Shown: piece by piece, positions 1-64,000 of the stretch
How the letters are laid out: every line of letters begins with the position of its first letter
Position numbering within the stretch: position 1 is the first letter of the stretch
NCBI GenBank assembly: GCA_023150805.1
Contig: JAKLKF010000015.1
Coordinates: 1-64,000 of the forward strand
From: Myxococcota bacterium
GTDB lineage: Bacteria; Myxococcota_A; UBA796; UBA2385
Direction of reading: 5' to 3'
DNA length: 64,000 nt
Made by a program: the position numbers and the translations under genes
The notes under the pieces: model-generated
Seen by the model: the letters and a program-made list of their open reading frames with translations, nothing else
Told to the model about the DNA's origin: nothing
Database searches by the model: none

Positions 1-219
1 CCAGGCCGTGGCGCACGTTCCTCCCCCTGGCGCAGCCGGGGGGAGGTGCCCCGCAGGGGCGGAGGGGGGCCAGGGGCGGCGGTTCGTCCAGGGTCCGCTC
101 CCGATGGTCCCCGCCATGACGCACGTTCCTCTCCCTGGCGGCGACCAGGCCGTGGCGCACGTTCCTCCCCCTGGCGCAGCCGGGGGGAGGTGCCCCGCAG
201 GGGCGGAGGGGGGCCAGGG
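1..219. repeat. Two 75-bp direct repeats with double hairpins
   Basis: Bases 1-75 recur identically at 145-219 (offset 144). A partial third copy of the same opening motif (GCACGTTCCT) lies at 121-130. Each unit contains two potential hairpins: CCTCCCCC pairing with GGGGGAGG around a short loop, then GCCCC-gca-GGGGC. This looks like a REP/BIME-style palindromic element. It ends just before the Rhs reading frame and may mark the rearrangement that removed the 5' part of that gene. The window starts inside the array, so its full size is unknown. Confidence 0.75.
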
Positions 220-245
220 CAGATCGGCCATCCAGGATCGGCGTT

Positions 246-2447
246 GTGGAGCGGGTCGCCACCTCGCCCGACACCAGCACGCTGTCCCACAGCTACGACG
301 CCGGCGGCCGGCTGCTTGCCATCGAGGGGTCCCTGGTCCATGATCCCGGGACCAGGGACTTCGTGACCAGCATCGCCTACAACGCCCGCGGCCAGCGCAC
401 CGAAGTGGTGTACGGCAATGACACGCGGACCCGTTCCACCTACGACCCGCACCGCTTCTGGCCCACGCGCATCCTGACCGAGCGTACCAGCGACAGCCCC
501 GCGACCAAGCTGCAAGACCTGGCCCTGTCCTACGACGTCGTCGGCAACGTCATCGGCATCACGGACGCCGCCCAGCAGACCGAGTTCTTCGCCAACGTCC
601 AGGTCGACGCCGACCAGGCCTTCGCCTACGACGCGCTCTACCGGCTGGTGAGCGCCACCGGCCGCGAGAAGGCGGCCCTGGCCCAGCCCGGTGCGGCCGA
701 CCCGACGCCAGGCGGCGTGCCCGACGGCGGCGCCGCCAACACGGTCATGGCCCGGTACACCGAGGAGTTCCAGTACGACCAGGCCGGCAACCTCACGGAG
801 ATGAAGCACATCCGGGGTGGCTCCACCGTCTGGCGCCGCGGCTACGCCGTGGCGGCCGACAGCAACCGACTGGTCAAGAGCAGCGTGCCGGGCGACGATC
901 CGGACGACCCGGGCACCTACAGCGACCTGTACACGACCTCGGCGCGCGGCGCGATCGTGCGCATGCCCCACCTGCGAAGCGGCATGGACAACCTGGTGCC
1001 CGACCACCGGGACCAGGTCCGCAAGGCCGAGCTGAACAGCAGCGGGGACGTGGCCTGGTACGCGTATGGCGCCGACAAGAAGCGGGTGATGAAGCGTGTG
1101 ATCCGCGGGCAGAACGTCGAGGACCGCATCTACGTCGGCGGCTGGGAGGTGTGGCGCAAGCGCGTGAGCGGGGCCTTGCAGGAGGCGCGCGAGACGCTGC
1201 ACGTCCTCGACGGCGACAAGCGGGTGTGCCTGGTCGAGAGCGTCACCGTCCACCCGACCCTGTCCACGCCGATGGTGCTGTTCCGCTTCCAACTCGGCAA
1301 CCAGGTCGACAGCGCCTCGCTGGAGGTCGACGAAGCTGGGGCGGTCCTCAGCTATGAGGAGTACCACCCCTACGGCAGCACCGCGTGGTGGGCGGAGAAG
1401 AGTGGGGTCGAGGTCAGTCGGAAGCGGTACCGGTACACCGGGATGGAGCGGGACGAGGAGACGGGGCTGCAGGTGCACCACCACCGGTACTACGCGCCCT
1501 GGTTGGGGCGGTGGACGAGCGCCGACCCGGCGGGGCTGGTGGATGGGGGGAATCGGTGGGGGTATGCGCGGGGGCGGCCGACGGGGGGGAGGGATCCGAG
1601 TGGGCTTGAGACCAGTTCAGGTTCTGACAGCAAGAAGGAGTCGGACAGCTCCGACGGTGCATCACCAGCGATGAGTGTGACCGATTCTCGGGCGGGTCCA
1701 GATGCCACTCCGGCGGAAGTCCGCGCTGTCGCAGAGCAGGCCGGCTGGGGGTATCCCGCCGATGTCGTACCCGAATGGAACCCCGAGACGGGCAAGTGGA
1801 ATGTCGGCGAGAAAGTCTGGAAGCTACCGGATGACGACACCTGGGCGCGCCGAGAGGGCGCTCCTCCGTCTGGAGGTGCGTGGAACGCCAATAAGCACCG
1901 CCTCTACGGAACACCGTTCGGCATCGGAATGGTCGGCGCCTTCGACAAGGCGATCCAGGGGCCGACGGGCGTGAGCCAGGAAGTCGAAACCCAGCTCGGC
2001 ATTGGAGGACCAGTCAGTCTGCTCTTCCGTGCAGGCGGCCGGGCTCTTGCTCTGGCGAGGAGACTCTCACCCGTTCACCAGCTCAGGAGTGGGATTGAGC
2101 GGGCTACGGCAGAGGGCCTGTATGAGGGGGCGGAGGAAGCGGTAAGCAACCTTGCGCCAAGATTCCGGATTGCGCCGACCGTCGGTGAGTACCTCTCTGC
2201 CAAGGCCCCCATGCAAGTGACGCCGGGCGTTCGCACTCTAACAGGTCGGCACGTGAACGACATCGGACGAGTGGAGCCGTGGAGAGCGCATTTCGACGAG
2301 TATGGTAGACTGATTGGACGAACCGACTACAATGCCGGAAACAAAGCTGCCGGCATACCGGATATTCACTACCACACCTACGAGTGGGGGCGTGGAAAGA
2401 CGCCTCTCGAAACAGGAAGCCACCTCCCCGGGGAGTATGTGCCATGA
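246..2447 (+). CDS. Rhs-family protein, C-terminal part with variable tip (5'-truncated)
   Basis: Residues 1 to about 450 carry degenerate YD repeats (SYDAGGRLLA, EEFQYDQAGNLTEMK). They end in an Rhs core signature near residues 395-455: the RYRYTGMERDEETGL motif, then RYYAPWLGRWTSADP, closing with RDPSG. Downstream is a non-repetitive tip of about 280 residues ending in a conserved-looking block (WRAHFDEYGRLIGRTDYN, IPDIHYHTYEW, HLPGEY). This is the layout of Rhs/YD polymorphic toxins, where the core forms a shell and the tip is the effector. Full Rhs proteins are usually well over 1,000 residues. Here an in-frame stop at 117-119 and repeats at 1-219 replace the N-terminal half, so this is a displaced 3' end or a truncated gene. 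The GTG start at 246 is nominal. The tip family is not firmly identified; the His-rich block resembles a polymorphic-toxin nuclease-type domain. The stop overlaps the next gene by four bases. Confidence 0.8.
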   Translation: MERVATSPDTSTLSHSYDAGGRLLAIEGSLVHDPGTRDFVTSIAYNARGQRTEVVYGNDTRTRSTYDPHRFWPTRILTERTSDSPATKLQDLALSYDVVGNVIGITDAAQQTEFFANVQVDADQAFAYDALYRLVSATGREKAALAQPGAADPTPGGVPDGGAANTVMARYTEEFQYDQAGNLTEMKHIRGGSTVWRRGYAVAADSNRLVKSSVPGDDPDDPGTYSDLYTTSARGAIVRMPHLRSGMDNLVPDHRDQVRKAELNSSGDVAWYAYGADKKRVMKRVIRGQNVEDRIYVGGWEVWRKRVSGALQEARETLHVLDGDKRVCLVESVTVHPTLSTPMVLFRFQLGNQVDSASLEVDEAGAVLSYEEYHPYGSTAWWAEKSGVEVSRKRYRYTGMERDEETGLQVHHHRYYAPWLGRWTSADPAGLVDGGNRWGYARGRPTGGRDPSGLETSSGSDSKKESDSSDGASPAMSVTDSRAGPDATPAEVRAVAEQAGWGYPADVVPEWNPETGKWNVGEKVWKLPDDDTWARREGAPPSGGAWNANKHRLYGTPFGIGMVGAFDKAIQGPTGVSQEVETQLGIGGPVSLLFRAGGRALALARRLSPVHQLRSGIERATAEGLYEGAEEAVSNLAPRFRIAPTVGEYLSAKAPMQVTPGVRTLTGRHVNDIGRVEPWRAHFDEYGRLIGRTDYNAGNKAAGIPDIHYHTYEWGRGKTPLETGSHLPGEYVP

Positions 2448-2800
2448 CACGGAAGATCGAGGAGTACTGGAGCCTGACGCCCTCGCGTTTCAGGTTCTTA
2501 GAATCCATGGTGCTGGATCGGCGGCTTTGCGAGCATGCTGCCGAGCCTTACAACCTTACTTTGACGCTGGTGGACGAGCCCACCGCTTCGTCGAACAGAG
2601 CGTGCTTTCGATTTTACGGCGTGTTTGGCTTGAAGGTCGGAGATATTGATGGACTGAAGGGGCTTCTTTTCGAGGTCCGTGACGTGAGTGACAGGCAGAT
2701 GGAGGGGCTTCGTTACCGAGTCATTGATGCAGAGAATGGGTGCATTGTCTTCTATTGTCTGGACTTCTCGTTCGAGGTTCTCGGCCGAAACCCGGGGTGA
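2444..2800 (+). CDS. Putative immunity protein for the Rhs tip
   Basis: This 118-residue cytosolic protein is not recognised as a named family. It starts at ATG 2444, overlapping the Rhs stop (ATGA), the arrangement typical of a toxin tip and its cognate immunity gene. It has no signal peptide or membrane segment. It mixes acidic and aromatic residues (EEYWSLTPSRF, IVFYCLDFSFEVL), and alternating hydrophobics suggest an alpha/beta immunity fold. Base composition is visibly poorer in GC than the neighbours, with many T- and A-ending codons, as is common for horizontally exchanged tip/immunity cassettes. The immunity role is inferred from position, size and composition only. Confidence 0.6.
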   Translation: MTRKIEEYWSLTPSRFRFLESMVLDRRLCEHAAEPYNLTLTLVDEPTASSNRACFRFYGVFGLKVGDIDGLKGLLFEVRDVSDRQMEGLRYRVIDAENGCIVFYCLDFSFEVLGRNPG

Positions 2801-2889
2801 GGACGCACGCCTTGCCACTCACCTCCCGCCCGTTCAAGCCGCACCCACCCACCCCCACCGGGAAGGGAAGGCCGGTGTCATGACAGTGA

Positions 2890-2922
2890 GTCGGGGTCAG
2901 GACGTGCCACTTGCCCCTCAAC
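2890..2922 (+). repeat. Interspersed repeat, copy A (flanks fic)
   Basis: The block GTCGGGGTCAGGACG followed by CCACTTGCC and CTCAAC matches 4550-4582 in the same orientation, with three mismatches over about 33 bases. The two copies bracket the Fic gene. Similar GGGGTCAGGAC-type intergenic motifs are familiar near REP-type elements, but no transposase is present here. Confidence 0.6.
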
Positions 2923-3010
2923 GTCTACGCCGCCAAGACTGCGCCCGCTCCACCGCCAGCTCCCCGTGCTCGCGCCCCCACTTCGCCCCCGCCGCCTGCG
3001 TCCACCCCAC

Positions 3011-3076
3011 CTTTGTCTTGGCGTCTTCGCGCGAGGCTGACCTTCTGGGATCGCGCAAAGGCGCAGAGGCGCGAAG
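3011..3076. repeat. Hairpin-bearing intergenic repeat
   Basis: The segment has the form of the widespread 'GGCGTCTTCGCGCGAG ... CGCGCAAAGGCGCAGAGGCG' intergenic repeat of environmental bacteria. CTTCGCGC at 3025-3032 is the perfect complement of GCGCGAAG at 3069-3076. It is non-coding, and no second copy was found in this window. Confidence 0.45.
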
Positions 3077-3106
3077 CACAGGAAGCCGGGGGAAGGGCGA
3101 GCAAGG

Positions 3107-3136
3107 TCATGGGCAGGACCCGTCGCCTGCCCATGA
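3107..3136. repeat. Perfect 11-bp stem-loop
   Basis: TCATGGGCAGG (3107-3117) is the exact reverse complement of CCTGCCCATGA (3126-3136), with an 8-base loop. There is no T-run on either side, so it is not a classical intrinsic terminator. It lies about 165 bases past the Fic stop codon and could protect or end that transcript. Confidence 0.6.
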
Positions 3137-3300
3137 AGTCCCGCCCTTTCCAGACCCATCGCGCGCCCGCGTCGCTGGACCCGGGCCCCCTCTCTGCCTC
3201 CCGCTCCGATGCCACGGGCCGGTCGTCCTCGGCGCTCTCCGCCAGTCCCGCCACCTCCCCGCACCCTCGCGCGGCCCGCCCGGGCTCCCATCCTTCCCCG

Positions 3301-4404
3301 TCAGTCCCCCAGCTCCGTGCCCGCTCGCAGGATCGCGACGTAGCGGGTGAACTGCCAGGCCCGGTCGCGCTTGCGGGCGTCGACGGGCGCCAGGATGCCC
3401 GCATCCTCCAGCACCTGAACGGCCTTGCCCGCGGCGGGTCGCGAGCAGTCGAGGAGGGCAACCACCCGGCTCACCGTGACGACGGGATGCTCGGGCAGCA
3501 GCTCGAACAGCCGGAGGGCGATGACCGTGGCGTCCGGGCGCGCCAGCAAGGCCGCCCGCCCCGCGGTGACCACCTCGTGTAGCCGCCTGGCCGTCCCGAC
3601 CGCCTCGTCGGCGACGACCGCGACCCCCTCCAGGAAGAAGGCCAGCCATCCTTCCCAGTCGCCCTCCTCCCGGACCGCGCTGAGGCGCCGGTAGTACTCG
3701 GCGCGGTGCTGCTTGAGGAAGAGGCTCAGGTACAGCAGGGGCCGGCTCGACAGGCCCCAGTGCCGCAGCAGCAGGGTGATGAGCAGCCGCCCCAGGCGCC
3801 CGTTGCCGTCCAGGTAGGGGTGCAGGGTCTCGAACTGCACGTGCAGCAGGCCCACCCGCACCAAGGGGGGAAGCGCGTCGTCGGCGTGCATGGCCCGCTC
3901 GAAGTCGCCCAGCAGCTCAGGCAGGCGGCGCGGGGGCGGGGGCACGAAGGCGGCGTTGCCGGGCCGGGTGCCCCCGATCCAGTTCTGGGACCGCCGCACC
4001 TGGCCGGGCTGCTTGCTGCGCCCACGCGCTCCCTGGAGCAGGCGGCGGTGGGCCTCCGACAGCATGCGCATCGACAGCGGCAGCCCGTCGTCGCGCGGCA
4101 GCTCCGCCCAGGCCCACTTCAGCGCGTCCAGGTAGCCGCAGACCTCCTCCACGTCCGCGTCGGCGGGTGGGCCGCCCGCGGCCTCGACCTCCAGCAGGTC
4201 CAGCAGCGTGGCCTGCGTCCCCTCGATCTGCGCGGAGAGCACGGCCTCCTTGCGGACGAAGGCGTACACGAACCACTCGACCGAGGGCACCATGGCGCCC
4301 GCGAGGTCCAGGCGCAGCAGGGCTTTCTCGGCACGCCGGAGCAGGTCCTGCAGCGGCGGGTCGAGGACCACGGGCGGGTCGGCGGGCGGAAGGGGGAAGG
4401 GCAC
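3301..4404 (-). CDS. Fic-domain protein (predicted AMP transferase) with C-terminal winged helix
   Basis: Class II Fic protein. An N-terminal inhibitory motif SAQIEGT fits (S/T)xxxE(G/N). The catalytic Fic loop HPYLDGNGRLGR holds the His base and the anion-binding GNGR. A C-terminal helix-turn-helix-like region follows (VVTVSRVVALLDCSRPAAGKAVQVLEDAG, taken in parts). Such proteins usually transfer AMP to target hydroxyls and are self-inhibited by the Glu of the N-terminal motif. GTG 4404 is the first conventional start, but coding similarity continues upstream in frame to 4458 (VSVAGENVDAFVPFPLPP is typical of the family N-terminus). There the frame meets TGA directly after an ATG that sits behind a perfect AAGGAGGT. 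The true start is therefore CTG 4456-4458, or the gene carries a one-base shift. Two palindromes lie just upstream and suggest autoregulation. Confidence 0.88.
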   Translation of the reverse strand: MPFPLPPADPPVVLDPPLQDLLRRAEKALLRLDLAGAMVPSVEWFVYAFVRKEAVLSAQIEGTQATLLDLLEVEAAGGPPADADVEEVCGYLDALKWAWAELPRDDGLPLSMRMLSEAHRRLLQGARGRSKQPGQVRRSQNWIGGTRPGNAAFVPPPPRRLPELLGDFERAMHADDALPPLVRVGLLHVQFETLHPYLDGNGRLGRLLITLLLRHWGLSSRPLLYLSLFLKQHRAEYYRRLSAVREEGDWEGWLAFFLEGVAVVADEAVGTARRLHEVVTAGRAALLARPDATVIALRLFELLPEHPVVTVSRVVALLDCSRPAAGKAVQVLEDAGILAPVDARKRDRAWQFTRYVAILRAGTELGD

Positions 4405-4470
4405 GAAGGCGTCGACGTTCTCGCCCGCGACCGAGACCCGGTCGGTGAGGCCGGTCAGCCTTCACATGGG

Positions 4471-4478
4471 ACCTCCTT
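4471..4478 (-). promoter_or_regulatory. Strong Shine-Dalgarno before a dead-end ATG-TGA
   Basis: On the minus strand AAGGAGGT is followed after three bases by ATG (4467-4465) and immediately by TGA (4464-4462). The Fic-coding frame begins just after that stop (CTG 4458-4456). A GTG overlapping the ATG (4465-4463) is one base out of phase with Fic. This is either a minimal start-stop leader that tunes translation or a frameshift at the gene start. Confidence 0.55.
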
Positions 4479-4496
4479 GTGAAGCGATCGCTTCAC
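4479..4496. promoter_or_regulatory. Operator-like palindrome 1 (fic upstream)
   Basis: GTGAAGCGATCGCTTCAC is a perfect 18-bp palindrome abutting the ribosome binding site. Its core AAGCGATCGCTT recurs at 4513-4524. The centres are 31 bp apart, about three helical turns, so two dimers would bind the same face. The helix-turn-helix at the C-terminus of Fic is a candidate ligand; the regulator is inferred. Confidence 0.6.
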
Positions 4497-4512
4497 GGGT
4501 GGAGGCGCTGAC

Positions 4513-4524
4513 AAGCGATCGCTT
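4513..4524. promoter_or_regulatory. Operator-like palindrome 2 (fic upstream)
   Basis: AAGCGATCGCTT is a perfect 12-bp palindrome identical to the core of the 4479-4496 palindrome, about three turns upstream of it relative to the Fic gene. Confidence 0.55.
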
Positions 4525-4549
4525 CGTGGCGATCCACGGTGTGCAGGAG

Positions 4550-4582
4550 GTCGGGGTCAGGACGCTCCACTTGCCACTCAAC
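4550..4582 (+). repeat. Interspersed repeat, copy B (flanks fic)
   Basis: Second copy of the 2890-2922 repeat in direct orientation, with three mismatches. With copy A it encloses the Fic gene, its palindromes and the 3' stem-loop in a segment of about 1.7 kb. Confidence 0.6.
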
Positions 4583-4739
4583 CCTTGCCTCGTCCACACG
4601 CACCCGCCCGCCGCGCCCCGCCCCGCAACCTGACAGCATGCCCCCCCATTCTTCCGTCCCCTCCACCCCGACCCCCTCGCCGACGCTGTCCCCAGCACCA
4701 TCCTCGCACCCCGCACCCTGTCCCCATCAGGGCCGGTCT

Positions 4740-5198
4740 CTGCGGGAGACGGTTCGTCTGGGCGCCTATATGGGGAGCCACCTGGCCCAGCGCCCCCCGC
4801 TCCCTCGGGGGGCGTTGTCGTCTCGGGGTCCCCATCGCGCAGCCCGGCAGGGAGCACGGCCTGCAGGTGGCGCTGACGCGGGCCGGCGGCGCGGCGGCGG
4901 ACCTGCGAGGGCCGGGCCGCGGGCCGGGGCCAGGTGCCATGGCCCGGCGGGCCGCCCTCGACGCCGCCCATCGCGGGCGGTCGCGGGCTCGGCGCGCGCG
5001 CGGTTGGTGGCGCTGACGACGGCGCTGCACCTGGGCTTCGACGCCCTCGGCGCGATGGCCTGGAGGACAGACCTGCGCGTCGTCGACTCCGGCGGCCTGG
5101 GCTCCTGGAGCGGGAGGCAGCACGACCGGCCCGAGGGCTGGAGCCTCGCCCGACGGTGCGCCAAGGGGGAGAAGGCCCGAAATGGGATCAAAGGATAA
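4740..5198 (+). pseudogene. Possible decayed membrane-glycosyltransferase remnant
   Basis: This lies within a stretch of about 770 bases with no intact gene. Two short peptides in one frame look natural: LRETVRLGAYMGSHLA near the start and ALGAMAWRTDLRVVDSGGLG near 5045-5100. Both resemble C-terminal segments of polytopic glycosyltransferases (ETVRLGRWL..., AWRTDLxVVDxLGL). The sequence between them is low-complexity and the expected residues are missing, so any gene is badly eroded. It could equally be chance similarity in GC-rich DNA. No other feature was recognised from 4583 to 5293. Confidence 0.2.
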
Positions 5199-5293
5199 CA
5201 GCCGGCACCTGCACGACGTCTGAAATACGCGAGGTGGTACCTGTACAACCGCCGCACCCACCTCCGCCTGCGCCACCACCTCCGCCCCGCCCC

Positions 5294-6985
5294 CTAGCCC
5301 AGCGGGCCGGCCAGCCGGACGCTCACGAAGCGCGCGAAGCGCTCCCGCGCGGCCTCGGTGCCGGCGTGGGCGGCGGTCTCGCCGAGCAGCACGGCCTGCA
5401 GCAGGTAGCCGGCGGTGAGCGCGATCCGCCGCGCCTCCCACTCCATCCGCGCCCGGTCGCCGTCGGCCGCCAGCGCGCGCAGCCGCTCGACCAGTCCGCC
5501 GAGCACCTGGCCCACGACCCGCAGCTCGGCGCCCAGGTCGGGGGACAGCGCCCGGGCCCGCGCGCCCAGGTCGGCCAGGACCGCGGACAGCCCCCCCTCC
5601 TTGGCCTCGGCCCGCAGCAGGTCGAGCGAGAGCACGTTGGTGGTGCCCTCCCAGATGGGCAGGGTCTGGGCGTCGCGCAGGATGCGCGGGATGCCCGTGT
5701 CCTCGACGTAGCCGGCGCCACCGAAGGCCTCGAGCGCCTCGCTGGCGACGGCGACGGCCTGCTTGCCGGTGGTGAGCTTGGCGATGGGCAGCAGCGCCCG
5801 CAGCCGCCGCTGCTCATCGGCGCTGGCCAGGCCGGTCTCGACCCGCCCCAGCAGGCCGGCCAGCTCGGCCACCAGGGCGAAGGCGCCGGCGGCCTCGGCC
5901 TGCAGCTCCTCGAGCACGCGGCGGTGGGCGGGCTGCTCGGCCACAGGGCGGCCGAAGGCGACCCGGCGGCCGGCGTAGTCCCGGGCCCAGATGGCGGCCT
6001 GGGCCATCGCCGAGCTGCTGCTGGCGGCGTTCCAGTAGCGCGTGATGTTGAGCATGGTGCTGATGCTGGGCACCCCGCGCCCGATCGCACCCACCCGGCG
6101 CGCGCGCACGCCGTGCAGGGCCAGCTCGGCGGTGGGCAGGGCCTTGGTGCCCAGCTTGTCCTTGAGCCGGCGGATCTCGATGCCGGACAGGCCCCCCTCG
6201 GCGTCGCGCTCGACCTCGACCAGGAACATGGTCAGGCCCTTGCTGCCCGGCAACACGCGGCCCTCGCCGTCGACGATGCGGGCCAGGGTCAGCGCCATCT
6301 CGCTGGTCGTCGCGCTGGTGAACCACTTGACGCCGTACAGGGCGTACTCCTCGCCGCGGTCGTCCAGCGGGCGGGCGATGGTCTCGCTCAGGCCGACGTC
6401 GCTGCCGCCGGGCCGCTCGGTCATCCACTGGCCCGAGGTGATGAACAGCTCGGGCTCCCGGGAGAGCAGGCGCGGCAGCAGGCGGGCCTGGACATCGGGC
6501 GGGCCCATGTCGAGCAGGACGCGCGCGGCGGCGTCGGTCATGGCCAGGGGGCAGGAGAAGATGGCGCTCGACGCGCTGAAGAGGTGGATGAGGGCGGCCT
6601 GGACGGTGCGGGCCCAGGGGCCCAGGTCGGCGTCGTAGCCGACGGCGACCAGGCCCTCGTTCGCCGAGAGGACCTGCAGCGCGTCCCAGGCGGGCGAGAC
6701 CTTGATGACGTCGATGCGCCGGCCCCAGGGGTCGTACCGCAAGAGCCGCGGCGGCTCTTCCTCGGCCTGGCGCATCAGGCCCCACAGCGGCCCCGCCGTG
6801 AGCTGGCCCATGCGCTCGATGGCGGGGGTGGCCCGGGCCAGCACCTCGGCCGGCAGCCGGCGCCGCAGCTCGTCCTGCAGGGCCGGGTCCGCCAGGTACA
6901 GGTCGACGGGCTGGTGGGGCTCCTGGCGGAAGGCGGCGACCTTGTCGGCGGCGGACTCGGCGATGGCGCTGGTGGGGATGGACAC
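5294..6985 (-). CDS. Acyl-CoA dehydrogenase, AidB-like
   Basis: A 563-residue FAD-dependent acyl-CoA dehydrogenase. The middle domain has the AidB-type signature SGQWMTERPGGSDVG, then KWFTSATTSEMAL and GLTMFLVEVERD. The start of the C-terminal domain has RRLKDKLGTKALPTAE, followed by the GGAGYVEDTGIPRILRDA segment and WEGTTNVLSLDLLR, which contact FAD and substrate in the family. The long N-terminal region fits AidB/isovaleryl-type paralogues rather than short beta-oxidation enzymes. GTG 6985 is preceded by GGAGG at a good distance. It would oxidise acyl-CoA or act in an alkylation-response role as AidB does; the substrate cannot be read from sequence. The upstream neighbour on the same strand, 38 bases away, is an unrelated membrane protein. 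Confidence 0.88.
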   Translation of the reverse strand: MSIPTSAIAESAADKVAAFRQEPHQPVDLYLADPALQDELRRRLPAEVLARATPAIERMGQLTAGPLWGLMRQAEEEPPRLLRYDPWGRRIDVIKVSPAWDALQVLSANEGLVAVGYDADLGPWARTVQAALIHLFSASSAIFSCPLAMTDAAARVLLDMGPPDVQARLLPRLLSREPELFITSGQWMTERPGGSDVGLSETIARPLDDRGEEYALYGVKWFTSATTSEMALTLARIVDGEGRVLPGSKGLTMFLVEVERDAEGGLSGIEIRRLKDKLGTKALPTAELALHGVRARRVGAIGRGVPSISTMLNITRYWNAASSSSAMAQAAIWARDYAGRRVAFGRPVAEQPAHRRVLEELQAEAAGAFALVAELAGLLGRVETGLASADEQRRLRALLPIAKLTTGKQAVAVASEALEAFGGAGYVEDTGIPRILRDAQTLPIWEGTTNVLSLDLLRAEAKEGGLSAVLADLGARARALSPDLGAELRVVGQVLGGLVERLRALAADGDRARMEWEARRIALTAGYLLQAVLLGETAAHAGTEAARERFARFVSVRLAGPLG

Positions 6986-7023
6986 GGGGCCTCCAGGGCG
7001 GTCCCCTCCCCTATCCGGTCCCC

Positions 7024-8808
7024 TCAGCGCAGGGTCGGGCCCAGCGGCCGCAGCGAGATCCGGGGCAAGCTGGCTTCCAGGCGGAGACTTCCGCCCACCG
7101 GCGGCGGGCTCCACTCCACCAGCTCGCCGTCGACCACCGCGACGAAGCGGTAGGCGCCGCCCTCCAGCGGCGCGGCGAAGCGCACGTGGACGGCCGCGGG
7201 CCGCCCGTCCGGGGTCAGCGCCTGGACGGTGACCTCCAGGTCGGGGGTGGTGAGCACCTGCCCGACCTGGAAGGTGGCGCCCTCGCCGCGGAACATGCGG
7301 TCCATGGTGTGGCCCAGGAAGCCGCCGTCGGCCTGGATCGCCAGGGTGCGCGCGTCGATTCGCTCGACGGTGCTGCCGACCGCCATCGAGGACAGCAGCG
7401 TCACCCGCCGGGGCGCGGGCAGCGACGGGCCGGGCGCCGCCGTGCGGGCCGCGACGGAGCGGATGAGCCCGGTGTAGCCGACCATCAGCTCGGCGCCGTT
7501 GACGAAGACCAGGGTCTGCCCGGCCAGCGCGGGGTCGGCGGGCGCGTGCAGGGCGCCGGCGTGGAAGGCGCTGGCGCTCGCGGGCCACAGCAGCATGCGC
7601 CCCGGCAGCGCGGTCAGGCCCAGCAGCAGGTTGCCGCCGACCAGCGCCGCGACCACCCGCCGCCGCAGGCCCGGCACCGGCTCGCCGCCAAGCACGCCCA
7701 CCTGCTGCGCGGCCAGGGCCAGCAGGCCGAAGAAGCCGATCCCCGCCCACATCATCAGGCGCGCGGTGGGGAAGGCGCCGGCCGGGGGCACCAGGGCCAG
7801 CAGGCCGCCCAGCAGCAGGAAGCGCGCCGGTCGGGACCCGCGCAGCAGCGGGGCCAGGAGCAGACCCAGGCCCGACAGCAGGCCGACGGCGACCCCGGCG
7901 ACGGCGACCTGGGCGCCGCGGCCCAGGAAGATCCACAGGTCGACCGGCAGGAACAGCGCCTGCCCGGCCGCCATCCAGGGCCCGCGCTCGGCCAGGGCCC
8001 ACAGGAAGCGCAGGGGCTCGCGGCCCGGGTCGACGTAGAGCCCGCTGCCCGCCGCTCCGTAGCCACCCTCCTGGTAGTAGAGGCGCCAGGCGCCGACCAG
8101 CAGGCCGTAGGGCAGAAGGCGCAGCAGCCGGGCCCGGCGGGGGCCCTGCGCGGTGGCCTCCCAGGCGGCGACGTAGGCCAGGGCACCCAGGAAGGGCTCG
8201 CCGACGCCCAGGCCCAGGACCGTGGCGACCAGCGCCCACAGGGGCCTCCCCGCCAGGTGCAGGTGGATCGTCGCGGCGCCGGCGACCAGGGCGAGCAGGC
8301 CGTTGCGGCCGGCGATCCAGCCGACGACCATGGCGTGGTCGTCGTCCAGCGCGAAGAGCAGGGCGGCCAGGGCGGCGGCCAGCGGCAGCCCCGGCAGCAC
8401 CCGGCGGTACACGCCGGCGACCAGCGCGGCGGCCAGGCTCCACCAGGCCAGGCTGTGGGCGTGCTGCAGCGCCGGCGCGTCGGGCCACAGCGCGTAGTCG
8501 AGCTGGTGGGAGAGCACCGCCAGCGGCCGCAGGAAGCAGGCCCGCACGTCGGGATCGGCCCACCACGGCAGGATGCCCAGCTCCTGGAGCGGGCCGTTCA
8601 AGCCGGGTCCGGGCAGGAAGCAGAACAGGCCCCTCCACGGCGCGCCGACGTAGGCCACGCCCGGGTCCTGGGTGAGCACGGCCCGGTGGTACCAGTCGTC
8701 CATCACCAGGCCCGCGCCCAGGGCCGGCAGGCACAGCAGGGTCGACAGCAGCGCCACCCGCAGCGGCATGGACGGCCGGTCCAGCCAGGCCAGCAGCCGG
8801 CGCAGCAC
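7024..8808 (-). CDS. Polytopic membrane protein, glycosyltransferase-like
   Basis: A 594-residue protein with about ten hydrophobic segments through residue 420, then a soluble C-terminal region of mainly beta character. Near the N-terminus LVMDDWYHRAVL gives an acidic DD pair in the first periplasmic loop, as in GT-C and O-mannosyltransferase-like proteins. LDDDHAMVVGWIAGRNGLL and HLHLAGRP follow. This layout (loop DD, many helices, C-terminal beta domain) matches uncharacterised myxobacterial membrane proteins of glycosyltransferase type, but no catalytic motif is certain. GTG 8808 lies eight bases after the stop of the protease gene, so the two are probably co-transcribed. Confidence 0.65.
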   Translation of the reverse strand: MLRRLLAWLDRPSMPLRVALLSTLLCLPALGAGLVMDDWYHRAVLTQDPGVAYVGAPWRGLFCFLPGPGLNGPLQELGILPWWADPDVRACFLRPLAVLSHQLDYALWPDAPALQHAHSLAWWSLAAALVAGVYRRVLPGLPLAAALAALLFALDDDHAMVVGWIAGRNGLLALVAGAATIHLHLAGRPLWALVATVLGLGVGEPFLGALAYVAAWEATAQGPRRARLLRLLPYGLLVGAWRLYYQEGGYGAAGSGLYVDPGREPLRFLWALAERGPWMAAGQALFLPVDLWIFLGRGAQVAVAGVAVGLLSGLGLLLAPLLRGSRPARFLLLGGLLALVPPAGAFPTARLMMWAGIGFFGLLALAAQQVGVLGGEPVPGLRRRVVAALVGGNLLLGLTALPGRMLLWPASASAFHAGALHAPADPALAGQTLVFVNGAELMVGYTGLIRSVAARTAAPGPSLPAPRRVTLLSSMAVGSTVERIDARTLAIQADGGFLGHTMDRMFRGEGATFQVGQVLTTPDLEVTVQALTPDGRPAAVHVRFAAPLEGGAYRFVAVVDGELVEWSPPPVGGSLRLEASLPRISLRPLGPTLR

Positions 8809-8816
8809 GCCTGGGC

Positions 8817-9806
8817 TCAGCGGCGGCGGCGCAGGGCGACCAGCAGGCCCGGCAGCAGGCCCCCCAGCCCCGCCAGGCCGGCCGCGCTGGCGCAGGCCTT
8901 GCCGCCGTCCTCCTCCTCGCCGCCGGTGTCGCCCTCGGCCACGGCGCAGTCGGGATCGACCTCGTCGCACCAGGCGTCGCAGGTCCCGTCCTCGTAGCGA
9001 CCGTTCACCTCGCACAGGTCGCGGGTGCCGTGCTCGTCCTCGACCTGGTCGAGGATCCAGTCCCAGCCGACGTCGACGCGGCTGCTACCCGACTGGTACA
9101 GGCAGTTGGTGTCCCCCCAGGAGTGCACGGCGACCTGGATCCACTCGCCGCTGTCGTCGAGCTGGGCGAGCTGCGGCCCGCCGCTGTCGCCCGAGCAGAT
9201 CTGCCCCCCCTCGGGGCTGGACGAGGTGTTGCTGTACAGGAACATCTCGTCGACGTCGTCGAGCACCAGGTCGGCCGAGCGCTTGGTGCCGCTGCCGCTG
9301 CCGGCGCTGCTGGTGATGCCGAAGCCCACGCTCACCAGCTCCAGGCCGACGTCGGCCTCGGTGATCGGCGTGGGGTTGATGCGCAGGGCCGGTACGGGCG
9401 CGTCGTCCTCCAGGACGAGCACGGCGAAGTCGTACTGGCCCAGGTCGCTGCCGGTCGGGCCCGAGACCAGCTCCTCGTAGTCGGGGTGCACGGCCATGTC
9501 CTCGAAGCCGACGGTGTGGTCGGGGTCGGTGACCTCGGTGCCGAAGTAGGCCTGGCCGAACTCGACGACGGCCTCCAGCGGCAGGTCCGCCCCGCAGTGG
9601 GCGGCCGTCAGCACGATCCGCGGGGTGATGATCGAGCCCGTGCAGGCGCTGAAGGTGTACTCGCCGGCGCCGGCACCCAGCGCGACGACGGCGGGGAAGC
9701 CCTCCTCGGTCTCGCCGTTGACGATGCTGGTCGAGGGCACGCCGGTCGAGGGGAGGCCAGCGGCGGCGGAGGGGAAGGAGGCCAGGAGCGGGAGGAGGGC
9801 GAGCAT
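8817..9806 (-). CDS. Secreted trypsin-like serine protease with MYXO-CTERM-like tail
   Basis: A 329-residue S1 protease. An N-terminal signal sequence (LALLPLLASFPSAAAG) precedes IVNGETEEGFPAVVAL, the IVNG/IVGG activation site. The triad is visible: His in TAAHC (about residue 70), Asp in YDFAVL (about 126) and Ser in CSGDSGGP (about 206). After the catalytic domain come a Cys-rich acidic stretch and a terminal tail with Cys, a hydrophobic helix and RRRR, the MYXO-CTERM pattern for cell-surface anchoring or processing. No ribosome binding site precedes ATG 9806. Instead TACCGT lies seven bases upstream, suggesting a leaderless message. Confidence 0.9.
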   Translation of the reverse strand: MLALLPLLASFPSAAAGLPSTGVPSTSIVNGETEEGFPAVVALGAGAGEYTFSACTGSIITPRIVLTAAHCGADLPLEAVVEFGQAYFGTEVTDPDHTVGFEDMAVHPDYEELVSGPTGSDLGQYDFAVLVLEDDAPVPALRINPTPITEADVGLELVSVGFGITSSAGSGSGTKRSADLVLDDVDEMFLYSNTSSSPEGGQICSGDSGGPQLAQLDDSGEWIQVAVHSWGDTNCLYQSGSSRVDVGWDWILDQVEDEHGTRDLCEVNGRYEDGTCDAWCDEVDPDCAVAEGDTGGEEEDGGKACASAAGLAGLGGLLPGLLVALRRRR

Positions 9807-9813
9807 GGCGCGC

Positions 9814-9819
9814 ACGGTA
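9814..9819 (-). promoter_or_regulatory. -10-like element before protease gene
   Basis: On the minus strand CTACCGT ends seven bases before ATG 9806, placing the predicted transcription start at or next to the start codon. No Shine-Dalgarno is present. It matches the pattern seen at 13112, 19466, 56865 and 59154. Confidence 0.4.
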
Positions 9820-9847
9820 GCGCCGGCGGTGGCCGGGCGCGAGGGGC

Positions 9848-11912
9848 TCAGCGCGCCGGCCGGGCGTCCAGGGCGGCGCGCACCGTGCGCAGCAGCAGGT
9901 CGGGCGGGAAGGGCTTGTCCAGCAGGACGGGGCGCTCCCGATCCCCCAGCTCGCGCAGCAGGTCGCGGTCGGTGTGGCCGCTCATCAGCAGCACGGCGAT
10001 GCCCGGCCGCAGCTCGCGCACGAGCTGGACCAGCTCGATGCCGCTCACGCCGGGCATGATGATGTCGGAGAGCACCAGGTCGACGCGGTCGCCGGAGGTC
10101 TGGACCACCTGCATCGCCTGGTAGGCGTCGGCCGCCAGCAGCACCCGGTAGCCCTGGTCCTCGAGCATCTGCTGGACGACCAGGCGGATGGCCTCGTCGT
10201 CGTCGACCACCAGCACGGTCTCGGTGCCGCGCGGGGCCTCCGTCGGCGCGACCGGGGGCGCCGCAGGCAGGGGCGTTGCGTCGAGCGCCGGCAGCAGCAG
10301 GCAGACCCGGGTGCCCCGCTCGGGCGTGCTGTGCAGGTCCACGGCACCGTTGGCCGCCCGGGCGAAGCCGAAGACCAGGGACAGCCCCAGCCCGGTGCCC
10401 CGCCCCTCGGGCTTGGTCGTGAAGAAGGGCTCGAAGGCACGCGACAGGGTCGCCTCGTCCATGCCCAGGCCGTCGTCCTCGACCTCGACGGTCACGTAGG
10501 TGCCGGGCTCCGCCTGGGCGTCCCGGGCGGCCGCTCCGGCGGCGATCTCGCGCTCGCCGACGCGGACGTGCAGGTGGCCGCCGCCAGGCATCGCGTCCCT
10601 GGCGTTGACGGCCAGGTTGACCAGGGCCTGCTCGAGCTGGGCCGGGTCGATGTGCACCGGCAGCGGCCGCAGCGGCGCGACCAGCTCGAGCTGGACGTCC
10701 TCGCCCAGCAGGCGCCGCAGCATCTTGGCTAGGTTGCTCACCACCTCGAAGGGCAGCACGCGGCAGGGTCGCGAGGTCTGGCGCCGGCTGAAGGCCAGGA
10801 GCTGGCGGGTCAGCGCGGCGGCCCGGCCCTGGGCCTTGAGCACCTGCTCCAGGTCGTCCCGCACCGGAGAGTCGGGCCGGCACTTGTCCAGCGCGAACTG
10901 GGCGTGGCCGCCGATGACCATGAGCACGTTGTTGAAGTCGTGCGCGACGCCCCCGGCCAGCCGCCCCAGGGCTTCCATCTTCTGCGCGTGCTGGAGCTGC
11001 CGGGCCAGCCGCTCCTGCTCGTCGCGTTGCTGGACCTGCTCGGTCACGTCGCGGTCGATGCCCTCGATGGCGACCAGCAGCCCCTCGTCGTCGCGGATCG
11101 CCCGGGCCCGGGTCTCGACCCAGGCGACGCTGCCGTCCCGGCGCACCCGTCGGCTCACGAAGGGCTCGATCGGCGCACCGGGGGTGGAGAGGGCGGCCTG
11201 CACGGCGGGCAGGTCCTGCGGGTGGACCGCCGCACGGGCCAGGTCCGGGTCGGCGTAGAACTCCTGGTCGGACCAGCCGGTCAGCTCCCGGCAGGAGGGG
11301 CTGATGTACTCGAAGGCCAGCGTCGGATGGGTCCGAAGGCGGTAGATCACGTCCCGGGCGTTGTCGGCCAGCAGCCGGAAGAGCGTGAGCGCCTGCTGGG
11401 CCTCGCGCTCGGCGAACCGGCAGGACTCGACCTGCCGGGCCAGCGCGTGGTTGGCCGCCTCCAGCTCCTCCACCTTCTCCACCAGCTTGGCGACCAGCCG
11501 ACGGTTGTGGCGGCGAAGCAGCTCCACCTCGGGCGGGCGCGGCGCCGGCTCCGGCAGCGCGGCCTGGTTGCGCACCAGGATCTCGTGGACCTGAGAGAGC
11601 AGGGCCTCCGGCTGCTGGGGCTTCTCGACGAAGGCGGCCGCCCCCAGGTCCAGGAGCAGGCGGAGGTCCTGGGGATCGGCGTAGGAGGCCGAGTAGACCA
11701 TCACGGGCACGGCCCGCAGCGCCGGGTCGGCCGTCCAGCGCATGCACAGCTCGAAGCCGTCCATCTCGGGCATGAGCACGTCGGTGACCAGCAGGTCGAA
11801 GCGCTGCGCCCGCCCCGTCGCCAGGGCCTGGACACCGCTGTGGACCACGGCCACCTGGTGCCCGGCCGCCCCCAGCAGGAGGCGCAGGATCTCGGCCCCC
11901 TCCTGGCTGTCG

Positions 11913-11935
<23 letters not shown>
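9848..11935 (-). CDS. Hybrid sensor histidine kinase (REC-PAS-HisKA-HATPase-REC)
   Basis: A 695-residue soluble hybrid kinase. An N-terminal receiver (phospho-Asp in LLVTDVLMPEMDG) is followed by a coiled coil near 130-165 and a PAS/PAC domain (NARDVIYRLRTHPTLAFEY, CRELTGWSDQEF). HisKA has the phospho-His in LAGGVAHDFNNVL near residue 331. The ATPase has DDGLGMDEATL and GRGTGLGLSLV. A second receiver contains LVLSDIIMPGVSG. There is no DNA-binding output, so it works in a phosphorelay. ATG 11935 follows GGAGGT and overlaps the end of the upstream kinase gene by 23 bases, so the pair is translationally coupled and probably functions together. Confidence 0.93.
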
Positions 11936-12953
<1,018 letters not shown>

Positions 12954-13111
12954 GCGTCGAAGGACCTGGCGATCCGGCGCGAGCAGAGGACCTCCGGCTC
13001 CGGCTCCCGACGCCGGCGCAACCTCCGGCTAACCCCCACATCGGACGCTCCGCAGAGCGCGTTGCGCGGGTTGCCGCGCGCGGACTTCGGTGCGCCCCGC
13101 CAGCATCGCGC

Positions 13112-13117
13112 TACCTT
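13112..13117 (+). promoter_or_regulatory. -10-like element before VWA gene
   Basis: CTACCTT ends eight bases before ATG 13126, with no ribosome binding site between. This predicts a leaderless transcript. No convincing -35 hexamer was found. Confidence 0.4.
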
Positions 13118-13125
13118 GCGGCCCG

Positions 13126-15768
13126 ATGTCCCCTCGCCTGCCCCGCCTTCGTGACCGCCTCGCCGCCGCCGGCCGGGCCGCGGGCAACCGCATCGCCACG
13201 CTGGCCGCGGGAGGGCTGGCGGCCGACGGCGAGCCGACGGGGCCGGGCGCGGGCGCGGGCGCGCTCCAGGCGCTGCGGGACCTGGCCGGCCCGGCCTCGG
13301 ACCTGGCGCGGGCCGACGTGGCGGCGCTGCGGGCCTGGGGCCGGAACGTGCGCGCGGTCGAGGACACGCTGGGCGCGCCGACCGCCCGCGCCTACAGCCG
13401 GCTGGTCGTGTCCGCGGCCCAGGCCGACCCCGACCTGGCGCGCCTGGTGGCCTACACCCTGCCCGACCACCTGGCCCGGGTGCCCGAGGGCCAGCGGGGC
13501 CGCTACGTCAAGCTGCTGCAGGCCGTGCTGCGCGACCGCCCCGTCGCCCTGCCGCTGGTCGTGCGCACGCTGCCGGACCTGCTCGACCGCTTCGACGACA
13601 TGGCCCTGGCCCGCTACCTCTCGCGCGGCCTGGAGCTGCACGAAGAGAGCGCGCGCAAGGCCGAGAGCTTCCTGCGCCTGGAGTCCGGCCAGTCCCGCAA
13701 GGTGGCTGAGACCCTGACCCGGGGCGTGGCCCTGGGCGAGGTCCAGCGCATGCTGACCCTCTACGCCCGCGCGCACTGCGGCGAGACGGTCCAGGTGCGG
13801 CCCGCCGAGCAGGGCAAGGCCTTCACCGACGGCCACCACATCTACCTGCCCGAGGTGGTGGACCGCTTCGGCGACGAGCGCGACCGCCTGGTCTACCGGG
13901 TGCTGACCGCCCGGGCGGCCGGCTACCTGGAGTTCGGCACCCTGGACCTGGACCTGGGCAGCATCCCCGGGCAGTGGCCCGAGCCGCGCCCCGACGAGCT
14001 GGAGCAGGAGCGGCTGCTGCGCGCCTTCCCCAACAGCGCGATCGCGCGGGACCTGTTCACGGTGCTGGAGAACCTGCGGGTCGAGGCGCGGGTCCGCCGC
14101 GAGTACCCCGGCGTGGCCCGCGACATGGACGCGCTGTCCGCCGACCACGCCGCCGGCTGGCGGGAGGAGCGGCCCGACCCGGCCGCCCTGGCCCCTGCCG
14201 AGCAGGCCGTCGAGTGGCTGGCGCGCCGCGCCCTGGGCCTGCCCGAGCCGACGCTGTCCGACCCGGCCGCCCTGGAGGCCGCCCGCCGCGCCGCGCCGGC
14301 CCTGGCGCGGGTGCAGGCCGAGGGCGCCAGCGTGGTCGACACGGTCCAGGCGCTGCGGGAGGCCTTCCCCGCCGTGTACGGCCTGCTGCGCCTGGCCGGG
14401 GAGTCGCAGCGCAAGGACGACCCGGGCGAGCCCCCCGCCCGCGGCGCCAGCGGCCCGGGCGCCCCCGCCCCCTCCTCCGGCGAGACCGCCGCCGACCCGC
14501 CCACCCCGGGCGGGGGGGGACGCCGCCAGCCCTCCCCCGACGAGCTCGACTACCGGCCCATGCAGGCCGACCCGATGAGCGCGGGCGTGGAGCTGGATCG
14601 CATGGAGCCGGCCGACCGGCAGGTCGAGGCCCGCGCCCTGGAGCTGCTGCGCGGCATGCGCGAGCAGGGGCAGGAGGGGGCGCTCACCGAGCTGCGCGAC
14701 CAGGCCCGGCAGGAGGGCGCCTCCTACGAGGAGATGGCCGCGATGCTGGAGCGGATGGAGGCCCCCTCCGGCGGCATCGCCGAGCGCGCCGAGGGCGAGC
14801 GGGCCCCCCGCGACGACCGCCCCGCGGCGCGCGGCGTCAGCCTGGACCCCGACGTGCAGGCGCGGGCCCAGGTCCACCTCTACCCGGAGTGGGACGCCGG
14901 CATCGAGGACCACAAGCCGCGCTGGGTGCGGCTGACGGAGTACGACCTGCTGCCGGGCAGCCCCGAGTTCGTGCGCAAGGTCCGGGAGGAGCACGGGCCG
15001 CTCATCACCCAGGTCCGCCGCTCCTTCGAGGCCCTGCGCCCCGAGGGGATGCGCCGCCTGCGCGGGGTGCCCGACGGCGACGACATCGACCTGGACCGCG
15101 CGGTCGAGGCGCTCACCGAGCGCCGGGCCGGCGGCAGCCCCTCCGACCGCATCTACACCCGCCACCTGCCCCGCGAGCGCGACGTCGCGGTCGCCTTCCT
15201 GGTCGACATGTCCAGCTCGACCAACGAGGTCGCCAACGCCGAGGGCAAGCGCATCATCGACGTCGAGAAGCAGGCGCTCGTGCTGATCGCCGAGGCCGTG
15301 GACGCGATCGGCGACGCCTGCGCCATCTGGGGCTTCTCCGGCTACGGCCGCGACCAGGTCGCCTTCTACGTCGCCAAGGGCTTCGACGACCCCTGGGACG
15401 ACCGCGCCCGTGAGCGCGTGGGCCGCATCACCTGGAAGATGGAGAACCGCGACGGCGCCGCGATCCGGCACGCGACGAAGCGGCTGGCCGCGCGCAAGGC
15501 GCGGGTCCGGCTGCTGGTGGTGCTCTCCGACGGCAAGCCCCTGGACTGCGGCTGCGAGCACTACAGCGACCGCTACGCCCAGGAGGACACGCGCGTCGCC
15601 TTGCAGGAGGCGCGCACGGCCGGGGTCCACCCCTTCTGCATCACCGTGGACAGCCACGGGCAGGAGTACCTGGCCCGGATGTACGGCGAGGGGGGCTACA
15701 CGGTGATCAACCGGGTCGAGTCCCTGCCGCGCCGCCTGCCGCTGATCTACCGGCGCCTCACGCGCTGA
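13126..15768 (+). CDS. NorD/CbbO-type von Willebrand A protein
   Basis: An 880-residue cytosolic protein. The N-terminal helical region contains the family block FTVLENLRVEARVRREYPG near residue 320. A Pro/Gly-rich variable linker follows (about 440-580). The C-terminal VWA domain has a MIDAS motif (FLVDMSSST, about residue 693) and a conserved ending (VLSDGKPLDC, GVHPFCITVD). NorD and CbbO partner MoxR-class AAA+ proteins (NorQ, CbbQ) to insert metal or remodel enzymes such as nitric oxide reductase or Rubisco. No AAA+ partner, NorBC or Rubisco gene lies in this window, so its client is unknown. ATG 13126 is chosen because a -10-like TACCTT lies eight bases before it and the family-like sequence starts here. 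Confidence 0.82.
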   Translation: MSPRLPRLRDRLAAAGRAAGNRIATLAAGGLAADGEPTGPGAGAGALQALRDLAGPASDLARADVAALRAWGRNVRAVEDTLGAPTARAYSRLVVSAAQADPDLARLVAYTLPDHLARVPEGQRGRYVKLLQAVLRDRPVALPLVVRTLPDLLDRFDDMALARYLSRGLELHEESARKAESFLRLESGQSRKVAETLTRGVALGEVQRMLTLYARAHCGETVQVRPAEQGKAFTDGHHIYLPEVVDRFGDERDRLVYRVLTARAAGYLEFGTLDLDLGSIPGQWPEPRPDELEQERLLRAFPNSAIARDLFTVLENLRVEARVRREYPGVARDMDALSADHAAGWREERPDPAALAPAEQAVEWLARRALGLPEPTLSDPAALEAARRAAPALARVQAEGASVVDTVQALREAFPAVYGLLRLAGESQRKDDPGEPPARGASGPGAPAPSSGETAADPPTPGGGGRRQPSPDELDYRPMQADPMSAGVELDRMEPADRQVEARALELLRGMREQGQEGALTELRDQARQEGASYEEMAAMLERMEAPSGGIAERAEGERAPRDDRPAARGVSLDPDVQARAQVHLYPEWDAGIEDHKPRWVRLTEYDLLPGSPEFVRKVREEHGPLITQVRRSFEALRPEGMRRLRGVPDGDDIDLDRAVEALTERRAGGSPSDRIYTRHLPRERDVAVAFLVDMSSSTNEVANAEGKRIIDVEKQALVLIAEAVDAIGDACAIWGFSGYGRDQVAFYVAKGFDDPWDDRARERVGRITWKMENRDGAAIRHATKRLAARKARVRLLVVLSDGKPLDCGCEHYSDRYAQEDTRVALQEARTAGVHPFCITVDSHGQEYLARMYGEGGYTVINRVESLPRRLPLIYRRLTR

Positions 15769-15843
15769 CCCGCCCCTCCTTGCGTCGCTGTCCCCTTCGC
15801 ACTAGGGGGCGGCGCTTCCCCTCTCCCCGCCCTGGAGCCCCCG

Positions 15844-16641
15844 ATGCGCGCCCTCGCCCTGACCACGCTGCTGCTTCTCGCCTGCGCCCAGGAGCCCGCG
15901 CCCCCCGCGCCCCCGCCCGCCCCGCCGGCCGAGGTCACGCCGCCGCCCCCGCAGCCGCAGGCGATTGCGCTGACCGGCGGGCGCGTCGACCTGGTGTCGG
16001 TCAAGAACGGCTCGGCCGAGGTGCCCGCCCGCTTCGAGGTGGTGCAGGGGCAGGTGTCCATCGACCCGCTGGCGATCCAGGCCACCACCGGCACCCTGAC
16101 CATCGACCTGGCCAGCTGGAACAGCGACCTGGAGCTGCGCGACACCCGGATGAAGGAGGTCTTCTTCGGCGTGGCGGAGCACCCCACCACCACCTTCGAG
16201 CTGGCCGCCATCGACGCGCCCTCGGGCAAGCTCGAGAAGGTGGGCGACAAGGTGACGGGCACGGCGCGCGGCGCCTTGACCTGGCGCGCCGTCCGCCAGG
16301 AGCTGAGCCTGCCCGTCGAGCTGACCCGGACCGCCGACCAGGCCTACGCCGTGCACGTGCCCCGCTTCGAGCAGAGCATCGCCGCCCTGCAGATGAACGA
16401 GCCGCTGCAGGCGCTCATCAAGGTCTGCGAGCACGAGAGCGTCGACGATGTCGTGAAGGTCTCGCTGGACCTGCAGGTGGGCGTCCAGCCCCCGCCGCCG
16501 GCCGAGCCGCCCCCCCCCGCGGCCGAGGGGGAGCGCGTGCTGGAGCAGCCCGCGCGGCCCCTGGGCGACGCGCCCGCGCCTCGGCCGATCGAGCGCGCCC
16601 AGCCGGAGAGCGGCCGGGCCCTGCCCAAGTCGGGCCAGTAG
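15844..16641 (+). CDS. YceI-domain lipoprotein
   Basis: A 265-residue lipoprotein with signal peptide and lipobox LLLLACAQ, then a Pro-rich linker. The YceI lipocalin-like beta barrel spans about residues 40-210 (TGTLTIDLASWNSD, LRDTRMKEVFFGVAEHP, FELAAI), a fold that binds isoprenoids or amphiphiles in the periplasm. The Pro/Ala/Glu-rich C-terminal extension of about 50 residues is unusual for YceI. SD GGAG lies upstream of ATG 15844. It is followed closely by a small membrane protein and a phosphoesterase, probably in one operon. Confidence 0.88.
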   Translation: MRALALTTLLLLACAQEPAPPAPPPAPPAEVTPPPPQPQAIALTGGRVDLVSVKNGSAEVPARFEVVQGQVSIDPLAIQATTGTLTIDLASWNSDLELRDTRMKEVFFGVAEHPTTTFELAAIDAPSGKLEKVGDKVTGTARGALTWRAVRQELSLPVELTRTADQAYAVHVPRFEQSIAALQMNEPLQALIKVCEHESVDDVVKVSLDLQVGVQPPPPAEPPPPAAEGERVLEQPARPLGDAPAPRPIERAQPESGRALPKSGQ

Positions 16642-16649
16642 GGGCCACC

Positions 16650-17051
16650 GTGGAGACCGGACTGCTGCACCTGCACCGCACGCTGGGCTACCTCGTCTTC
16701 GTCCTGTCGCTCGTGGGCCTCGTGCTGGCGCTCACCAAGGCGCGCACCGACGCGCGGGCCGCCCGCCTGATGGACCAGCTCCACCGCTTCGGGTTGTTGA
16801 TGGCCGGACGGCTGAACATCCTGATCGGCGTCGCCACCCTGGCGGTGGGCATCTGGCCCTGGACGACCTGGTGGGCCTGGGCCGGGCTGCTGCTGTGGGC
16901 GCCCGTCGAGATCGTCAACAAGCGGATGATCAGCCCGGAGCTGGCGCTGGCGCGCGACGGAGGGGCGGCCAGCACCCGCCTGGTCGCCGGGGCGGCCGCC
17001 GAGCTGGTGCTGATCGTCGCCATCTTCGGGCTGATGTCCGCGCGGCCCTGA
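16650..17051 (+). CDS. Small four-helix membrane protein
   Basis: This 133-residue protein has four predicted membrane segments (LGYLVFVLSLVGLVLAL, LNILIGVATLAVGIW, WWAWAGLLLWAPVEIV, ELVLIVAIFGLMSA). Two His (HLHRTLGY, DQLHRFG) lie near helix ends and could bind a cofactor. Family not recognised. GTG 16650 starts eight bases after the YceI stop, and its own stop is two bases before the next gene, so it belongs to a three-gene unit with the YceI and phosphoesterase genes. YceI proteins often accompany cytochrome b561-like membrane proteins, but the expected four-His pattern is not evident here. Confidence 0.6.
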   Translation: METGLLHLHRTLGYLVFVLSLVGLVLALTKARTDARAARLMDQLHRFGLLMAGRLNILIGVATLAVGIWPWTTWWAWAGLLLWAPVEIVNKRMISPELALARDGGAASTRLVAGAAAELVLIVAIFGLMSARP

Positions 17052-17053
17052 GC

Positions 17054-17806
17054 GTGCAGGTGACGCCGGTCGACCAGGACGGGGGGCCGCCCGCCGGGCC
17101 GCCGCTCTTCGCCGTCATCGGCGACGTGCACGCCAACGAGGAGCGCCTGGCCCGGGTGCTCGACCGGATCGACCAGGTGGCGGCCGAGCGCGGGCGCCTG
17201 GACGCGATCCTGCTGGTGGGCGACCTGGCCTGCGCCGGCCACGGCCGCAGCCGGTCGGCGGACAAGGTCCGCCTGTACAAGGCCCAGGTGGCGGCCGTGC
17301 TCGCCCAGGTCCGGCAGCGGGGCCACCCGCTGTACTTCGTGCCGGGCAACCACGACCTGCGCCAGGTCGACGACCCGGCCGACGTCGACGGCCGCCGGGT
17401 CGAGGTCGGCGGCCTGCGCCTGCTGGGGGTCGGCGGGGCCGGGCCGGACATCTTCGGCTTCGCCTACGAGTGGCCCGAGGAGGAGATCCGCGCCCTGCGC
17501 CTGCCGCGCGCCGACATCCTGCTGTGCCACGCCCCTCCCCGGGACACGGCGCTCGACCGCATCCACGACGGCCGCCACGTCGGCTCCTCGGCGATCCGCG
17601 ACCTGGCCCTGCGCACCCGCGGCGTCCTGCTGTGCGGCCACATCCACGAGGCGCCGGGCATGGAGCGGCTGGGCGACTGCCTGTGCATGAACGTCGGCGC
17701 CCTGGGGGCGCCTTTCCCCGGCACCCGGGTGGGCTTCGTCCACGGCCTGGACCGCCTGGTCCTGGAGGACCTGGAGCACGGCACCCGGCAGGAGTGGCGC
17801 CGGTAG
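17054..17806 (+). CDS. Metallophosphoesterase
   Basis: A 250-residue calcineurin-like phosphoesterase with the full metal-site set: GDVHANEE, GDLACAGHG, GNHDLRQ, CHAPPRD and CGHIHE. It is cytosolic, with no signal peptide. GTG 17054 lies two bases after the preceding stop. Family members hydrolyse phosphomono- or diesters using a dinuclear metal centre; substrate unknown. It is probably co-expressed with the small membrane protein and YceI lipoprotein upstream. Confidence 0.88.
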   Translation: MQVTPVDQDGGPPAGPPLFAVIGDVHANEERLARVLDRIDQVAAERGRLDAILLVGDLACAGHGRSRSADKVRLYKAQVAAVLAQVRQRGHPLYFVPGNHDLRQVDDPADVDGRRVEVGGLRLLGVGGAGPDIFGFAYEWPEEEIRALRLPRADILLCHAPPRDTALDRIHDGRHVGSSAIRDLALRTRGVLLCGHIHEAPGMERLGDCLCMNVGALGAPFPGTRVGFVHGLDRLVLEDLEHGTRQEWRR

Positions 17807-17851
17807 CGCCCCGAGGCCCTCGCCGTCCTCGCCCGCCGCCGCGCCCGCCGT

Positions 17852-17857
17852 TACACG
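17852..17857 (+). promoter_or_regulatory. -10-like element before rRNA methyltransferase gene
   Basis: TTACACG lies about six bases before ATG 17864 with no ribosome binding site. It is a weaker match than the other examples of this arrangement. Confidence 0.3.
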
Positions 17858-17863
17858 GCGCCG

Positions 17864-19420
17864 ATGTCCAAGCGCCACCCCCTCAACGAGGTCGAGCCTC
17901 CGGTCGCGATGCGGCGCGGCAAGCGCCCGGCCGCCGATCCCACGGACCGTCCCCGCCGCCCCGGTCGCCGCGAGCGCGCCCAGCAGCGGGACGCCGACCG
18001 CCCGCCCCGCTACCGCACCGCCCGGATGACGCCGGACCACTGGCACCCCGACGGCGACGCCGTCGTCCCGGGCGAGCTGCCGGTCGACGTGTGGGGCGGC
18101 ATCCCCGGCGAACCGGCCGAGGTCGAGCTGCTCCACACCGGCCGCCACCGGATCGTCGGGCGCTTCCACGCGCCGGTGGGTGAGCCCCACCCGCTGCGCC
18201 GCGCGCCGGTGTGCGAGCACTTCGACGCCTGCGGCGGCTGCCCCCTGATGCACCTGGTCCCCGCCGGCCAGGAGCGGGCCCGCCTGGCCCTGCTGCGCGA
18301 CGCCCTGGCCGAGGTCGGCCTGCAGGCGCTGACCCCCTCCTCGGTACAGCCCTCCCCCGAGGGGGACGAGGGCTACCGCCACGTGGTCAAGCTGGTCGTC
18401 GGCCGCTCCGACCACGGCCACCTGCGCATCGGCACCTTTGCCCGCCGCACCCACCGGGTCGTGGCCATCCCTGGCTGCAACGTCGCCACGCCCGTCCTCC
18501 GCCGGGTGATGAGCGTCGTCGCCCACACCATCATCGAGCTGGACATCTGGCCCTTCGACCCGCAGACCGGGCGCGGGACCCTGCGCCACGTCGTGATGCG
18601 CCAGAGCCGCTCCCACGGTGAGGTGCTGGTGACCCTGGTCGCCGGCGGGCGCAACCGGGCGCTGGGGATCCTGGCCGAGCGCCTCTCTGGGGCGGTGGGC
18701 GAGGTGGCCGGCGTGCACCTGCACCTCAACGACGACCCCGGCAACGCCATCTTCGCCCGCGACGAGGAGGGGCAGGTCCCCACGGTCAAGCTGGTCGGCA
18801 AGGACGTGATCGAGGAGCGCCTGGGCGAGGTGACCCTGGCGATCGGCCCCGGTGACTTCTACCAGGCCAACCCCGCGATGGCCGAGCGCATCGCCCAGGA
18901 CCTGCGCGAGCTGCTGGCGCCGGACCGCGACCGGCCGCTGCTGGACCTGTACTGCGGCGTCGGGGCCTTCACCCTGGCGCTGGGCCGCGAGCACGGCTGG
19001 GCGCTGGGGGTCGAGGTGGTCGGCGGCGCCGTGTCCCGCGCCCGCGAGAACGCCCGCCGCAACCGCATCGCCGCCGAGTTCCTGGCCGGCGACACCGTCG
19101 AGCTGCTGCCCGAGGTCGGCCAGCGCCTGGAGGGGCGCCACCCGGTGGTGATGCTCGACCCCGCCCGCCGCGGCGCGGGAGAAGGCGTGCTGGCCGGGGT
19201 CCTGGCCATGCAGCCGGCGCGGATCGCCTACCTGTCGTGCAACCCGCGGGCGATGGCGCGCGACCTGGTCGAGCTGCAGGCCGCCGGCTGGCGGGTGCGG
19301 GAGCTGCGGGCCTACGACATGTTCCCGCAGACCGCGCACGTCGAGACGCTGGCCCTGCTGGACCCGCCCGAGGCGGTCGGCGAGGGGCTGGCGGCGCCGC
19401 GCCGGCGCGTGGTCCGGTAG
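17864..19420 (+). CDS. 23S rRNA (uracil-C5)-methyltransferase, RlmD/RumA-like
   Basis: A 518-residue SAM-dependent methyltransferase of the TrmA/RumA family. A basic, disordered N-terminus of about 60 residues precedes a TRAM-like region. The 4Fe-4S signature is CEHFDACGGCPLMHL. The catalytic half has the GDFYQANPAM motif, the SAM-binding LLDLYCGVGAFTL, LDPARRGAGEGV and the active-site Cys in YLSCNPRAMARDL, with the closing MFPQTAHVETLALL. It methylates a uracil in rRNA (or tRNA). It appears monocistronic. Confidence 0.9.
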   Translation: MSKRHPLNEVEPPVAMRRGKRPAADPTDRPRRPGRRERAQQRDADRPPRYRTARMTPDHWHPDGDAVVPGELPVDVWGGIPGEPAEVELLHTGRHRIVGRFHAPVGEPHPLRRAPVCEHFDACGGCPLMHLVPAGQERARLALLRDALAEVGLQALTPSSVQPSPEGDEGYRHVVKLVVGRSDHGHLRIGTFARRTHRVVAIPGCNVATPVLRRVMSVVAHTIIELDIWPFDPQTGRGTLRHVVMRQSRSHGEVLVTLVAGGRNRALGILAERLSGAVGEVAGVHLHLNDDPGNAIFARDEEGQVPTVKLVGKDVIEERLGEVTLAIGPGDFYQANPAMAERIAQDLRELLAPDRDRPLLDLYCGVGAFTLALGREHGWALGVEVVGGAVSRARENARRNRIAAEFLAGDTVELLPEVGQRLEGRHPVVMLDPARRGAGEGVLAGVLAMQPARIAYLSCNPRAMARDLVELQAAGWRVRELRAYDMFPQTAHVETLALLDPPEAVGEGLAAPRRRVVR

Positions 19421-19465
19421 GGGCGCGGCGGCCCCCCGCCGGGCGAGCGGCACCTCCTCCTCTGC

Positions 19466-19471
19466 TAAGGT
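19466..19471 (+). promoter_or_regulatory. -10-like element (extended -10) before 19480
   Basis: TGCTAAGGT, an extended -10 form, ends eight bases before ATG 19480. No Shine-Dalgarno lies between, so the transcript is probably leaderless. Confidence 0.45.
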
Positions 19472-19479
19472 GCCGGCCG

Positions 19480-20994
19480 ATGATCGCCTCCTCCCTGCTC
19501 GCCGCCCTGGCCCTGGCCAGCGCGACCCCGGCCCTGGCCGAGGACGCGCCCACCCGGGTCTTCGTCTCCCCCTTCGTGGCCCGCACCCGCGACGCGACCG
19601 CCATCGCCTCGCTGATGCCGGGCTTCCTGCAGCAGCAGCTCGACGCGCACCCCGAGCTGGACGCCATCGCCGTGGGCGAGGTCGGGCCGGTCTACGACAC
19701 CAGCGCCGAGCTCTACCTGTCGAGCTGCCCAGCGGGGGAGCACATCGGCTGCGCCTTCGTCGTCGGCGAGGTGGCCCGCGCCGAGCTGGCGCTGGTGGGC
19801 ACGGTGGACACCGTCGAGGGCGCCAGCCGGGTCGAGGTCGTCATCATCGACGTGCTCGAGTCGCGCGAGGTGCTGTCATTCCAGGCGGACCTGGCCGTCG
19901 GCGACGACATGGTCTTCGCCGAGGGCGTCGCCCGGGTGCTGGTGGCGGTGGTGCGGGGCGAGGCCGGGCGCAGCGACGACATCCGCGCCGAGGACGACCC
20001 GCAGGCCGCGGCCGCGGCGGCGCAGCGGCAGGCGGAGATCGCCGCCCAGCTCGACCAGCTCAGCGCCGAGATCGGCGACGTCACGACCATCTCGACGCGG
20101 ACGGAGCTGGAGATCGAGCGGCCCCGGTACACGGCCAGCGACCTGGCCGAGAAGATGGAGGAAGAGGGCGTGAAGCCCTGGGAGCGCCTGGACATGGGCC
20201 CCCGGGAGTACCTGCGCTACAAGAACTCCGACCTGTCGCTGGCCGCCTGGCGCCAGCGCGCCCAGGGCCGCAGCGGGCAGCTCTTGATCCGCGCCGGCCT
20301 GGGCATGGGCACCGGCCCCACGCACGGCGAGTACTACGGGGTCTACGCCCGCAGCGACCAGAACCTGAACGTGATCGAGGCCTACAGCTACCAGGCCGTC
20401 ACCAGCGGGTCGGGCTTCGGCGCCTCGGGTAGCGTCAGCTACGGCCTGCTGCCCTTCCTGGAGGTGGGCCTGCTCGCCGGCACCTCGACGGGCCGGTATG
20501 GCCTGCTCATCGACTCCTACGTCGTGGGCGACGAGCACACGCTGGGCGAGCCCGAGGACCGGTCGAACCAGGTCCTCTTCTTCGGGCCCCAGGTCCTGGG
20601 CACGCTGCTGCCCACCTCGATCATCCGCCCGGTCGTGGGGGTGGAGTTCACGGCCCTGCTCGGCACCAGCATCTCCTCCCGCTACGACGAGCTGCCCGTG
20701 CCCGAGCTGAGCACCTTCCAAGCCCCCCTGCTCTTCCAGGCGGGCGGCCGCGTGGGCGCCGAGCTGCGGGTGGCCGACCAGCTCGACCTGTTCCTGCACC
20801 TGCCGGTCGGGATGGTGATCGCCGGCCAGGCCAGCGAGTCCAGCCGGGTGGGCAGCGACGGCCTGGACACGCAGGACATCCTTGACCCGCCGGGCCTCTC
20901 TCCCATCAGCGCCGGGGTCCAGGCCGGCGTGCAGATCCGGCTGGGCGGCCGCAAGGCCGACACCGGCGGGGTGCTGGACAGCGACCTGCTGTAG
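19480..20994 (+). CDS. Exported envelope protein with TolB/CsgG-like N-terminal domain
   Basis: A 504-residue protein with a clear signal peptide (SSLLAALALASATPALAED). Residues 25-160 resemble the nucleotide-free TolB/CsgG-type domain (RVFVSPFVARTRDATAIAS, then LALVGTVDTVEGASRVEVV). A helical linker (about 175-230) contains WERLDMGPREYLRYKNSD. The C-terminal half alternates short amphipathic beta strands (RAGLGMGTGPTHGEYYGVY, YGLLPFLEVGLLAGTSTG), consistent with an outer-membrane beta barrel. Function unknown. Similar myxobacterial proteins sense or scaffold the envelope. Confidence 0.6.
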   Translation: MIASSLLAALALASATPALAEDAPTRVFVSPFVARTRDATAIASLMPGFLQQQLDAHPELDAIAVGEVGPVYDTSAELYLSSCPAGEHIGCAFVVGEVARAELALVGTVDTVEGASRVEVVIIDVLESREVLSFQADLAVGDDMVFAEGVARVLVAVVRGEAGRSDDIRAEDDPQAAAAAAQRQAEIAAQLDQLSAEIGDVTTISTRTELEIERPRYTASDLAEKMEEEGVKPWERLDMGPREYLRYKNSDLSLAAWRQRAQGRSGQLLIRAGLGMGTGPTHGEYYGVYARSDQNLNVIEAYSYQAVTSGSGFGASGSVSYGLLPFLEVGLLAGTSTGRYGLLIDSYVVGDEHTLGEPEDRSNQVLFFGPQVLGTLLPTSIIRPVVGVEFTALLGTSISSRYDELPVPELSTFQAPLLFQAGGRVGAELRVADQLDLFLHLPVGMVIAGQASESSRVGSDGLDTQDILDPPGLSPISAGVQAGVQIRLGGRKADTGGVLDSDLL

Positions 20995-21041
20995 GCGCCG
21001 GGCGCGCGGGGACTGCACCGGCGCGCCGGGTCCCGCCATGC

Positions 21042-21047
21042 TAAGCA
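21042..21047 (+). promoter_or_regulatory. -10-like element before transporter gene
   Basis: ATGCTAAGCA carries TAAGCA at 21042-21047. It is followed by a short leader containing AAGGAGG (21064-21070) before GTG 21075. Here the -10 element goes with a conventional ribosome binding site. Confidence 0.35.
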
Positions 21048-21074
21048 GCCGGCCCCCGCCGACAAGGAGGCCCG

Positions 21075-23456
21075 GTGACGGCGGAGCACCGCCCGGGAGT
21101 GTTCGGCCGGCTCGCCGCGGCAGTCCTGCGGCACCAGGGTCGGACGCTCGTCGTGAGCCTGATCGTCACCGTGCTGAGCGCGCTGGCGGCGTTGCGGCTG
21201 TCGGTCGACCCCGACATCCTCGACCTGTTGCCCCCCGACGACCCGACGACCCGGGCCATCGCCACCCTCAACGACGAAGAGGGGGGCACCGGCCTGCTCA
21301 CCATCGCCGTCCAGGGGGGGGAGGACGAGGCGCGCCGGGCGTGGACCGAACAGCTCGCCCAGGCGCTCCAGGCCGACCCCGACGTCGCCTGGGTGCTGCA
21401 CGAGGTCGACGAGGACCTGGCCTGGCGCCTGGGGATGCTGCAGCTGGACACCGACGAGCTGTCCCAGCTCCACGCCAAGCTGCAGGGCGCCATCCAGATG
21501 GGACCGGCGGCCCAGAACCCCCTGCTGGCCAGCCGCCTGCTGGCGCTGGGGCCGCTGACCGAGAAGCTGGACGACACCAAGGCCGCCCAGGTGCTCTCGG
21601 GCCAGGAGGGCGTGGACCGCATCCTGGTCCGGCCGACCGGCTCGGCGATGGACCCCGCCTTCGCCCGCCCCTTCATGCGGCGGGTGAACGAGGCCCTGGC
21701 CCAGGCGCCACCCGCGCCCGAGGGGGTCGAGGTGGCCTGGGTCGGCGGGCCCTACCGGCACGCGGTCGAGGACCTCGAGGCCGTGCTGCACGACCTGACC
21801 GCCACCCTGGGCGTGTCGCTGAGCGTGGTCCTGCTCTTCATGGCGGCCGCCTTCAAGCGCCCCCGGGCCGTGCTGCTGATCCTCGGGCCCCTCATCGCCG
21901 GCAACGTGTGGACCCTGGGCCTGGCGGGGTTGGCGGTCGGCCGGCTCAACACCTTCACCAGCTACTTCACCGCCGTCCTGATCGGCCTGGGCGTGGACTT
22001 CGGCATCCACCTCTACGCCCGCTACCGCGAAGAGCGCACCCACACGCCCACCCCGGCGGCCGCCGTGATCCGGGCCTGGGACCGCACCGGTCCCCCCAGC
22101 CTGACCGCCGCGGTGACCAGCGCCGCGGGCTTCGCCGCCCTGTGGATCGCCGGCTTCGAGGGCTTCCGCCAGCTCGGCACCCTGCTGGCCTCGGGCATCC
22201 TGCTCTGCCTGCTGGCCGAGCTGCTCCTGCTGCCGATCCTGCTGGTGCGCTTCGACCCGGGGGTGGCCCCGGACCACACCCCCCCGGTGGTGCAGCGCGC
22301 CGGCACCCTGCCCTACCGCTTCGCCCCGCTGGGCATGCTCCTGGCGCTGGCGATCGTGGCGGTGTCCGCCACCCGCCTGCCCCAGGTCCAGTTCGAGTTC
22401 GACATCAGCGAGCTGCGCAGCGAGGGCAAGGCCTGGGCGGACCTGGACGAGTCCCAGCGGGCCTTCGCCCGCAACAGCTACGCGCCGCTCATCGTGAGCT
22501 ACCCGGATCACGCCACCCTGGCCGCCGAGCACCAGCGCCTGCAGGCGCTCGTCGATCAGGACCAGGCGCCGATGATCAAGGGGGTGCTCAGCCTGGCCTC
22601 CGTGCTGCCCCAGGACCAGGCCGCGCGGGTCGAGAAGCTCCAGCAGATCGCGCAGCTCGCCCGCGAGGGGGACCTGCGGTACCTGCCCCCCCCGGTCCAG
22701 GCCAACCTGGCGCGGATCCGCCAGTCGGACCCGCGGATCCTCGAGGCCACCGACCTGCCTCCGGCCATCCAACAGCTCCTGGGCGCCCACGACGGTCACC
22801 ACCGCCTGGTCCTGCTGCCCGACGGCAACATGTGGGACATCCGGCAGATGGTCGAGCTGCGCCGCTCGGTGCAGACGCTGCTGCCCGGGCAGGTGCCGGC
22901 CAGCGAGTACCTGGCCACGGCCCTGCTCTACGACCTGATGCTGCGGGACGCGCCCCGCATCGCGGGCCTGGCGCTCCTGCTGGTCTTCCTGGCGAGCTGG
23001 CTCGACCTGCGCAGCCTGACCCGCGCGGTGGTCGCCATGGGCGCCCTGCTGTCGGGCATGGCGATGACCGGCGCGGCGATGGCGATCTTCGACGTGAAGC
23101 TGTCGATGGCCAACTTCGTCGGCGTTCCGATCCTGATGGGCATCGGCATCGACGTCGTCATCCACCTGCTGCACCGCATCGAGGAGGAGGGGCCCGGCGG
23201 CATCGCCCGCGCCATGCGCACGACGGGCTGGGCGGCCATCATGAGCGCGCTCACCACGGTCATCTCCTTTGCGTCGCTGACCCTGGCGGACAGCAAGGGC
23301 GTCCAGGGCCTGGGCGAGCTGATCGTCCTCGGCCTGGGCATGGTGGTGCTGGCTGCCTTCGTGATGATCCCGCTGGGCTGGATGGTCGTGTGGCGCAACG
23401 AGCCGGCGCCGGGCAACCTCAGGCCTGGAGCACCTTCCGGATCATCGTCGCCGTGA
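21075..23456 (+). CDS. RND-superfamily transporter, MMPL/HpnN-like
   Basis: A 793-residue inner-membrane transporter of two homologous halves. Each half has one N-terminal helix (LVVSLIVTVLSALAAL), a large periplasmic loop and five clustered helices. The helix-4 acidic residues expected for proton coupling are present (IGLGVDFGIHLYAR and GIGIDVVIHLLHR). Starting Asp-rich loop DPDILDLLPPDDP matches lipid-exporting MMPL/HpnN proteins, which move hopanoids or other lipids toward the outer membrane. GTG 21075 follows AAGGAGG. The 3' end overlaps the convergent NAD kinase gene by 38 bases. Confidence 0.85.
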   Translation: MTAEHRPGVFGRLAAAVLRHQGRTLVVSLIVTVLSALAALRLSVDPDILDLLPPDDPTTRAIATLNDEEGGTGLLTIAVQGGEDEARRAWTEQLAQALQADPDVAWVLHEVDEDLAWRLGMLQLDTDELSQLHAKLQGAIQMGPAAQNPLLASRLLALGPLTEKLDDTKAAQVLSGQEGVDRILVRPTGSAMDPAFARPFMRRVNEALAQAPPAPEGVEVAWVGGPYRHAVEDLEAVLHDLTATLGVSLSVVLLFMAAAFKRPRAVLLILGPLIAGNVWTLGLAGLAVGRLNTFTSYFTAVLIGLGVDFGIHLYARYREERTHTPTPAAAVIRAWDRTGPPSLTAAVTSAAGFAALWIAGFEGFRQLGTLLASGILLCLLAELLLLPILLVRFDPGVAPDHTPPVVQRAGTLPYRFAPLGMLLALAIVAVSATRLPQVQFEFDISELRSEGKAWADLDESQRAFARNSYAPLIVSYPDHATLAAEHQRLQALVDQDQAPMIKGVLSLASVLPQDQAARVEKLQQIAQLAREGDLRYLPPPVQANLARIRQSDPRILEATDLPPAIQQLLGAHDGHHRLVLLPDGNMWDIRQMVELRRSVQTLLPGQVPASEYLATALLYDLMLRDAPRIAGLALLLVFLASWLDLRSLTRAVVAMGALLSGMAMTGAAMAIFDVKLSMANFVGVPILMGIGIDVVIHLLHRIEEEGPGGIARAMRTTGWAAIMSALTTVISFASLTLADSKGVQGLGELIVLGLGMVVLAAFVMIPLGWMVVWRNEPAPGNLRPGAPSGSSSP

Positions 23457-24186
23457 AGTCGTGGTCGGGCCGGAAGGCCAGCCGCACCTGCTCCTCGCAG
23501 GGGTGGATCCGGACCCGACGCACCCGGCCGTGACCGATGCCGTCGACCAGGGCTCGCACCGGGCGGTAATCGCCGCGGAGCACCTCGATCTCCACCTGCA
23601 CGTCCCGAGGCAGCACGAAGGGAGACAGCCGGGGCGTGTGCGGGCAGATGGGCGTGATGTGCAGCGCCTCGGCCTGGGGGTGGCTGGGCACGCCGCCCGC
23701 CGAGAAGCTGTAGGCGGTGCTGCCCAGGGCGGTGGCGACGATCAGGCCGTCGCAGGTGAGCTCCTCCACCACGGTGGTTCCGCCCACGCGCACCCGCAGC
23801 AGCGCCATGGCGCCGTCCACCCGCTCGACGAAGACGTCGTTGACCGCGCGGGCGCGGTGCGCCTCGCCCCCCTCCGCCGGCTCGATCTCCGCCTGGAGCA
23901 TCGGGAAGGAGAAGACGCGGTACCGCTGCTCGCGGATGCAGGCCGCCAGGGCGTCCACCGCCGCCGGCGCGTCGGGGTCGACGTCGTTGAGCAGGAAGCC
24001 CAGGCGCCCGGCGTTCACGCCCAGGTAGGTCAGGTTGGTGCCGAGCTCCCGCACCGTCGAGAGCAGCCAGCCGTCGCCGCCGATCGTGACGCAGACCCCC
24101 TGCGGCACCCCGTCGCCACCCAGGCGCTCCTGCAGCAGGCGCAGGAGGTGCTGGGCGCGGGGGTTGCGGCGGTCGGCGTGCAGCAT
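23419..24186 (-). CDS. nadK: NAD kinase
   Basis: A 255-residue cytosolic enzyme phosphorylating NAD to NADP. It has the family GGDG motif (TIGGDGWLLSTV), the NAGRLGFL segment, the NDVFVER diphosphate-site region and the conserved DGLIVATALGSTAYS loop. It is shorter at the N-terminus than many NadK proteins, starting at ATG 24186 just ahead of the nucleotide fold. A GGGTAGGTGG element lies 13 bases upstream and is repeated before the next gene upstream. Its C-terminal 38 bases overlap the transporter gene tail to tail. Confidence 0.92.
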   Translation of the reverse strand: MLHADRRNPRAQHLLRLLQERLGGDGVPQGVCVTIGGDGWLLSTVRELGTNLTYLGVNAGRLGFLLNDVDPDAPAAVDALAACIREQRYRVFSFPMLQAEIEPAEGGEAHRARAVNDVFVERVDGAMALLRVRVGGTTVVEELTCDGLIVATALGSTAYSFSAGGVPSHPQAEALHITPICPHTPRLSPFVLPRDVQVEIEVLRGDYRPVRALVDGIGHGRVRRVRIHPCEEQVRLAFRPDHDFTATMIRKVLQA

Positions 24187-24202
24187 GGGCCTCGGGCGCC
24201 AC

Positions 24203-24652
24203 CTACCCCGCTCGCGGCGTCCAGGGTGGCAGGCCCTCCAGCGGCGCGACCTGCGCGCGGGCCCGGAGGCGCTGCACCGCGCGGGCCACCGCCGGCCGAC
24301 GCAGCAGGGCGACCAGCACGCGGTGCCGACCCGGCAGGTCCACCAGCGCCAGGCCCGCCACCAGGGTCAGGATGCCCTGGCCCGGGGTGAAGAGCATCAG
24401 CAGGCCGAGCGCCAGCAGGACGCCGCCCGCCAGGTTGCGCAGCAGCAGCAGGGCCAGCGCGCCGGGCGTCGCCTGGGCCAGGCGGCGGCGCAGCGGTGGG
24501 TGCGCCGCCGTGACGTAGTCCACCGGCAGGCGGACCAGCAGCAGCGGCACCACCACCATGCTGGCCAGGGCCACGACCGCGCTCACCACGGTCAGGGCCA
24601 CCCAGAACGACGGCGGCAGGCGCGAGAGCAGGCCAGGGTCCAGGTTGGGCAT
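24203..24652 (-). CDS. Membrane protein of PGPGW-like type, unknown function
   Basis: A 149-residue protein with three or four membrane segments (FWVALTVVSAVVALASMVVV, LALLLLRNLAGGVLLALGLL, ILTLVAGLALVDLP). The PGQGILTL turn resembles the PGPGW motif of small putative transmembrane proteins. Start ATG 24652 is preferred over GTG 24679 because a -10-like TAGGTG (24677-24682) overlaps that GTG. The gene ends 16 bases before NAD kinase on the same strand, but each carries its own GGGTAGGTGG element, so they may be separately expressed. Confidence 0.65.
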   Translation of the reverse strand: MPNLDPGLLSRLPPSFWVALTVVSAVVALASMVVVPLLLVRLPVDYVTAAHPPLRRRLAQATPGALALLLLRNLAGGVLLALGLLMLFTPGQGILTLVAGLALVDLPGRHRVLVALLRRPAVARAVQRLRARAQVAPLEGLPPWTPRAG

Positions 24653-24676
24653 CGACGGCACGACAGCTCCGTCTCC

Positions 24677-24682
24677 CACCTA
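24677..24682 (-). promoter_or_regulatory. -10-like TAGGTG, repeated at 24200-24205
   Basis: The minus-strand block GGGTAGGTGG occurs here and again at about 24199-24208, upstream of both the membrane-protein gene and NAD kinase. TAGGTG would be the -10 hexamer in each case. The second copy overlaps the preceding stop codon. Confidence 0.3.
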
Positions 24683-24770
24683 CCCGTGCCCGCGGGCCCG
24701 GGCGCGCCATCCCTTGCGCTCCCCCCCCCTCCGGGTGAAGCGGAGCCCCTCGTCCGCCATGGGAGCCCGC

Positions 24771-25301
24771 ATGATCCCCCTCCTCCTCTCCGCCCTGCTC
24801 GCCTGCACCACCGAGACGCCCGCGCCCGCGGTCCCGGCCCCCCCGACCGCGCCGCCCCCCGCCGCGCCCGCGCCGGCCGCCGAGCCCGCCGCCGACGCGG
24901 TGCACGTCGCCGACGCCTGGGTGCGCGCCATGCCTCCGGGAAGCCCCAACACCGGCGCCTTCATGAGCCTGCACAACGCCGGATCCGCCCCGACGGCCAT
25001 CGTGGGCGCCAGCTCCGACGTGGCCGAGAAGGTCGAGCTGCACACCCACGTGATGGAGGGGGGCGTCGCGCAGATGCGGCCGGTCGAGCGCTTCGAGCTG
25101 GGCGCGGACGCCATGCACGAGCTCAAGCCCGGCGGCGACCACATCATGTTCATCGGGCTGAAGGGCGACCTGGCGCTGGGTCACGACGTGGCGGTGACGC
25201 TGCGCTTCGCCGACGGCAGCGAGCAGGTGGTCACCGCGCCCGTCCAGGACATGCCGGCCGCGGGCGGCGCGGGGGACGCGATGGGCGGGCACGCCCACTG
25301 A
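24771..25301 (+). CDS. PCuAC-type copper chaperone lipoprotein
   Basis: A 176-residue lipoprotein (lipobox ALLACTT) with a Pro/Ala linker and a PCuAC domain: DAWVRAMPPGSPNTGAFM, then the metal ligands His/Met in ELHTHVMEGG, QMRPV and GGDHIMFIGL. PCuAC proteins carry Cu(I) in the periplasm to SCO proteins and the cytochrome oxidase CuA site. A His-rich end (MGGHAH) may add a metal site. ATG 24771 is chosen because GGGAG sits five bases upstream. The stop overlaps the start of the SCO gene by one base, so they are translationally coupled. Confidence 0.9.
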   Translation: MIPLLLSALLACTTETPAPAVPAPPTAPPPAAPAPAAEPAADAVHVADAWVRAMPPGSPNTGAFMSLHNAGSAPTAIVGASSDVAEKVELHTHVMEGGVAQMRPVERFELGADAMHELKPGGDHIMFIGLKGDLALGHDVAVTLRFADGSEQVVTAPVQDMPAAGGAGDAMGGHAH

Positions 25302-26374
25302 TGGAGCCCCCTGCCGCCGCGACGCGCACCCCCCTGCGCCGCGCCGCGAGCCTGGTCGGCTGGGGCCTGTTCGTGGGCGCCCTGGTCGTGCTGTGGCGCG
25401 ACCCGACCCTGCTGCAGCGCCTGCGGCACGGGGCCGGCGAGCAGCCCGACCCCTCCGACACCTGCGAGCTGTCCAGCGGCGCGCCCTGCGTGGCGCGCTT
25501 CTCCGATGGCCTGGAGGCGCGGCTGCAGGTCTCGCCCGCCGGCTTCCTGCCGGGCACGCCGGTGACCTGGACCGTGACGCTCAGCGACCCGCAGGTCCAG
25601 GCCACCGGCCTGGAGCTGACCGGCGTCTCGATGCCGATGGGCCTGACGACGCTGAAGGTGCAGAACACCGGCCCGGGCACCTGGCAGGCCGAGGGCGCCC
25701 TGCCGCTGTGCAGCATCACGCAGATGGAGTGGCGCGCCGACGTGCTGCTGGAGGGCGGCGGGCGGGAGCGGGTCGCGGCCTACCGGTTCTGGACCGTGGG
25801 CCAGGCCCCCGCGCCGGAGCAGCCCCCGGGCCGCGGCGCCGGCGCGCCGGGCGCGCCCGCCCCGACCTGGGGCGACTTCACCGTGGACACCGCCCAGGGT
25901 CCCCTCGCCCTCTCCGACCTGCGCGGCAAGCTCGTGTTGCTCTACTTCGGCTACACCGCCTGCCCCGACGTCTGCCCCACCACCCTCTCCACCCTGGGCG
26001 CCGCCCTGCGCCAGCTCGACCCCGCCGACCAGGAGCGGATCGCCGGCCTGATGGTCAGCCTGGACCCGGCCCGGGACGGCCTGGAGCGGCTGCAGACCTA
26101 CACCGGCCACTTCCACCCCGCCTTCCGCGGGGGAACGGCCGACGACGCCGCGCTGGAGCGCATCACCGCCGACTGGGGCATCTCCTGGCGGGTGGTGCCC
26201 CTGGGCGACTCCGCCATGTCCTACGCGGTCGACCACGCCACCTACAGCATCCTGGTGGGCCCCGACGGCGCCGTGATCCAGACCATCGAGCACGGCACCT
26301 CGCCCGACCAGGTGGCCGCCACCCTGCGACAGGTGCTCGCAGGGGCTCCCGCCGCGCCTCCGCCTGGGGAATGA
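25301..26374 (+). CDS. SCO1/SenC copper protein fused to a YtkA/FixH-like domain
   Basis: A 357-residue protein with an N-terminal membrane anchor (LVGWGLFVGALVVLW). Residues 50-165 form a beta-rich domain (DTCELSSGAPCVARFSDG, GVSMPMGLTTL, TQMEWRADVLL) resembling YtkA/FixH-type periplasmic domains, with conserved Cys and Met. A Pro/Gly linker leads to a SCO thioredoxin fold with copper site CPDVCP and partner His in DHATYSILVGP. SCO proteins mature the CuA centre of haem-copper oxidases. The fusion places two metal-handling domains on one anchor, directly coupled to PCuAC. No oxidase gene is in the window. Confidence 0.88.
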   Translation: MEPPAAATRTPLRRAASLVGWGLFVGALVVLWRDPTLLQRLRHGAGEQPDPSDTCELSSGAPCVARFSDGLEARLQVSPAGFLPGTPVTWTVTLSDPQVQATGLELTGVSMPMGLTTLKVQNTGPGTWQAEGALPLCSITQMEWRADVLLEGGGRERVAAYRFWTVGQAPAPEQPPGRGAGAPGAPAPTWGDFTVDTAQGPLALSDLRGKLVLLYFGYTACPDVCPTTLSTLGAALRQLDPADQERIAGLMVSLDPARDGLERLQTYTGHFHPAFRGGTADDAALERITADWGISWRVVPLGDSAMSYAVDHATYSILVGPDGAVIQTIEHGTSPDQVAATLRQVLAGAPAAPPPGE

Positions 26375-26396
26375 TGGGCGGCCACCCGGAGCCCCC

Positions 26397-27734
26397 ATGC
26401 GCATCGTCATCCTCGGCGCCGCCGGCCGCGACTTCCACGACTACCTGGTCCTGTACAAGGACGACCCCTCGGTCGAGGTCGTGGCCATCACCGCCACGCA
26501 GATCCCCTACATCGACGACCGGCGCTTCCCCGCCGCCCTGGCCGGCCCGCGCTACCCGCACGGCATCCCGATCGTGCCCGAGGACGAGATCGAGGCGCTG
26601 ATCGCCCGCCACGGCGTGCAGCAGTGCGTCTTCGCCTACTCCGACGTGAGCAACGACTACGTCGCGCGCATGGCCGCCCGGGTCAACGCCGCCGGGGCCG
26701 ACCTGGTCATGCCGGGCGCCCGCACGATGCTGCCCAGCAGGAAGCCGGTCATCGGCGTCGGCGCCGTGCGCACCGGCTGCGGCAAGAGCCAGACCACCCG
26801 CTGGATCCTGGAGCACCTGGCCGCTCGCGGCCTGCGCGCCGTCGCCATCCGGCACCCGATGCCCTACGGCGACCTGGTCGCCCAGGCGGTGCAGCGCTTC
26901 GCCACTCGCGCCGACCTGGACCACCACCGCTGCACCATCGAGGAGCGCGAGGAGTACGAGCCCTACCTGGAGCTGGGCCGCGTCGTCTACGCGGGCGTCG
27001 ACTACGCCGGCATCCTGGCCCAGGCCGAGCAGGAGTCCGACGTGATCCTGTGGGACGGCGGCAACAACGACCTGCCGCTGATCCGGCCCGACCTGCACTT
27101 CGTCCTGCTCGACGCCCACCGCCCCGGCCACGCGCGGCAGTGGTACCCGTCCGAGGCCCAGGTCCGCCTGGCCGACGTGGTCCTCGTCGCCAAGGCCGAC
27201 ACCGCGCCGGCCGAGGCCGTGCAGGCCGAGCGCGCCCTGGCCGCGGCGCTGGCGCCGGGCAAGCCCGTGGTCGCCATCGGCAGCCGGCTCACCCTGGACG
27301 GCATCGACGAGGCGGCGCTGCGCGGGCGCCGCGTCGTCGTGGTCGAGGACGGGCCGACCACCACCCACGGCGGCATGGGCTACGGCGCCGCCACCCTGAT
27401 GGCGCGCCGCTGCGGCGCCGAGATCGTCGACCCGCGGCCCTACCTGGTGGGCGAGCTGGCGGCGACCTTCCGCAAGTACCCGACCCTGGGGCCCCTGGTG
27501 CCGGCCATGGGCTACTCCGACCAGCAGCGGGCCGACCTCGCCGCCTCGCTGGTCGCGGCGCCCGCCGACGTGGTCCTCAACGGCAGCCCCATCCAGCTCG
27601 ACCGCCTGGTGACCATCGACAAGCCGATCCACCGGGTCCGCTACGACCTGGACGAGCTGCCGGGAGAGCCGGCGCTGGCGCCCCTGGTCGACGCCTTCCT
27701 GCAGGATCGCGGCCTGTCGCCTCGCGGCGCTTGA
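26397..27734 (+). CDS. COG2403 GTPase / cyclic 2,3-diphosphoglycerate synthetase-like
   Basis: A 445-residue cytosolic protein. An N-terminal Rossmann-like segment (MRIVILGAAGRDFHDYL) is followed by a P-loop region (GVGAVRTGCGKSQTTRWIL), the DYAGIL and WDGGNNDLPLIRPDLH segments and a nucleotide-specificity-like VVLVAKADT. Length and motif order match the COG2403 family, whose best-known member makes cyclic 2,3-diphosphoglycerate in methanogens. Bacterial members are largely uncharacterised. ATG 26397 follows GGAG. It starts 22 bases after the SCO gene. Confidence 0.8.
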   Translation: MRIVILGAAGRDFHDYLVLYKDDPSVEVVAITATQIPYIDDRRFPAALAGPRYPHGIPIVPEDEIEALIARHGVQQCVFAYSDVSNDYVARMAARVNAAGADLVMPGARTMLPSRKPVIGVGAVRTGCGKSQTTRWILEHLAARGLRAVAIRHPMPYGDLVAQAVQRFATRADLDHHRCTIEEREEYEPYLELGRVVYAGVDYAGILAQAEQESDVILWDGGNNDLPLIRPDLHFVLLDAHRPGHARQWYPSEAQVRLADVVLVAKADTAPAEAVQAERALAAALAPGKPVVAIGSRLTLDGIDEAALRGRRVVVVEDGPTTTHGGMGYGAATLMARRCGAEIVDPRPYLVGELAATFRKYPTLGPLVPAMGYSDQQRADLAASLVAAPADVVLNGSPIQLDRLVTIDKPIHRVRYDLDELPGEPALAPLVDAFLQDRGLSPRGA

Positions 27735-27792
27735 CGGTGCGGCTCCGGGCGGCCAACCTGGATCCACAGGGCCCGGACCGCTGAGGTGTCGA

Positions 27793-29373
27793 ATGCGACA
27801 GGCGCTGGAGGTGCGTGGACGGCTCCTGGGCGGCGCGCTGCTCACGTTGATCGCCTTTGCCGTGGCCTGCGGGACCGCGGGCCCGAACAGCCCCGACGCG
27901 GACGCCGACTGGCACGGCAGCACCGGCGGCGGCGACGGGGGCAGCCAGGACGGGGGCAGCGCCGACGGGGGCACCGAGGCGCCCGGGGACACCGGCGCGG
28001 ACGGGGACACGGGCGCCGACACCGGCCAGCCCGCCGACACCGGCGCGCCTGACGACGCGTGCGAGTCCCTGCCGCCCGTGACCTGGACGCTGGTGCCGCA
28101 GGACACCAACGGCATGGCCACGCCCGTCCAGGCCCGCGCCTCGGTGCTGGAGGGCTGGCGCGTGCTCGATCACGTCTCGATCCGCGCCTACGAGTTCCTC
28201 AACTACTACCACTTCGACCACCCGCACCCCGAGGCGGGGCAGCTCGGCCTGGCGGCGCAGCTCCGGCAGGTCGACGCCGGCCGGATGTCCCTCCACCTGG
28301 CGGTCACCAGCCCCCTGGTCGACGACGACGCCCGCCCTCCCCTCAACCTGGTGCTCAGCGTCGACACCTCCGGCTCCATGTCCGGCCAGGACTTCGACCT
28401 GGCCCGCGCGGTGCTGATGGGAGTGGCCGGTCGCCTCGACCGCGGCGACACCGTCAGCGTGGTGTCCTGGAACCAGGACCAGCACGTCCTGCTGGATCGC
28501 CACCCGATCACCATGCCCTACGACCTCGCCCTGGTGCAGGTGATCGCCGGCCTGGACACCGGCGGGGCGACCAACCTGTCCTCGGGGCTGGTCGAGTCCT
28601 ACCGGCTGGCCGAGGCCGGGTGGCTGGACCGGGGCCTGAACCGCGTGCTGATCGTGACCGACGGCGGCGCCAACCTGGGTCAGACCGACGTCGACCTGGT
28701 CCGCTCGATGACCGGCGAGCGCGGCGCCCACGGCATCCACCTCGCGGCCGTCGGCGTCGGGGACCCGCTCGCCTACCACGACGGGATGGTCGACAGCATC
28801 TCCCAGCTCGGCCAGGGCCCCGGCCTGTTCGTCGCCACCTCCGAGGACGTGCGAGAGCTGATCTCCGACCGCTTCGTCGAGCTGTTCGACGTCGCCGCGC
28901 TCGACCTGGCGCTGGAGCTGACGCTGCCCCCCGGCTTCGAGCGCGTGGACATGGAGCCCGACCCGCGGCAGGGCATCCCCGAGATCGGCCCCCCGGTCCA
29001 GCACCTGGCGCCCAACCGCTCCCTGGTGCTCCAGCAGGTCCTCCAGACCCGCTGCCCCGAGCTGCTCGACGCCACCGCGACCGTCACCGGCCGGGTCACC
29101 TGGGTCGACCCCACCACGGCCGAGCCCCGCAGCGCCGAGCAGACGTGGACGCTGGACGAGCTGCTGGCCACCGACGGGGTCGCGCTGCGCAAGGCCGAGG
29201 CCGTCGTCGCCTACGCCGAGGCGCTCAAGCTCAGCAAGAGCGCCGCGGCCCCGCAGGACACCGCCACGGCGCTCTCCCTGGCCGGCGAGAAGCTCGCGCT
29301 GGCGCTGGCCGACCGGCCCGACGACCCGGACCTGGCCGAGATCCAGGCGGTCCTGGCCGCGCTGGCGCCGTGA
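27793..29373 (+). CDS. VWA-domain lipoprotein
   Basis: A 526-residue lipoprotein: signal helix ending in the lipobox FAVACGTAG, then a flexible DGG/DTG-rich linker to about residue 85. An N-terminal beta region follows (ASVLEGWRVLDHVSIRAYEF). The VWA domain (about 175-370) has an intact MIDAS (VDTSGSMSG) plus GGATNLSSGL and VTDGGANLG. A C-terminal beta-sandwich and helical region follow. This resembles YfbK-type surface VWA proteins that bind ligands through a divalent metal. ATG 27793 follows GAGGTG. Confidence 0.82.
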   Translation: MRQALEVRGRLLGGALLTLIAFAVACGTAGPNSPDADADWHGSTGGGDGGSQDGGSADGGTEAPGDTGADGDTGADTGQPADTGAPDDACESLPPVTWTLVPQDTNGMATPVQARASVLEGWRVLDHVSIRAYEFLNYYHFDHPHPEAGQLGLAAQLRQVDAGRMSLHLAVTSPLVDDDARPPLNLVLSVDTSGSMSGQDFDLARAVLMGVAGRLDRGDTVSVVSWNQDQHVLLDRHPITMPYDLALVQVIAGLDTGGATNLSSGLVESYRLAEAGWLDRGLNRVLIVTDGGANLGQTDVDLVRSMTGERGAHGIHLAAVGVGDPLAYHDGMVDSISQLGQGPGLFVATSEDVRELISDRFVELFDVAALDLALELTLPPGFERVDMEPDPRQGIPEIGPPVQHLAPNRSLVLQQVLQTRCPELLDATATVTGRVTWVDPTTAEPRSAEQTWTLDELLATDGVALRKAEAVVAYAEALKLSKSAAAPQDTATALSLAGEKLALALADRPDDPDLAEIQAVLAALAP

Positions 29374-29386
29374 GGCGCGCCCGGCC

Positions 29387-32158
29387 CTATGGGTAGACCA
29401 GCGGGTCGCCGTCGTCGGCGTCCCCGCAGGCGTCGGTCCAGCCGTCGTCGTCGGCGTCGTCACCGGCCTGGGCGCAGAAGGGGAAGGTCATCCCCGCCAC
29501 GTCGCCCGCCCCGCTGCCCGAGCCGGTGAACCACTCGTACACCGCGTCCTCGGTGCCCTTGCCGATGCCCAGGCTGTCCGCGGGCAGGTCGGCCACCGCC
29601 TCGGTCAGGTCGACCGAGGAGGGGTCCAGCCCCGTGCCGCAGGTCCAGCCGACCAGGCCGTCCACCGCGCTCATCTCGCCGTACTCGAGCAGGAAGCTGC
29701 CGTCCTCGCGCAGGATGTAGGTGAAGGTGTTGGCGCCTCCCAGCGAGTACTCGTCCACCTCGATGAAGTAGACCGCCACCGCGTCGTCGTGCTCGATCCA
29801 GTGGACCTCGCCGCCGGCGCTGGGGTTCAGGTCGTCCCACCAGGCGGCGATGCCGGCCACCCGCCCGCTCTCGAAGGTCACGGCGGCCTCGCCGTAGTCG
29901 GTGGTCGCCGAGCCGAACAGCAGCCGGCCGTTGCTGATGACGTAGGCGTTGCTGCGGTCGCTGCCGCAGAAGGGGTACCGGAAGCTGCCGAAGGAGATGT
30001 ACGAGGCCGAGTCGTCGGACAGCCGCAGGGTCGTCACCGTGTCCGTGTCGCCGGCGTCCGTCCCACCGTCGCAGTCGTTGTCCAGTCCGTCGGTGTCGTC
30101 CTCCCAGGCGTAGGGGTGCACGCTGCGGTCGGTGTCGTCGCAGTCGTCCCCCGTCCACTCGTCGGACTCGAAGCCGTCCTGGTCCGCGTCGTAGTCGTTC
30201 CACCCGTCGCAGTCGGTGTCGACGCCGTCGTACCAGCTCTCCTCCGCGTCGGGGTTGACGTCCTCGTCGGTGTCGTCGCAGTCGCCGCCGGCGTCGGCCC
30301 AGCCCGACAGCGGCTCGCAGGAGACGAAGCGGTCGGCGTCGCTGCCGAAGCCGTCGCCGTCCTCGTCGGGGTAGTAGGTCGTCGCGTCCGTCGTACCGAC
30401 GTCGTCGTCGTCGGCGGCCCCGTTGCAGTCCTCGTCGGTGTCCAGGTCGTCGCAGATCTCGACCTGGTCGGGGTTCACGTCGGACCGGCCGTCGTCGCAG
30501 TCGGTGCCGCCCCCCGCGGGCGCACGCCAGCCATCGGCGTCGGCGTCGTAGTCGTCCGCGTCGTCACAGTCCTGGTCGACGCCGTCGTACCAGATCTCGT
30601 CGGCGCCCGGGTTCACGGCCGGGTCGTAGTCGTCGCAGTCCTGGTCGTCCAGGCCGTAGCCCTCCCGCGGCTCGCAGGTGACCACGGGCGTGCCGGTGGC
30701 GCCGTAGCCGTCTTCGTCGGCGTCCGGGTACAGGACGTCGGGGTCCACCACGCCCGGGTCGGCGTCGTCCGCCAGGTCGTTGCAGTCCTCGTCGACGTCG
30801 GCGTCGTCGCAGATCTCGTCGGCCGAGGGGTTCACCTGTTCCGCCTCGTCGTCGCAGTCCCCGCCGCCGAAGGCCGCGCTGTCGAAGCCGTCCTGGTCGG
30901 CGTCGTAGTCGCTCCAGTCGTCGCAGTCCTGGTCGAAGCCGTCGTACCAGACCTCGACCGCGTCGGGCCCCACGGTGATGTCGCCGTCGTCGCAGTCGCC
31001 CTCGGCCACGCCGTAGCCGTCACCGTCGTGGTCGGTCGTCTGGCAGTAGAGGTTCTCGCCGCCGGGCGTGCCGTAGTCGCTGCCCGGCGCCCAGCTCTCG
31101 TAGGAGGCGCACCACCCGTCGGCATCGTCGTTCAGGTCGGCGGCCAGGAAGAAGGCGTCCAGGGTCATGCTCGCGCCGTCGGGATCGGGCATCGAGGCCC
31201 CGTCGTCCCAGGACACGTCGTCGAGCCGCACGTCGCCGGCGTAGACGGCGAAGCTGTCCGACTCGTTGGACAGGTTCAGCCCCTCCCACTGCCAGGCGAC
31301 CACGACCCCGCCGTTCGTGCGGAAGTCAGCGTTGCTGCCGAGCACCAGGTAGGCCCCCGGCTCCAGGGACAAGAGCCCGTCCGGGCTGATCTTGTGGTCG
31401 GCGTCGCCGTCGGACCGCAGCGTCAGCCCGTCCAGGTAGAGCGTGCGGCCGCTCTGGTTCTGGACCTCGACCCACTCGCCGTCGGGATCGGCCACGTCGC
31501 GCGGGTTGGCCATGATCTCCGTGATGACCAGGTCCCCGAAGGCCCACGCGCCCTCGTCCACCAGCCCGTCGCAGTCGTTGTCGACCAGGTCGCCGGCCAC
31601 CTCGTCCAAGAGCGGGCTGCGGCCGGCGTCCGCGTCGTCGCAGTCGGGGACCTCGGCGCAGGTGGTCACCTCGTCGCCGTCCGCGTCGTAGCCCTCGTCC
31701 ACGTCCCCGTCGCCGTCGTTGTCGACGCCGTCGCACTCCTCGCCGTCCGCGCAGTCGGCGATCCCGTCGTCGTCGGCGTCGCCGAAGTCCTCGTCCACGT
31801 CGCCGTCGCCGTCGTTGTCCAGCCCGTCGCACTCCTCGGCGTCCAGGCAGTCGGCGGTCCCGTCGGCGTCGGTGTCGGCCCAGCCCTCGTCCACCAGGTC
31901 GTCGCAGTCCTCGTCCGCGCCGTTGCACAGCTCCTCGGCGCCGGGGAAGACGTCGGGATCGGTGTCGTCGCAGTCGCCGTCCTCCAGCGGGACGCCGTCG
32001 TTGTCCTGGTCGGTCAGGGCGCCGGTGGTGCCGCCGTCCCCGGTGCCGCCGTCGCCCGTGGGCGTCCCGCCGCCGGTGTCGTCGCCGTCCTTGTCGCCGC
32101 AGGCCGGCAAGGTGAGCAGGAGGAGGAGGCCGAAGGGGAGGAGGGCGAGGTGGGACAC
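29387..32158 (-). CDS. MopE-repeat lipoprotein with lamin-tail domain
   Basis: A 923-residue surface lipoprotein (lipobox LTLPACGD). Residues 25-210 contain thrombospondin-3/MopE-like units (DCDDTDPDVFPGAEELCNG, DADGTADC). A lamin-tail domain lies near 215-370 (AFGDLVITEIMANPRDVADP, DGEWVEVQNQSGRTLYLDG). Then come about eight more units of the type DCDD..VNPxAxExWYDGVDxDCD, each a candidate calcium loop. The C-terminal domain (about 705-900) has an adhesion-type beta fold (AYVISNGRLLFGS, IAAWWDDLNPSAGG). GTG 32158 is chosen because GGAG precedes it and the signal peptide begins there. The domains suggest a calcium-stabilised stalk displaying a C-terminal head. Confidence 0.85.
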   Translation of the reverse strand: MSHLALLPFGLLLLLTLPACGDKDGDDTGGGTPTGDGGTGDGGTTGALTDQDNDGVPLEDGDCDDTDPDVFPGAEELCNGADEDCDDLVDEGWADTDADGTADCLDAEECDGLDNDGDGDVDEDFGDADDDGIADCADGEECDGVDNDGDGDVDEGYDADGDEVTTCAEVPDCDDADAGRSPLLDEVAGDLVDNDCDGLVDEGAWAFGDLVITEIMANPRDVADPDGEWVEVQNQSGRTLYLDGLTLRSDGDADHKISPDGLLSLEPGAYLVLGSNADFRTNGGVVVAWQWEGLNLSNESDSFAVYAGDVRLDDVSWDDGASMPDPDGASMTLDAFFLAADLNDDADGWCASYESWAPGSDYGTPGGENLYCQTTDHDGDGYGVAEGDCDDGDITVGPDAVEVWYDGFDQDCDDWSDYDADQDGFDSAAFGGGDCDDEAEQVNPSADEICDDADVDEDCNDLADDADPGVVDPDVLYPDADEDGYGATGTPVVTCEPREGYGLDDQDCDDYDPAVNPGADEIWYDGVDQDCDDADDYDADADGWRAPAGGGTDCDDGRSDVNPDQVEICDDLDTDEDCNGAADDDDVGTTDATTYYPDEDGDGFGSDADRFVSCEPLSGWADAGGDCDDTDEDVNPDAEESWYDGVDTDCDGWNDYDADQDGFESDEWTGDDCDDTDRSVHPYAWEDDTDGLDNDCDGGTDAGDTDTVTTLRLSDDSASYISFGSFRYPFCGSDRSNAYVISNGRLLFGSATTDYGEAAVTFESGRVAGIAAWWDDLNPSAGGEVHWIEHDDAVAVYFIEVDEYSLGGANTFTYILREDGSFLLEYGEMSAVDGLVGWTCGTGLDPSSVDLTEAVADLPADSLGIGKGTEDAVYEWFTGSGSGAGDVAGMTFPFCAQAGDDADDDGWTDACGDADDGDPLVYP

Positions 32159-32334
32159 GAAGGCTCCAGAGCGCACTGGCCTGAGGAGGAGCGGCGGGCG
32201 CGAGGCCGACCACCCGTAGCCGGGTGGTGCCATTGTTGCCGCCTTCGGCCGGACCTGCTGAGGCCTCGCCCGGGTGACCCAAGCGCCACGGGATCGTCAC
32301 CTCGGCGCCCCGCCGCGCGAGGGAGACTGCGCGC

Positions 32335-33084
32335 GTGAAGCCCCTGGACCTGGTCTCGCCGCCGCGTCGCATGCCCGTCCAGCCGGCGTTGACCATCCAG
32401 GCGCCCTCCGGCCTGGCGAACGGCGAGTGCTGGTGGATCGGCATGGACACGATCTCCTTCCTGTGCCCGGAGCGCCTGGAGCCCGGCACCTGGGTCGAGC
32501 TGCGCCTGGACCCAGGCGGCGGTCGGCCCGCCACCTTCCTGCGCGCCCGGGTGGACGCGCTGGCCCAGGGTCGCCACGCCCGGGGCTACCTGCACGCGGG
32601 CCCCTTCAGCCCGGCCGGCCGGACCAGCCTGGACCAGGTCGAGGCCACCGTGCGCAGCCTCAACCCGCAGGCCGCCCCCCGGCGGCGCGACCCCCTGGCC
32701 GCCATCGAGCAGGACCTGCAGCAGCACGGCCGTCGGCTGCCGGGCACGATCCCCCCCGCCGACGGCGCGACCCGGCCGCCGCCCGGCCCGGTGCCCGGGC
32801 TGCGCTTCGACCGCGGTCCCCCGGCTTCGCTGCTGGTCGAGCTGCCCACGCGCGAGCTGGTGCGCATGCACAGCCGCCTGGACCGCAAGATGCCGCGCCT
32901 GGTCCTGCCGGCCGTGCCGGGCCCCCGGCGGGGCGAGATCCTGCTGGTCGCGATCCGGCTGCCCTCGGGCCTGTTCCTGCAGAGCGAGGCCGAGGTCGGA
33001 CAGGCCGACGCCGACACGCTGGAGCTGCGCCTGCGGGGCGACGTCGCGAGCGTGTACGCCCAGCTCAGCCACGAGGCGCGCTGA
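32335..33084 (+). CDS. Hypothetical protein, possibly PilZ-like
   Basis: A 249-residue cytosolic protein with two beta-rich halves (WWIGMDTISFLCPERLEPG, ELRLDPGGGR; later GEILLVAIRLPSGLFLQSE) around a Pro/Arg-rich linker. The pattern of a short turn, then hydrophobic strands and 'PGTWVELRL' is reminiscent of PilZ beta barrels, but the c-di-GMP motif RxxxR/DxSxxG is not evident. GTG 32335 follows GGGAG. It may relate to the two-component genes that follow on the other strand; this is only positional. Confidence 0.45.
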   Translation: MKPLDLVSPPRRMPVQPALTIQAPSGLANGECWWIGMDTISFLCPERLEPGTWVELRLDPGGGRPATFLRARVDALAQGRHARGYLHAGPFSPAGRTSLDQVEATVRSLNPQAAPRRRDPLAAIEQDLQQHGRRLPGTIPPADGATRPPPGPVPGLRFDRGPPASLLVELPTRELVRMHSRLDRKMPRLVLPAVPGPRRGEILLVAIRLPSGLFLQSEAEVGQADADTLELRLRGDVASVYAQLSHEAR

Positions 33085-33129
33085 GCCCCGGGCAGCGCGT
33101 GCGCCCAGGAGGCCCCGCCGCCGGCGTGC

Positions 33130-33522
33130 TCAAGGCGCCCGCCGGAGCTCCTCCACCGCCGCCCGGACCGCCTCGACCAGCTCCCGCGCCCGGAAGGGCT
33201 TCTGGATGATCCGCGCGGCGCCCAGCTGCTGGAGCTGGCCCATCTCCCGCCGCATCACCTTCGCCGTCAGGAAGATCACCGGCAGGTCGGCGCAGCCCTC
33301 CAGCGTCCGCAGCTCGCGCAGGGTCTGTGGCCCGTCCATGCCCGGCATCATCACGTCGAGCAGCACCACGTCCGGTCGCTGCTGCGAAGCCCGGGCCAGG
33401 GCCGCCGGGCCCCCCTCCACGCTGTCGACCTCCATCCCGCCGATGCCCTCCAGCATCAGGCGCACGACCTCTCGAATCGCCGGATCGTCGTCGACGTGCA
33501 GGACGCGCGGTACCGGGCTCAC
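33130..33522 (-). CDS. Single-domain response regulator
   Basis: A 130-residue receiver-only protein: acidic pocket VDDDPAIRE, phospho-Asp in VVLLDVMMPGMDG, Thr in VIFLTAKVM and Lys in RIIQKPFRA. It has no output domain, so it acts through protein contacts (CheY/Spo0F-like). Its start overlaps the stop of the kinase gene by four bases, indicating a cognate pair. Confidence 0.93.
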   Translation of the reverse strand: MSPVPRVLHVDDDPAIREVVRLMLEGIGGMEVDSVEGGPAALARASQQRPDVVLLDVMMPGMDGPQTLRELRTLEGCADLPVIFLTAKVMRREMGQLQQLGAARIIQKPFRARELVEAVRAAVEELRRAP

Positions 33523-35630
33523 GTCGGCGCTCCAGCGGTCACGGGCCCCTCCGCGGACAGCAGGCGGAAGGAGAAGGTCGTGCCGCGCGGCGCGGCCGAC
33601 TCGAACCAGATGCTACCGCCGTGCGCCTCGACAATGGCCTTGGCGATGCTCAGGCCCAGGCCGGTGCCGCCGCTGCCGCGCCGGTCGGTGGCGTCGGCCT
33701 GGGAGAAGGGCTGGAAGACCCGCGCGCGGAAGTCCTCGGGGATCCCCGGCCCCTGGTCGGTCACGTGCACGACGATGTGGCCGTCGGTGCGGACCATCGA
33801 CAGGAGCACCCGGCCGCCGGGGGGCGAGAACTTGACGGCGTTGCCGATGAGGTTGGTGAGCACCTGGAGCAGGCGGTCGCGGTCCCCGAGCACCAGCGCC
33901 GGCCCCGTGGCGAGCTCCCGCGCGAGCAGCACCCCGTGCAGGTCGGCGAAGCCCCGGTTGGCCTGGGCGGCGGCCTCGAGCAGCTCGGTGCCGTCCAGCA
34001 CCTCCATGCGCAGGCGCAGCCCGCCGGTGCTGATGCGCTCCATGTCCAGGATGTCGTTGATCAGCCGGACGAGGCGCTCGCCGCTGTCGTAGGCGACGTC
34101 GACCATCCGGCTGGCCGTCTCCGACAGGGGGCCCAGCAGCCCGTCCCGCAGGAGCTCCAGCGAGCCGAGCATCGAGGTCAGCGGCGTGCGCAGCTCGTGG
34201 CTCACGGTCGAGACGAACTCGTCCTTCATGCGCTCGACCGCCTTGCGCTCGGAGATGTCGCGCAGCACGCCCAGGAAGGCCGGGCCGTCCCCCAGCCCCA
34301 GCGCGCTGACCGACAGCTCCAGCGGGAAGCGGGTCCCGTCGGCCCGCTGCCCCTCGACCTCGTTGAGGCCCCCCACGACCCGGGAGGCCCGGTCGGCCCG
34401 GTAGCGCTGCACGTAGCCCTCGTGCCGCCCGCGATGGGGCTCGGGCATCAGCACCGAGACCGGCTGGCCGACCAGGTCCTCGACCGGAAAGCCGAACATC
34501 CGCTCGACCGCCGGGTTCGCCGTGCAGATCCGCCCCTGGTCGTCGATGGTGAGGATGCCGTCGACCGTGTTCTCGACGATGGCGCGGAGGTGCCGCTCCC
34601 TCGCCTCGAGCTCCCAGGTGGCGCTGCGGAGCATCGCCGTGCGGGCGTCGACCAGCCGGGTCACCGAGTCGGTCCGGCTGACCAGGGTGGCCACGGCGAC
34701 GGCGCTGGCTCCGGTCAGGGCCACCCCTGCCAGCAGCACGAACACCCCCAGGGTGGACCAGCCTGGCGCCGCCAGGGGCGCCGCGGGTCGTACGACGGCG
34801 AGCACGGACGCCCCACCGATGGGGATGCGGTGGACCGCGTGCACGCCCTCCTGCGCCCCGGCGGCGGTCAAGGCAGGCGCCGGGGAGGAGGGGTGCTGGT
34901 CCACCTGGTGCACGTGCAGCGGGGCGACCGGCCCCTGGCTCCAGTCGGTGAACAGGTACAGGTCGACGCCGCCGACGGCCTGCACGCCGGGCAGCCGCTC
35001 GTCCAGGACGAGGGCGGCCACGTCGTCGAGGTGGGTCGAGGCGACCACCAGGCCCGCGCGCGCGACGGCGACCTCCTCGCGCGCCCCCTGGCCCGGGACC
35101 TCCTTCTCGCGGGCGCGGCGCACGACCACCCGGCTCAGGGGCCGCTCGGCGGCCTCCAGCCCCTCCACCGAGACGCTCGAGCCGGTGCGCTGCGCTTCCT
35201 CGGCGGCGGCGCGCCAGGTGGCCCGGCTGCCGAAGTCCAGGGCGGCCAGGCCGGCGCCGGCGGGTTCGGCGAAGCGGACGCCGTAGCGGGTGGGCGCCCC
35301 CGCCTCCTCCGGGGTCGGCTCCAGCCACAGCACCGCCTCCAGCCCGGGGAAGCGCTCCAGGAACACCGCGGCGAAGGTCCGGAACTCCTCGGCCTCGACC
35401 CGCTCCGAGCCTCGGAAGAAGGCAGACATCGCCTCCACCACGCCGAGCTGGGCGGTCACCTCGCGCTCCAGCGCCAGCATGACCGAGCTGGCGGCGTCGG
35501 CGAAGGCGACCTGGTGCCGCGCGCGGTCCCGTCCGTACTCGTAGCGGTTCGCCAACCGCACCGAGCCGACCGTGGCCAGCAGGCCCAGGCCGGAGAGCAG
35601 GATCGTGGGCGCGTGGCGAGTGAGGGCCAT
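33519..35630 (-). CDS. Sensor histidine kinase (CHASE-PAS-HisKA-HATPase)
   Basis: A 703-residue membrane kinase. The first helix is TILLSGLGLLATVGSV. The extracytoplasmic CHASE-like domain (about 45-285) carries VMLALEREVTAQLGVVEAM and the typical RFPGLEAVLWL. The second helix is near 310-335. A PAS domain follows (AIVENTVDGILTIDD, NPAVERMFGFP). HisKA has the phospho-His in STVSHELRTPLTSML (about residue 477), and the ATPase has NLIGNAVKFSPPGG and GTGLGLSIAKAIVEAHGG. It passes phosphate to the overlapping receiver gene. TAGCCT sits eleven bases before ATG 35630. Confidence 0.92.
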   Translation of the reverse strand: MALTRHAPTILLSGLGLLATVGSVRLANRYEYGRDRARHQVAFADAASSVMLALEREVTAQLGVVEAMSAFFRGSERVEAEEFRTFAAVFLERFPGLEAVLWLEPTPEEAGAPTRYGVRFAEPAGAGLAALDFGSRATWRAAAEEAQRTGSSVSVEGLEAAERPLSRVVVRRAREKEVPGQGAREEVAVARAGLVVASTHLDDVAALVLDERLPGVQAVGGVDLYLFTDWSQGPVAPLHVHQVDQHPSSPAPALTAAGAQEGVHAVHRIPIGGASVLAVVRPAAPLAAPGWSTLGVFVLLAGVALTGASAVAVATLVSRTDSVTRLVDARTAMLRSATWELEARERHLRAIVENTVDGILTIDDQGRICTANPAVERMFGFPVEDLVGQPVSVLMPEPHRGRHEGYVQRYRADRASRVVGGLNEVEGQRADGTRFPLELSVSALGLGDGPAFLGVLRDISERKAVERMKDEFVSTVSHELRTPLTSMLGSLELLRDGLLGPLSETASRMVDVAYDSGERLVRLINDILDMERISTGGLRLRMEVLDGTELLEAAAQANRGFADLHGVLLARELATGPALVLGDRDRLLQVLTNLIGNAVKFSPPGGRVLLSMVRTDGHIVVHVTDQGPGIPEDFRARVFQPFSQADATDRRGSGGTGLGLSIAKAIVEAHGGSIWFESAAPRGTTFSFRLLSAEGPVTAGAPT

Positions 35631-35641
35631 GGGTACCGCCG

Positions 35642-35647
35642 AGGCTA
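35642..35647 (-). promoter_or_regulatory. -10-like element before kinase gene
   Basis: Minus-strand GGTAGCCT ends eleven bases before ATG 35630 with no ribosome binding site in between. Confidence 0.3.
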
Positions 35648-35724
35648 CCGCAGGAGGCCCGGCGGGGCCGCGCGGGGTTCGTGGGCCGCGCGCCCCCAGC
35701 CGGCCGCTTGGCCGCGCGCCGGGC

Positions 35725-36270
35725 TCAGGGGACGACCGCCCCGTCCTGGACGATGACGTCGTAGGCGTAGCCGGCCCCGAAGTCCTTGTCCGTCACCACC
35801 GTGCCGCGGATGGTCACCACGTCCCCGACGGCCACCGTGTCCTTGATCTGCAAGGTCAGGTCGTGATCTCCGCCGGTGGAGGAGCCGCTGCCGTCCTGGA
35901 GGTGGACCCAGTTGGCGCCCATGATGTTGGGGTTGAACTTCACGACCTTGCCGCGGACGGCGACGGGCTTGCCCGCCAGCTCGGCCTTCTGGGCGAAGAC
36001 CTCGGAGACCGTGCGCGCGTCGGCGCCCTCGGCCTTCGGGACGGCCTCCACCGGGGCCGCGGATGCGTCGGCGCCGTGGGGCGCGGCGGCGGCGGGATCG
36101 GCGGGGGCGGGAGCGGCGCCCGCGGAGCCGTCGATGGGCGGGTGGCCGGGGGGCAGGCCCGCGGGCCCGGTGGCGGCGGCGGGGTCGGCGGCGGGCGCGG
36201 CGCCTTCGGGGGTGGCGGTCGGGGCCTGGGAGTCGCAGGCCAGGAGGACGGAGAGGAGGAGGACGAGCAC
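35725..36270 (-). CDS. OB-fold lipoprotein
   Basis: A 181-residue lipoprotein (lipobox VLLACDSQ) with a long Ala/Pro-rich linker to about residue 80. An OB-fold domain follows (GKPVAVRGKVVKFNPNIMG, NWVHLQDGSG, DVVTIRGTVV). This matches the small periplasmic OB domains found with cytochrome or redox systems (NrfJ-like); function unproven. It is divergent from the rnf operon, 279 bases away, and may share its control region. The weak GTG start follows GAGGTG. Confidence 0.7.
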   Translation of the reverse strand: MLVLLLSVLLACDSQAPTATPEGAAPAADPAAATGPAGLPPGHPPIDGSAGAAPAPADPAAAAPHGADASAAPVEAVPKAEGADARTVSEVFAQKAELAGKPVAVRGKVVKFNPNIMGANWVHLQDGSGSSTGGDHDLTLQIKDTVAVGDVVTIRGTVVTDKDFGAGYAYDVIVQDGAVVP

Positions 36271-36376
36271 GGGGACACCTCGGCGAGGGGGCCCGCTGCG
36301 CTATCCGACGCCAGCCGCCCTGGGAAGCGACGCGCGGTCGCGGGTGACGCTGCGGCCTGCCGGCCGCGCCCTGTGC

Positions 36377-36382
36377 TACCTG
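36377..36382 (+). promoter_or_regulatory. -10-like element upstream of rnf operon
   Basis: GTGCTACCTGG contains TACCTG, the best -10-like hexamer on the plus strand between the OB-fold lipoprotein and rnfB. It would give a leader of about 165 bases. Confidence 0.25.
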
Positions 36383-36489
36383 GCCCGAGTCTTGCCAGTG
36401 GCAACCCCCCTGATGTCCCCAGCTCCCCGCCCGGCCCCCGTCCTGCCGCTTCCCGCCCCTCCTCGCTGGGCGGAAAGCTCCACGCCCCC

Positions 36490-36503
36490 GTGTGCGAGCA
36501 CAC
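36490..36503. promoter_or_regulatory. Candidate operator palindrome upstream of rnfB
   Basis: GTGTGC-GA-GCACAC is a perfect inverted repeat with a two-base centre, 46 bases before the rnfB start codon and downstream of the TACCTG element. It could be an operator or a short hairpin in the leader. The regulator is unknown. Confidence 0.35.
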
Positions 36504-36549
36504 ACTGCCCCCCCACGGCGGCCCTCCCTCCAGCCCCGGCCCCCCTCGC

Positions 36550-37410
36550 ATGACGGTCATCACCGCCATCGCCACCCTCGGCGGCCTCTGCGTCCTGCTG
36601 GCCCTGCTGCTGGTCCTGGCGGACCGCAAGCTCCAGGTGTTCGAGGACCCCCGCATCGACGTCGTCGAGGACCTGCTCCCCCACGCCAACTGCGGCGCCT
36701 GCGGCCAGCCCGGCTGTCGCTCCTTCGCCGAGGCCCTGGTCGGCGGGCGCGCCCAGCCGGCCCAGTGCACCGTCGGCACGGCTGACTCCCGCCAGGCCAT
36801 CGCCGCCTTCCTGGGGGTCGACGTCGGGGCCGCCGACAAGCGGGTGGCCCGCCTGGCCTGCGCCGGCGGCAGCAACGTCGCCCGTGACCGCGCCCTCTAC
36901 CGGGGCACCTCGTCCTGCGCGGCGGCGGCGACCGTCGGCGGCGGCAAGGGCTGCACCTGGGGCTGCCTGGGCCTGGCCGACTGCGCGACCGCCTGCACCT
37001 TCGGCGCCATCACGATGGACGCGCACGACCTGCCCGTCGTGGACGAGGAGAAGTGCACGGCCTGCGGTGACTGCGTGCTGGCCTGTCCCAAGGACCTCTT
37101 CAGCATCCAGCCGGCCCGCCACCGCCTGTGGGTGGCCTGCCGCTCGGCCCTCGCCGGCGACGAGATCCTCGCCGACTGCGAGGTCGCCTGCACCGCCTGC
37201 GGCCGCTGCGCCATGGACGCGCCCGGCCTCATCACCATGAAGGGCAACCTGCCCGTCATCGACTACGCCCGCGGTCCCCTGAGCCCGGTCCCGACCGAGC
37301 GGTGCCCCACCGGCGCCATCGTCTGGCTGGACGAACACCAGGGTCCCGTCAAGGGCGCCGCCGCTCACCCCGTCATCCGCAAGGGGCCCCGCCCCGCCGC
37401 CCGCACCTGA
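36550..37410 (+). CDS. rnfB: Rnf complex subunit B, with one ferredoxin cluster lost
   Basis: A 286-residue iron-sulfur protein, the entry point for ferredoxin electrons in the Rnf ion pump. The N-terminal anchor helix is LGGLCVLLALLLVLA. The 4Fe-4S domain is CGACGQPGC plus a later Cys. Next come the conserved CTWGCLGLADCATACTFGAI and CTACGDCVLACP clusters. The final double-ferredoxin unit is altered: motif one reads CTACGRC with the fourth Cys replaced (AMDAPG), and motif two has lost its first three Cys but keeps CPTGAI. In this fold Cys 1-3 and 8 bind one cluster and Cys 4-7 the other, so exactly one cluster is gone. It heads an operon; ATG 36550. Confidence 0.9.
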   Translation: MTVITAIATLGGLCVLLALLLVLADRKLQVFEDPRIDVVEDLLPHANCGACGQPGCRSFAEALVGGRAQPAQCTVGTADSRQAIAAFLGVDVGAADKRVARLACAGGSNVARDRALYRGTSSCAAAATVGGGKGCTWGCLGLADCATACTFGAITMDAHDLPVVDEEKCTACGDCVLACPKDLFSIQPARHRLWVACRSALAGDEILADCEVACTACGRCAMDAPGLITMKGNLPVIDYARGPLSPVPTERCPTGAIVWLDEHQGPVKGAAAHPVIRKGPRPAART

Positions 37411-37421
37411 GAGAGGACGAC

Positions 37422-40400
37422 ATGAAGGCCCGTGACCTCATCGAGGCAGTCAAGAAGGTGTTTCCCGGACAACAGGACGCGGCGGCGACCGCTGTGAAGT
37501 ACCCCGGCGAGCGCGCAGCCCTGGACGGCAACACCGCCGTCATCATGTGCGAGCGCGAGTCGACCGACGGCGCGGGCGCCTACCCGATCACCCCCTCGAC
37601 GCAGATGGGCGAGTACTGGGCCGAGAACGCCGCCGCCGGGCACGTCAACATCTCCGGCCGCCCGCTCATCTTCATCGAGCCCGAGGGCGAGCACGCCGCC
37701 GCCGCCGTCACCGCCGGCCTCTCGATGACCGGCCTGCGGGCCGCGAACTTCAGCTCGGGCCAGGGCATCGCCTACATGCACGAGTCGCTGTACGCGGCGG
37801 TGGGCAAGCGGCTGACCTACGTGCTCAACATCGGCGCGCGGGCCATGACCAAGGCCAACCTCAACGTGCACGCCGGCCACGACGACTACCACGCCGTCGA
37901 CGACACGGGCTTCTTCCAGCTCTTCGCCAAGAACGCCCAGCACGCCGCCGACCTCAACATCATCTGCCACCGGATCGCCGAGCTGGCGCTGACCCCGGGC
38001 ATCATCGCCCAGGACGGCTTCCTGACGACCCACCTCATCGAGTCGCTGCAGGTGCCCGAGCGCGAGCTGATCGCCGAGTACCTGGGCCGCCCCGACGACC
38101 TCATCGACACGCCGACCCCCGCGCAGCGGATCATCTACGGTGACAAGCGCCGTCGCATCCCGCTGCTGTGGGACATCGACAACCCGGTCATGGCCGGCCT
38201 GGTGCAGAACCAGGACAGCTACATGCAGTCCGTCGCGGCCCAGCGGCCCTTCTTCTTCGACCACATCGAAGAGCTCACCAACCAGGCCATGGCCGAGTAC
38301 GGCGCGCTCACCGGCCGCTACTACGACCGCGTGATGACCTGGAAGGCCGAGGAGGCCGACTACCTGCTGCTGGGCCAGGGCAGCGTCATCCCCTCCTGCG
38401 AGGTGGTGGCCGACTACCTGTTCAAGACCCGCGGCCTGAAGGTCGGCGTCGTCGACCTGGTCATGTTCCGCCCCTTCCCGGCCGACCGGCTCGCCGCCAT
38501 CCTCAAGGGCAAGAAGGCCGTCACCATCCTGGAGCGCCTCGACCAGCCGCTGGCCGTCGACCTGCCGCTGGCCCGCGAGGTCCGCGCGGTCCTCAGCAAG
38601 TGCCTGGAGAACGGCCGGGACCCGGCGCACCCGCTGCACAAGGGCCTGCCCGCCTGGACGAGGATGACCGACGCCCCGGTGGTCTACTCGGGCTCCTTCG
38701 GCATGGGCAGCCGCGACCTGCAGCCCGAGGGCATCATCGGCGCGGTGGAGAACATGCTGCCCGAGGGCGCCCGCAAGCCCTTCTTCTACCTGTCGATCGA
38801 CTTCCTGCGCGACAAGCCCTACACCCCCAAGCAGCGGATGTACCAGGAGCAGATCGCCCAGTCCTACCCGCGGGTCGCCGAGCTGACCGTCAAGGGCAGC
38901 GAGAACCCGAACCTGATGCCCGATGGCGCCATCACGGTGCGCTTCCACAGCATCGGCGGCTGGGGCGCCATCACGACCGGCAAGAACCTGGCGATGACCC
39001 TGTTCGACCTGCTGGGCTACCACATCAAGGCCAACCCCAAGTACGGCAGCGAGAAGAAGGGGCAGCCCACCACCTACTACCTGTCCGCCGCCCCCGAGCC
39101 GATCCGGGTGAACTGCGAGTACATCTTCGTCGACGTCGTGCTGTCGCCCGACCCCAACGTCTTCGGGCACACCAACGCCCTGGCCGGCCTCAAGCAGGGC
39201 GGCGTCTTCATCATCCAGAGCGACAAGAAGACGCCCGAGGCGGTCTGGCAGAGCATCCCGGCCGTCTTCCGGCAGCTCATCGTCAAGAAGGACATCAGGC
39301 TCTACGCGCTCGACGGCTTCCAGATCGCCCGGGACGAGGCGACCGACCCCGAGCTGCAGCTGCGCATGCAGGGCATCGCCTTCCAGGGCGCCTTCTTCGC
39401 CGCCAGCCCGGTGATGAAGCAGGCCGGCCTGACCGACAAGCAGCTCCTCGACGCGATCCGCTCCCAGCTCCAGCACAAGTTCGGGGCCAAGGGCGCGCGG
39501 GTGGTCGAGGACAACATGCGCGTCGTCAAGCGCGGCTTCGACGAGATGATGGCCGTGCCCCACGGCGCGGTCGCCGACGCGCCGCCGGTCGACGACACCG
39601 CCGGCGAGCCGCTGTTCAAGGAGCCGGCGCTGCCCGAGCTGATCAAGCGCCGCCCGCGCGGCCAGGAGGCGGCCACCGACGTGCACCGCTTCTGGGAGCA
39701 GACGGGCAACTTCTACGCCCGCGGCATGGGCAACGACAACATCACCGACCCCTTCATCGGCCTGGGCATCATGCCCGCGATCACGGCCACCTTCCGTGAC
39801 ATGACGGGCATCCGCTTCACCCACCCCGTCTGGGTGCCGGAGAACTGCACGGCCTGCGGCAAGTGCTACACGGTCTGTCCGGACACGGCGATCCCCGGCC
39901 TGGTCAACGAGGTCGGCCAGGTCCTCGAGACGGTGGTCAACCGCGTGCAGAAGCACGGCCACAAGGTCGAGCACCTGCCGCGGGCCAGCCGGACCATCGA
40001 GAAGCACCTGCGCGCCATCTTCGCCGAGGCCACCGAGAAGGACAGCGTCGCCGGGATGATGGAGGACGCGATCGGCCGCACCATCCGCGAGGCGGCCGAC
40101 GACCAGCGCGAGGCGGTGCGCGCCGAGCTGGAGCTGTTCCGCAAGGAGCTCGGCGGCTTCAAGCTGGCGCTGACCCGCCCCTACTGGACGGTCCGGGAGC
40201 AGAAGGAGAAGGGCAGCGGCGGCCTGCTGTCGATCACGGTGAACCCGACCACCTGCAAGGGCTGCATGGAGTGCGTCGCGGTCTGCGACGACGACGCGCT
40301 GCGGCCCATCACCCAGACCGAGGACTCCACCGTCCAGCTCCGCCGGGACTGGGACTTCTGGATGGACCTGCCGACCACGCCCGAGAAGTTCATCCGCATC

Positions 40401-42407
40401 GACGACCTGGAGGAGGGCGTCGGCGCCCTGGAGACCCTGCTGCTGGACAAGCGCAACTACCTCTCGGTCACCAGCGGCGACGGCGCCTGCCTGGGCTGCG
40501 CCGAGAAGACTGCCATCCACCTCTTCGTCGCGACGGTCGAGGCGCTGATGCAGGGGCGGGTCAAGCGCCACCTGGTGGCGCTGGACGACCTGATCGCGCG
40601 GCTGGAGCAGCACGTGCAGCTCAAGCTGATGCGCGGCCTGGACGTGGGGGACCCCCGCACCATCGCCCGCATCGTCGAGAGCATGGGCAACCAGGACGTC
40701 ACGCTGGCCTCGATCGCGCAGCAGGCCGAGAAGCTGCGCGGCGGCGACCCCATCGACCAGGACTGGCTCAAGCGGGTCACCGGCCTGGTGGGCGAGCTCA
40801 AGGCGCTGAAGTGGCGCTACACCCAGGGCGTGACCGGCAACGGCCGCTCGACCATGGGCATGCTCAACTCGACGGGCTGCTCGTCGGTGTGGGGCAGCAC
40901 CTGGCCCTTCAACCCCTACCCCTTCCCCTGGGCCAACCACCTGTTCCAGGACTCCACCTCGATGGCCATGGGTGTCTTCGAGGGGCACATGGCCAAGATG
41001 GCCGAGGGCTTCCGCGCCATCCGCAAGGCCGAGCTGGAGCTGGCCGGCAAGTACGATCCCAAGAAGCACGACGAGGCCTTCACCTTCTTCGGCTGGCAGC
41101 AGTTCACCGACGAGGAGTGGGAGCTGTGCCCGCCCGTCGTGGCGGTGGGCGGTGACGGCGCGATGTACGACATCGGCTTCCAGAACCTCAGCCGCGCGCT
41201 GATGTCGGGCAAGCCGATCAAGGTGGTGGTCCTGGACACCCAGGTCTACAGCAACACCGGCGGCCAGGCCTGCACCTCGGGCTTCATCGGCCAGGTCAGC
41301 GACATGGCCCAGTACGGCAAGGCCATCAAGGGCAAGGAGGAGATCCGCAAGGAGATCGGCCTCATCGGCATGGCGCACCGCACGACCTATGTCCTGCAGA
41401 GCACCATCGCCAACCCGGGCCACATGATCGACGGCTTCATCAAGGGCCTGAAGGCGCGCCGGCCGGCGCTGTTCAACCTGTACACCTCCTGCATGCCCGA
41501 GCACGGCATCGGCGACGATCTCGGCTACGCCCAGGGCAAGCTGGCGGTCGAGTCCCGCGCCTACCCGCTGTTCAAGTACGATCCGGACAAGGGCAAGACC
41601 CCGCAGGAGTGCTTCGACCTGGACGGAAACCCGGCCATGGAGCTGGACTGGCCGGTCTACAAGCTGCACTACCGGGAGGGTGGTCGCACGCAGGTCATGG
41701 AGCTGCCGATGACCTTCGCCGACTTCGCCGTCACCGAGGCGCGGTTCCGCAAGCACTTCCGGGTGGCCCCGCCGGACACCTGGAACGACAACATGGTGCC
41801 GCTGCACGACTTCCTCGGCATGGACGAGGGCGAGCGCGAGGGTCGCTTCCCCTACATCTGGACGGTCAACAAGAAGCAGCAGCTCTCCCGGCTGCTGGTC
41901 GCCAAGCCGATCGTGCAGTCCTGCGAGGAACGCAGGGACTTCTGGGTCTTGCTCAAGGCCATCGCGAGGGTCGACGAGCAGCAGGTCGACCGGTCCAGCA
42001 TCGAGGCCGAGGTCCGGCAGGATGTCGTCAACCGCCTGGCCAACGGGCTGATGCAGCTCGTCGGCGGGCAGGGCGCCGGCGCGGCAGTGACCCTCACCTC
42101 GACACCCGGCCCCTCGGCGGCGCCTGTGGCCTCCTCCGGCAACGGCGCCGGCGGCGCCTACATGGCACCCTGGATCGACACGGCCCAGTGCACCGCCTGC
42201 GACGAGTGCATCAAGATCAACCCCAAGGTCTTCGTGTACAACGCCGACAAGAAGGTGGTGATCAAGGACGCCATGGCCGGGACCTTCGAGCAGCTCGTCA
42301 AGGCGGCCGAGAAGTGCACCGCGCAGGTCATCCACCCCGGGCTGCCCGCCGATCCCACCGCCAAGGGCATGGACAAGCTCGTGGCCCGCGCCCAGAAGTA
42401 CAACTAG
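37422..42407 (+). CDS. Long pyruvate:ferredoxin oxidoreductase with fused C-terminal ferredoxin
   Basis: A 1,661-residue single-chain 2-oxoacid oxidoreductase, versus about 1,200 for classical PFOR. It converts pyruvate and CoA to acetyl-CoA and CO2, reducing ferredoxin. Domains in order: pyrimidine-binding (TDGAGAYPITPSTQMGEYW, residues 45-65), transketolase-like C domain, gamma domain (SIGGWGAITTGK), then the double 4Fe-4S region with CTACGKCYTVC (809) and CKGCMECVAVC (945). The TPP domain has GACLGCAEK (1023), TGCSSVWGS (1153), GGDGAMYDIGFQN (1244) and YTSCMPEHG, which together give the third cluster and TPP/Mg site. After a Gly/Ala/Pro linker, residues 1590-1632 form a single-cluster ferredoxin (CTACDEC plus a distal Cys). 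Long insertions separate the cluster motifs. ATG 37422 is 11 bases after rnfB, and rnfC follows in 10 bases. Confidence 0.93.
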   Translation: MKARDLIEAVKKVFPGQQDAAATAVKYPGERAALDGNTAVIMCERESTDGAGAYPITPSTQMGEYWAENAAAGHVNISGRPLIFIEPEGEHAAAAVTAGLSMTGLRAANFSSGQGIAYMHESLYAAVGKRLTYVLNIGARAMTKANLNVHAGHDDYHAVDDTGFFQLFAKNAQHAADLNIICHRIAELALTPGIIAQDGFLTTHLIESLQVPERELIAEYLGRPDDLIDTPTPAQRIIYGDKRRRIPLLWDIDNPVMAGLVQNQDSYMQSVAAQRPFFFDHIEELTNQAMAEYGALTGRYYDRVMTWKAEEADYLLLGQGSVIPSCEVVADYLFKTRGLKVGVVDLVMFRPFPADRLAAILKGKKAVTILERLDQPLAVDLPLAREVRAVLSKCLENGRDPAHPLHKGLPAWTRMTDAPVVYSGSFGMGSRDLQPEGIIGAVENMLPEGARKPFFYLSIDFLRDKPYTPKQRMYQEQIAQSYPRVAELTVKGSENPNLMPDGAITVRFHSIGGWGAITTGKNLAMTLFDLLGYHIKANPKYGSEKKGQPTTYYLSAAPEPIRVNCEYIFVDVVLSPDPNVFGHTNALAGLKQGGVFIIQSDKKTPEAVWQSIPAVFRQLIVKKDIRLYALDGFQIARDEATDPELQLRMQGIAFQGAFFAASPVMKQAGLTDKQLLDAIRSQLQHKFGAKGARVVEDNMRVVKRGFDEMMAVPHGAVADAPPVDDTAGEPLFKEPALPELIKRRPRGQEAATDVHRFWEQTGNFYARGMGNDNITDPFIGLGIMPAITATFRDMTGIRFTHPVWVPENCTACGKCYTVCPDTAIPGLVNEVGQVLETVVNRVQKHGHKVEHLPRASRTIEKHLRAIFAEATEKDSVAGMMEDAIGRTIREAADDQREAVRAELELFRKELGGFKLALTRPYWTVREQKEKGSGGLLSITVNPTTCKGCMECVAVCDDDALRPITQTEDSTVQLRRDWDFWMDLPTTPEKFIRIDDLEEGVGALETLLLDKRNYLSVTSGDGACLGCAEKTAIHLFVATVEALMQGRVKRHLVALDDLIARLEQHVQLKLMRGLDVGDPRTIARIVESMGNQDVTLASIAQQAEKLRGGDPIDQDWLKRVTGLVGELKALKWRYTQGVTGNGRSTMGMLNSTGCSSVWGSTWPFNPYPFPWANHLFQDSTSMAMGVFEGHMAKMAEGFRAIRKAELELAGKYDPKKHDEAFTFFGWQQFTDEEWELCPPVVAVGGDGAMYDIGFQNLSRALMSGKPIKVVVLDTQVYSNTGGQACTSGFIGQVSDMAQYGKAIKGKEEIRKEIGLIGMAHRTTYVLQSTIANPGHMIDGFIKGLKARRPALFNLYTSCMPEHGIGDDLGYAQGKLAVESRAYPLFKYDPDKGKTPQECFDLDGNPAMELDWPVYKLHYREGGRTQVMELPMTFADFAVTEARFRKHFRVAPPDTWNDNMVPLHDFLGMDEGEREGRFPYIWTVNKKQQLSRLLVAKPIVQSCEERRDFWVLLKAIARVDEQQVDRSSIEAEVRQDVVNRLANGLMQLVGGQGAGAAVTLTSTPGPSAAPVASSGNGAGGAYMAPWIDTAQCTACDECIKINPKVFVYNADKKVVIKDAMAGTFEQLVKAAEKCTAQVIHPGLPADPTAKGMDKLVARAQKYN

Positions 42408-42417
42408 CAGGTCACCC

Positions 42418-43809
42418 ATGTCGGCCTCGTCCCACAAGACCTTCCGGCACGGGGTGCACCCCCCCGAGCAGAAGGACGACACCAAGGACCTGCCCATCCG
42501 GCAGTTCCCCTTCGCGCCGTCCCTGGCCGTGCCGCTGTCCCAGCACATCGGAAAGCCCGCGCGGCCCGTGGTGCGCGAGGGGCAGGAGGTCCGGCGGGGC
42601 CAGCTCATCGCCGAGCCCGACGGCGTGATGTCGGTCGCGATGCACGCACCGGCCTCGGGCACGGTGAAGCGCATCGGGCTGTTGCCCGGGGGCTCGGGGA
42701 TGGTGCCCGGGATCTGGATCGCGCCCTTCCCGGGCTCGACCCAGGAGGTGACCGAGGGCACGCCCGTCCACCCCGACACCGCCTCGCCCCAGGAGATCCT
42801 GCAGGCGATCCAGCGGGCCGGGGTGGTGGGCCTGGGCGGGGCGGCCTTCCCCACCCACGTCAAGCTGACCGTGCCGGCGGGAAAGGTCATCGACACCGTG
42901 ATCATCAACGGCGTCGAGTGCGAGCCCTACCTGACCACCGACCACCGCGTGATGCTGGAGCAGGACGCCGACATCTTCCACGGCATCCGCTACCTGCTGC
43001 GGCTCACGGGCGCGCCGCGCTGCATCATCGGCGTCGAGTCGAACAAGCCCGACGCCGTGGCGCACCTGCAGGCCCGCGTGCCGGCGGGGCTGCCGGTGAC
43101 GGTGGAGATGGTGCCGGTCAAGTACCCGCAGGGCGCCGAGAAGATGTTGATCACCGCGCTGCTGGGCCGGGAGGTCCCCTCGGGCGGCCTGCCCTCGGAC
43201 GTGGGCGTCGTCGTCGTCAACGTGGCCACCACCGCCGAGATCGGCCGCCTGCTGCCGCACGGCGGCGGGATCCAGGAGCGGGTGATCACCATCGGCGGCC
43301 CCGGGGTCAAGAAGAAGGGCAACTACCGGATCCCCATCGGCACCCCGCTGCGCTTCCTGCTGGAGACGGTGGGTGTCGAGGACGATCTCACCACGGTCTT
43401 CCTGGGCGGGCCCATGATGGGCCGCGCCGCGACCAGCCTGGATCTGTCCATCACCAAGGGCACCAGCGGCGTCATCGCCTTCACCAAGCGCCAGACCGGC
43501 AAGGAGGCGCAGGCGCGCGAGTATCCCTGCATCCGCTGCGGCGAGTGCGTCGAGGCCTGCCCCATCTTCCTCAACCCCAGCCAGCTCGGGCTGCTCGCGC
43601 GCGTGGGGCGCTACGAGGAGATGGCCAGCGACTTCCACCTGCTGGACTGCTTCGAGTGCGGATCCTGCAGCTTCGTCTGCCCGGCTCACATCCCCCTCGT
43701 CCACCGCTTCCGCGTGGCCAAGGCCGCGGTGCGCAAGGAGCGTGCGGCCGCCGCCTCGAAGCAAGCAGCCCAGAAGGAAGTCGAGCGGGTGAAGGCGGAG
43801 CACACATGA
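42418..43809 (+). CDS. rnfC: Rnf complex subunit C
   Basis: A 463-residue peripheral subunit that passes electrons to NAD. The family opening is GVHPPEQKDDT and LSQHIGKPARP, then HAPASGTVKRIG. The flavin/NADH-binding region is AGVVGLGGAAFPTHVKL and NGVECEPYLTTD. Two C-terminal 4Fe-4S motifs are complete: CIRCGECVEACP and CFECGSCSFVCP. The C-terminus is a short Lys/Ala/Glu-rich helix, not the very long repeat tail of enterobacterial RsxC. The start lies 10 bases after the PFOR stop. It overlaps rnfD by four bases. Confidence 0.95.
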   Translation: MSASSHKTFRHGVHPPEQKDDTKDLPIRQFPFAPSLAVPLSQHIGKPARPVVREGQEVRRGQLIAEPDGVMSVAMHAPASGTVKRIGLLPGGSGMVPGIWIAPFPGSTQEVTEGTPVHPDTASPQEILQAIQRAGVVGLGGAAFPTHVKLTVPAGKVIDTVIINGVECEPYLTTDHRVMLEQDADIFHGIRYLLRLTGAPRCIIGVESNKPDAVAHLQARVPAGLPVTVEMVPVKYPQGAEKMLITALLGREVPSGGLPSDVGVVVVNVATTAEIGRLLPHGGGIQERVITIGGPGVKKKGNYRIPIGTPLRFLLETVGVEDDLTTVFLGGPMMGRAATSLDLSITKGTSGVIAFTKRQTGKEAQAREYPCIRCGECVEACPIFLNPSQLGLLARVGRYEEMASDFHLLDCFECGSCSFVCPAHIPLVHRFRVAKAAVRKERAAAASKQAAQKEVERVKAEHT

Positions 43810-44831
43810 GCGGCCTGGACAAGACCCTGCTGGTCTCCTCGTCCCCCCACGTGCGAAAGGGGCGGGCGGTCGACCGCATCATGTTCGAGGTGATGCTGGC
43901 CCTGCTGCCGGCCGTGGCGTGGTCGCTGTGGTCCTTCGGCCTCGGGGCTCTGTTCACCCTGCTGACCGCGATCGCCGCCAGCGTGCTGGCCGAGCACCTC
44001 GCCTGCCGGATGGTGGGCCGTCCCTCCACCGTGCGCGACGGCTCCGCCATGCTCACCGGGCTGCTCTTCGGCCTCACCCTGCCGCCGGGCCTGGCCCTGT
44101 GGATGGTGGTGGTGGGCGCCTTCATCGCCATCTTCCTGGGCAAGGCCCTCTTCGGCGGGTTGGGCTACAACCCCTTCAACCCGGCCCTGGTCGGACGCGC
44201 CGTGATGCAGGCGACCTTCCCCGTCGCGATGACCACCTGGGTCGCCTCCACCGCGCCCGAGCGCTTCACCCGCCTGCCGTCGACGACGCTGGCCTGGCCC
44301 CTGACCCAGCCGGTCGTCGACGTGGTCTCCGGGCCCACGCCCCTGTCCGCCTGGAAGTTCTCCCACCAGGCGACGGACGCCGCGGACCTGTTCATGGGAT
44401 CGACCATGGGCTCGGCGGGCGAGACCAGCGCCCTGCTCATCCTGCTGGGCGGCGTCTACCTGGTCGGCCGCAAGGTGATGGGCTGGCGCATCCCGGTCAC
44501 CATCCTGGCCACGGTCGCCGTCGTCAGCGGTGCCTTGTGGCTGTGGGATCCCACGACCTACGCCTCGCCCTGGTTCCACCTGTTCTCCGGCGGGCTGATG
44601 CTCGGCGCCGTGTTCATGGCCACCGACATGGTCGGCTCGCCGATGACCCACACCGGCGTGGTGCTCTACGGCATCCTCATCGGCGTGCTGGTGGTCGTGA
44701 TCCGGACCTGGGCGGGCATGCCCGAGGGTGTGATGTACGCGATCCTTCTCGGAAACGCCCTGGCGCCCCACCTGGACCGGCTGATCCAGCCGCGGGTCTA
44801 CGGCACCACCCGCAAGGGGAAGGCTCCATGA
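43806..44831 (+). CDS. rnfD: Rnf complex subunit D
   Basis: A 341-residue integral subunit related to NqrB. It begins SSSPHVRKGRAVDRIMFEV and has about nine or ten helices. GSAMLTGLLFGLTLPPG is the conserved helix pair. The covalent FMN attachment region reads SGPTPLSAWK, with the acceptor Thr near residue 178. The Gly/Asn motif is GGLGYNPFNPALVGRA. The ATGA overlaps with rnfC and rnfG show translational coupling. It forms part of the ion-translocating core with RnfA and RnfE. Confidence 0.95.
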   Translation: MSGLDKTLLVSSSPHVRKGRAVDRIMFEVMLALLPAVAWSLWSFGLGALFTLLTAIAASVLAEHLACRMVGRPSTVRDGSAMLTGLLFGLTLPPGLALWMVVVGAFIAIFLGKALFGGLGYNPFNPALVGRAVMQATFPVAMTTWVASTAPERFTRLPSTTLAWPLTQPVVDVVSGPTPLSAWKFSHQATDAADLFMGSTMGSAGETSALLILLGGVYLVGRKVMGWRIPVTILATVAVVSGALWLWDPTTYASPWFHLFSGGLMLGAVFMATDMVGSPMTHTGVVLYGILIGVLVVVIRTWAGMPEGVMYAILLGNALAPHLDRLIQPRVYGTTRKGKAP

Positions 44832-45505
44832 GCGCGCCCTCCCCCGCCCTGGCCATGACCCGCACCCTGGTGGGCGCCGGCGTGGTCTGCGGCTTCCTCA
44901 TCGTCGTGGCCTACGAGCTCACCGCGCCCATCATCCAGGAGAACCGCATCGAGGCCCGGCAGGCGGCGGTCTTTGAGGTGCTTCCCGGCGCGGTCGCGAC
45001 CGCCACCTTCCAGCTCCAGGCCGACGGGTCCCTGCAGGCCGTGCCCGACGAGACCACCGCCGGCGACCTGGTCTTCGCCGGCTACGACGCGCAGGGCGGC
45101 CTGGTCGGCGCGGCCCTGGAGGCCCAGGGCATGGGCTACCAGGACACCATCCGCCTGATCTACGGCTACTCCTTCGACAAGGACGCGATCATCGGCATCA
45201 AGGTGCTGGAGAGCCGCGAGACCCCCGGGCTGGGCACCCGCGTCGAGACCGACCCGGTCTACCAGGCGAACTTCGACGCCCTGGACGTCTCGCTGGACGC
45301 CGCCGGCCAGGCGCTGGCCAATCCCATCGAGGCGGTCGGGGCCGGCAAGAAGCAGCACCCCTGGCAGGTCGACTGCATCACGGGGGCGACCATCAGCTCC
45401 AAGGCCATCGCCAACATGCTGGGGACCAGCGCCGCGAAGTGGATGCCCGCCATCGCCGCGCGCCCCGAGGCCCTGGCCCGGCCGGAGGGAGCCCATGTCC
45501 AGTAG
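44828..45505 (+). CDS. rnfG: Rnf complex subunit G
   Basis: A 225-residue periplasmic flavoprotein subunit with one N-terminal helix (TRTLVGAGVVCGFLIVVAYE). The FMN-binding signature is DCITGATISSKA, with the flavin-linked Thr near residue 188. The preceding GLGTRVETDPVYQ block is also conserved. It carries electrons between the RnfD flavin and the membrane iron-sulfur site. It overlaps rnfD by four bases and rnfE by eleven. Confidence 0.95.
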   Translation: MSAPSPALAMTRTLVGAGVVCGFLIVVAYELTAPIIQENRIEARQAAVFEVLPGAVATATFQLQADGSLQAVPDETTAGDLVFAGYDAQGGLVGAALEAQGMGYQDTIRLIYGYSFDKDAIIGIKVLESRETPGLGTRVETDPVYQANFDALDVSLDAAGQALANPIEAVGAGKKQHPWQVDCITGATISSKAIANMLGTSAAKWMPAIAARPEALARPEGAHVQ

Positions 45506-46124
45506 CAGCCCCCCCACCACGACCGACGAGTTCATCAAGGGCCTGTGGCGGGAGAACCCCGTCTTCGTCCAGGTGCTCGGCATGTGTCCGACCCTGGCCG
45601 TGACGAACTCCGCCGTCAACGCCGTGGCGATGGGCCTGGCGACGACCTTCGTCCTGGTGATGTCCAACCTGGCCATCTCCGCGATCCGCCGCTTCGTGCC
45701 CAAGCAGGTGCGCATCGTCACCTACATCCTGCTCATCGCGACCTTCGTCACCGTGGTCGACTACGCGATCGCCGCCATCTCGCTGCCGCTGCACAAGGCG
45801 CTGGGCGCCTTCATCAGCCTGATCGTGGTGAACTGCATCATCCTGGGCCGGGCCGAGGCCTTCGCCGGCAAGAACCCGATCCTGCCCTCGCTGGCCGACG
45901 GCCTGGGCATGGGCATCGGCTTCACCGGCGCGCTGCTCACGCTGGGCGTCGTGCGAGAGGTGCTCGGCATGGGCACGCTCTTCGGCGTGGCCTTGTTCCC
46001 CGCCGCCTTCCAGCCCTGGGTCATCATGGTCCTGCCGGCCGGCGGCTTCTTCACCCTGTCGGCCTGGATGTTGGTGTTCAACGCCCTGCGCCGCCGCCAG
46101 CGCGCGCTGTCGGAGCCGGCATGA
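45495..46124 (+). CDS. rnfE: Rnf complex subunit E
   Basis: A 209-residue, six-helix membrane subunit homologous to NqrD. The two conserved Cys that help hold the intramembrane iron-sulfur centre are present in VLGMCPTLAVTNS and VNCIILGRAEAFA. With RnfA it forms the pseudo-symmetric translocation core. It overlaps rnfG upstream and rnfA downstream. Confidence 0.95.
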   Translation: MSSSSPPTTTDEFIKGLWRENPVFVQVLGMCPTLAVTNSAVNAVAMGLATTFVLVMSNLAISAIRRFVPKQVRIVTYILLIATFVTVVDYAIAAISLPLHKALGAFISLIVVNCIILGRAEAFAGKNPILPSLADGLGMGIGFTGALLTLGVVREVLGMGTLFGVALFPAAFQPWVIMVLPAGGFFTLSAWMLVFNALRRRQRALSEPA

Positions 46125-46702
46125 CGCCCGAACCCCACTGGCAGATCCTGCTCAACTCCGCCCTGGTCAACAACTTCGTGCTGGCCTGGTTCCTGGGCAT
46201 CTGCCCCTTCCTGGGCGTGTCCAACAAGGTCGGCACCGCCAGCCGGATGGGCGCGGCGGTCACCTTCGTGATGCTGGTGACCGCGCTGGCCACCTGGGGC
46301 ATCAACATGCTGCTGGACACCGTGGGCGCGCCCTACCTGCGGCTCATCGCCTTCATCGCGGTGATCGCCTCGACCGTCCAGCTCGTCGAGATGTTCATCA
46401 AGAAGACCAGCCCGGCGCTGTTCAAGGCGCTCGGCATCTTCCTTCCCCTCATCACGACCAACTGCGCGATCCTGGGCCTTGCGCTGCTGCAGACCAACAA
46501 GGGCTACGATCTCGGCCGGGCCATCATCTTCGCCCTGGGATCGGGCCTGGGCTTCACGCTGGCCCTGGTGCTGATGGCCGGCGTCCGCGAACGCCTGGAG
46601 CTTGCGGACATGCCCGACCTGGTCAAGGGCACCGCCGCGTCGCTGGCCGTCGCCGGGATCCTCTCGGTCGCCTTCATGGGCTTCGCCGGGCTCGGAAGCT
46701 GA
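46121..46702 (+). CDS. rnfA: Rnf complex subunit A
   Basis: A 193-residue, six-helix membrane subunit homologous to NqrE. It retains the iron-sulfur Cys in FLGICPFLGVSNK and TTNCAILGLALL, in inverted topology relative to RnfE. It starts at ATG 46121 within the rnfE stop. A 69-base gap with a fresh AGGAGG then precedes the reductase gene, so this is the last Rnf subunit of the operon. Confidence 0.95.
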   Translation: MTPEPHWQILLNSALVNNFVLAWFLGICPFLGVSNKVGTASRMGAAVTFVMLVTALATWGINMLLDTVGAPYLRLIAFIAVIASTVQLVEMFIKKTSPALFKALGIFLPLITTNCAILGLALLQTNKGYDLGRAIIFALGSGLGFTLALVLMAGVRERLELADMPDLVKGTAASLAVAGILSVAFMGFAGLGS

Positions 46703-46771
46703 ACCCGGCCCCCGCTCCTCCCCTCCCCTGCTCGACCCCTCCTCCCCCGACTCCGCCTCCAGGAGGCCCTC

Positions 46772-47623
46772 ATGCGGCTCACCGACTACGACACCACCGA
46801 TCGCTTCACCGCGCGGGTCGTCTCCACCGAACGCATCTCCCCCCCCGAGGTCGAGGAGGTCCGCGAGCTGGTCCTCGACGTGGGCCGCGACCTGGCGGTG
46901 ACCGCCGGGCAGACCCTGGGCGTGCTGGCGCCCGGCCAGGCCGAGTTCGGCCAGGCGCACCACTTCCGCCTGTACACCGTGGCCGACATGCCGGAGCGCG
47001 CGGGGGGCCGCACCCGCCTCCGCATCGCCGTCCGGCGCTGCGACTACATCGACCCCTACAGCGGCGAGCGCTACCCCGGGGTCGCCAGCAACTACCTGTG
47101 CGACCTGCGTGCCGGCGACGAGCTCACGATGTCGGGTCCCTACGGCCTGGCCTTCCCGGTGCCGGCCGAGCCCGACGCCCAGCTCGTGCTCATCGGCATG
47201 GGCACGGGCATCGCGCCCTTCCGGGCCTTCCTGCGCCACCTCTACAACGACGTGCCCTCTTTCCGGGGGCGGGTCATCCTCTTCCACGGCGGGCGCACCG
47301 GCCTGGACCTGCTCTACCACAACGACGAGCGGGACGACTTCGCCCTGTACCAGGACAAGGGGACCTTCGAGGCGATCAAGGCGCTGTCCCCCCGGCCCGA
47401 CTGGACCGGGAGCATCGACTGGGCCGAGGCGATCGAGCCGCGCGGCGCCGAGCTGTGGCAGATGATGGCGTCGCCGGACACCTACGTCTACCTGGCGGGC
47501 CTCCAGGAGATCTCCGACCGCCTGGACGGGGTCTTCGCCGGGCTGGCCGGCAGCCCCGAGCGCTGGGCCCGGCGCAAGGCGGAGCTGCGCGCCGGCGGCC
47601 GCTGGGTGGAGCTGCTCTACTGA
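46772..47623 (+). CDS. Plant-type ferredoxin-NADP+ reductase
   Basis: A 283-residue cytosolic flavoenzyme. The FAD-binding beta barrel has HFRLYTVADMP (the RxYS-like motif), the loop SNYLCDLRAGDELTMSGPYG, and the NADP-domain start LIGMGTGIAPFRAFLRHLY. The remaining NADP fold (FHGGRTGLDLLYHNDERDD, TYVYLAGLQEI) and the C-terminal Tyr stacked on FAD (GRWVELLY) match plant-type FNR. It exchanges electrons between reduced ferredoxin and NADP. Its place directly after rnfA, with a good AGGAGG, links the PFOR/Rnf system to NADPH supply. Confidence 0.9.
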   Translation: MRLTDYDTTDRFTARVVSTERISPPEVEEVRELVLDVGRDLAVTAGQTLGVLAPGQAEFGQAHHFRLYTVADMPERAGGRTRLRIAVRRCDYIDPYSGERYPGVASNYLCDLRAGDELTMSGPYGLAFPVPAEPDAQLVLIGMGTGIAPFRAFLRHLYNDVPSFRGRVILFHGGRTGLDLLYHNDERDDFALYQDKGTFEAIKALSPRPDWTGSIDWAEAIEPRGAELWQMMASPDTYVYLAGLQEISDRLDGVFAGLAGSPERWARRKAELRAGGRWVELLY

Positions 47624-47641
47624 TCCGTCGCAGGAGGCACC

Positions 47642-48067
47642 GTGCACCCCTTCCGTCCGCTCAGCCAGGTCACCGGCGCCGCCGAGGTCTCCGCCACCCA
47701 CGAGGTGCTGATGGACGACCTCGCGCAGATCCTCGACAGCGAGGACGGCGCCGAGTCCGCCACGCTGCTGGCCCGCATCCAGGCCCAGATGCCGTGGCAC
47801 TTCCAGCTCGAGGAGGAGCGGGACGGCGTCTTCGACTGGATCCTGATGCTGGCCCCCGACCAGGCGGCCGAGGTGGAGGCGCTCATCGCCGACCACGTCC
47901 TGCTGCTGGAGGAGTCGGCCGCGCTGCGGCCGCCGGTCCGCGGGGATGACCACCGGGACCTGGCCGCGACGCTGCAGCTCGAGGCCTTCGCCGAGCACCT
48001 GCGCCAGCACGAGCGGCGGGAGAGCTCGGCGCTGCAGCTCGCCCTGGAGATCGCCGAGGCGACCTGA
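47642..48067 (+). CDS. Hemerythrin-like (HHE) protein
   Basis: A 141-residue, all-helical cytosolic protein with metal-ligand spacing like hemerythrin HHE proteins: THEVLMDDL, MPWHFQLEEERDG, LIADHVLLLEES and AEHLRQHERRESSAL. A non-haem di-iron site would bind or sense oxygen. GTG 47642 follows AGGAGG 18 bases after the reductase stop, so it is the last gene of the operon. A role in guarding the oxygen-sensitive PFOR/Rnf proteins is inferred from context. Confidence 0.65.
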   Translation: MHPFRPLSQVTGAAEVSATHEVLMDDLAQILDSEDGAESATLLARIQAQMPWHFQLEEERDGVFDWILMLAPDQAAEVEALIADHVLLLEESAALRPPVRGDDHRDLAATLQLEAFAEHLRQHERRESSALQLALEIAEAT

Positions 48068-48097
48068 GGCCTGCCGCACCCGAGGCCGGGGACCCGC

Positions 48098-48991
48098 TCA
48101 GCGCGCCTGGGCTCGTCGCCGACCGAGCGCCACCGCCAGCAGGGCCCACCCCAGGACCGGCGCCCCCCCGCCGGCCTGGCAGCCCTTCGGTGGGGGCTGG
48201 GCAGGCTGCGACGGGGTGCCCCCGTCCGCCTCGCCGCCATCGCCGGCCTGGCCGCTGTCGCAGTCACCGGCCGCCGCCACCGCCGGGTCGGCGTCGTCGC
48301 AGTCCGCCGGCGCCGGGGTGCCGTCCCCGTCGGCGTCGTCGTCGTCGTCGCCCGCGCAGTCGGAGTCGACGCCGTCGTACCAGGTCTCCGCGGCTCCCGG
48401 GTAGACGGCGGGGTCCGCGTCGTCGCAGTCCCCCTCGCAGTCGCCGACCTGGTCGCCGTCGCCGTCCATGCACTCGGACACCACCGACAGCACCAGCGTG
48501 TCGGTGCCCCAGCCGTCGCCGTGGGCGCTGCCGTCGGCGTCGACGGCGTTGCCGGCCGCCGCGATGGTGACCTCGGCCGCCCAGGCGGGCGCGGTCCAGG
48601 TGAAGTCGAAGCGCCGCTCCCCGTCCGTGGTGTCATGCGGGAACTGGTGGGTCAGCTCGCCCTTGCGCCACAGCAGGGTGGCCGACGGGACCAACGTGCC
48701 CGCCGTGGCCGAGACGTCCAGGCCCGCGGCCGTGTGCGCCGGGTCGGTCGAGCGCACGGTCAGGCTCAGCTCGACGGTCTCGCCGCCGGTCACCGAGGTC
48801 GCGCCGGCCTGCAGCTCCACCGAGACCGAGGGCGAGGCGGTCTCGCCGTGGCAGTCGACGCAGCCGCTGCGCGAGAAGCCGACCACGCCGTCGTCGTTGG
48901 CGCGCGCCGCGCCGCCCACCCAGAGCACCAGCACCGCGCTCGCCCGCAGCGCGTGCCCAAGGCCACGCCCGACCGGACGGGTGGGGCGCAT
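48098..48991 (-). CDS. Choice-of-anchor V-type protein with CxxCH, MopE unit and MYXO-CTERM tail
   Basis: A 297-residue exported protein. After the signal peptide (ALRASAVLVLWVGGAARA), the motif FSRSGCVDCHGET carries a haem-type CxxCH. A beta-sandwich follows (VSVELQAGATSVTGGETVEL), matching the 'choice-of-anchor V' family. Two MopE-like loops (DCDDADPAVYPGAAETWYDG) and a Pro-rich stalk lead to a tail with GC, a hydrophobic helix and RRR, a MYXO-CTERM anchor. It would be surface-exposed. ATG 48991 is the first Met before the signal peptide and lies eight bases after the stop of the lipoprotein gene upstream. Confidence 0.8.
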   Translation of the reverse strand: MRPTRPVGRGLGHALRASAVLVLWVGGAARANDDGVVGFSRSGCVDCHGETASPSVSVELQAGATSVTGGETVELSLTVRSTDPAHTAAGLDVSATAGTLVPSATLLWRKGELTHQFPHDTTDGERRFDFTWTAPAWAAEVTIAAAGNAVDADGSAHGDGWGTDTLVLSVVSECMDGDGDQVGDCEGDCDDADPAVYPGAAETWYDGVDSDCAGDDDDDADGDGTPAPADCDDADPAVAAAGDCDSGQAGDGGEADGGTPSQPAQPPPKGCQAGGGAPVLGWALLAVALGRRRAQAR

Positions 48992-48999
48992 CCGCCGTC

Positions 49000-49389
49000 C
49001 TACTCGCCCGCCAGCGGCAGGCCCTGCTCCTCGCAGGCCAGCTCGCAGGCGCTGATCGCCGCGTCCGCGTCGGCCTGGGCGACCTCGGTCTGCTGCCGGC
49101 ACTCCGCCACGCCCTCGGCGTCGAAGCCGCAGCCGCAGTCCCAGCCCACGCCCAGCGAGGCGATGTACTCCTCCTGGAACCAGGCGAAGCAGGTCTCGCA
49201 GTCGGCGTCGGTCGGCGCGTCGGCACACATCGCCTGCCAGGCCTCGCTGTCGACGGTCCCGCCCGCGGCGCCGATGGCGGCCGTCAGCTCGCCCTCCATC
49301 GCCAGGCAGGCCGTCGCACAGGCGTCGGGCTCCGGCTCCTTCTTGCAGCCGAGGAGGGGGGCGAAGGTCAGCAGGAGGATCGGGGTCAT
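49000..49389 (-). CDS. Cys-rich lipoprotein
   Basis: A 129-residue lipoprotein with signal sequence and lipobox APLLGCKK. The mature part has about ten Cys in paired clusters (ACATACLAM, DADCETCFAWF, WDCGCGFD, SACELACEE), suggesting disulfide bonds or metal binding. It is not a recognised family. GGAG precedes ATG 49389. It is probably co-transcribed with the anchor-V protein, and divergent from the kinase gene at 49492. Confidence 0.7.
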   Translation of the reverse strand: MTPILLLTFAPLLGCKKEPEPDACATACLAMEGELTAAIGAAGGTVDSEAWQAMCADAPTDADCETCFAWFQEEYIASLGVGWDCGCGFDAEGVAECRQQTEVAQADADAAISACELACEEQGLPLAGE

Positions 49390-49464
49390 CGGGGCTCCGG
49401 GAGCTGGGCGACAGAGGCTAGCACAACGAGAAGCCCTGTGACCCACGGTGACGAGGGTCCCGCC

Positions 49465-49470
49465 TACGAT
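49465..49470 (+). promoter_or_regulatory. -10-like element before Ser/Thr kinase gene
   Basis: CCTACGAT (TACGAT) is followed by a short leader bearing AAGGAG before ATG 49492. This supports that start over GTG 49438. Confidence 0.35.
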
Positions 49471-49491
49471 GTGCCGAAGGAGAGCAACGCC

Positions 49492-51231
49492 ATGCAGCCT
49501 GGCAGCATCATCGGGAGGTTCGAGGTCGAGCGCCCCCTGGGACAGGGGGGCATGGCCATGGTCTACAAGGTCCGCCATCGCCAGCTCGACACCGTGCACG
49601 CGCTCAAGCTGCTCAAGATCGGGCACCCCAACCTGGCCCGCCGCCTGCTGCAGGAGGGGCGGATCCAGGCACGCCTGCGCCACCCCAACGTCGTCGCCGT
49701 GGTCGACGTGGTCGAGCACGAGGGCGCGATCGGGCTGCTCATGGAGTACGTCCAGGGCTCCAGCCTGGAGGACTTCCTCTCCGAAGGCCCCATGGAGGTC
49801 GACGAGGCGCTCGACGTGTTCCGGCAGGTGCTCTCGGGCGTGGGCGCCGCGCACGCCGCCGGGGTCACCCACCGCGACCTGAAGCCCGCGAACATCCTGC
49901 TCACGGCCCAGGGCGACCACGTGGTCGCCAAGGTGACCGACTTCGGCATCGCCAAGGTGCTCAGCGAGGACGAGGGCGTGCACCGCACCCGCGCCGGCGT
50001 CGCCATGGGCACCCCCGGCTACATGGCCCCCGAGCAGGTCACCGACTCGGCCGGCGTCGACCACCGCGCCGACATCTTCGCCCTGGGCGCCATCCTCTAC
50101 GAGATGCTGTCGGGCACCGCCGCCTTCCGGGGCCCCGACCCGCTGGTGACCATGAACCGCACGGTGGCGGGGACCTACCTGCCGCTGAGCGAGCGCGCCG
50201 CGGGCCTGCCCCCGGCGGTCTGTCGCGCCGTCGATCGCGCGCTGTCCACCGATCGCGAGGCCCGCTTCGCCGACTGCTCCGAGATGGCGCGCGCCATCTA
50301 CGGCGACCAGGCGGTCGCGCCCGCGCCCCAGGCGCCCACCGTGGTGCCCCGCCCCCGCGCGGCGCCCGAGATCAACCCCACGCCGACGCTGGCCCCCTCG
50401 GACACGCGCCACGGGACCTGCGTCGCCGAGGAGGGCGACGACGGCCCCACCTCGGACACGGACGTCGACGACGCGGCGCCGCCACCCTCGCGCCTGTCCG
50501 AGGCCTGGCGCCGGGAGATCGCCACCGCGGCGGCCCCGCCGCCCGCAGAGCCCACCGAGGCGCCGACCGCGCGCCCGGCCAGCGCCCCCCGACCGGACGC
50601 CACGATCGGCGCCCAGGCCGACCGCGCAGCTCCGGCCGAGCAGGACCCGGAGAAGCCACGGAAGCCCGACGAGTCCTCCGTCAACGCCCGCGACGCCGCC
50701 GACGTGATGGGGGACCTGTTCTGGACCATGGTGCGCGCCACCGCGTGGGGCATGGCCAAGACCCTGCAGTACGGGGGGATCCCCCTGCTGCTCGGGATGG
50801 TACTCGCCTGGCTGGTCGGCAGCCAGGCCGCCCGGCAGCTCGAGGAGCTGGGCACGCAGCGCCAGCAGCAGGCCCTGGCCCTGCACGCCGCGATGGACGA
50901 GGGCCGGGCGCTGGTCCCGGCGCTGGTGGCCGCGGGCGCCAACCCTGCCCTGCTCGCCACCCTCCAGCGCCAGTACGAGCAGGCCCAGACCCCCGAGGCG
51001 AAGGTCGCCGCGGCGCGGGAGCTGTCCAGCGTCATGACCCAGCAGCTCGCGACCCTGCCCCCGCCGGCCACGCCCGAGGAGCAACAGGCCCGCAAGGAGC
51101 TGGAGGCCAGCCTGGCGCGGCTCGACCGCGAGGCGGCCCGCTACGGGGACCTGGATCGCCAGTACGGACAGGTCCAGGGAGGGGTCGGCGGAAAGGTCGC
51201 CGGCCTGCTGCGCATGGCGCCGAACCCGTAG
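49492..51231 (+). CDS. Membrane-anchored Ser/Thr protein kinase
   Basis: A 579-residue eukaryotic-like kinase. The catalytic domain (about 8-270) has a Gly-rich loop (PLGQGGMAMVYKV), the Lys in HALKLLKI, HRDLKPANIL, DFGIAKVL and GTPGYMAPEQ. A disordered Pro/Ala/Asp-rich linker runs to about residue 400. One membrane helix follows (GIPLLLGMVLAWLVGSQA), then an extracytoplasmic alpha-helical, coiled-coil-prone domain rich in Gln/Ala that could sense a signal. ATG 49492 is preferred to GTG 49438 because AAGGAG and a -10-like TACGAT precede it. Confidence 0.92.
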   Translation: MQPGSIIGRFEVERPLGQGGMAMVYKVRHRQLDTVHALKLLKIGHPNLARRLLQEGRIQARLRHPNVVAVVDVVEHEGAIGLLMEYVQGSSLEDFLSEGPMEVDEALDVFRQVLSGVGAAHAAGVTHRDLKPANILLTAQGDHVVAKVTDFGIAKVLSEDEGVHRTRAGVAMGTPGYMAPEQVTDSAGVDHRADIFALGAILYEMLSGTAAFRGPDPLVTMNRTVAGTYLPLSERAAGLPPAVCRAVDRALSTDREARFADCSEMARAIYGDQAVAPAPQAPTVVPRPRAAPEINPTPTLAPSDTRHGTCVAEEGDDGPTSDTDVDDAAPPPSRLSEAWRREIATAAAPPPAEPTEAPTARPASAPRPDATIGAQADRAAPAEQDPEKPRKPDESSVNARDAADVMGDLFWTMVRATAWGMAKTLQYGGIPLLLGMVLAWLVGSQAARQLEELGTQRQQQALALHAAMDEGRALVPALVAAGANPALLATLQRQYEQAQTPEAKVAAARELSSVMTQQLATLPPPATPEEQQARKELEASLARLDREAARYGDLDRQYGQVQGGVGGKVAGLLRMAPNP

Positions 51232-51314
51232 GCGCGTGCCTGCCCTGGGGGGCCCGCACGGCGGCCCGGCGCGGCGCCGAGGGATAGGATGCCCCTCTCC
51301 ACGCAGGGTCCACC

Positions 51315-53027
51315 ATGCACGATCTGCGCAGCCACACCTGGTCCCGCCTGCACGACGAGAGCTTCGACCTGGTCATCATCGGCGCCGGCGTCATCGGCGC
51401 GGCCGCCGCCCGCGACGCGGCGCTGCGGGGCCTCAAGGTCGCCGTGGTCGACGCCAACGACACGGCGGCCGGCACCTCCTCGCGCTCGTCCAAGCTGGTG
51501 CACGGCGGCCTGCGCTACCTGGAGCAGCGCGAGTTCTCGCTGGTCTTCGAGTCGGTGAGCGAGCGCCGCGTCCTGCTGGACATCGCGCCGCACCTGGTCC
51601 GGCCGGCGGGCTTCCTGTTCCCCATCTACCCGGAGTCGCCGGTCACGGTCGCCAAGCTGCGCCTGGGCCTGATGGTCTACGAGGGGCTGGCCCTGTTCCG
51701 CTCCCCTCGCCTGCACCGCACGCTGAGCGCGCGACAGGCGACGAAGGACCTGCCCCAGCTCCGCGCGCAGGGGCTCAAGGGCGCGCCCCTGTACTGGGAC
51801 TGCATGACCGACGACGCGCGGCTGACGCTCGAGGTCCTGCTCGACGCCCAGGGCCACGGCGCGGCCGTGCTCACCTATGGAAAGGTCACGGGCCTGGTGC
51901 GCGACGACAACGGCCGCGTCAGCGGCGTCACCGTCCTGGACGGCCTGGACGACGGGGCACAGCCGCGCACGGTGGACATCCGGGCCCGCGCCGTCATCAA
52001 CGCCACGGGTCCCTGGTCGGACCGGGTGCGCGGCCTGAGCCAGGCCGGCAGCAACCAGCTCCGCTGCACCAAGGGCGTCCACATCGTGGTCCCGGCCGAC
52101 CGCCTGCAGATGGCCCACGTCGTCGTGGGGACCCACCCCAAGGACAAGCGCGTGCTCTTCGTGATCCCCTGGGGGGACAGCGTCTACATCGGCACGACCG
52201 ACACCGACTACGAGGGGGACCCGCGCGAGGTCGCCGCCACGACCGAGGACGTGCAGTACCTGCTCGACGCCGCCAACGCCTACTTCCCCTCGGTCGCGCT
52301 GCGTCCCCAGGACGTCACCAGCACCTGGGCCGGCCTGCGCCCGCTCATCCGGGCCGATGGCCTGGACCCCTCCGACGTGTCGCGGGAGCACACCATCACG
52401 GTCGACCCCGACGGGCTCATCAGCATCGCCGGCGGCAAGCTGACGACCTGCCGGCGCATGGGCGCCGAGGTGGTCCAGCGCGCCCTGGACTGGATCACCC
52501 TGGCCGGCCGCGGCCCCCTGCAGGTCGCCACCGTCGACACCGGGCGCATGCCCCTGCCCGGCGCCGTGGGCTGGCCCGCCGACGACGAGGAGGGCCAGAG
52601 CGTCTGCAAGCTGGTGCAGGCCGCCGCCGGGGACAAGCTGCCGCCGGCCACCTGCCGCTACCTGACCGACCGCTACGGCACGCGCGCCATCGACCTGGTG
52701 CGGCTGGCCCTCTCCGATCAGCGCCTGCTCCAGCCCCTCGTCCCCGGCCGCCCCGAGATCCTGGCCCAGGTCGACTGGGCGGTGCGGCACGAGCTGGCCC
52801 TGACCGTGACCGACTTCATGGAGCGGCGCACCCAGCTCTTCTTCCGCGACCGCAACCAGGGCCTGGACGCCGTCGACGTCGTCGCCGACCGCATGGCCGA
52901 GCTGCTGGGCTGGTCGGCCGACCGCCGGGCCGCCTCGGCCGAGCAGTACCGCGGCGAGGTCGCGATGAGCCGCCGGTGGCGCCTGCCCCCCGACGCGCCC
53001 GGCCAGGGCGCCCCGGCCTGGAGCTGA
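51315..53027 (+). CDS. glpD: Glycerol-3-phosphate dehydrogenase (respiratory, GlpD-type)
   Basis: A 570-residue FAD enzyme oxidising glycerol-3-phosphate to dihydroxyacetone phosphate and feeding quinone. The N-terminal FAD fold is LVIIGAGVIGAAAARDAA and AAGTSSRSSKLVHGGLRYL. The substrate region has PWGDSVYIGTTDTDYEG, and the capping SIAGGKLTTCRRM closes the flavin site. The helical C-terminal domain contains VRHELALTVTDFMERRTQL. It is monocistronic, with TAGGAT at 51285-51290 as a possible -10 and no strong ribosome binding site. Confidence 0.93.
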   Translation: MHDLRSHTWSRLHDESFDLVIIGAGVIGAAAARDAALRGLKVAVVDANDTAAGTSSRSSKLVHGGLRYLEQREFSLVFESVSERRVLLDIAPHLVRPAGFLFPIYPESPVTVAKLRLGLMVYEGLALFRSPRLHRTLSARQATKDLPQLRAQGLKGAPLYWDCMTDDARLTLEVLLDAQGHGAAVLTYGKVTGLVRDDNGRVSGVTVLDGLDDGAQPRTVDIRARAVINATGPWSDRVRGLSQAGSNQLRCTKGVHIVVPADRLQMAHVVVGTHPKDKRVLFVIPWGDSVYIGTTDTDYEGDPREVAATTEDVQYLLDAANAYFPSVALRPQDVTSTWAGLRPLIRADGLDPSDVSREHTITVDPDGLISIAGGKLTTCRRMGAEVVQRALDWITLAGRGPLQVATVDTGRMPLPGAVGWPADDEEGQSVCKLVQAAAGDKLPPATCRYLTDRYGTRAIDLVRLALSDQRLLQPLVPGRPEILAQVDWAVRHELALTVTDFMERRTQLFFRDRNQGLDAVDVVADRMAELLGWSADRRAASAEQYRGEVAMSRRWRLPPDAPGQGAPAWS

Positions 53028-53034
53028 GCGATCC

Positions 53035-53499
53035 TCAGCCCGGCGGGGGGCCCATCTGGCCGCCGATGCTCAGCGCCGCCAGGACCACCGCCACCAGGTA
53101 GGCCGACAAGCCCGCCGCCACCAGGCCGCCGGAGAGGGCCAGGGTCCGGGACTGCAGATCGCGCCGCTCGATCACCCGCCGCGCGGTGCGCACCAGGTCG
53201 TCGTCCAGGTCCTGGCTGACCCAGCGCAGGCGGACCGACACGCGCAGGGTGAGCACCACCGCGACGATGACCAGCGCGATGCCCAGGCACATCGCCGTGG
53301 TGGAGGCCAGGCCGCCGCGCACCATGTTGTGGCCGGAGAAGCCGGTCACCGTCACCACCAGCCCGCCCAGGCCCATCAGCATCTGCGCCTGGGACTTGAG
53401 CACCGAGAGCTGGCCGCTGAGGAAGGGGATCAGCAGGTCGGCGCGGCCGTCGAAGGCGGCGACCAGGCGCTGCGCCTCGTCGGGAGGAAGGGAGGACAA
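53035..53499 (-). CDS. Small membrane protein, unknown
   Basis: A 154-residue protein with about four hydrophobic segments (MLMGLGGLVVTVTGFS, TAMCLGIALVIVAVVLTL, LALSGGLVAAGLSAYLVAVVL) flanking a charged cytosolic loop. No family was recognised; the layout resembles SLATT- or DUF-type two-plus-two membrane proteins. The TTG start follows GGAG at a good distance. It is convergent with glpD and lies just downstream of the LysR gene on the same strand. Confidence 0.5.
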   Translation of the reverse strand: MSSLPPDEAQRLVAAFDGRADLLIPFLSGQLSVLKSQAQMLMGLGGLVVTVTGFSGHNMVRGGLASTTAMCLGIALVIVAVVLTLRVSVRLRWVSQDLDDDLVRTARRVIERRDLQSRTLALSGGLVAAGLSAYLVAVVLAALSIGGQMGPPPG

Positions 53500-53542
53500 C
53501 GGGTCTCCGGAGGATCGGGGAGGCAGCCGCGGCGGCGCCGGG

Positions 53543-54454
53543 TCAGGGCGCGGCGGCCAGCAGCCGGCGCGCGCTCTCGAGCAGGAGCTGCACGCCCGGG
53601 TGGGCCAGGCGCCGCTCGGCGACGAAGGCCCAGTAGCGCTCTTCGACGCCGCTGGCCTGCCCCAGCGGCACCAGCTCGTGGCTGGCGGCGACCTCGGCCG
53701 CGACCGCCGAGGCGACCGGCACCGCGCCGGCCCCGGTCCGCGCCAGCGCCTGCAGCAGCGCGCTGTCGGCGACCTCGGCGGCCACGCGGGGCGCGACGCC
53801 CACCCGCTCGAACCAGGCGTCCAGCGACTGCCGCAGGCTGGTGCCCGGCGGCGGCAACAGCACCGGCACGGCCCCCAGGCAGGCGGGGAAGGAGGCCGGC
53901 GACGCGGGCAGGCGCAGGGGCGAGACCAGGAAGGTCAGCGAGGTGGCCCCCAGCGCGTGGCCCTGCAGGTGGCGGACGTCGCGGGGCAGGAGGGCGCCGT
54001 GCGCCAGCACCACGTCCAGCCGGTGGGCCGCCAGCTCGACCAGCAGCGAGGAGACGGCGCCGTCGAGGGCCTCCACCGCCGGGCCATCGGGAATCTGGAG
54101 GATGGGCGCGAGCACCCGGGCGACGACGGCCTTGGGCAGCTCGTCGGCCACGCCGATCACCAGCCGGCGGACCCCCATGGCCCCCGGCTGGTGCACCATG
54201 CGCAGCAGCTCGTCGCCCAGCCCCACGATCTCGTCGGCGTAGCGGAAGACCTCGCGGCCGGCGGGGGTCAGGCGCATCCGGCCGCCCCGCCGGTCGAAGA
54301 GCCGGCGTCCCAGGCTCTCCTCCAGCAGGCGGACCTGTCCGGAGACCGTGGGCTGGGCCAGGCGCAGCTTGCGGGCCGCGGCGGTGACGCTGCCCTCGCG
54401 GGCCACGGCGTGGAAGTACAGCAAGTGGTGGTAGTTGAGCCACTCCGCCGCCAT
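53543..54454 (-). CDS. LysR-family transcriptional regulator, NhaR-like
   Basis: A 303-residue activator/repressor. The opening EWLNYHHLLYFHAVAREGS is the NhaR-type start, with the HTH in SVTAAARKLRLAQPTVSGQ and LEESLGRRLFDRRGG. The ligand-binding domain follows (LVIGVADELPKAVVARVLAP). NhaR proteins respond to sodium or pH in other bacteria. ATG 54454 follows GGAGG. It diverges from the TerC-family gene, whose promoter region (54455-54572) it may control. Confidence 0.88.
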   Translation of the reverse strand: MAAEWLNYHHLLYFHAVAREGSVTAAARKLRLAQPTVSGQVRLLEESLGRRLFDRRGGRMRLTPAGREVFRYADEIVGLGDELLRMVHQPGAMGVRRLVIGVADELPKAVVARVLAPILQIPDGPAVEALDGAVSSLLVELAAHRLDVVLAHGALLPRDVRHLQGHALGATSLTFLVSPLRLPASPASFPACLGAVPVLLPPPGTSLRQSLDAWFERVGVAPRVAAEVADSALLQALARTGAGAVPVASAVAAEVAASHELVPLGQASGVEERYWAFVAERRLAHPGVQLLLESARRLLAAAP

Positions 54455-54572
54455 CGGCCACCTCCGCCCGGCGCCGCTATCCCATCGGGAAACACGATGC
54501 CGCTGACGAGATTGCCTGTTGGACGCGACCACCCTCCCGGGGGAGAGACCCGGCGCCCTGCCGAGGTGCCCC

Positions 54573-55598
54573 GTGGAGATCGCGCTGTTCCCCCTCGCCG
54601 AGACCTGGTGGCTCTACGGCGCCTTCGTGCTCTTCGTGATGGCCATGCTGGCCCTGGACCTGGGGGTCTTCCACCGGAAGTCCCACGCGGTCACCTTCCG
54701 GGAGTCCGCGACCTGGACGGTGGTCTGGATCAGCATCGCCCTGCTGTTCAACGTGGGTCTGTACTTCTTCGCCCTGCACAGCTTCCAGGACAACCCGCGC
54801 CTGATGGGGATCCCCGGCTTCGACCCGCAGGCCGCCGCGCTGCGCTCGGCGCTGGAATTCCTGACCGGCTACGTCGTCGAGAAGGCGCTGGCCGTCGACA
54901 ACATCTTCGTGTTCACGGTGATCTTCGCCTACTTCGCCGTCCCGCCCGCCTGGCAGCACCGCGTGCTGTTCTACGGCGTGCTGGGCGCCCTGGTCTTCCG
55001 CGCGATCTTCATCGCCCTGGGCGCCGTGCTCATGCAGTTCCACTGGGTGGTGGTGCTCGCCGGCGTCTTTTTGGTGCTCACCGGCCTGAAGCTCATGTTC
55101 GGCTCCGACAAGCCCATGGAGCCCGAGCGCAACCCGGTGGTGCGCCTGCTCCGCCGGGTGCTGCCCATCACCGAGGGTTTCGAGGGCCAGCGCTTCCTGG
55201 TGCGGCGAGAGGGCCGGCTCTACGGCACCCCGCTGCTGGTCACCCTGCTGGTCGTGGAGGCCAGCGACATCGTCTTCGCCGTGGACAGCGTGCCCGCCAT
55301 CTTCGCCGTCACCCACGAGCCGTTGCTGGTCTTCACCTCGAACATCTTCGCCATCCTGGGCCTGCGCAGCCTGTACTTCATGCTGGCCAACGTCGTCGAC
55401 CGCTTCCACCTGATCAAGTACGGCCTGGCCCTGATCCTGGTCTTCGTGGGGCTCAAGATGTCGCTCTTGAACCACCTCGCGGGCGGCAAGTTCCCCATCG
55501 GCGTCTCGCTGGCCGTGATCGGCAGCATCCTGTTCGCCTCCATCGCGCTGTCCTGGGCGATCCCTCCCAAGCCGAAGGCCCCGGACCCGGCGGCCTGA
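54573..55598 (+). CDS. TerC-family integral membrane protein
   Basis: A 341-residue membrane protein of the TerC/Alx type (metal-ion export or metal loading of exported proteins). It has about nine helices. The signature acidic residues lie in LTGYVVEKALAVDNIFVF and VEASDIVFAVDSVPAIFAV, with the closing GLRSLYFMLANVVDRF. GTG 54573 with AGGTG before it is preferred, since the first helix starts a few residues later. TTG 54519 would add an unlikely soluble stretch. The divergent LysR gene probably regulates it. Confidence 0.9.
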   Translation: MEIALFPLAETWWLYGAFVLFVMAMLALDLGVFHRKSHAVTFRESATWTVVWISIALLFNVGLYFFALHSFQDNPRLMGIPGFDPQAAALRSALEFLTGYVVEKALAVDNIFVFTVIFAYFAVPPAWQHRVLFYGVLGALVFRAIFIALGAVLMQFHWVVVLAGVFLVLTGLKLMFGSDKPMEPERNPVVRLLRRVLPITEGFEGQRFLVRREGRLYGTPLLVTLLVVEASDIVFAVDSVPAIFAVTHEPLLVFTSNIFAILGLRSLYFMLANVVDRFHLIKYGLALILVFVGLKMSLLNHLAGGKFPIGVSLAVIGSILFASIALSWAIPPKPKAPDPAA

Positions 55599-55603
55599 GA
55601 CCC

Positions 55604-56077
55604 TCAAGCCCCGGGCAGCCGCTTGAACACCATCACGGCCACCGTCGCCACCGCCGCCAGGAAGGAGGGCAGGCCCAGCAGCAGCCAGGCGCGCTGGGCC
55701 TGGTGCCAGGCCGGCGGCAGGGGCTGGCCCGCCTCCAGCGCCTGGCCCGACAGGCGGCGCATGCGGAGCTGGAGAGCGGCCGCGGGCAGCCAGCAGGCCC
55801 CCGCCACGACGTAGCCGCCGATGCCGAAGGCCACCCAGGGCGTGCTCCACGGCAGGCCCAGGACGCTGGCCATCCACAGCCCCGTGATCGGCATGACCAG
55901 GCCCGCGGGCACCGTGAAGATCCAGTCCGCCCGGACCACCTCGCGGTCGACCCAGGCGATCACGGCCAGCTCGCCGCTGGCGGCGGCGCGCAGCTTGTAC
56001 CAGGCGCTGCCCAGCCCCGTGCCCAGGAACAGCACGGCCCCCAGCACGTGGACGGTCTTCAGCACCAACCAGGTCAC
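55604..56077 (-). CDS. DUF2269-type membrane protein
   Basis: A 157-residue membrane protein with four helices and the family opening LVLKTVHVLGAVLFLGTGLG, followed by RADWIFTVPAGLVMPITGLW. DUF2269 proteins are of unknown function. The His in the first helix could bind haem. GTG 56077 overlaps the stop of the upstream DoxX-like gene by four bases, so they are translationally coupled. Confidence 0.8.
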   Translation of the reverse strand: MTWLVLKTVHVLGAVLFLGTGLGSAWYKLRAAASGELAVIAWVDREVVRADWIFTVPAGLVMPITGLWMASVLGLPWSTPWVAFGIGGYVVAGACWLPAAALQLRMRRLSGQALEAGQPLPPAWHQAQRAWLLLGLPSFLAAVATVAVMVFKRLPGA

Positions 56078-56820
56078 CGCCCCACCCGCCGCAGCACGAC
56101 CAGGGTGCCCACCAGGATCGGCACGTTCTTGGTGAGCGGCCCGAAGGGATGCCACCACAGCTCCGGCAGCGCCATCGACACCAGCAGCGGCAGCGCCACC
56201 AGGGCGGCGGCCTGGACCGCCAGGCAGGCCCGCAGCCAGGCGCCCCGCAGGAGCAGCGCGCCGAAGAAGGACAGCACCTGCAGGGCACCGAGCCCGGCGA
56301 GGAAGGCCCGCGGCGGCCCGAAGGACAGGGGCGAGGCGGCCACCACCGCCAGCTCGACCGGCTGGGGGAAGAGGATCTTGGGCAGCAGCCCCTCGGTCAG
56401 CCAGGGCAGGGCCACGCCCACCCGCAGGATCGCGGCCAACCGGGGGCTGAAGCCCTCCTCCCGGCCCAGCGCCACGGCCGCGATGCAGGCCAGCATCGGC
56501 AGGTTCTTGCTCAGGCGCCCGAAGGGATCGACCAGCAGCATCGGCTCGTGCACCGCCAGGATCGCGGTGAAGGCCAGCATCGCGCCGGCCTGGAGCAGGG
56601 CCAGGCGCCGGCCGAAGGGGCGGGCCAGGACGACCCCCGCCAGGAGCACCTCGGCCGCGCAGGTCGCGACCATCAGCGCGCGAGGCAGGCCCAGCGCGTC
56701 GAGGTAGCCCCCCCCGACCTGCCGGTAGCCCGGGTGCAGCACGAGCAGCCCCGTCGCCCCCCAGACGAAGGCGATGGCGGCGCGGAGGGCGAGATCCTCG
56801 CCGGGCGGCAGGCGGCTCAC
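56074..56820 (-). CDS. Duplicated DoxX-like membrane protein
   Basis: A 248-residue protein with about eight helices. The same signature appears in both halves: LLVDPFGRLSKNLPML near residue 100 and LWWHPFGPLTKNVPIL near 230, with a matching helix pattern, so the gene arose by internal duplication of a four-helix DoxX-like unit. Function unknown; DoxX-like proteins are often tied to thiol redox or quinone handling. GTG 56820 has TACTGC five bases upstream and no ribosome binding site. Confidence 0.75.
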   Translation of the reverse strand: MSRLPPGEDLALRAAIAFVWGATGLLVLHPGYRQVGGGYLDALGLPRALMVATCAAEVLLAGVVLARPFGRRLALLQAGAMLAFTAILAVHEPMLLVDPFGRLSKNLPMLACIAAVALGREEGFSPRLAAILRVGVALPWLTEGLLPKILFPQPVELAVVAASPLSFGPPRAFLAGLGALQVLSFFGALLLRGAWLRACLAVQAAALVALPLLVSMALPELWWHPFGPLTKNVPILVGTLVVLRRVGR

Positions 56821-56825
56821 GGCGC

Positions 56826-56831
56826 GCAGTA
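56826..56831 (-). promoter_or_regulatory. -10-like element before DoxX-like gene
   Basis: Minus-strand CATACTGC ends five bases before GTG 56820. With 56865-56870 on the other strand it makes a compact divergent promoter region of about 60 bases. Confidence 0.35.
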
Positions 56832-56864
56832 TGCCACCAGGGGCCCCACTCCCCGCGAAGACGG

Positions 56865-56870
56865 TAGGCT
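56865..56870 (+). promoter_or_regulatory. -10-like element before dipeptidase-like gene
   Basis: CGGTAGGCT ends nine bases before ATG 56880, with no ribosome binding site. Confidence 0.4.
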
Positions 56871-56879
56871 GCGGCTTCC

Positions 56880-59150
56880 ATGCCGACGCGCCGCCCCTCC
56901 CCTGCCCTGCTCCTGCCCCTGCTCTCCGCCGCCCTGTCCTGCGGGCGACCCGGGGACGACGCGGCCCTGCCGGTCCAGGCGCTCGACGTCGAGGGCTGGT
57001 CGCGGTCCTGCGTCGCGCTGGCCGACGGGACGGCCTGGCTGGCCGCGGACCCCGCCGGAGCGGCCTTCGCCTTCTCCGCCCGCGGCGTCGAGGGCGGCGC
57101 CCGCTTCTTCCTCCAGCCCAGCGACCTGGCGACCTACCTGCTCTACGACGCCGACGGGGGCTACCTGGTGGCCGAGGACGGGCCGCTGGAGCGCCGGACC
57201 TCGCTTCAGTCCGACGCCACGCGCATCGTCGACGGGGTCATCGACGACGCCTACGTCTCCGGCGCCGAGTGGATGCTGGAGCCCAGCGCGCAGGGCGGAG
57301 ATCGCTACCAGCTCCGCCACCGCCGCACCGGGCGCCTGCTGGGACGCGCGGGCCTGGTCGAGGGCGAGGGACCCGCCGCCGCGCTCAGCCTGGTGCCCGT
57401 CGAGGGCTGCACCGAGCACCCCGAGCTGTCGCTGGACGCCACCGGCACCGTCACCCGCACCACCTTCGAGGACGGCGACCTGTACGGCATCGTCGACGCC
57501 CACAGCCACCTCTTCACCAACCACTCCTTCGGCGGCGGTGTCTTCCACGGCGCCCCCTTCCACCGCCTGGGGGTGGAGCACGCCCTGCCCGACTGCGCCG
57601 CCGTGCACGGCGAGGCCGGGCGCAAGGACTTCTTCGGCTGGGTCTACGACAGCGGCGGCAACGACAGCGCCGACCTGGTGGCCGGCCTGGGGGACCTGCT
57701 GGCCGGCGAGCTGAGCGAGGACAACCACCTCACGGCCGGCTACCCCACCTTCCCCGACTGGCCCGACGCGCGGCGCCGATCCACCCACCAGGCCCAGTAC
57801 CACCGCTGGCTGGAGCGGGCCTGGCTGGGCGGCCTGCGCCTGGTCGTCAACCACGCCACCAGCAACGCCGTGATCTGCAACCTGGTCGTGGGCGAGGGCT
57901 TCCAGCCCAGCCGCTACGACTGCGAGGACATGACGGCCGTCGACCGGATCATCGACGAGACCTGGGCGATGCAGGACTACATCGACGCCCGGGCCGGCGG
58001 CCAGGGCAAGGGCTGGTTCCGCGTCGTACAGTCCCCCGCCGAGGCGCGAGAGGTCATCGCCCAGGGCAAGCTGGCCGTCGTCCTGGGCATCGAGACCTCG
58101 GACCTGTTCGACTGTCACCTGACCCCGCGCGAGGGCGGTCCCACCTGCGACGACGCCTGGATCCAGGCCCAGCTCGACGCCTACCACGCCCGCGGCGTGC
58201 GGGTGATCTTCCCCGTCCACAAGTACGACAACCGCTTCGGCCCCGGCGACGGCAGCGGCGACTTCATCGAGCTGGGGAACTTCCTGAACAGTGGCCACTT
58301 CACCAACATGACGCAGGACTGCCCCGCCGAGGAGGGGCTGGACGACGGCTTCGACGGCGACGCCATCACCTTCGGCGGCCTGCAGCAGCCGCGGAAGGAC
58401 TACCTCTCGCCGCCTCCCGAGGATCTGTCCGCCTTCCCCGAGGCGCCGCTGGACACGGCGCTGGGCTACGTCGGCGAGATCCTGGAGGGTCCGATCGAGG
58501 GCTACTGGTGCCAGAACGCCGGCCTGACCGACGCCGGCGTGGCCCTCATCGAGGGGATGATGGATCGTGGCATGATCGTCGAGCTCGACCACCTGCCGCT
58601 GTGGTCCTACGTGCAGGCCTTCGAGCTGCTGGAGGCGGCCGACTACCCCGCCGCCGGCACCCACGGCCGCCACTGGAGCGGGCGACTGTTCACGACCGGC
58701 GGGATCTCCGTCGCGGGACTGGGTCGCTGCCACGACGCCGACGCTCCGGGCTCGACCCTGGGCGACCTGGCCTGGCGCCTGTCCCTGGTGGAGGCCGCCG
58801 GCGGCTACCCCGGCGTCGGCTTCGGCTTCGACCTGAACGGCTTCGCGGGCGCGCCGGGCCCCCGCTTCGCCGAGGGTGCCTGCGCCACCGAGCAGCTCCA
58901 CCCCGTCACCTACCCCTTCTCCTCCTACGCCGGAGACGTGCAGTTCACGCCTCCCATGCTCGGCACGCGCGCCGTGGACTTCAACACCGAGGGCATGGTC
59001 CACATCGGGCTCCTGCCCGAGCTGATCGAGGACGCGCGCCACGACGCCGCCAGCGACGCCGACCTGGAGCCCCTGTTCCGCTCGGCCGAGGCCTGGCTGC
59101 GCATGTGGGAGAAGGCCGAGGCGCGGGCCGTGGCGCGCACGGGCGGCTGA
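56880..59150 (+). CDS. Dipeptidase-like (M19 / amidohydrolase fold) lipoprotein
   Basis: A 756-residue lipoprotein (lipobox AALSCGRP). An N-terminal beta region of about 190 residues may be a carbohydrate- or lectin-like module (RFFLQPSDLATYLLYDADGG). A TIM-barrel metallohydrolase follows: HxH in GIVDAHSHLF, VVLGIETSDLF (bridging Glu), VRVIFPVHKYDN, IVELDHLPLW and GFGFDLNGF. This set suits the membrane-dipeptidase/M19 class with a dinuclear zinc site, although the sequence is long and divergent. It would act at the cell surface. It appears leaderless (TAGGCT before ATG). Confidence 0.75.
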   Translation: MPTRRPSPALLLPLLSAALSCGRPGDDAALPVQALDVEGWSRSCVALADGTAWLAADPAGAAFAFSARGVEGGARFFLQPSDLATYLLYDADGGYLVAEDGPLERRTSLQSDATRIVDGVIDDAYVSGAEWMLEPSAQGGDRYQLRHRRTGRLLGRAGLVEGEGPAAALSLVPVEGCTEHPELSLDATGTVTRTTFEDGDLYGIVDAHSHLFTNHSFGGGVFHGAPFHRLGVEHALPDCAAVHGEAGRKDFFGWVYDSGGNDSADLVAGLGDLLAGELSEDNHLTAGYPTFPDWPDARRRSTHQAQYHRWLERAWLGGLRLVVNHATSNAVICNLVVGEGFQPSRYDCEDMTAVDRIIDETWAMQDYIDARAGGQGKGWFRVVQSPAEAREVIAQGKLAVVLGIETSDLFDCHLTPREGGPTCDDAWIQAQLDAYHARGVRVIFPVHKYDNRFGPGDGSGDFIELGNFLNSGHFTNMTQDCPAEEGLDDGFDGDAITFGGLQQPRKDYLSPPPEDLSAFPEAPLDTALGYVGEILEGPIEGYWCQNAGLTDAGVALIEGMMDRGMIVELDHLPLWSYVQAFELLEAADYPAAGTHGRHWSGRLFTTGGISVAGLGRCHDADAPGSTLGDLAWRLSLVEAAGGYPGVGFGFDLNGFAGAPGPRFAEGACATEQLHPVTYPFSSYAGDVQFTPPMLGTRAVDFNTEGMVHIGLLPELIEDARHDAASDADLEPLFRSAEAWLRMWEKAEARAVARTGG

Positions 59151-59153
59151 GTC

Positions 59154-59159
59154 TACGCT
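59154..59159 (+). promoter_or_regulatory. -10-like element before glycosidase-like gene
   Basis: GTCTACGCT ends six bases before ATG 59166 and lies just after the previous stop, so this gene can be expressed on its own. Confidence 0.4.
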
Positions 59160-59165
59160 CTGCCG

Positions 59166-61250
59166 ATGCGTGCCCACCGCCTCCTGCCTCCCCTGCTCGC
59201 CCTGGTCCCGGCGCTCGCCGCCTGCTCCGCCGAGGGTCCGTCCCGCGCGCCCGACGGCACCGCTGGCGACGGCGGGACCTCGCTGCCCGACGGCGGCAGC
59301 TCGACCCCCGACGGCGGGACCACGCAGGCCGACGGCGGAGGGGAGGACACCGACTGCCCGCCCCAGGACTGGTATGCCGACCAGGACGGCGACGGCTGGG
59401 GGGACAGCGCCGAGGTGACCCGCGCCTGCGCGCCGCCCGAGGGCTGGGTCGACCGCGGGGGCGACTGCGACGACGCCGATCCCGACAGCTTCCCCGGGGC
59501 GCTGGACAGCGCCGACGGCCGGGACCAGGACTGCGACGGGGTCGCCGACGACCAGCCCGTCGACCTGGTGATCGACCCGGCGGCCGGCAGCCACCTCTGG
59601 CTGGGGCTCGGCGCCCACGCCTGGGTGTGGGACGACCAGTGGCCCACCGTCCTGGAGGCCATCGGCGGCCGGGTCGTGCGGGCCAGCCTGTACAGCCTGG
59701 ACCGCCCCGACAGCGCCCCCGCCGGGGGCACGGCCGCGGACTTCGACGCCTGGCTGCTGGAGCACGACACGGCCTTCGACGAGTCCGTGGCCCTGGTGAC
59801 CCAGGCCCAGGCGCGGGGACTGTCCACGGTGGCGCTGGTGTGGGAGGTCCCGCCGGTCTGGGAGAGCAGCCGCGCCCTGGACCCGGCGCACGTGCAGGAC
59901 CAGGCCCGCCTGGTCGCCGCGATGATGGCCCGCCTGGACGCGGCGGGGGCGCGGCCCGACCTGGTCGAGCTGCTCAACGAGCCCGACGGGGACTGGAACA
60001 GCTACGCCGGGCCCGCGACCTGGGCCGACCTGGTGCTGGCCGTGCGCGACGAGCTGGACGCCCGCGGGCTGGAGGACCTGGGCGTCGTGGGCCCCGGCCT
60101 GGCCTTCGCGAACAACGCGCCGGCGTGGATCGACGACCTGCCCGACACCGACGCCCTGGCCGTGTTCAGCACGCACCTGTGGGACGACGCCTACGGCGTG
60201 GGCGACGGGGTCGCGCTGACCCAGGACGCGCTCGACGCCTTCCTGGGCGCGGCCGACGCGCTGGACCCGGGACGGACCCTGCCGCGGATGATCACCGAGG
60301 CCGGCAGCAAGGACACCGCCCTGTACGGGGTCCCCACGAACCCGGCCGACTCCTGCGGCGACGTCACCGACCTGCACGCCTACGCCGTCCGGGCCCTGTC
60401 CTACACGCTGCTCGCCGCCGCCTCGGGCGCGGGCTCCGTCCTGCACTGGCAGGCCGCCGACATGGACTGGGGTGGGTGCTGGGGGACCTGGGGCCTGGTC
60501 GACGCCAGCGGCGCGGCACGCCCCACCCTGGACGCGCTGGCCCTGCTGGGGCCGGCCATCCCCGAGGGGGCCGTGGTGGTCCCGCCCCGGTGGCGCGACC
60601 CCGAGCTGGCCGTCGCCGCCTTCGCCACGCCCGAGCGCGTGGTCCTGGCCCTGGCCAACCCCACGGCGCGGGAGGTGGAGCGGGCCCTGGGGGTGGACGG
60701 TGCCCAGACCTGGACGGTGAACGAGCTGCGGACCTTCTCCAGCGACGGGCTGTCCTGGCGCGATCCCCTCGACGACGGCGACGCGCTGCGGATCGACGGC
60801 TCGACGTGGATCGACGGCGCCAACGCCACCCTCTTCGGCGGCGACCAGGGCCGGCTGTCGGCCAACGACGAGGCCACCGTCACCTGGTCGCTGGGCGCCG
60901 ATCTCACGCGGGCCGAGGCCCGGGTCTGGGCCTGGGGCGGCATCGACGCGCTGGCCTTCGAGTCCTCGACCGACGGCGAGGCCTGGACCGCGCTGTCGCC
61001 CGCCATCACCCGCACCGAGGGCGACTGGGAGCTGCAGGTCCAGGCCTTCGAGGGCCTGCCCGCCGGCACCCGCCACCTGCGCGCCCGCTTCCTACCGCGC
61101 GAGGTCGCCTGGACGCCCCAGCTGGGCCAGCTCGACCTGGAGCTGTCGCCCGGCGCCCCCGTGGTGCAGGACCACCTGGCGACCGATCGTCGGCTGCTGC
61201 TGACCCTGCCTCCCGACAGCGCCCTGGTCGTGGTGTTGGACCGGCGCTGA
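59166..61250 (+). CDS. Clan-A glycoside hydrolase-like lipoprotein
   Basis: A 694-residue lipoprotein (lipobox ALAACSAE) with a DGG linker and one MopE-type calcium unit (DCDDADPDSFPGALDSADG). A TIM barrel (about 140-460) resembles GH39/GH5-like enzymes: acid/base Glu in VELLNEPDGDW (about 272) and nucleophile Glu in RMITEAGSKD (about 378), with a clan-A-like separation. A small beta domain (about 470-540) and a C-terminal galactose-binding-like domain (ALAFESSTDGEAWTALSP) follow. It probably cleaves an extracellular glycan; substrate unknown. It follows the dipeptidase-like gene by 15 bases but has its own -10-like element. Confidence 0.75.
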   Translation: MRAHRLLPPLLALVPALAACSAEGPSRAPDGTAGDGGTSLPDGGSSTPDGGTTQADGGGEDTDCPPQDWYADQDGDGWGDSAEVTRACAPPEGWVDRGGDCDDADPDSFPGALDSADGRDQDCDGVADDQPVDLVIDPAAGSHLWLGLGAHAWVWDDQWPTVLEAIGGRVVRASLYSLDRPDSAPAGGTAADFDAWLLEHDTAFDESVALVTQAQARGLSTVALVWEVPPVWESSRALDPAHVQDQARLVAAMMARLDAAGARPDLVELLNEPDGDWNSYAGPATWADLVLAVRDELDARGLEDLGVVGPGLAFANNAPAWIDDLPDTDALAVFSTHLWDDAYGVGDGVALTQDALDAFLGAADALDPGRTLPRMITEAGSKDTALYGVPTNPADSCGDVTDLHAYAVRALSYTLLAAASGAGSVLHWQAADMDWGGCWGTWGLVDASGAARPTLDALALLGPAIPEGAVVVPPRWRDPELAVAAFATPERVVLALANPTAREVERALGVDGAQTWTVNELRTFSSDGLSWRDPLDDGDALRIDGSTWIDGANATLFGGDQGRLSANDEATVTWSLGADLTRAEARVWAWGGIDALAFESSTDGEAWTALSPAITRTEGDWELQVQAFEGLPAGTRHLRARFLPREVAWTPQLGQLDLELSPGAPVVQDHLATDRRLLLTLPPDSALVVVLDRR

Positions 61251-61653
61251 GCCGGGGGCGGCGGTGGCGCGTGCCGTGGGGCACCGCCTGCGACGCGCAC
61301 GCGAGGGCGGCCCGCGGGCATCGCCTGGAATCCAACCGGTCGCACGGCCTCGACACGGGCCGGGGGTCGCGGAGCGTCGCCAGGTCCCGCCGGCGCAGCA
61401 ACCGGCGGGGACCTGCGGCTCCCGTCCCGCACCTGGAGCTCGCACTCCACGGCGGGCGCGACGCTCACCCACCCCTTCGCCTTCGAGGCACGGCGCGTAC
61501 CAGAGCTGCGTGCGCCGCATCCCCCAGGCGATGGTCGGGGCCGGCGCGCTGGGCAACAGCGAGCGGAGCGCCGTCGTCTCGGCGGCCGCCGCCGCCAGCT
61601 GCGGGAAGACGAAGAAGCAGGCCCGACCTACTCGCCCACCACCGCCCGGATCA
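61251..61653. other. Intergenic region between convergent genes
   Basis: This gap of about 400 bases separates the glycosidase-like gene from the lipoprotein on the other strand. Apart from the short coding-like fragment at 61489-61623, no promoter, terminator or RNA gene was recognised. Confidence 0.5.
61489..61623 (+). pseudogene. Fragment of an HGxY(x)SC-type C-terminal domain
   Basis: One frame reads HGAYQSCVRRIPQAMVG, AGALGNSERSAVVSAAAA, then SCGK. It resembles a short motif (HGQYVSCV... then VSAAAxSxxGK) seen at the ends of small bacterial secreted proteins. There is no start codon or upstream domain, and the frame runs on into low-complexity sequence, so it looks like a remnant. Confidence 0.3.
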
Positions 61654-62208
61654 TCAGTCGGCCCGGAAGCCCCAGACCATCCGGATGGTCCCCCAGTCGT
61701 CGTAGCGCACGAAGCTGCGGTCGTCCGGGTCGGTCTGGTCGGCGCCCAGGAACAGGGACGCGCTGCCGTCGTCGCCCGGCGGCGTGGTGAACACCATCGC
61801 CACGACGAAGTCCCCGTCCACTTCGACCTCGGCCGCGGAGAGGTCCACGTCCAGCCACTGGTCCCCGCCCGCCGGCGTGGCCGTGGTGGTGTAGACGACC
61901 TCTCCCGGCCGGTTCGTCGCCGCGTCCCAGCTCGACACCTCCACGTCGAAGGGGGTGGTGGGGATGCCCTGCAGCCCGATGTAGTAGCGGGCGGTGAGCA
62001 GCCGCACGGGGCCTTCGGCGGTGAAGTGCACGCCGACCGCGCCCGTGCCGTCGCTGCCCCAGGGCGAGGAGTTGCCCTCGGCCACCCCGTCATCGTAGGA
62101 GAGCTCCACCGGGGTGGTGCCGGCCGTGTCGTCGACGGGGCCGGTTCCGGCGGTGTCGTCGGTGGAAGGGCTGCAGGCGAGCAGCCAGGCGAAGGAGAGG
62201 GCGAGCAT
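61654..62208 (-). CDS. Beta-rich lipoprotein, unknown
   Basis: A 184-residue lipoprotein (lipobox AWLLACSP) with a DTAG-rich linker. The single domain is beta-rich (VELSYDDGVAEGN, VGVHFTAEGPVRLLTARYY, TPFDVEVSSWDA, DGDFVVAMVFTTPPG), resembling the jelly-roll domain found appended to secreted proteases. It occurs alone here. Ligand unknown. GGGAG precedes ATG 62208. Confidence 0.7.
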   Translation of the reverse strand: MLALSFAWLLACSPSTDDTAGTGPVDDTAGTTPVELSYDDGVAEGNSSPWGSDGTGAVGVHFTAEGPVRLLTARYYIGLQGIPTTPFDVEVSSWDAATNRPGEVVYTTTATPAGGDQWLDVDLSAAEVEVDGDFVVAMVFTTPPGDDGSASLFLGADQTDPDDRSFVRYDDWGTIRMVWGFRAD

Positions 62209-62328
62209 CGGGGACTCCCGGAGGGCCCCGAGAGAGGACCCTCGCCCGTTGGTCCCCTGGCGAGGGGGATCGTCACAGCCCGGGGAGGCCAGGTCTCTGC
62301 GGGCCCACCACTCCTCGCCCGCCCTGCC

Positions 62329-63948
62329 CTACTCCACGTAGCCCAGCGCCCGGAGCGCCTCCTGCTGCTCGTGGGCGATGCGGGCGGCCTCGCCGGCGGT
62401 GCGCAGGTGCTCCAGCTCGGCTGTGCCGCGGGCGGCCCAGGTCGCGCGCTCCTCCTCGGGCAGCGGCAGGGGCGCCTGCTCGCCGGGGTCGGCGGCCAGG
62501 TCGAAGCCCAGGACGGTGCCTTCACTGTCCACCGTCCACTTGCGGGTCCCCTGGCGGAAGGCCACCTCGGCCCGCTGGAAGGGGCCCAGGATGCGGCGCG
62601 CGCGCTGGGTGCCGGCGAAGGCGCGCAGGGGCTCGGTCGGCGGCGCCTGGGCCAGGTCCAACAGCCCGCCCTGGGCAGGCTGCCCGGCCAGGGCGAGCAG
62701 GGTGGGGGCCACCGCCTGCAGCGGCACGGGGGCGTCGATCCGCTGGCCGGGGGCGACGCCGGGCGCACGCACCAGGATCGGCACCCGCACCCCGGGCTCG
62801 TGGACCCGGTCGCCGTGGTTGAGCAGGTAGTCGTGCTCGGTGAAGCTCTCCCCGTGGTCGGCGGCCAGGACGACGGCGGCGTCGGGCGGCAGGGCGGAGA
62901 GCAGGCGGCCGACCAGGTGGTCGGTCCAGGCGATCTCGCCCTTGTAGGCGGCGACCTGGGGGCGCAGGTCGTCCCGGCCGGGCACCAGGGACAGGTGCCG
63001 GTCGCGCATCGTGCGCAGGCGTGCGGCGCGGACCTCCTCGGGCGCGCCGGGGAGTCCCGGGGTCTCGGGGGCGACCAGGGTGTCGTAGGGCGACGGTGGC
63101 GCGTAGGGGGCGTGGGGATCGTAGAGGTGCAGCCACAGGAAGGTGGGCCCGCCGCCAGCCTCCAGCCAGGCCAGCGCGCGGGCGAGGGTGGCGTCGCCCC
63201 GGCGCTCGACGACCGGCTCGCCCGCCAGGCCCACCGCGGCTGCGAGTCGGCCGACCGAGGTCGCGGGCAGGCCGACGCCACCGAGCTGGTCGTCGTACCA
63301 GCCGAAGCCGCGCTCGATGCCACTGCCGTGGGCCAGCACCGCGGCCGACACGGCGGCGCCGGTGCGCCAGCCGGCGGCGGCCAGGGCCTGGGCCACGGTG
63401 GGCACGGCGGGGTCCAGGGCCTGCCCGTTGCGCAGCACGCCGACCCGGTCGGGCAGCTGGCCGGTCAGCATCGCGGTGTGGGCGGGCAGGGTCAGCGGCG
63501 CGGGCGAGAGGCCGGCGGTGAAGAGCAGGCCCTGGTCGGCCAGGCCGTCGAGCGCGGGGGTGGGCACGGGCACGCTGGCGCCGCCGATGCGACCCAGGTG
63601 GTCGGCCCGGAAGGTGTCCAGCGTGACCAGGACCAGCACGGGCCCGGGGGGGCCGCGGGGGACCGCGACGGAGGAGGTGGCCGGGCCGCCGGGCAGGAGC
63701 GCCAGCGAGGCCGGCACCAGGGCCGCCGCTCGCAGGCTGCGACGCGGGCCACGGCCCGGCGGCAAGGCGACCAGCAGGCCGACCAGCAGCGCCAGCACGG
63801 CCAGGCCGCCCAGCTCCCAGGCCACGGCCGCCGCGCCCTCGCCTGGCAGCAGGACGGCGCGCAGGGGTCCCAGGCTGCGGTGCACGCACAGGCCCGCGCC
63901 CGTCAGCGCCAGCAGCCCCAGGCCCAGGTCGACCGCGGCGCGCCGCAT
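62329..63948 (-). CDS. Sulfatase-fold (alkaline phosphatase superfamily) membrane protein
   Basis: A 539-residue protein with two or three N-terminal helices (VDLGLGLLALTGAGLCV, LGGLAVLALLVGLLVAL). The periplasmic sulfatase-fold domain has metal ligands in LVTLDTFRADHLGR and VLAADHGESFTEHDY. The segment that normally holds the formylglycine signature (C/S-x-P-x-R) reads LTLPAHTAMLTG, with Thr in place of Cys/Ser and His in place of Arg. Catalysis, if any, would use Thr as in phosphodiesterase or transferase relatives. It ends LRALGYVE, common in this subfamily. ATG 63948 follows AAGGAG. Confidence 0.85.
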   Translation of the reverse strand: MRRAAVDLGLGLLALTGAGLCVHRSLGPLRAVLLPGEGAAAVAWELGGLAVLALLVGLLVALPPGRGPRRSLRAAALVPASLALLPGGPATSSVAVPRGPPGPVLVLVTLDTFRADHLGRIGGASVPVPTPALDGLADQGLLFTAGLSPAPLTLPAHTAMLTGQLPDRVGVLRNGQALDPAVPTVAQALAAAGWRTGAAVSAAVLAHGSGIERGFGWYDDQLGGVGLPATSVGRLAAAVGLAGEPVVERRGDATLARALAWLEAGGGPTFLWLHLYDPHAPYAPPSPYDTLVAPETPGLPGAPEEVRAARLRTMRDRHLSLVPGRDDLRPQVAAYKGEIAWTDHLVGRLLSALPPDAAVVLAADHGESFTEHDYLLNHGDRVHEPGVRVPILVRAPGVAPGQRIDAPVPLQAVAPTLLALAGQPAQGGLLDLAQAPPTEPLRAFAGTQRARRILGPFQRAEVAFRQGTRKWTVDSEGTVLGFDLAADPGEQAPLPLPEEERATWAARGTAELEHLRTAGEAARIAHEQQEALRALGYVE

Positions 63949-63965
63949 CCCCTCTCCTTCTTTCC

Positions 63966-63971
63966 CCTATA
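63966..63971 (-). promoter_or_regulatory. -10-like element before sulfatase-fold gene
   Basis: Minus-strand CGTATAGGGG contains TATAGG, followed by a leader with AAGGAG before ATG 63948. The -35 region is not clear. Confidence 0.4.
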
Positions 63972-64000
63972 CGACGAAGCCGGCCGCCGGGTGTCCCCGA

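Follow-up and report, generated by a model that had tools for sequence, protein, structure and literature searches.

Two palindromes with identical cores lie directly upstream of a fic gene in the 64-kb stretch of Myxococcota DNA analysed here (the window), and both are very probably operators of that gene, bound by the Fic protein itself, dimers of which would repress their own synthesis. This prediction is made from sequence. The sequence of the pair, its uniqueness in the genome, the conserved 31-bp spacing, the promoter overlap in relatives and the covariation with the recognition helix of Fic were established by computation. Because these findings join the precedent of the Fic protein CccR, autoregulation is the best-supported reading of the pair.

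Class II Fic proteins with a C-terminal winged helix are found in many phyla and include the SoFic-type anti-phage proteins. In the accessible parts of the open PMC papers, a specific DNA site for that domain is reported for CccR alone. Comparison of more than 100 loci points to common rules of operator design, with palindromic boxes placed over the promoter at 31-bp intervals, and to the residues that would read them. The array offers a direct test of the restraint on a one-gene, potentially toxic defence enzyme, and the operators of other Fic proteins may be predictable from the recognition helix.

A genome-unique pair of palindromes precedes fic

The pair and the adjoining ribosome site comprise the following features, in coordinates of the window.

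4477-4498, minus strand: proximal operator box (predicted), in the same 22-bp frame as in relatives; contains the perfect 18-bp palindrome 4479-4496
4508-4529, minus strand: distal operator box (predicted), same 22-bp frame; perfect 12-bp core at 4513-4524
4471-4478, minus strand: AAGGAGGT, Shine-Dalgarno-like from its sequence; adjoins the proximal palindrome

GTGAAGCGATCGCTTCAC is a perfect 18-bp palindrome (4479-4496, centre 4487.5), and AAGCGATCGCTT at 4513-4524 is a 12-bp copy of its core (centre 4518.5). An earlier note on this DNA had described two such elements with centres 31 bp apart in front of fic, and the exact coordinates bear out both the spacing and the location: read along the minus strand, the distal box comes first, followed by the proximal box, AAGGAGGT (4478-4471) and an ATG at 4467, which places the pair just upstream of the ribosome site of the minus-strand fic gene.

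The window has a GC content of 73.5% and holds three perfect 18-bp palindromes (60 shuffles: mean 1.20, maximum 6). Since such palindromes are expected at this GC content, a lone one was not used as evidence. The remaining two, at 49912-49929 and 50282-50299, are GC-rich, and their number fits the shuffle expectation. The unusual feature is the identical pair and not the single 18-bp palindrome: identical 12-bp palindromic cores no more than 100 bp apart occur as one pair in the window, compared with four pairs over 60 shuffled windows combined. The 12-mer AAGCGATCGCTT had no match in 100 shuffles of the window and is present in the genome at these two places only (7,772,131 bases searched; genome 90.73% complete), and the 18-mer, with up to three mismatches allowed, has its only genome-wide match at 4479. 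The concern raised earlier that the core palindrome might be a common genome-wide word is thereby answered, as the 12-mer is found only here in 7.77 Mb.

HIP1 is a frequent genomic word of cyanobacteria. A HIP1-like frequent-word reading of the pair was rejected because the inner word GCGATCGC is not over-represented in the 64-kb window (five occurrences vs 4.18 expected, which is the chance level) and because the 12-mer is confined to this site. Palindromes without function that arose by chance or from base composition would be compatible with the frequency of lone 18-bp palindromes in this GC-rich window (three present, shuffle mean 1.2), but not with a genome-unique pair, a conserved spacing, a fixed promoter overlap and covariation with a helix, and we consider this explanation improbable in the extreme.

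The fic gene, its start and its product

The minus-strand gene downstream of the pair has the following features.

3301-4455, minus strand: Fic reading frame, 384 codons plus stop; Fic_N and Fic domains (Pfam), C-terminal winged helix
4219-4236, minus strand: inhibitory-helix motif SAQIEG, residues 74-79; (S/T)xxxE(G/N) at the class II position
3787-3822, minus strand: Fic motif HPYLDGNGRLGR, residues 212-223, from motif match
3325-3525, minus strand: winged helix-turn-helix, residues 311-377, from the predicted fold
3403-3441, minus strand: recognition helix (third of the winged helix), residues 339-351, from the predicted fold; best covariation segment, 337-348
4462-4467, minus strand: ATG then in-frame TGA, at the start position of close relatives

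The Fic motif HPYLDGNGRLGR agrees with HxFx(D/E)GNGRxxR except for one conservative departure (Y for F), and the Pfam Fic score is 60.8 bits (cut-off 24). The inhibitory (S/T)xxxE(G/N) motif ahead of the Fic motif, which marks class II, is present as SAQIEG. In an AlphaFold2 model from 31 sequences (mean pLDDT 87.4, pTM 0.87), the C-terminus folds as a winged helix whose helices span residues 311-319, 328-335 and 339-351, the third of which we take as the recognition helix; the C-terminal domain that had been called helix-turn-helix-like corresponds to this predicted winged helix (311-377 in the model). The top fold matches of the model were 7cb8, a Fic-domain protein of Mycobacterium marinum, and SoFic (3EQX/3ZCN). 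The PADLOC SoFic profile covers residues 13-377 at 351.7 bits (the library gives no cut-off), and the NCBI SoFic equivalog NF046030 scored 135.9 bits against a cut-off of 550; the protein is filed as SoFic-like and not as SoFic because it falls far under the NCBI value. In its own genome, this Fic is the sole match at E ≤ 1e-40 (27 candidates seen, five scored). The neighbours of fic in the window are an RHS-repeat ORF (246-2447, plus strand) and an AidB-like acyl-CoA dehydrogenase (5294-7030, minus strand), and the ORF at 4539-5198 between fic and the AidB-like gene had no Pfam match.

The fic gene may be damaged, since its start reads ATG TGA; a sense codon follows the start in close relatives such as L004 and L005 where the window has TGA. 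The ATG is absent at the corresponding place in the nearest full-length relative found (L160, 75%). The ATG TGA may reflect an alternative start, a damaged gene or an assembly error. If fic has been inactivated, the array would be a leftover operator, which is compatible with autoregulation and which we regard as possible, though unlikely. The ATG TGA at the expected start fits such a relic, as does the relative G042:C35 (L135), which has a fic remnant beside its array; against it, the remaining 384 codons form an uninterrupted frame that retains the catalytic, inhibitory and helix motifs, and fic would still be active if translation began elsewhere or at a non-ATG codon, or if the assembly is wrong here.

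A 31-bp array is conserved upstream of related fic genes

The relatives came from a survey of 377 genomes from the phylum, of which 99 gave a match at E ≤ 1e-40, from 62 loci in named genomes and from later draws; besides the loci from the search, 40 match stretches were taken by position, and the weakest and some contig-end matches were left out. The lag test looked for an 8-of-10 direct repeat within 150 bp upstream, with 40 dinucleotide shuffles as control, at loci numbered no higher than L134 that had 150 bp or more of upstream DNA. Window duplicates and loci with a broken or badly aligned fic (L001, L002, L050, L089, L090, L092 and L096) were left out, as were identical upstream sequences and loci whose alignment started too far inside the protein. 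The close set, to which the window's own locus belongs, comprised 55 fic loci at 55% identity or more.

A search for palindrome pairs before related fic genes had been suggested in the earlier note, and it yielded a recurrent 31-bp repeat: imperfect direct repeats stand at lag 31 in 45 of the 55 close loci, compared with a mean of 2.0 and a maximum of 7 in shuffles, and the other 10 failed the test; a lag of 62 was found in 21/55. From viral contigs, the best 80 of 98 loci found were taken, 71 of which were usable; among those with at least 52% identity, lag 31 was present in 22/24 (0.7 expected from shuffles). At lower identity a lag of 41 is more frequent, both in the viral set below 52% (lag 41 in 25/47, lag 31 in 15/47) and in the distant homologues, 69 loci among L041-L134 (lag 41 in 20/69, lag 31 in 10/69). 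In the distant homologues, inverted half-sites are spaced by about 21 bp, which may represent the same half-sites moved by one helical turn. No obvious box was seen at a Thermus plasmid fic (L255), and a scan of viral contigs found no exact 12-mer pair.

The boxes of relatives are imperfect 22-bp palindromes whose sequence depends on the clade. The majority box is approximately CTAGTAA(A/C)GNNNNC(G/T)TTACTAG, and the core in the window's clade is AAGCGATCGCTT or AAACGATCGTTT. The window has two boxes, and G125, G326 and G165 have three or four. Two boxes were called in 13, three in 33 and four in 9 of the 55 close loci, counts that are no independent evidence because box calling imposes the 31-bp spacing (the lag test is independent of it). 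By eye, the gene-nearest box of the viral-contig loci L170, L171 and L180 seems to overlap the ribosome-binding site (TAGTAAAGGAGG and similar), so that a repressor might act near the translation start too.

The array overlaps the promoter in relatives

The -35-like TTGAC is present within 150 bp upstream in 28 of the 55 close loci and absent in the other 27. It stands at a fixed phase, position 14 of the 31-bp frame and within the first called box, in 25 of the 28 TTGAC-bearing loci, and 15 of the 25 also have TAAAGNAT in the next box, starting 15 bp past the TTGAC hexamer. In the viral-contig set, TTGAC was found in 22/71 loci, with TAAGAT after a 16-bp spacer in 10 of the 22. The position of the start and of the Shine-Dalgarno-like element, taken with TTGAC in box 1 of 25/55 relatives, places palindromic sites over the gene's own promoter, the arrangement known from CccR, and a repressor bound to the boxes would cover this promoter. 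The window's own promoter is weakly seen. The candidate element is the following.

4509-4514, minus strand: TTGTCA, a candidate -35 that occupies the right edge of the distal box, shifted by one base from the TTGAC phase of relatives

The hexamer 16 bp on from TTGTCA is AGCGAT (4487-4492, in the proximal box), a poor -10, and a generic promoter scan gave no promoter.

The repeats might also act as RNA, their self-complementary cores pairing or forming hairpins before the ribosome site and controlling translation. The minus strand of 4455-4530 folds at -28.6 kcal/mol (z -2.33; 3/200 shuffles as good), and the proximal palindrome adjoins the ribosome site. Such a fold is expected from the sequence alone, since two copies of a palindrome always pair in RNA, and the -35 of relatives lies inside the first box, which would leave that box untranscribed. 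The exact 31-bp spacing is kept while the sequence varies, and the link to a DNA-reading helix described below has no role in an RNA model; control at the RNA level is very unlikely.

Operator sequence covaries with the Fic recognition helix

At 124 loci with at least 110 bp upstream and at least 340 residues (7626 pairs), we compared the best 20-bp upstream match with the identity of each 12-residue segment of Fic, controlled for identity elsewhere in the protein. The best of 373 segments was 337-348 (CSRPAAGKAVQV in the window's protein), with a partial r of 0.312; the next four segments all overlap it, and the best one ending before residue 300 reached 0.194. None of 1000 permutations attained the value of 337-348, a statistic in which shared ancestry remains. 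After removal of the window's operator class (116 loci), 337-348 was still first (r 0.303). Control DNA gave r 0.025 and rank 84 at -450 to -300 (121 loci) and r 0.013 and rank 143 at -620 to -470 (120 loci). The 71 viral-contig loci served as a replicate, and 337-348 was again first (r 0.375; best before residue 300, 0.278).

Thinning of near relatives weakens the covariation. In the set thinned to below 70% identity (49 loci) the best segments start at residues 332 and 335 (r 0.167 and 0.161), and 0/1000 permutations reach the value of 337-348. Below 60% (24 loci), 345-356 is first and 340-351 second, and 11/1000 permutations reach the value of 337-348; below 55% (10 loci), the helix has rank 18, with 16/1000 permutations. 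Segment 46-57 leads among the 76 most distant pairs (core identity below 0.40), and 224-235 is slightly ahead of the helix in the thinned viral set (32 loci; 0.217 vs 0.208). For single columns over all pairs, residue 43 ranks first and residue 339 second. L084 (Fodinicurvata, 42% identity) provides a case from across clades: its helix reads TTKPTAGRAI and its upstream DNA holds the palindrome CTAGTAAAGATTTCTTTACTAG, matching the majority class.

Residue 341 was compared in 51 of the 55 close loci, L095, L109, L111 and L112 having been dropped for short or stop-cut proteins. All six proteins with a CGATCG-centred operator carry Ala or Gly at 341, and the 45 others in the close set all carry Thr. 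Since the six make up one clade (82/94), T341 may have changed to A/G just once, and the six are also set apart by columns 90, 116, 231 and 293. Six further loci conform to the pattern by eye. A one-residue code, in which T341 to A/G specifies the CGATCG core, was discarded: the viral-contig loci L169, L178, L190 and L220 break it, with a CGATCG-like core and T or P at 341.

Genome-wide search and arrays at loci without fic

The pattern AAGCGATCGCTT-N19-AAGCGATCGCTT with up to three mismatches had matches in 12 of 356 genomes of the phylum, and the reversed control in none. An intact or contig-cut fic of this class is present at the site in G000, G125, G326, G068 and G165, where 11/11 matches are at fic. 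In G042:C35 (L135), at about 1500-1971, the array adjoins a fic remnant in which part of the inhibitory-helix region and the winged helix survive, the latter sharing 81% identity with its counterpart in L004. Another fic in G042, at C43 (L013), is intact and belongs to the other operator class. The matches in G334 and G168, with three mismatches, look like chance.

The array stands without a detectable fic beside it in G013, G023, G053 and G179. A fic remnant lies about 10.7 kb off on the same contig in G023, a weak partial match on another contig in G179, and G013 and G053 gave no fic match at E ≤ 1e-8. The loci of G013 (C18, L136) and G023 (C14, L137) are homologous, and each has two 31-bp-spaced operator pairs of two sequence classes upstream of an ORF of 173-193 aa; the DNA between the pairs differs, and a scan of the L136 copy of this ORF found no Pfam or PADLOC match. 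In G053:C86 (L143, 166-208), an operator pair is located about 200-250 bp before an AbiEi-type antitoxin gene. In G179:C273 (L141, about 1500-1610), four boxes at 31-bp spacing occur with no detectable fic, and the following sequence looks degraded.

The boxes could instead be operators of an unlinked regulator of fic, with the winged helix of Fic serving for sensing or for keeping the enzyme inactive. Arrays at loci without a detectable fic would agree with this, and so would the C-terminal domain of Sofic, which is reported as important for toxicity in the accessible part of PMC12249575. An unlinked regulator is disfavoured because it would not be expected to coevolve with the helix of Fic: in the full sets the operator tracks the recognition helix above other parts of the protein. 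Moreover, genomes that possess a fic of this class have the sites at the fic locus only. We judge an unlinked regulator to be improbable.

Proposed mechanism of fic autoregulation

Autoregulation of fic through paired operators, as proposed in the earlier note, is supported by the unique pair, the recurrence of the 31-bp repeat in 45/55 close loci, its place over the promoter in TTGAC-bearing relatives, the covariation with the recognition helix and the precedent of CccR. We infer binding by one dimer per box, cooperativity, repression and toxicity. One Fic dimer would contact each 22-bp box through its two recognition helices. Boxes every 31 bp are three helical turns apart, so that successive dimers would sit on the same side of the DNA and could assist one another in binding; the fixed three-turn spacing suggests cooperative binding of two dimers. 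Since relatives have the -35 in the first box and their -10 region one box further on, bound Fic would block RNA polymerase and keep its own synthesis low. Low synthesis would fit a potentially toxic AMP-transferase of the SoFic phage-defence type.

By analogy, the array might be more than an operator and act as an antitoxin-like partner in a one-gene defence system, which we consider doubtful. Dimers of Fic on the array would be kept inactive (or deAMPylating), and a competitor for Fic, such as phage DNA or a phage protein, would loosen the hold of the array and release the toxin. The accessible part of PMC10628234 provides a chemical precedent in the DNA-induced switch of CbFic2. If this were true, the fic-less arrays at L136 and L137 would be decoys or trans-targets.

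Comparison with known systems

CccR (YPK_0951) of Yersinia pseudotuberculosis is a class II Fic protein with a C-terminal helix-turn-helix and, according to the accessible part of its report, was shown to be an autorepressor that binds palindromic DNA near -35/-10, with a 46-nt footprint that contains inverted 10-mers and a 26-bp spacer (PMC9755527). Its autoregulation also appears in a 2026 review (PMC12894286). The locus described here shares with CccR, as far as those sources go, a class II Fic protein, a C-terminal helix-turn-helix (predicted here) and palindromic sites over its own promoter. It differs in having 22-bp palindromes every 31 bp, whereas CccR has 10-mers with N26, and CccR is described in the same partial sources as a T6SS effector. 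Fic-HTH autorepression is therefore already known from CccR; the conserved 31-bp array and the covariation with the recognition helix were not met in the literature searched. No 31-bp operator array ahead of fic genes was described in the open PMC papers searched (most subscription-journal papers and preprints lie outside this scope).

The protein resembles the SoFic/Sofic anti-phage protein (Shewanella, E. coli) in fold over most of its length, in the PADLOC profile, in the inhibitory helix and in the Fic motif, and is unlike it in scoring under the NCBI SoFic equivalog cut-off. DNA binding of SoFic had not been shown as of 2023, according to the accessible part of PMC10628234, and the text of the Sofic paper PMC12249575 does not mention DNA-binding, wHTH, helix-turn-helix or autoregulation. 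The C-terminal helix-turn-helix of CbFic2 of Coxiella burnetii binds DNA, with a proposed switch to a deAMPylating dimer (PMC10628234). CbFic2 is likewise a class II Fic protein with a C-terminal helix-turn-helix; in contrast to the specific sites predicted here, it bound random DNA, and an operator array is not among its features in the part of the report that was accessible.

AbiEi is a separate antitoxin, a protein unrelated to Fic. As the antitoxin of the AbiE type IV toxin-antitoxin system, it is autoregulated by cooperative binding to inverted repeats, according to the accessible part of PMC7319586. In contrast to AbiEi, the locus described here combines a toxin-type enzyme and a predicted DNA-binding domain in one chain.

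Follow-up and report, generated by a model that had tools for sequence, protein, structure and literature searches.

A divergent, ferredoxin-fused pyruvate:ferredoxin oxidoreductase encoded between rnfB and rnfC, a candidate input module of an Rnf ion pump

Introduction

Does a pyruvate:ferredoxin oxidoreductase (PFOR) whose gene lies inside an rnf operon work as part of the Rnf ion pump, or as a co-regulated enzyme beside it? The pairing of PFOR with Rnf is textbook knowledge for anaerobes, in which free ferredoxin links the two. Such coupling through a free carrier has been described (PMC10542786, PMC4478896). Here, we examine a locus in which a PFOR gene and a complete rnf set lie together, in a 64,000-nucleotide stretch (the window) from a Myxococcota bacterium whose assembly is MAG-like (398 contigs, 4.6% contamination). 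In the open-licence literature we found no published account of a PFOR-rnf operon, of the fused enzyme or of its catalytically dead form, although an earlier mention in the subscription literature is possible; where a 2025 RNF review discusses pyruvate, aerobic bacteria or gene clusters, it shows no such operon (PMC12174285).

Results

Operon layout

Nine + strand genes exactly fill positions 36550–48067 of the window (Table 1). Their coordinates and family assignments, made with Pfam and NCBIfam profiles, agree with the cluster, gene order and identities proposed in the first-pass annotation, including its central observation that the PFOR gene splits rnfB from rnfCDGEA. The gaps on either side of the PFOR gene are 11 bp and 10 bp, followed downstream by four overlaps (4–11 bp) and gaps of 69 bp and 18 bp. 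No terminator-like sites were found between the nine genes; the upstream neighbour is divergent, across a 280-bp gap, and the downstream neighbour is convergent.

The Rnf subunit set is complete (A, B, C, D, E and G), with RnfA, B, C, D and E exceeding their NCBIfam subfamily cut-offs and RnfG falling slightly short. RnfC combines an FMN/NADH-binding domain with 4Fe-4S motifs (Complex1_51K at 163 bits, RnfC_N, Fer4), and the translations contain the membrane cysteines of RnfA and RnfE as well as the covalent-flavin motif of RnfG.

Table 1. Genes and features of the operon, in window coordinates.
Feature	Position	Strand	Evidence
rnfB (286 aa, long poly-ferredoxin type)	36550..37410	+	TIGR01944 76.7 bits > cut-off 68.7; PF04060, Fer4
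Type A PFOR, divergent, 1661 aa, fused ferredoxin	37422..42407	+	POR_N, PFOR_II, POR, TPP_enzyme_C, Fer4, Fer4_13
PFOR domains I-II, TPP/pyruvate residues T57, E90, R140	37515..38600	+	Invariant in type A alignment
[4Fe-4S] motif C809/C812/C815/C819	39846..39878	+	Invariant 78/78
Predicted helical insert between domain-V cluster motifs, ~80 aa over canonical PFOR	39909..40244	+	Spacing and pLDDT
[4Fe-4S] motif C945/C948/C951/C955	40254..40286	+	Invariant 78/78
TPP-binding motif GGDG...YSNTGGQ, residues 1243-1282	41148..41267	+	GGDG and YSNTGGQ invariant 78/78
Ferredoxin linker, predicted disordered, residues 1539-1579	42036..42158	+	pLDDT below 50, near 30
Fused single-cluster ferredoxin C1590/C1593/C1596/C1632	42174..42335	+	PF13370; 4 Cys invariant 78/78
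rnfC (463 aa), FMN/NADH domain, two 4Fe-4S motifs	42418..43809	+	TIGR01945 485 bits
rnfD	43806..44831	+	TIGR01946 343 bits
rnfG, flavinylation-like motif TGATIS	44828..45505	+	PF04205; TIGR01947 84 bits, cut-off 102
rnfE, membrane Cys motifs MCPTLAV and VNCIILG	45495..46124	+	TIGR01948 238.5 bits
rnfA, membrane Cys motifs ICPFLGV and TNCAILG	46121..46702	+	TIGR01943 240 bits
Plant-type FNR-like reductase	46772..47623	+	PetH/FNR structures 1e-34
Hemerythrin-like protein gene, GTG start	47642..48067	+	PF01814

The PFOR of the operon is divergent and should be active

The PFOR of this operon, which we call type A, scores 400 bits against the TIGR02176 equivalog, below the cut-off of 911, marking it as a divergent form; its best solved relatives are nonetheless PFORs (6CIN at 7e-85). 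The activating Glu, the pyruvate-binding Thr, Arg and Asn and the TPP motif are all present, their roles being those that we presume from work on 1B0P/1KEK. The YPIT Thr (T57) is invariant in all 77 readable type A proteins, as are the Glu, Arg, GGDG and YSNTGGQ among the 78 aligned, and the four invariant cysteines of the third cluster (C1023/1026/1153/1357) bring the total to 12 for three [4Fe-4S] clusters. Since catalytic and cluster residues are invariant, the type A protein should be an active 2-oxoacid:ferredoxin oxidoreductase. Pyruvate is most likely its substrate, judging from the retention of what we take to be the substrate-contact residues of the D. africanus enzyme.

The protein is considerably longer than canonical PFORs from this order, most of which have 1195–1254 aa, with ~80 extra residues ahead of the first cluster motif and ~80 between the domain-V motifs, where the spacing is 136 residues compared to 55–56 in canonical PFOR. 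It is also ~100 residues longer past the proximal-cluster motif, and its long tail terminates in the single-cluster ferredoxin. Our AlphaFold model of residues 480–1661, which has a low overall pLDDT of 60 and serves here for local features alone, shows the insert (residues 831–910) as helices with a pLDDT of 78–88. The modelled ferredoxin superposes on D. africanus ferredoxin I (1fxr) with a TMt of 0.85 and an rmsd of 0.8 Å, and as a folded domain on a flexible linker it may serve as a tethered carrier.

The arrangement recurs across nine phyla

We scanned genomes for the best 80 relatives of type A PFOR (64–74% identity), which fall into nine named phyla: Bacteroidota (35), Pseudomonadota (19), Myxococcota (6), Acidobacteriota (6), Planctomycetota (4), Hydrogenedentota (4), Verrucomicrobiota (2), Calditrichota (2) and Binatota (1), with one other; plasmid records add Gemmatimonadota (L023). 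The PFOR-rnf gene order is kept across these phyla and is thus not a peculiarity of one genome. Among the loci of these relatives that extend far enough, rnfC lies immediately 3' of PFOR in 67 of 69, a count drawn, like those that follow, from the closest matches, whose selection favours kept order and may overstate conservation in distant relatives. Immediately 5' of PFOR, rnfB is found at 36 of 72 loci, and at 26 further loci it follows FNR; FNR itself is present at 51 of 56. The general order is therefore rnfB-PFOR-rnfCDGEA-FNR, with rnfB placed after FNR in Bacteroidota. Two type A genes have no adjoining rnfC: at L045 PFOR is followed by FNR, and at L075 no rnf gene is nearby. The surroundings of L075 resemble a mobile element.

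The distribution is patchy, as the type A protein occurs in 7 of 113 sampled Myxococcota genomes and in just one other of 38 relatives within its own order. PFOR distances correlate with those of the Rnf subunits at r 0.84–0.88, compared to 0.73–0.88 among the Rnf subunits themselves, and across PFOR, Rnf and FNR the correlations are 0.84–0.91, indicating that the whole set travels together. In 39 related genomes, all six RnfC proteins above cut-off are located in type A or type B clusters (type B is described below). Kept order, correlated distances and this placement of RnfC strongly support the dedicated PFOR-Rnf unit that had been proposed from gene order and spacing; its physical coupling is the part that we infer.

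The flanks are otherwise unconserved, except for two small features. Many relatives encode a 60–70 aa, one-helix, Cys-rich membrane protein between rnfA and FNR; we considered NqrM as its identity, but it has no Pfam match, leaving a resemblance of layout only. A HEPN-like protein is encoded at 23 loci.

A sister operon retains a catalytically dead PFOR

The same genome holds a second rnf cluster (G000:C111), here called type B, with the order B2-rnfB-B1-rnfCDGEA. B1 and B2 are both PFOR-derived and flank rnfB, B1 bearing the domain-V motifs and B2 the ferredoxin. Neither can be read as an active PFOR: YPIT, the Glu, the proximal-cluster cysteines, GDG and SNTGGQ are absent from all seven B1 proteins examined, and the TPP motif and proximal cluster from all B2 examined. 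Six of the seven B1 proteins have the full set of domain-V relay cysteines, the exception being that of Phycisphaerae, which has lost them; the ferredoxin cysteines are complete in all seven B2 with a full tail. That Fe-S parts were retained although catalysis was lost suggests an arm for relay or docking.

Within the order, six genomes have a type B cluster; beyond it, the set was found in Phycisphaerae, Calditrichales and Thermoanaerobaculia, and at least three other phyla have it. Between close relatives, dN/dS is 0.43–0.47 for B1/B2, similar to the 0.42 of the active form, which argues that they are not decaying pseudogenes. Types A and B form one clade (support 99), outside a long catalytic PFOR (L176) that has neither a ferredoxin tail nor adjoining rnf genes; some B branches are long, making details of the tree uncertain. 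Similarly, the RnfC proteins of A and B clusters form one clade relative to seven canonical RnfC (SH-aLRT 98).

FNR and hemerythrin

The reductase carries the FAD motifs (RxYS and CxS; here RLYT and STYLC-type) and the C-terminal aromatic residue, a final Tyr, and RxY and C are invariant in 54 aligned rows. The first-pass annotation had proposed that electrons are balanced toward NADPH. At the positions that we take to contact the NADP 2'-phosphate (S223, R224, R233 and Y235, Anabaena numbering), the Ser alone is retained, the others being P, S/P and A/D; a preference for NADP(H) is thus not supported by the residues checked. The hemerythrin-like gene had also been counted within the unit. No homologue was found in the loci of the 80 relatives, and we therefore discarded it as a member: it is an adjacent, window-specific passenger outside the conserved unit.

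Carriers respire and encode PDH-type enzymes

Heme-copper oxidase subunit I is present in 50 of 51 carrier genomes, a count that covers carriers alone. PDH/OGDH-type E1 (E1_dh) genes occur in all 46 carriers checked, and most of the 46, including the source genome, have separate PDH-size and OGDH-size matches. Together, these counts indicate that most carriers can respire oxygen or nitric oxide and have the unit in addition to PDH. The E1 genes co-occur with the type A enzyme, so it is not simply a PDH substitute, and replacement of PDH or OGDH was rejected as a general explanation. A role in nitrogen fixation was likewise set aside, with NifH above cut-off in only 2 of 46 carriers. Near-restriction to heme-copper oxidase genomes and PDH-type co-occurrence join the fused ferredoxin and the pseudo-PFOR rnf cluster as features beyond those noted in the first-pass annotation.

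Discussion

We propose that the product of the operon is probably an Rnf ion pump into which a pyruvate input module is built, one that delivers electrons directly to the pump. The type A protein would convert pyruvate and CoA to acetyl-CoA in a thiamine diphosphate-dependent reaction, its low-potential electrons passing through three [4Fe-4S] clusters to the ferredoxin domain on its flexible arm and from there to RnfB/RnfC. Rnf would then reduce NAD+ and export Na+ or H+, and FNR may tap the same ferredoxin, branching electrons to or from it. From pyruvate to NAD+, ~180 mV (35 kJ/mol, standard values) is available; through ion export on NAD+ reduction, Rnf would conserve the ~35 kJ/mol that PDH loses. 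In this scheme, the physical attachment of PFOR to Rnf, the substrate pyruvate, the oxidative direction and the exported ion are all what we infer.

The strongest hint that the PFOR protein is a pump subunit, and not a neighbour, is the retention of a dead PFOR between rnfB and rnfC. We give even chances to a wider reading, in which PFOR-derived proteins are constitutive in a distinct Rnf lineage: type A would be an ion-pumping pyruvate:NAD+ oxidoreductase of O2-respiring bacteria, and in type B, where catalysis has died, the retained ferredoxin and relay clusters would form an arm that serves some other electron donor or acceptor. There are counterpoints to the input module: conserved adjacency can come from shared regulation, not a complex; the Phycisphaerae B1 is without domain-V cysteines; and at L075 and L045 type A lacks a neighbouring rnfC.

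Shared regulation underlies the first alternative, that of separate enzymes on a convenient mobile operon, with a soluble PFOR feeding a ferredoxin pool drawn on by Rnf and FNR, as in anaerobic fermenters. The patchy spread within the phylum fits a mobile operon, and anaerobes such as Prevotella (PMC10542786) and Butyrivibrio (PMC4478896) are known to couple PFOR to Rnf by way of a free carrier. However, this enzyme has a fused ferredoxin of its own, it is placed between rnfB and rnfC and not at the operon end, and the dead PFOR of the type B operon would be left unexplained, making separate enzymes somewhat unlikely.

The direction of flow could also be reversed, a respiration-driven ion gradient and NADH driving electrons via Rnf, the fused ferredoxin and PFOR to make pyruvate from acetyl-CoA and CO2. 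The PFOR reaction is reversible, and the carriers respire, with PDH-type E1 genes covering the oxidative direction; yet a high NAD+/NADH ratio in aerobes favours oxidation, nitrogenase rarely co-occurs, and the relatives' flanks contain no linked carbon-fixation gene besides PFOR. We thus regard this direction as unlikely, while recognising a precedent in the 2025 review, namely the reduction of ferredoxin by backward-running Rnf in aerobic Azotobacter (PMC12174285).

That the substrate is another small 2-oxoacid seems quite improbable to us: the sub-threshold equivalog score and the altered surroundings of the active-site Arg (NVHAGHDDYH compared to SIFGDHSDV) would fit such a change, but the PFOR active-site Thr, Arg, Glu, Cys and Asn are all retained and the closest solved structures are PFORs. 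Chance adjacency or an assembly artefact (contamination, misjoined contigs), for which the MAG-like, partly contaminated assembly might be cited, is refuted by recurrence of the same order in G007 (same family, 75% identity) and many unrelated genomes including isolates, and its probability is negligible.

If the built-in input module is real, it would let respiring, PDH-bearing bacteria, and not just strict anaerobes, conserve energy on the way from pyruvate to NADH, and would illustrate how redox pumps gain input modules, with the dead sister form as a natural separation-of-function case. Cultured carriers (Polaribacter, Algoriphagus, Allomuricauda, Marivirga and Rubripirellula) allow direct tests.

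Type A shares domain order, TPP site, three [4Fe-4S] clusters and fold with the PFORs of Moorella thermoacetica (6CIN) and Desulfovibrio africanus (1B0P), but it is ~460 residues longer, only 26–28% identical and located inside an rnf operon, with the helical domain-V insert, an extended TPP domain and the fused ferredoxin as additions. The C-terminal domain has the fold of D. africanus ferredoxin I, here joined to the enzyme by a flexible linker. All six subunits and the redox motifs are shared with known Rnf (RnfABCDGE of Acetobacterium, Thermotoga, Vibrio and Azotobacter), whereas here RnfC falls with the B-type in a separate clade, a PFOR-like gene lies between rnfB and rnfC, FNR stands at the end, and many relatives add the small Cys-rich one-helix membrane protein. 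With plant/cyanobacterial-type FNR (PetH) and the BoxA reductase, the operon's reductase shares the FAD motifs, GTGIAPF and the C-terminal Tyr, and differs at the presumed NADP-phosphate-binding residues given above. The grafting of a soluble input enzyme on an ion pump recalls respiratory complex I and Ech by analogy only, the pump and input module being unrelated to theirs.

Variant rnf clusters and neighbouring genes

The genome that carries the window also encodes a second rnf cluster, whose proteins B2 and B1 are split PFOR derivatives, catalytically dead judging from their sequences. Locus L036 is a hybrid arrangement, with a B2-like protein lying within a type A cluster (divergent PFOR with intact catalytic residues, inside the rnf operon), and the genome encoding a long PFOR at L176 has type A as well.

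The conserved small protein of the rnfA-FNR interval consists of a single membrane helix followed by D(V/A)LAxRxxCxxCxC...C, a layout reminiscent of that of NqrM, the Na+-NQR maturation factor. A Pfam search assigned this protein to no family, and it is missing from the rnfA-FNR gap of both the window and locus L031. Immediately 5' of PFOR, 23 Bacteroidota loci encode a HEPN-like protein of ~122 aa (PF05168, E 5e-4).

In the window, the kinase and lipoprotein-like pair is a possible candidate for a link to operon regulation. Separately, one of the two MopE-motif proteins is convergent with the operon end.

Features of the rnf loci and their neighbours
Feature	Location	Strand	Remarks
Second rnf cluster	G000:C111 = L025:5539-17302	minus	B2 and B1 either side of rnfB
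B2-like protein	L036:9329-11104		no ferredoxin domain; 5' of rnfB
Long catalytic PFOR	L176:8464-13209		1582 aa; no rnf neighbours or ferredoxin tail
Small conserved protein	e.g. L055:19215-19424, L034:11936-12145, L082:10264-10458		60-70 aa
HEPN-like protein (example)	L055:9502-9906		PF05168
Rubrerythrin/ferritin-like gene	L101:18947-19411		rnfA-FNR interval; Acidobacteria MAG
PAS-histidine kinase and short lipoprotein-like gene	window 33519-35630 and 35725-36270	minus	both divergent from operon
Two proteins with MopE copper-binding motif	window 48098-49228 and 59166-61250		PF11617

Follow-up and report, generated by a model that had tools for sequence, protein, structure and literature searches.

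A long pyruvate:ferredoxin oxidoreductase with a tethered ferredoxin, encoded within the rnf operon and apparently coupled to Rnf

The window analyzed here is a stretch of 64,000 nucleotides from a Myxococcota bacterium (contig JAKLKF010000015.1, positions 1 to 64,000, assembly GCA_023150805.1), and its forward strand carries an operon in which all six Rnf subunits (rnfA–E and rnfG) are encoded together. The gene rnfB (36550–37410, +) encodes a 286-aa Fe–S subunit that is the expected ferredoxin partner of Rnf (Pfam FeS PF04060 and Fer4). Starting with an ATG 11 bp past its stop codon, the gene at 37422–42407 (+) encodes a pyruvate:ferredoxin oxidoreductase (PFOR) of 1,661 aa with a C-terminal ferredoxin, as identified by Pfam, NCBIfam, and structure matches. 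It ends 10 bp ahead of the ATG of rnfC (42418–43809, +; 463 aa; TIGR01945 with 485 bits at a cut-off of 246). Then follow, on the same strand, rnfD (43806–44831; PF03116), rnfG (44828–45505; FMN_bind PF04205), rnfE (45495–46124), and rnfA (46121–46702)—the latter two both matching Rnf-Nqr PF02508—and a gene for a 283-aa ferredoxin–NADP reductase-like protein of the PetH/BoxA type (FNR; 46772–47623, +), the place of which is conserved across phyla. Directly after the FNR gene, a hemerythrin-like protein (PF01814) is encoded at 47642–48067; a similar gene also stands ahead of korA in locus L120. On the minus strand next to this operon (33130–35630, −), a response regulator and a PAS-type histidine kinase are recognized by eye as possible regulators. 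At 29387–32233 (−) lies the gene of a 948-aa Asp-rich repeat protein with many DCDD/DADGDG motifs that, judged by eye, is probably exported and metal binding.

The long PFOR contains the single-chain PFOR domain set (POR_N, PFOR_II, POR, dicluster Fer4, and TPP) complete and in order, with Pfam matches to POR_N, POR, PFOR_II, Fer4, and TPP_enzyme_C; all positions given for it are on the + strand. Residues 1–808 (37422–39845) comprise the POR_N (TPP/pyruvate), PFOR_II, and POR gamma domains, as assigned by Pfam and by alignment with Escherichia coli YdbK, in which T57, E90, and R140 correspond to YdbK T27, E60, and R110. The first internal 4Fe–4S motif (C809/812/815/819; 39846–39878) is separated from the second (C945/948/951/955; 40254–40286) by insertion 1 (residues ~825–935; 39894–40226), which is ~80 residues longer than its YdbK counterpart. 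Two ligands of the proximal cluster, C1023 and C1026 (40488–40499), precede insertion 2 (residues ~1027–1134; 40500–40823), which was recognized from the CxxC–GCSS spacing relative to YdbK. The third ligand, C1153 of the GCSS motif (40878–40880), is identified by the cysteine listing, the alignment of 80 sequences described below, and the YdbK alignment. The TPP/Mg site (41145–41270) is formed by GGDGAMYDIG with D1245 and DTQVYSNTGGQ with T1273, V1275, and N1278, which align with YdbK D963, T991, C993, and N996 and lie within the TPP_enzyme_C assignment. C1357 (41490–41492) aligns with YdbK C1071 and is the fourth proximal-cluster ligand, an addition to the earlier note on this DNA. A flexible linker (residues ~1548–1579; 42063–42158) then leads to the tethered single-cluster ferredoxin (residues 1580–1661; 42159–42404) with C1590/1593/1596/1632. 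The chain, hence, keeps the TPP/Mg and substrate residues and the ligands for three 4Fe–4S clusters in addition to that of the ferredoxin. From these conserved residues, pyruvate is most likely the substrate; another 2-oxoacid could fit.

That earlier note, made from the letters of the window, had described internal 4Fe–4S motifs lying far apart, a stretched CxxC-to-GCSS interval, a full set of cluster and TPP ligands, and a ferredoxin behind a linker, and in all of this it holds. The motifs are 136 residues apart as opposed to 56 in YdbK, and the CxxC-to-GCSS distance is 127 residues as opposed to 25; the ligands are confirmed by the YdbK alignment and by 16 cysteines that are invariant in relatives; and the C-terminal domain matches Fer4_13 at 1585–1638. 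The note had also presented the chain as exceptional, which it is not: chains built this way are the norm in a widespread subfamily. Against TIGR02176, the NCBIfam equivalog of single-chain PFORs, the chain scores 400 bits and thus falls below the cut-off of 911, so that it ranks as a PFOR homologue but not as a member of this equivalog, and is placed in a separate subfamily.

An AlphaFold2 (AF2) model of residues 500–1661 reached a pLDDT of 78 and a pTM of 0.79. Insertion 1 is herein predicted as a confident helical bundle (pLDDT mostly >90) and insertion 2 as one long helix (1026–1071) with smaller helices. The linker, at about 1548–1578, is disordered (pLDDT <50), and the C-terminal ferredoxin is again confident. 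The best fold matches of the long-PFOR model are the PFORs of Moorella thermoacetica (6cin) and Desulfovibrio africanus (1b0p), over ~1,075 columns. Modeled alone, the ferredoxin domain has a pLDDT of 96.8 and matches D. africanus ferredoxin I (1fxr) best, with a TM score of 0.86 by target length and an rmsd of 1.2 Å; its profile matches ferredoxin I 1dax with E=2.6e-8. The C-terminal domain is, hence, predicted to have the CxxCxxC...C single-cluster fold of the ferredoxin I type, and the structure prediction of the chain alone that the earlier note had proposed for its C-terminal Cys motif comes out in favor of a ferredoxin fold. Conservation is lowest in the linker: among relatives, the stretch corresponding to positions 1540–1580 varies from 33 to 63 residues in length.

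A single scan yielded at least 591 confirmed relatives. The best 80 were kept; these are nearly all full length with 64–74% identity and, being the most similar relatives and in many cases MAGs, form a biased sample. They span approximately nine phyla: Bacteroidota, Pseudomonadota, Planctomycetota, Myxococcota, Acidobacteriota, Verrucomicrobiota, Calditrichota, and Hydrogenedentota, plus a Binatia MAG. A tenth, Gemmatimonadota, is added by cultured Gemmatirosa with the same layout of a ferredoxin-tailed PFOR within rnf. Its locus (L156) lies on the 1.1-Mb plasmid NZ_CP007129.1 of Gemmatirosa kalamazoonensis and reads korA–korB–rnfB–PFOR-Fd–rnfCDGEA; this named strain makes a handy test organism. 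An alignment of 80 full-length proteins, made up of 78 from the best 80 loci plus those of L121 and the window, shows all 16 cluster-ligand cysteines to be invariant, the four of the ferredoxin included, so that the pattern is not due to chance. Wherever a ferredoxin-tailed long PFOR was inspected, its TPP motifs were intact. Haem–copper oxidase (COX1) was found in 19 of the 19 carrier genomes tested. In an even sample of 142 Myxococcota genomes, 14 contain a match to the long PFOR; one genome of this sample, G151, has a sequence identical to that of the Myxococcales MAG L012. The ferredoxin-tailed forms on contigs of sufficient length, at ~73% identity (L148–L151) and at ~50% (L139–L141), are rnf-linked; no FNR was detected in the latter group. 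The PFOR tree is a quick one, in which the positions of the long-branched paralogues described below and of the unlinked L142 are unsure.

The linkage to Rnf is close. In 63 of 64 testable loci (those of the best 80 with at least 1.5 kb downstream), rnfC stands directly behind the long PFOR within 600 bp. The usual order is rnfB–PFOR–rnfC–D–G–E–A–FNR, with rnfB immediately ahead of PFOR in most non-Bacteroidota loci; the order in Bacteroidota is PFOR–rnfC–D–G–E–A–FNR–rnfB. At L051, the PFOR is apart from rnf, and rnfC–D–G–E–A–FNR–rnfB is found on another contig of that genome. L021 has only 877 bp downstream, with FNR directly behind PFOR and no rnf between; its genome carries rnf elsewhere, in cluster L152. 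As a control, the surroundings of 10 classical PFORs (5.7–20 kb around each) contained no Rnf genes (0 of 10), and two of these PFORs come from genomes that also carry the long rnf-linked form. Whether PFORs of this length are common without linked rnf genes had been raised in the earlier note as a point against its reading; such genes are the exception among the loci sampled. PFOR distances correlate with those of RnfA–E and FNR at r 0.82–0.91, a range obtained without an unlinked calibration gene. Two records labeled as proteobacteria (L048 and L044) are of the Bacteroidota type in gene order and in the sequences of both PFOR and RnfC, and in each the nearest relative is identical for the two proteins, which points to transfer of the whole cluster or to a binning error. 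Gene linkage is proof of joint function or regulation, not of contact.

The insertions do not mark this linkage. L142 (genome G153; 8001–12662, −) is a stand-alone long PFOR with both insertions and no ferredoxin tail; it has no rnf neighbors, and nothing in its genome scored above the cut-off of the rnfC family. The tie between insertions and Rnf implied in the earlier note, hence, falls away, and the insertions are ruled out as specific Rnf-docking markers. In the Myxococcota sample, it is the ferredoxin tail that marks Rnf linkage, with L142 as the one negative case.

The genome of the window contains a second rnf cluster (L117; G000:C111, minus strand) in the order korA, korB, a 760-aa protein, rnfB, a 1,414-aa PFOR paralogue, and rnfC, D, G, E, and A. 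The paralogue (L117 5843–10087, −) has lost the TPP site and the proximal-cluster ligands and keeps both internal 4Fe–4S motifs. The same layout, whole or cut off where a contig ends, is found in L119, L120, L144–L147, and L152, the last from an Acidobacteriota MAG; in L118, a ferredoxin gene at the contig start lies ahead of rnfB. Among eight such ligand-less paralogues (L117, L118, L119, L144–L147, and L152; the L120 copy was too incomplete and was left out), the two internal motifs retain their full set of eight cysteines in 8 of 8, and the four proximal ligands are lost in 8 of 8, with the TPP and substrate residues largely gone. Insertion 1 is retained. Loss of the gamma domain is not pressed, as it is undetected by Pfam and a weak alignment is present. 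Wherever a contig covers both rnfB and rnfC, the paralogue lies between them; korAB is usually upstream, and no FNR was detected in these clusters. The 760-aa protein (L117 10897–13179, −) consists of a ferredoxin joined to a degenerate relative of the C-terminal half of PFOR. Similar proteins are encoded at L120 6152–8530, L122 1–2222, and L150 14118–15539, and Pfam shows nothing in this type beyond the degenerate half and, in some, the fused ferredoxin. In L012 and L150, korA, korB, and a protein of this type precede an intact PFOR–rnf–FNR cluster. Because the internal cluster motifs are kept within an rnf operon while the catalytic ligands are lost, the simplest reading of these sequences is that the PFOR-shaped protein would serve Rnf without catalysis of its own by carrying electrons.

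Each of the parts has known counterparts. Classical single-chain PFORs (D. africanus 1b0p/7plm, M. thermoacetica 6cin; TIGR02176) share the domain order, the TPP site, and the proximal and two internal 4Fe–4S clusters, whereas the long PFOR is ~430–490 residues longer, has two insertions and a fused ferredoxin, and is encoded within an rnf cluster. D. africanus ferredoxin I (1fxr/1dax) has the fold and single-cluster Cys pattern in common with the tail but is a free protein, as opposed to the covalently tethered domain here. In Euglena and Cryptosporidium, pyruvate:NADP oxidoreductase (PNO) is a PFOR fused to an electron acceptor—a cytochrome-P450-reductase-like module—and Euglena meets oxygen. 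Compared by description, the long PFOR contains no fused flavodoxin/reductase module; its C-terminal domain is a ferredoxin, and FNR is a separate gene, with Rnf in addition. The 2-oxoacid:ferredoxin oxidoreductase KorAB, encoded beside the ligand-less and some intact clusters, is built of separate subunits and is not derived from the long PFOR. The Rnf complex, an ion pump with ferredoxin:NAD oxidoreductase activity (see the review PMC12174285 and, for Thermotoga maritima Rnf, PMC7414866), has the same six subunits; the operon described here additionally includes a 2-oxoacid oxidoreductase gene. A literature search, with most subscription journals outside its coverage, found no description of a PFOR with tethered ferredoxin in an rnf operon, and gene-cluster surveys may mention it. 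The association of PFOR with a tethered ferredoxin and Rnf is real and conserved, and this combination of known parts is apparently undescribed.

The preferred reading, with a probability of roughly 0.7, is that the long PFOR is catalytically active as a 2-oxoacid:ferredoxin oxidoreductase, most likely on pyruvate, with its carrier built in, and that its coupling to the surrounding Rnf is functional and probably physical as well. Pyruvate chemistry would take place at TPP and the proximal cluster, the ligands of which are present. Electrons would then pass along the two internal 4Fe–4S clusters, following the route in solved PFORs, and the tethered ferredoxin would load at the outermost of these and swing on its ~30–60-residue linker to RnfB. 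Direct transfer between ferredoxin and RnfB, in either direction, is likely, since the ligand-less paralogue stays in the rnf operon with both internal motifs. RnfB would exchange electrons with NAD via the rest of Rnf while ions move. The plant-type FNR of the same operon may be a second partner of the tethered ferredoxin, giving it a branch to and from NADP(H). Rnf works in either direction (PMC12174285, PMC7414866). Every step would be reversible: energy could be conserved from pyruvate oxidation, or acetyl-CoA and CO2 could be converted to pyruvate, driven by NADH and the respiratory ion gradient. Anaplerotic pyruvate synthesis and pyruvate oxidation are both possible. The classical reverse TCA cycle is not indicated, as ATP-citrate lyase gave no match above the cut-off in 10 carrier genomes. 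Replacement of pyruvate dehydrogenase by the PFOR was likewise considered; E1_dh matches occur in 19 of 19 carriers, and this family also covers 2-oxoglutarate and branched-chain enzymes, hence it is not decisive.

Classical PFORs act through free ferredoxin, and adjacency alone is compatible with plain co-expression, in which PFOR would reduce a general pool on which Rnf draws, with the fused domain as an internal relay that stays in the enzyme. The variable, disordered linker fits a mobile carrier instead, and the ligand-less clusters keep a ferredoxin beside rnfB, separate or fused to another protein, so that co-expression is judged unlikely. With FNR as the main partner, the system would be a two-protein pyruvate:NADP oxidoreductase, and Rnf a merely co-regulated neighbor that balances NADH. 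The main type of cluster has FNR as its conserved last gene, FNR distances track those of PFOR best (r 0.91), and in L021 FNR directly follows PFOR. Yet the gene adjoining PFOR is otherwise rnfC, the distant ferredoxin-tailed loci L139–L141 and L156 keep the PFOR-Fd inside rnf without a detected FNR, and the ligand-less clusters lack a detected FNR as well; this arrangement is considered distinctly improbable. That insertions and tail shield the clusters from oxygen, the Rnf link being secondary, accords with the oxidases of the sampled carriers and with the insertions present without Rnf in L142. It leaves the adjacent rnfC in 63 of 64 loci unexplained, and the ligand-less paralogues keep insertion 1 with no catalytic cluster to protect; such a shield is therefore very improbable.

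Beyond the coupling of PFOR to Rnf, one joint reading of both cluster types is tentative, at a little below even odds. The PFOR-shaped protein would be a structural, electron-conducting arm of Rnf, and Rnf would thereby become a 2-oxoacid:NAD oxidoreductase bound to the membrane; one branch would have an arm that has lost its catalysis and serves as an adaptor from KorAB to Rnf via its two remaining clusters and the neighboring ferredoxin. With the ligand-less paralogue, physical docking can be put to a direct test.

Reduced ferredoxin and the PFOR reaction commonly count as tools of anaerobes. The presence of the PFOR gene inside the rnf operon in approximately ten phyla suggests that PFOR and Rnf act as one machine in bacteria able to respire oxygen, and tethering would spare such cells a free pool of reduced ferredoxin. 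If true, respiring bacteria would gain a route of their own, linked to the ion gradient, that connects pyruvate with acetyl-CoA and CO2, which bears on why aerobes retain Rnf and on how heterotrophs fix CO2 in the dark.
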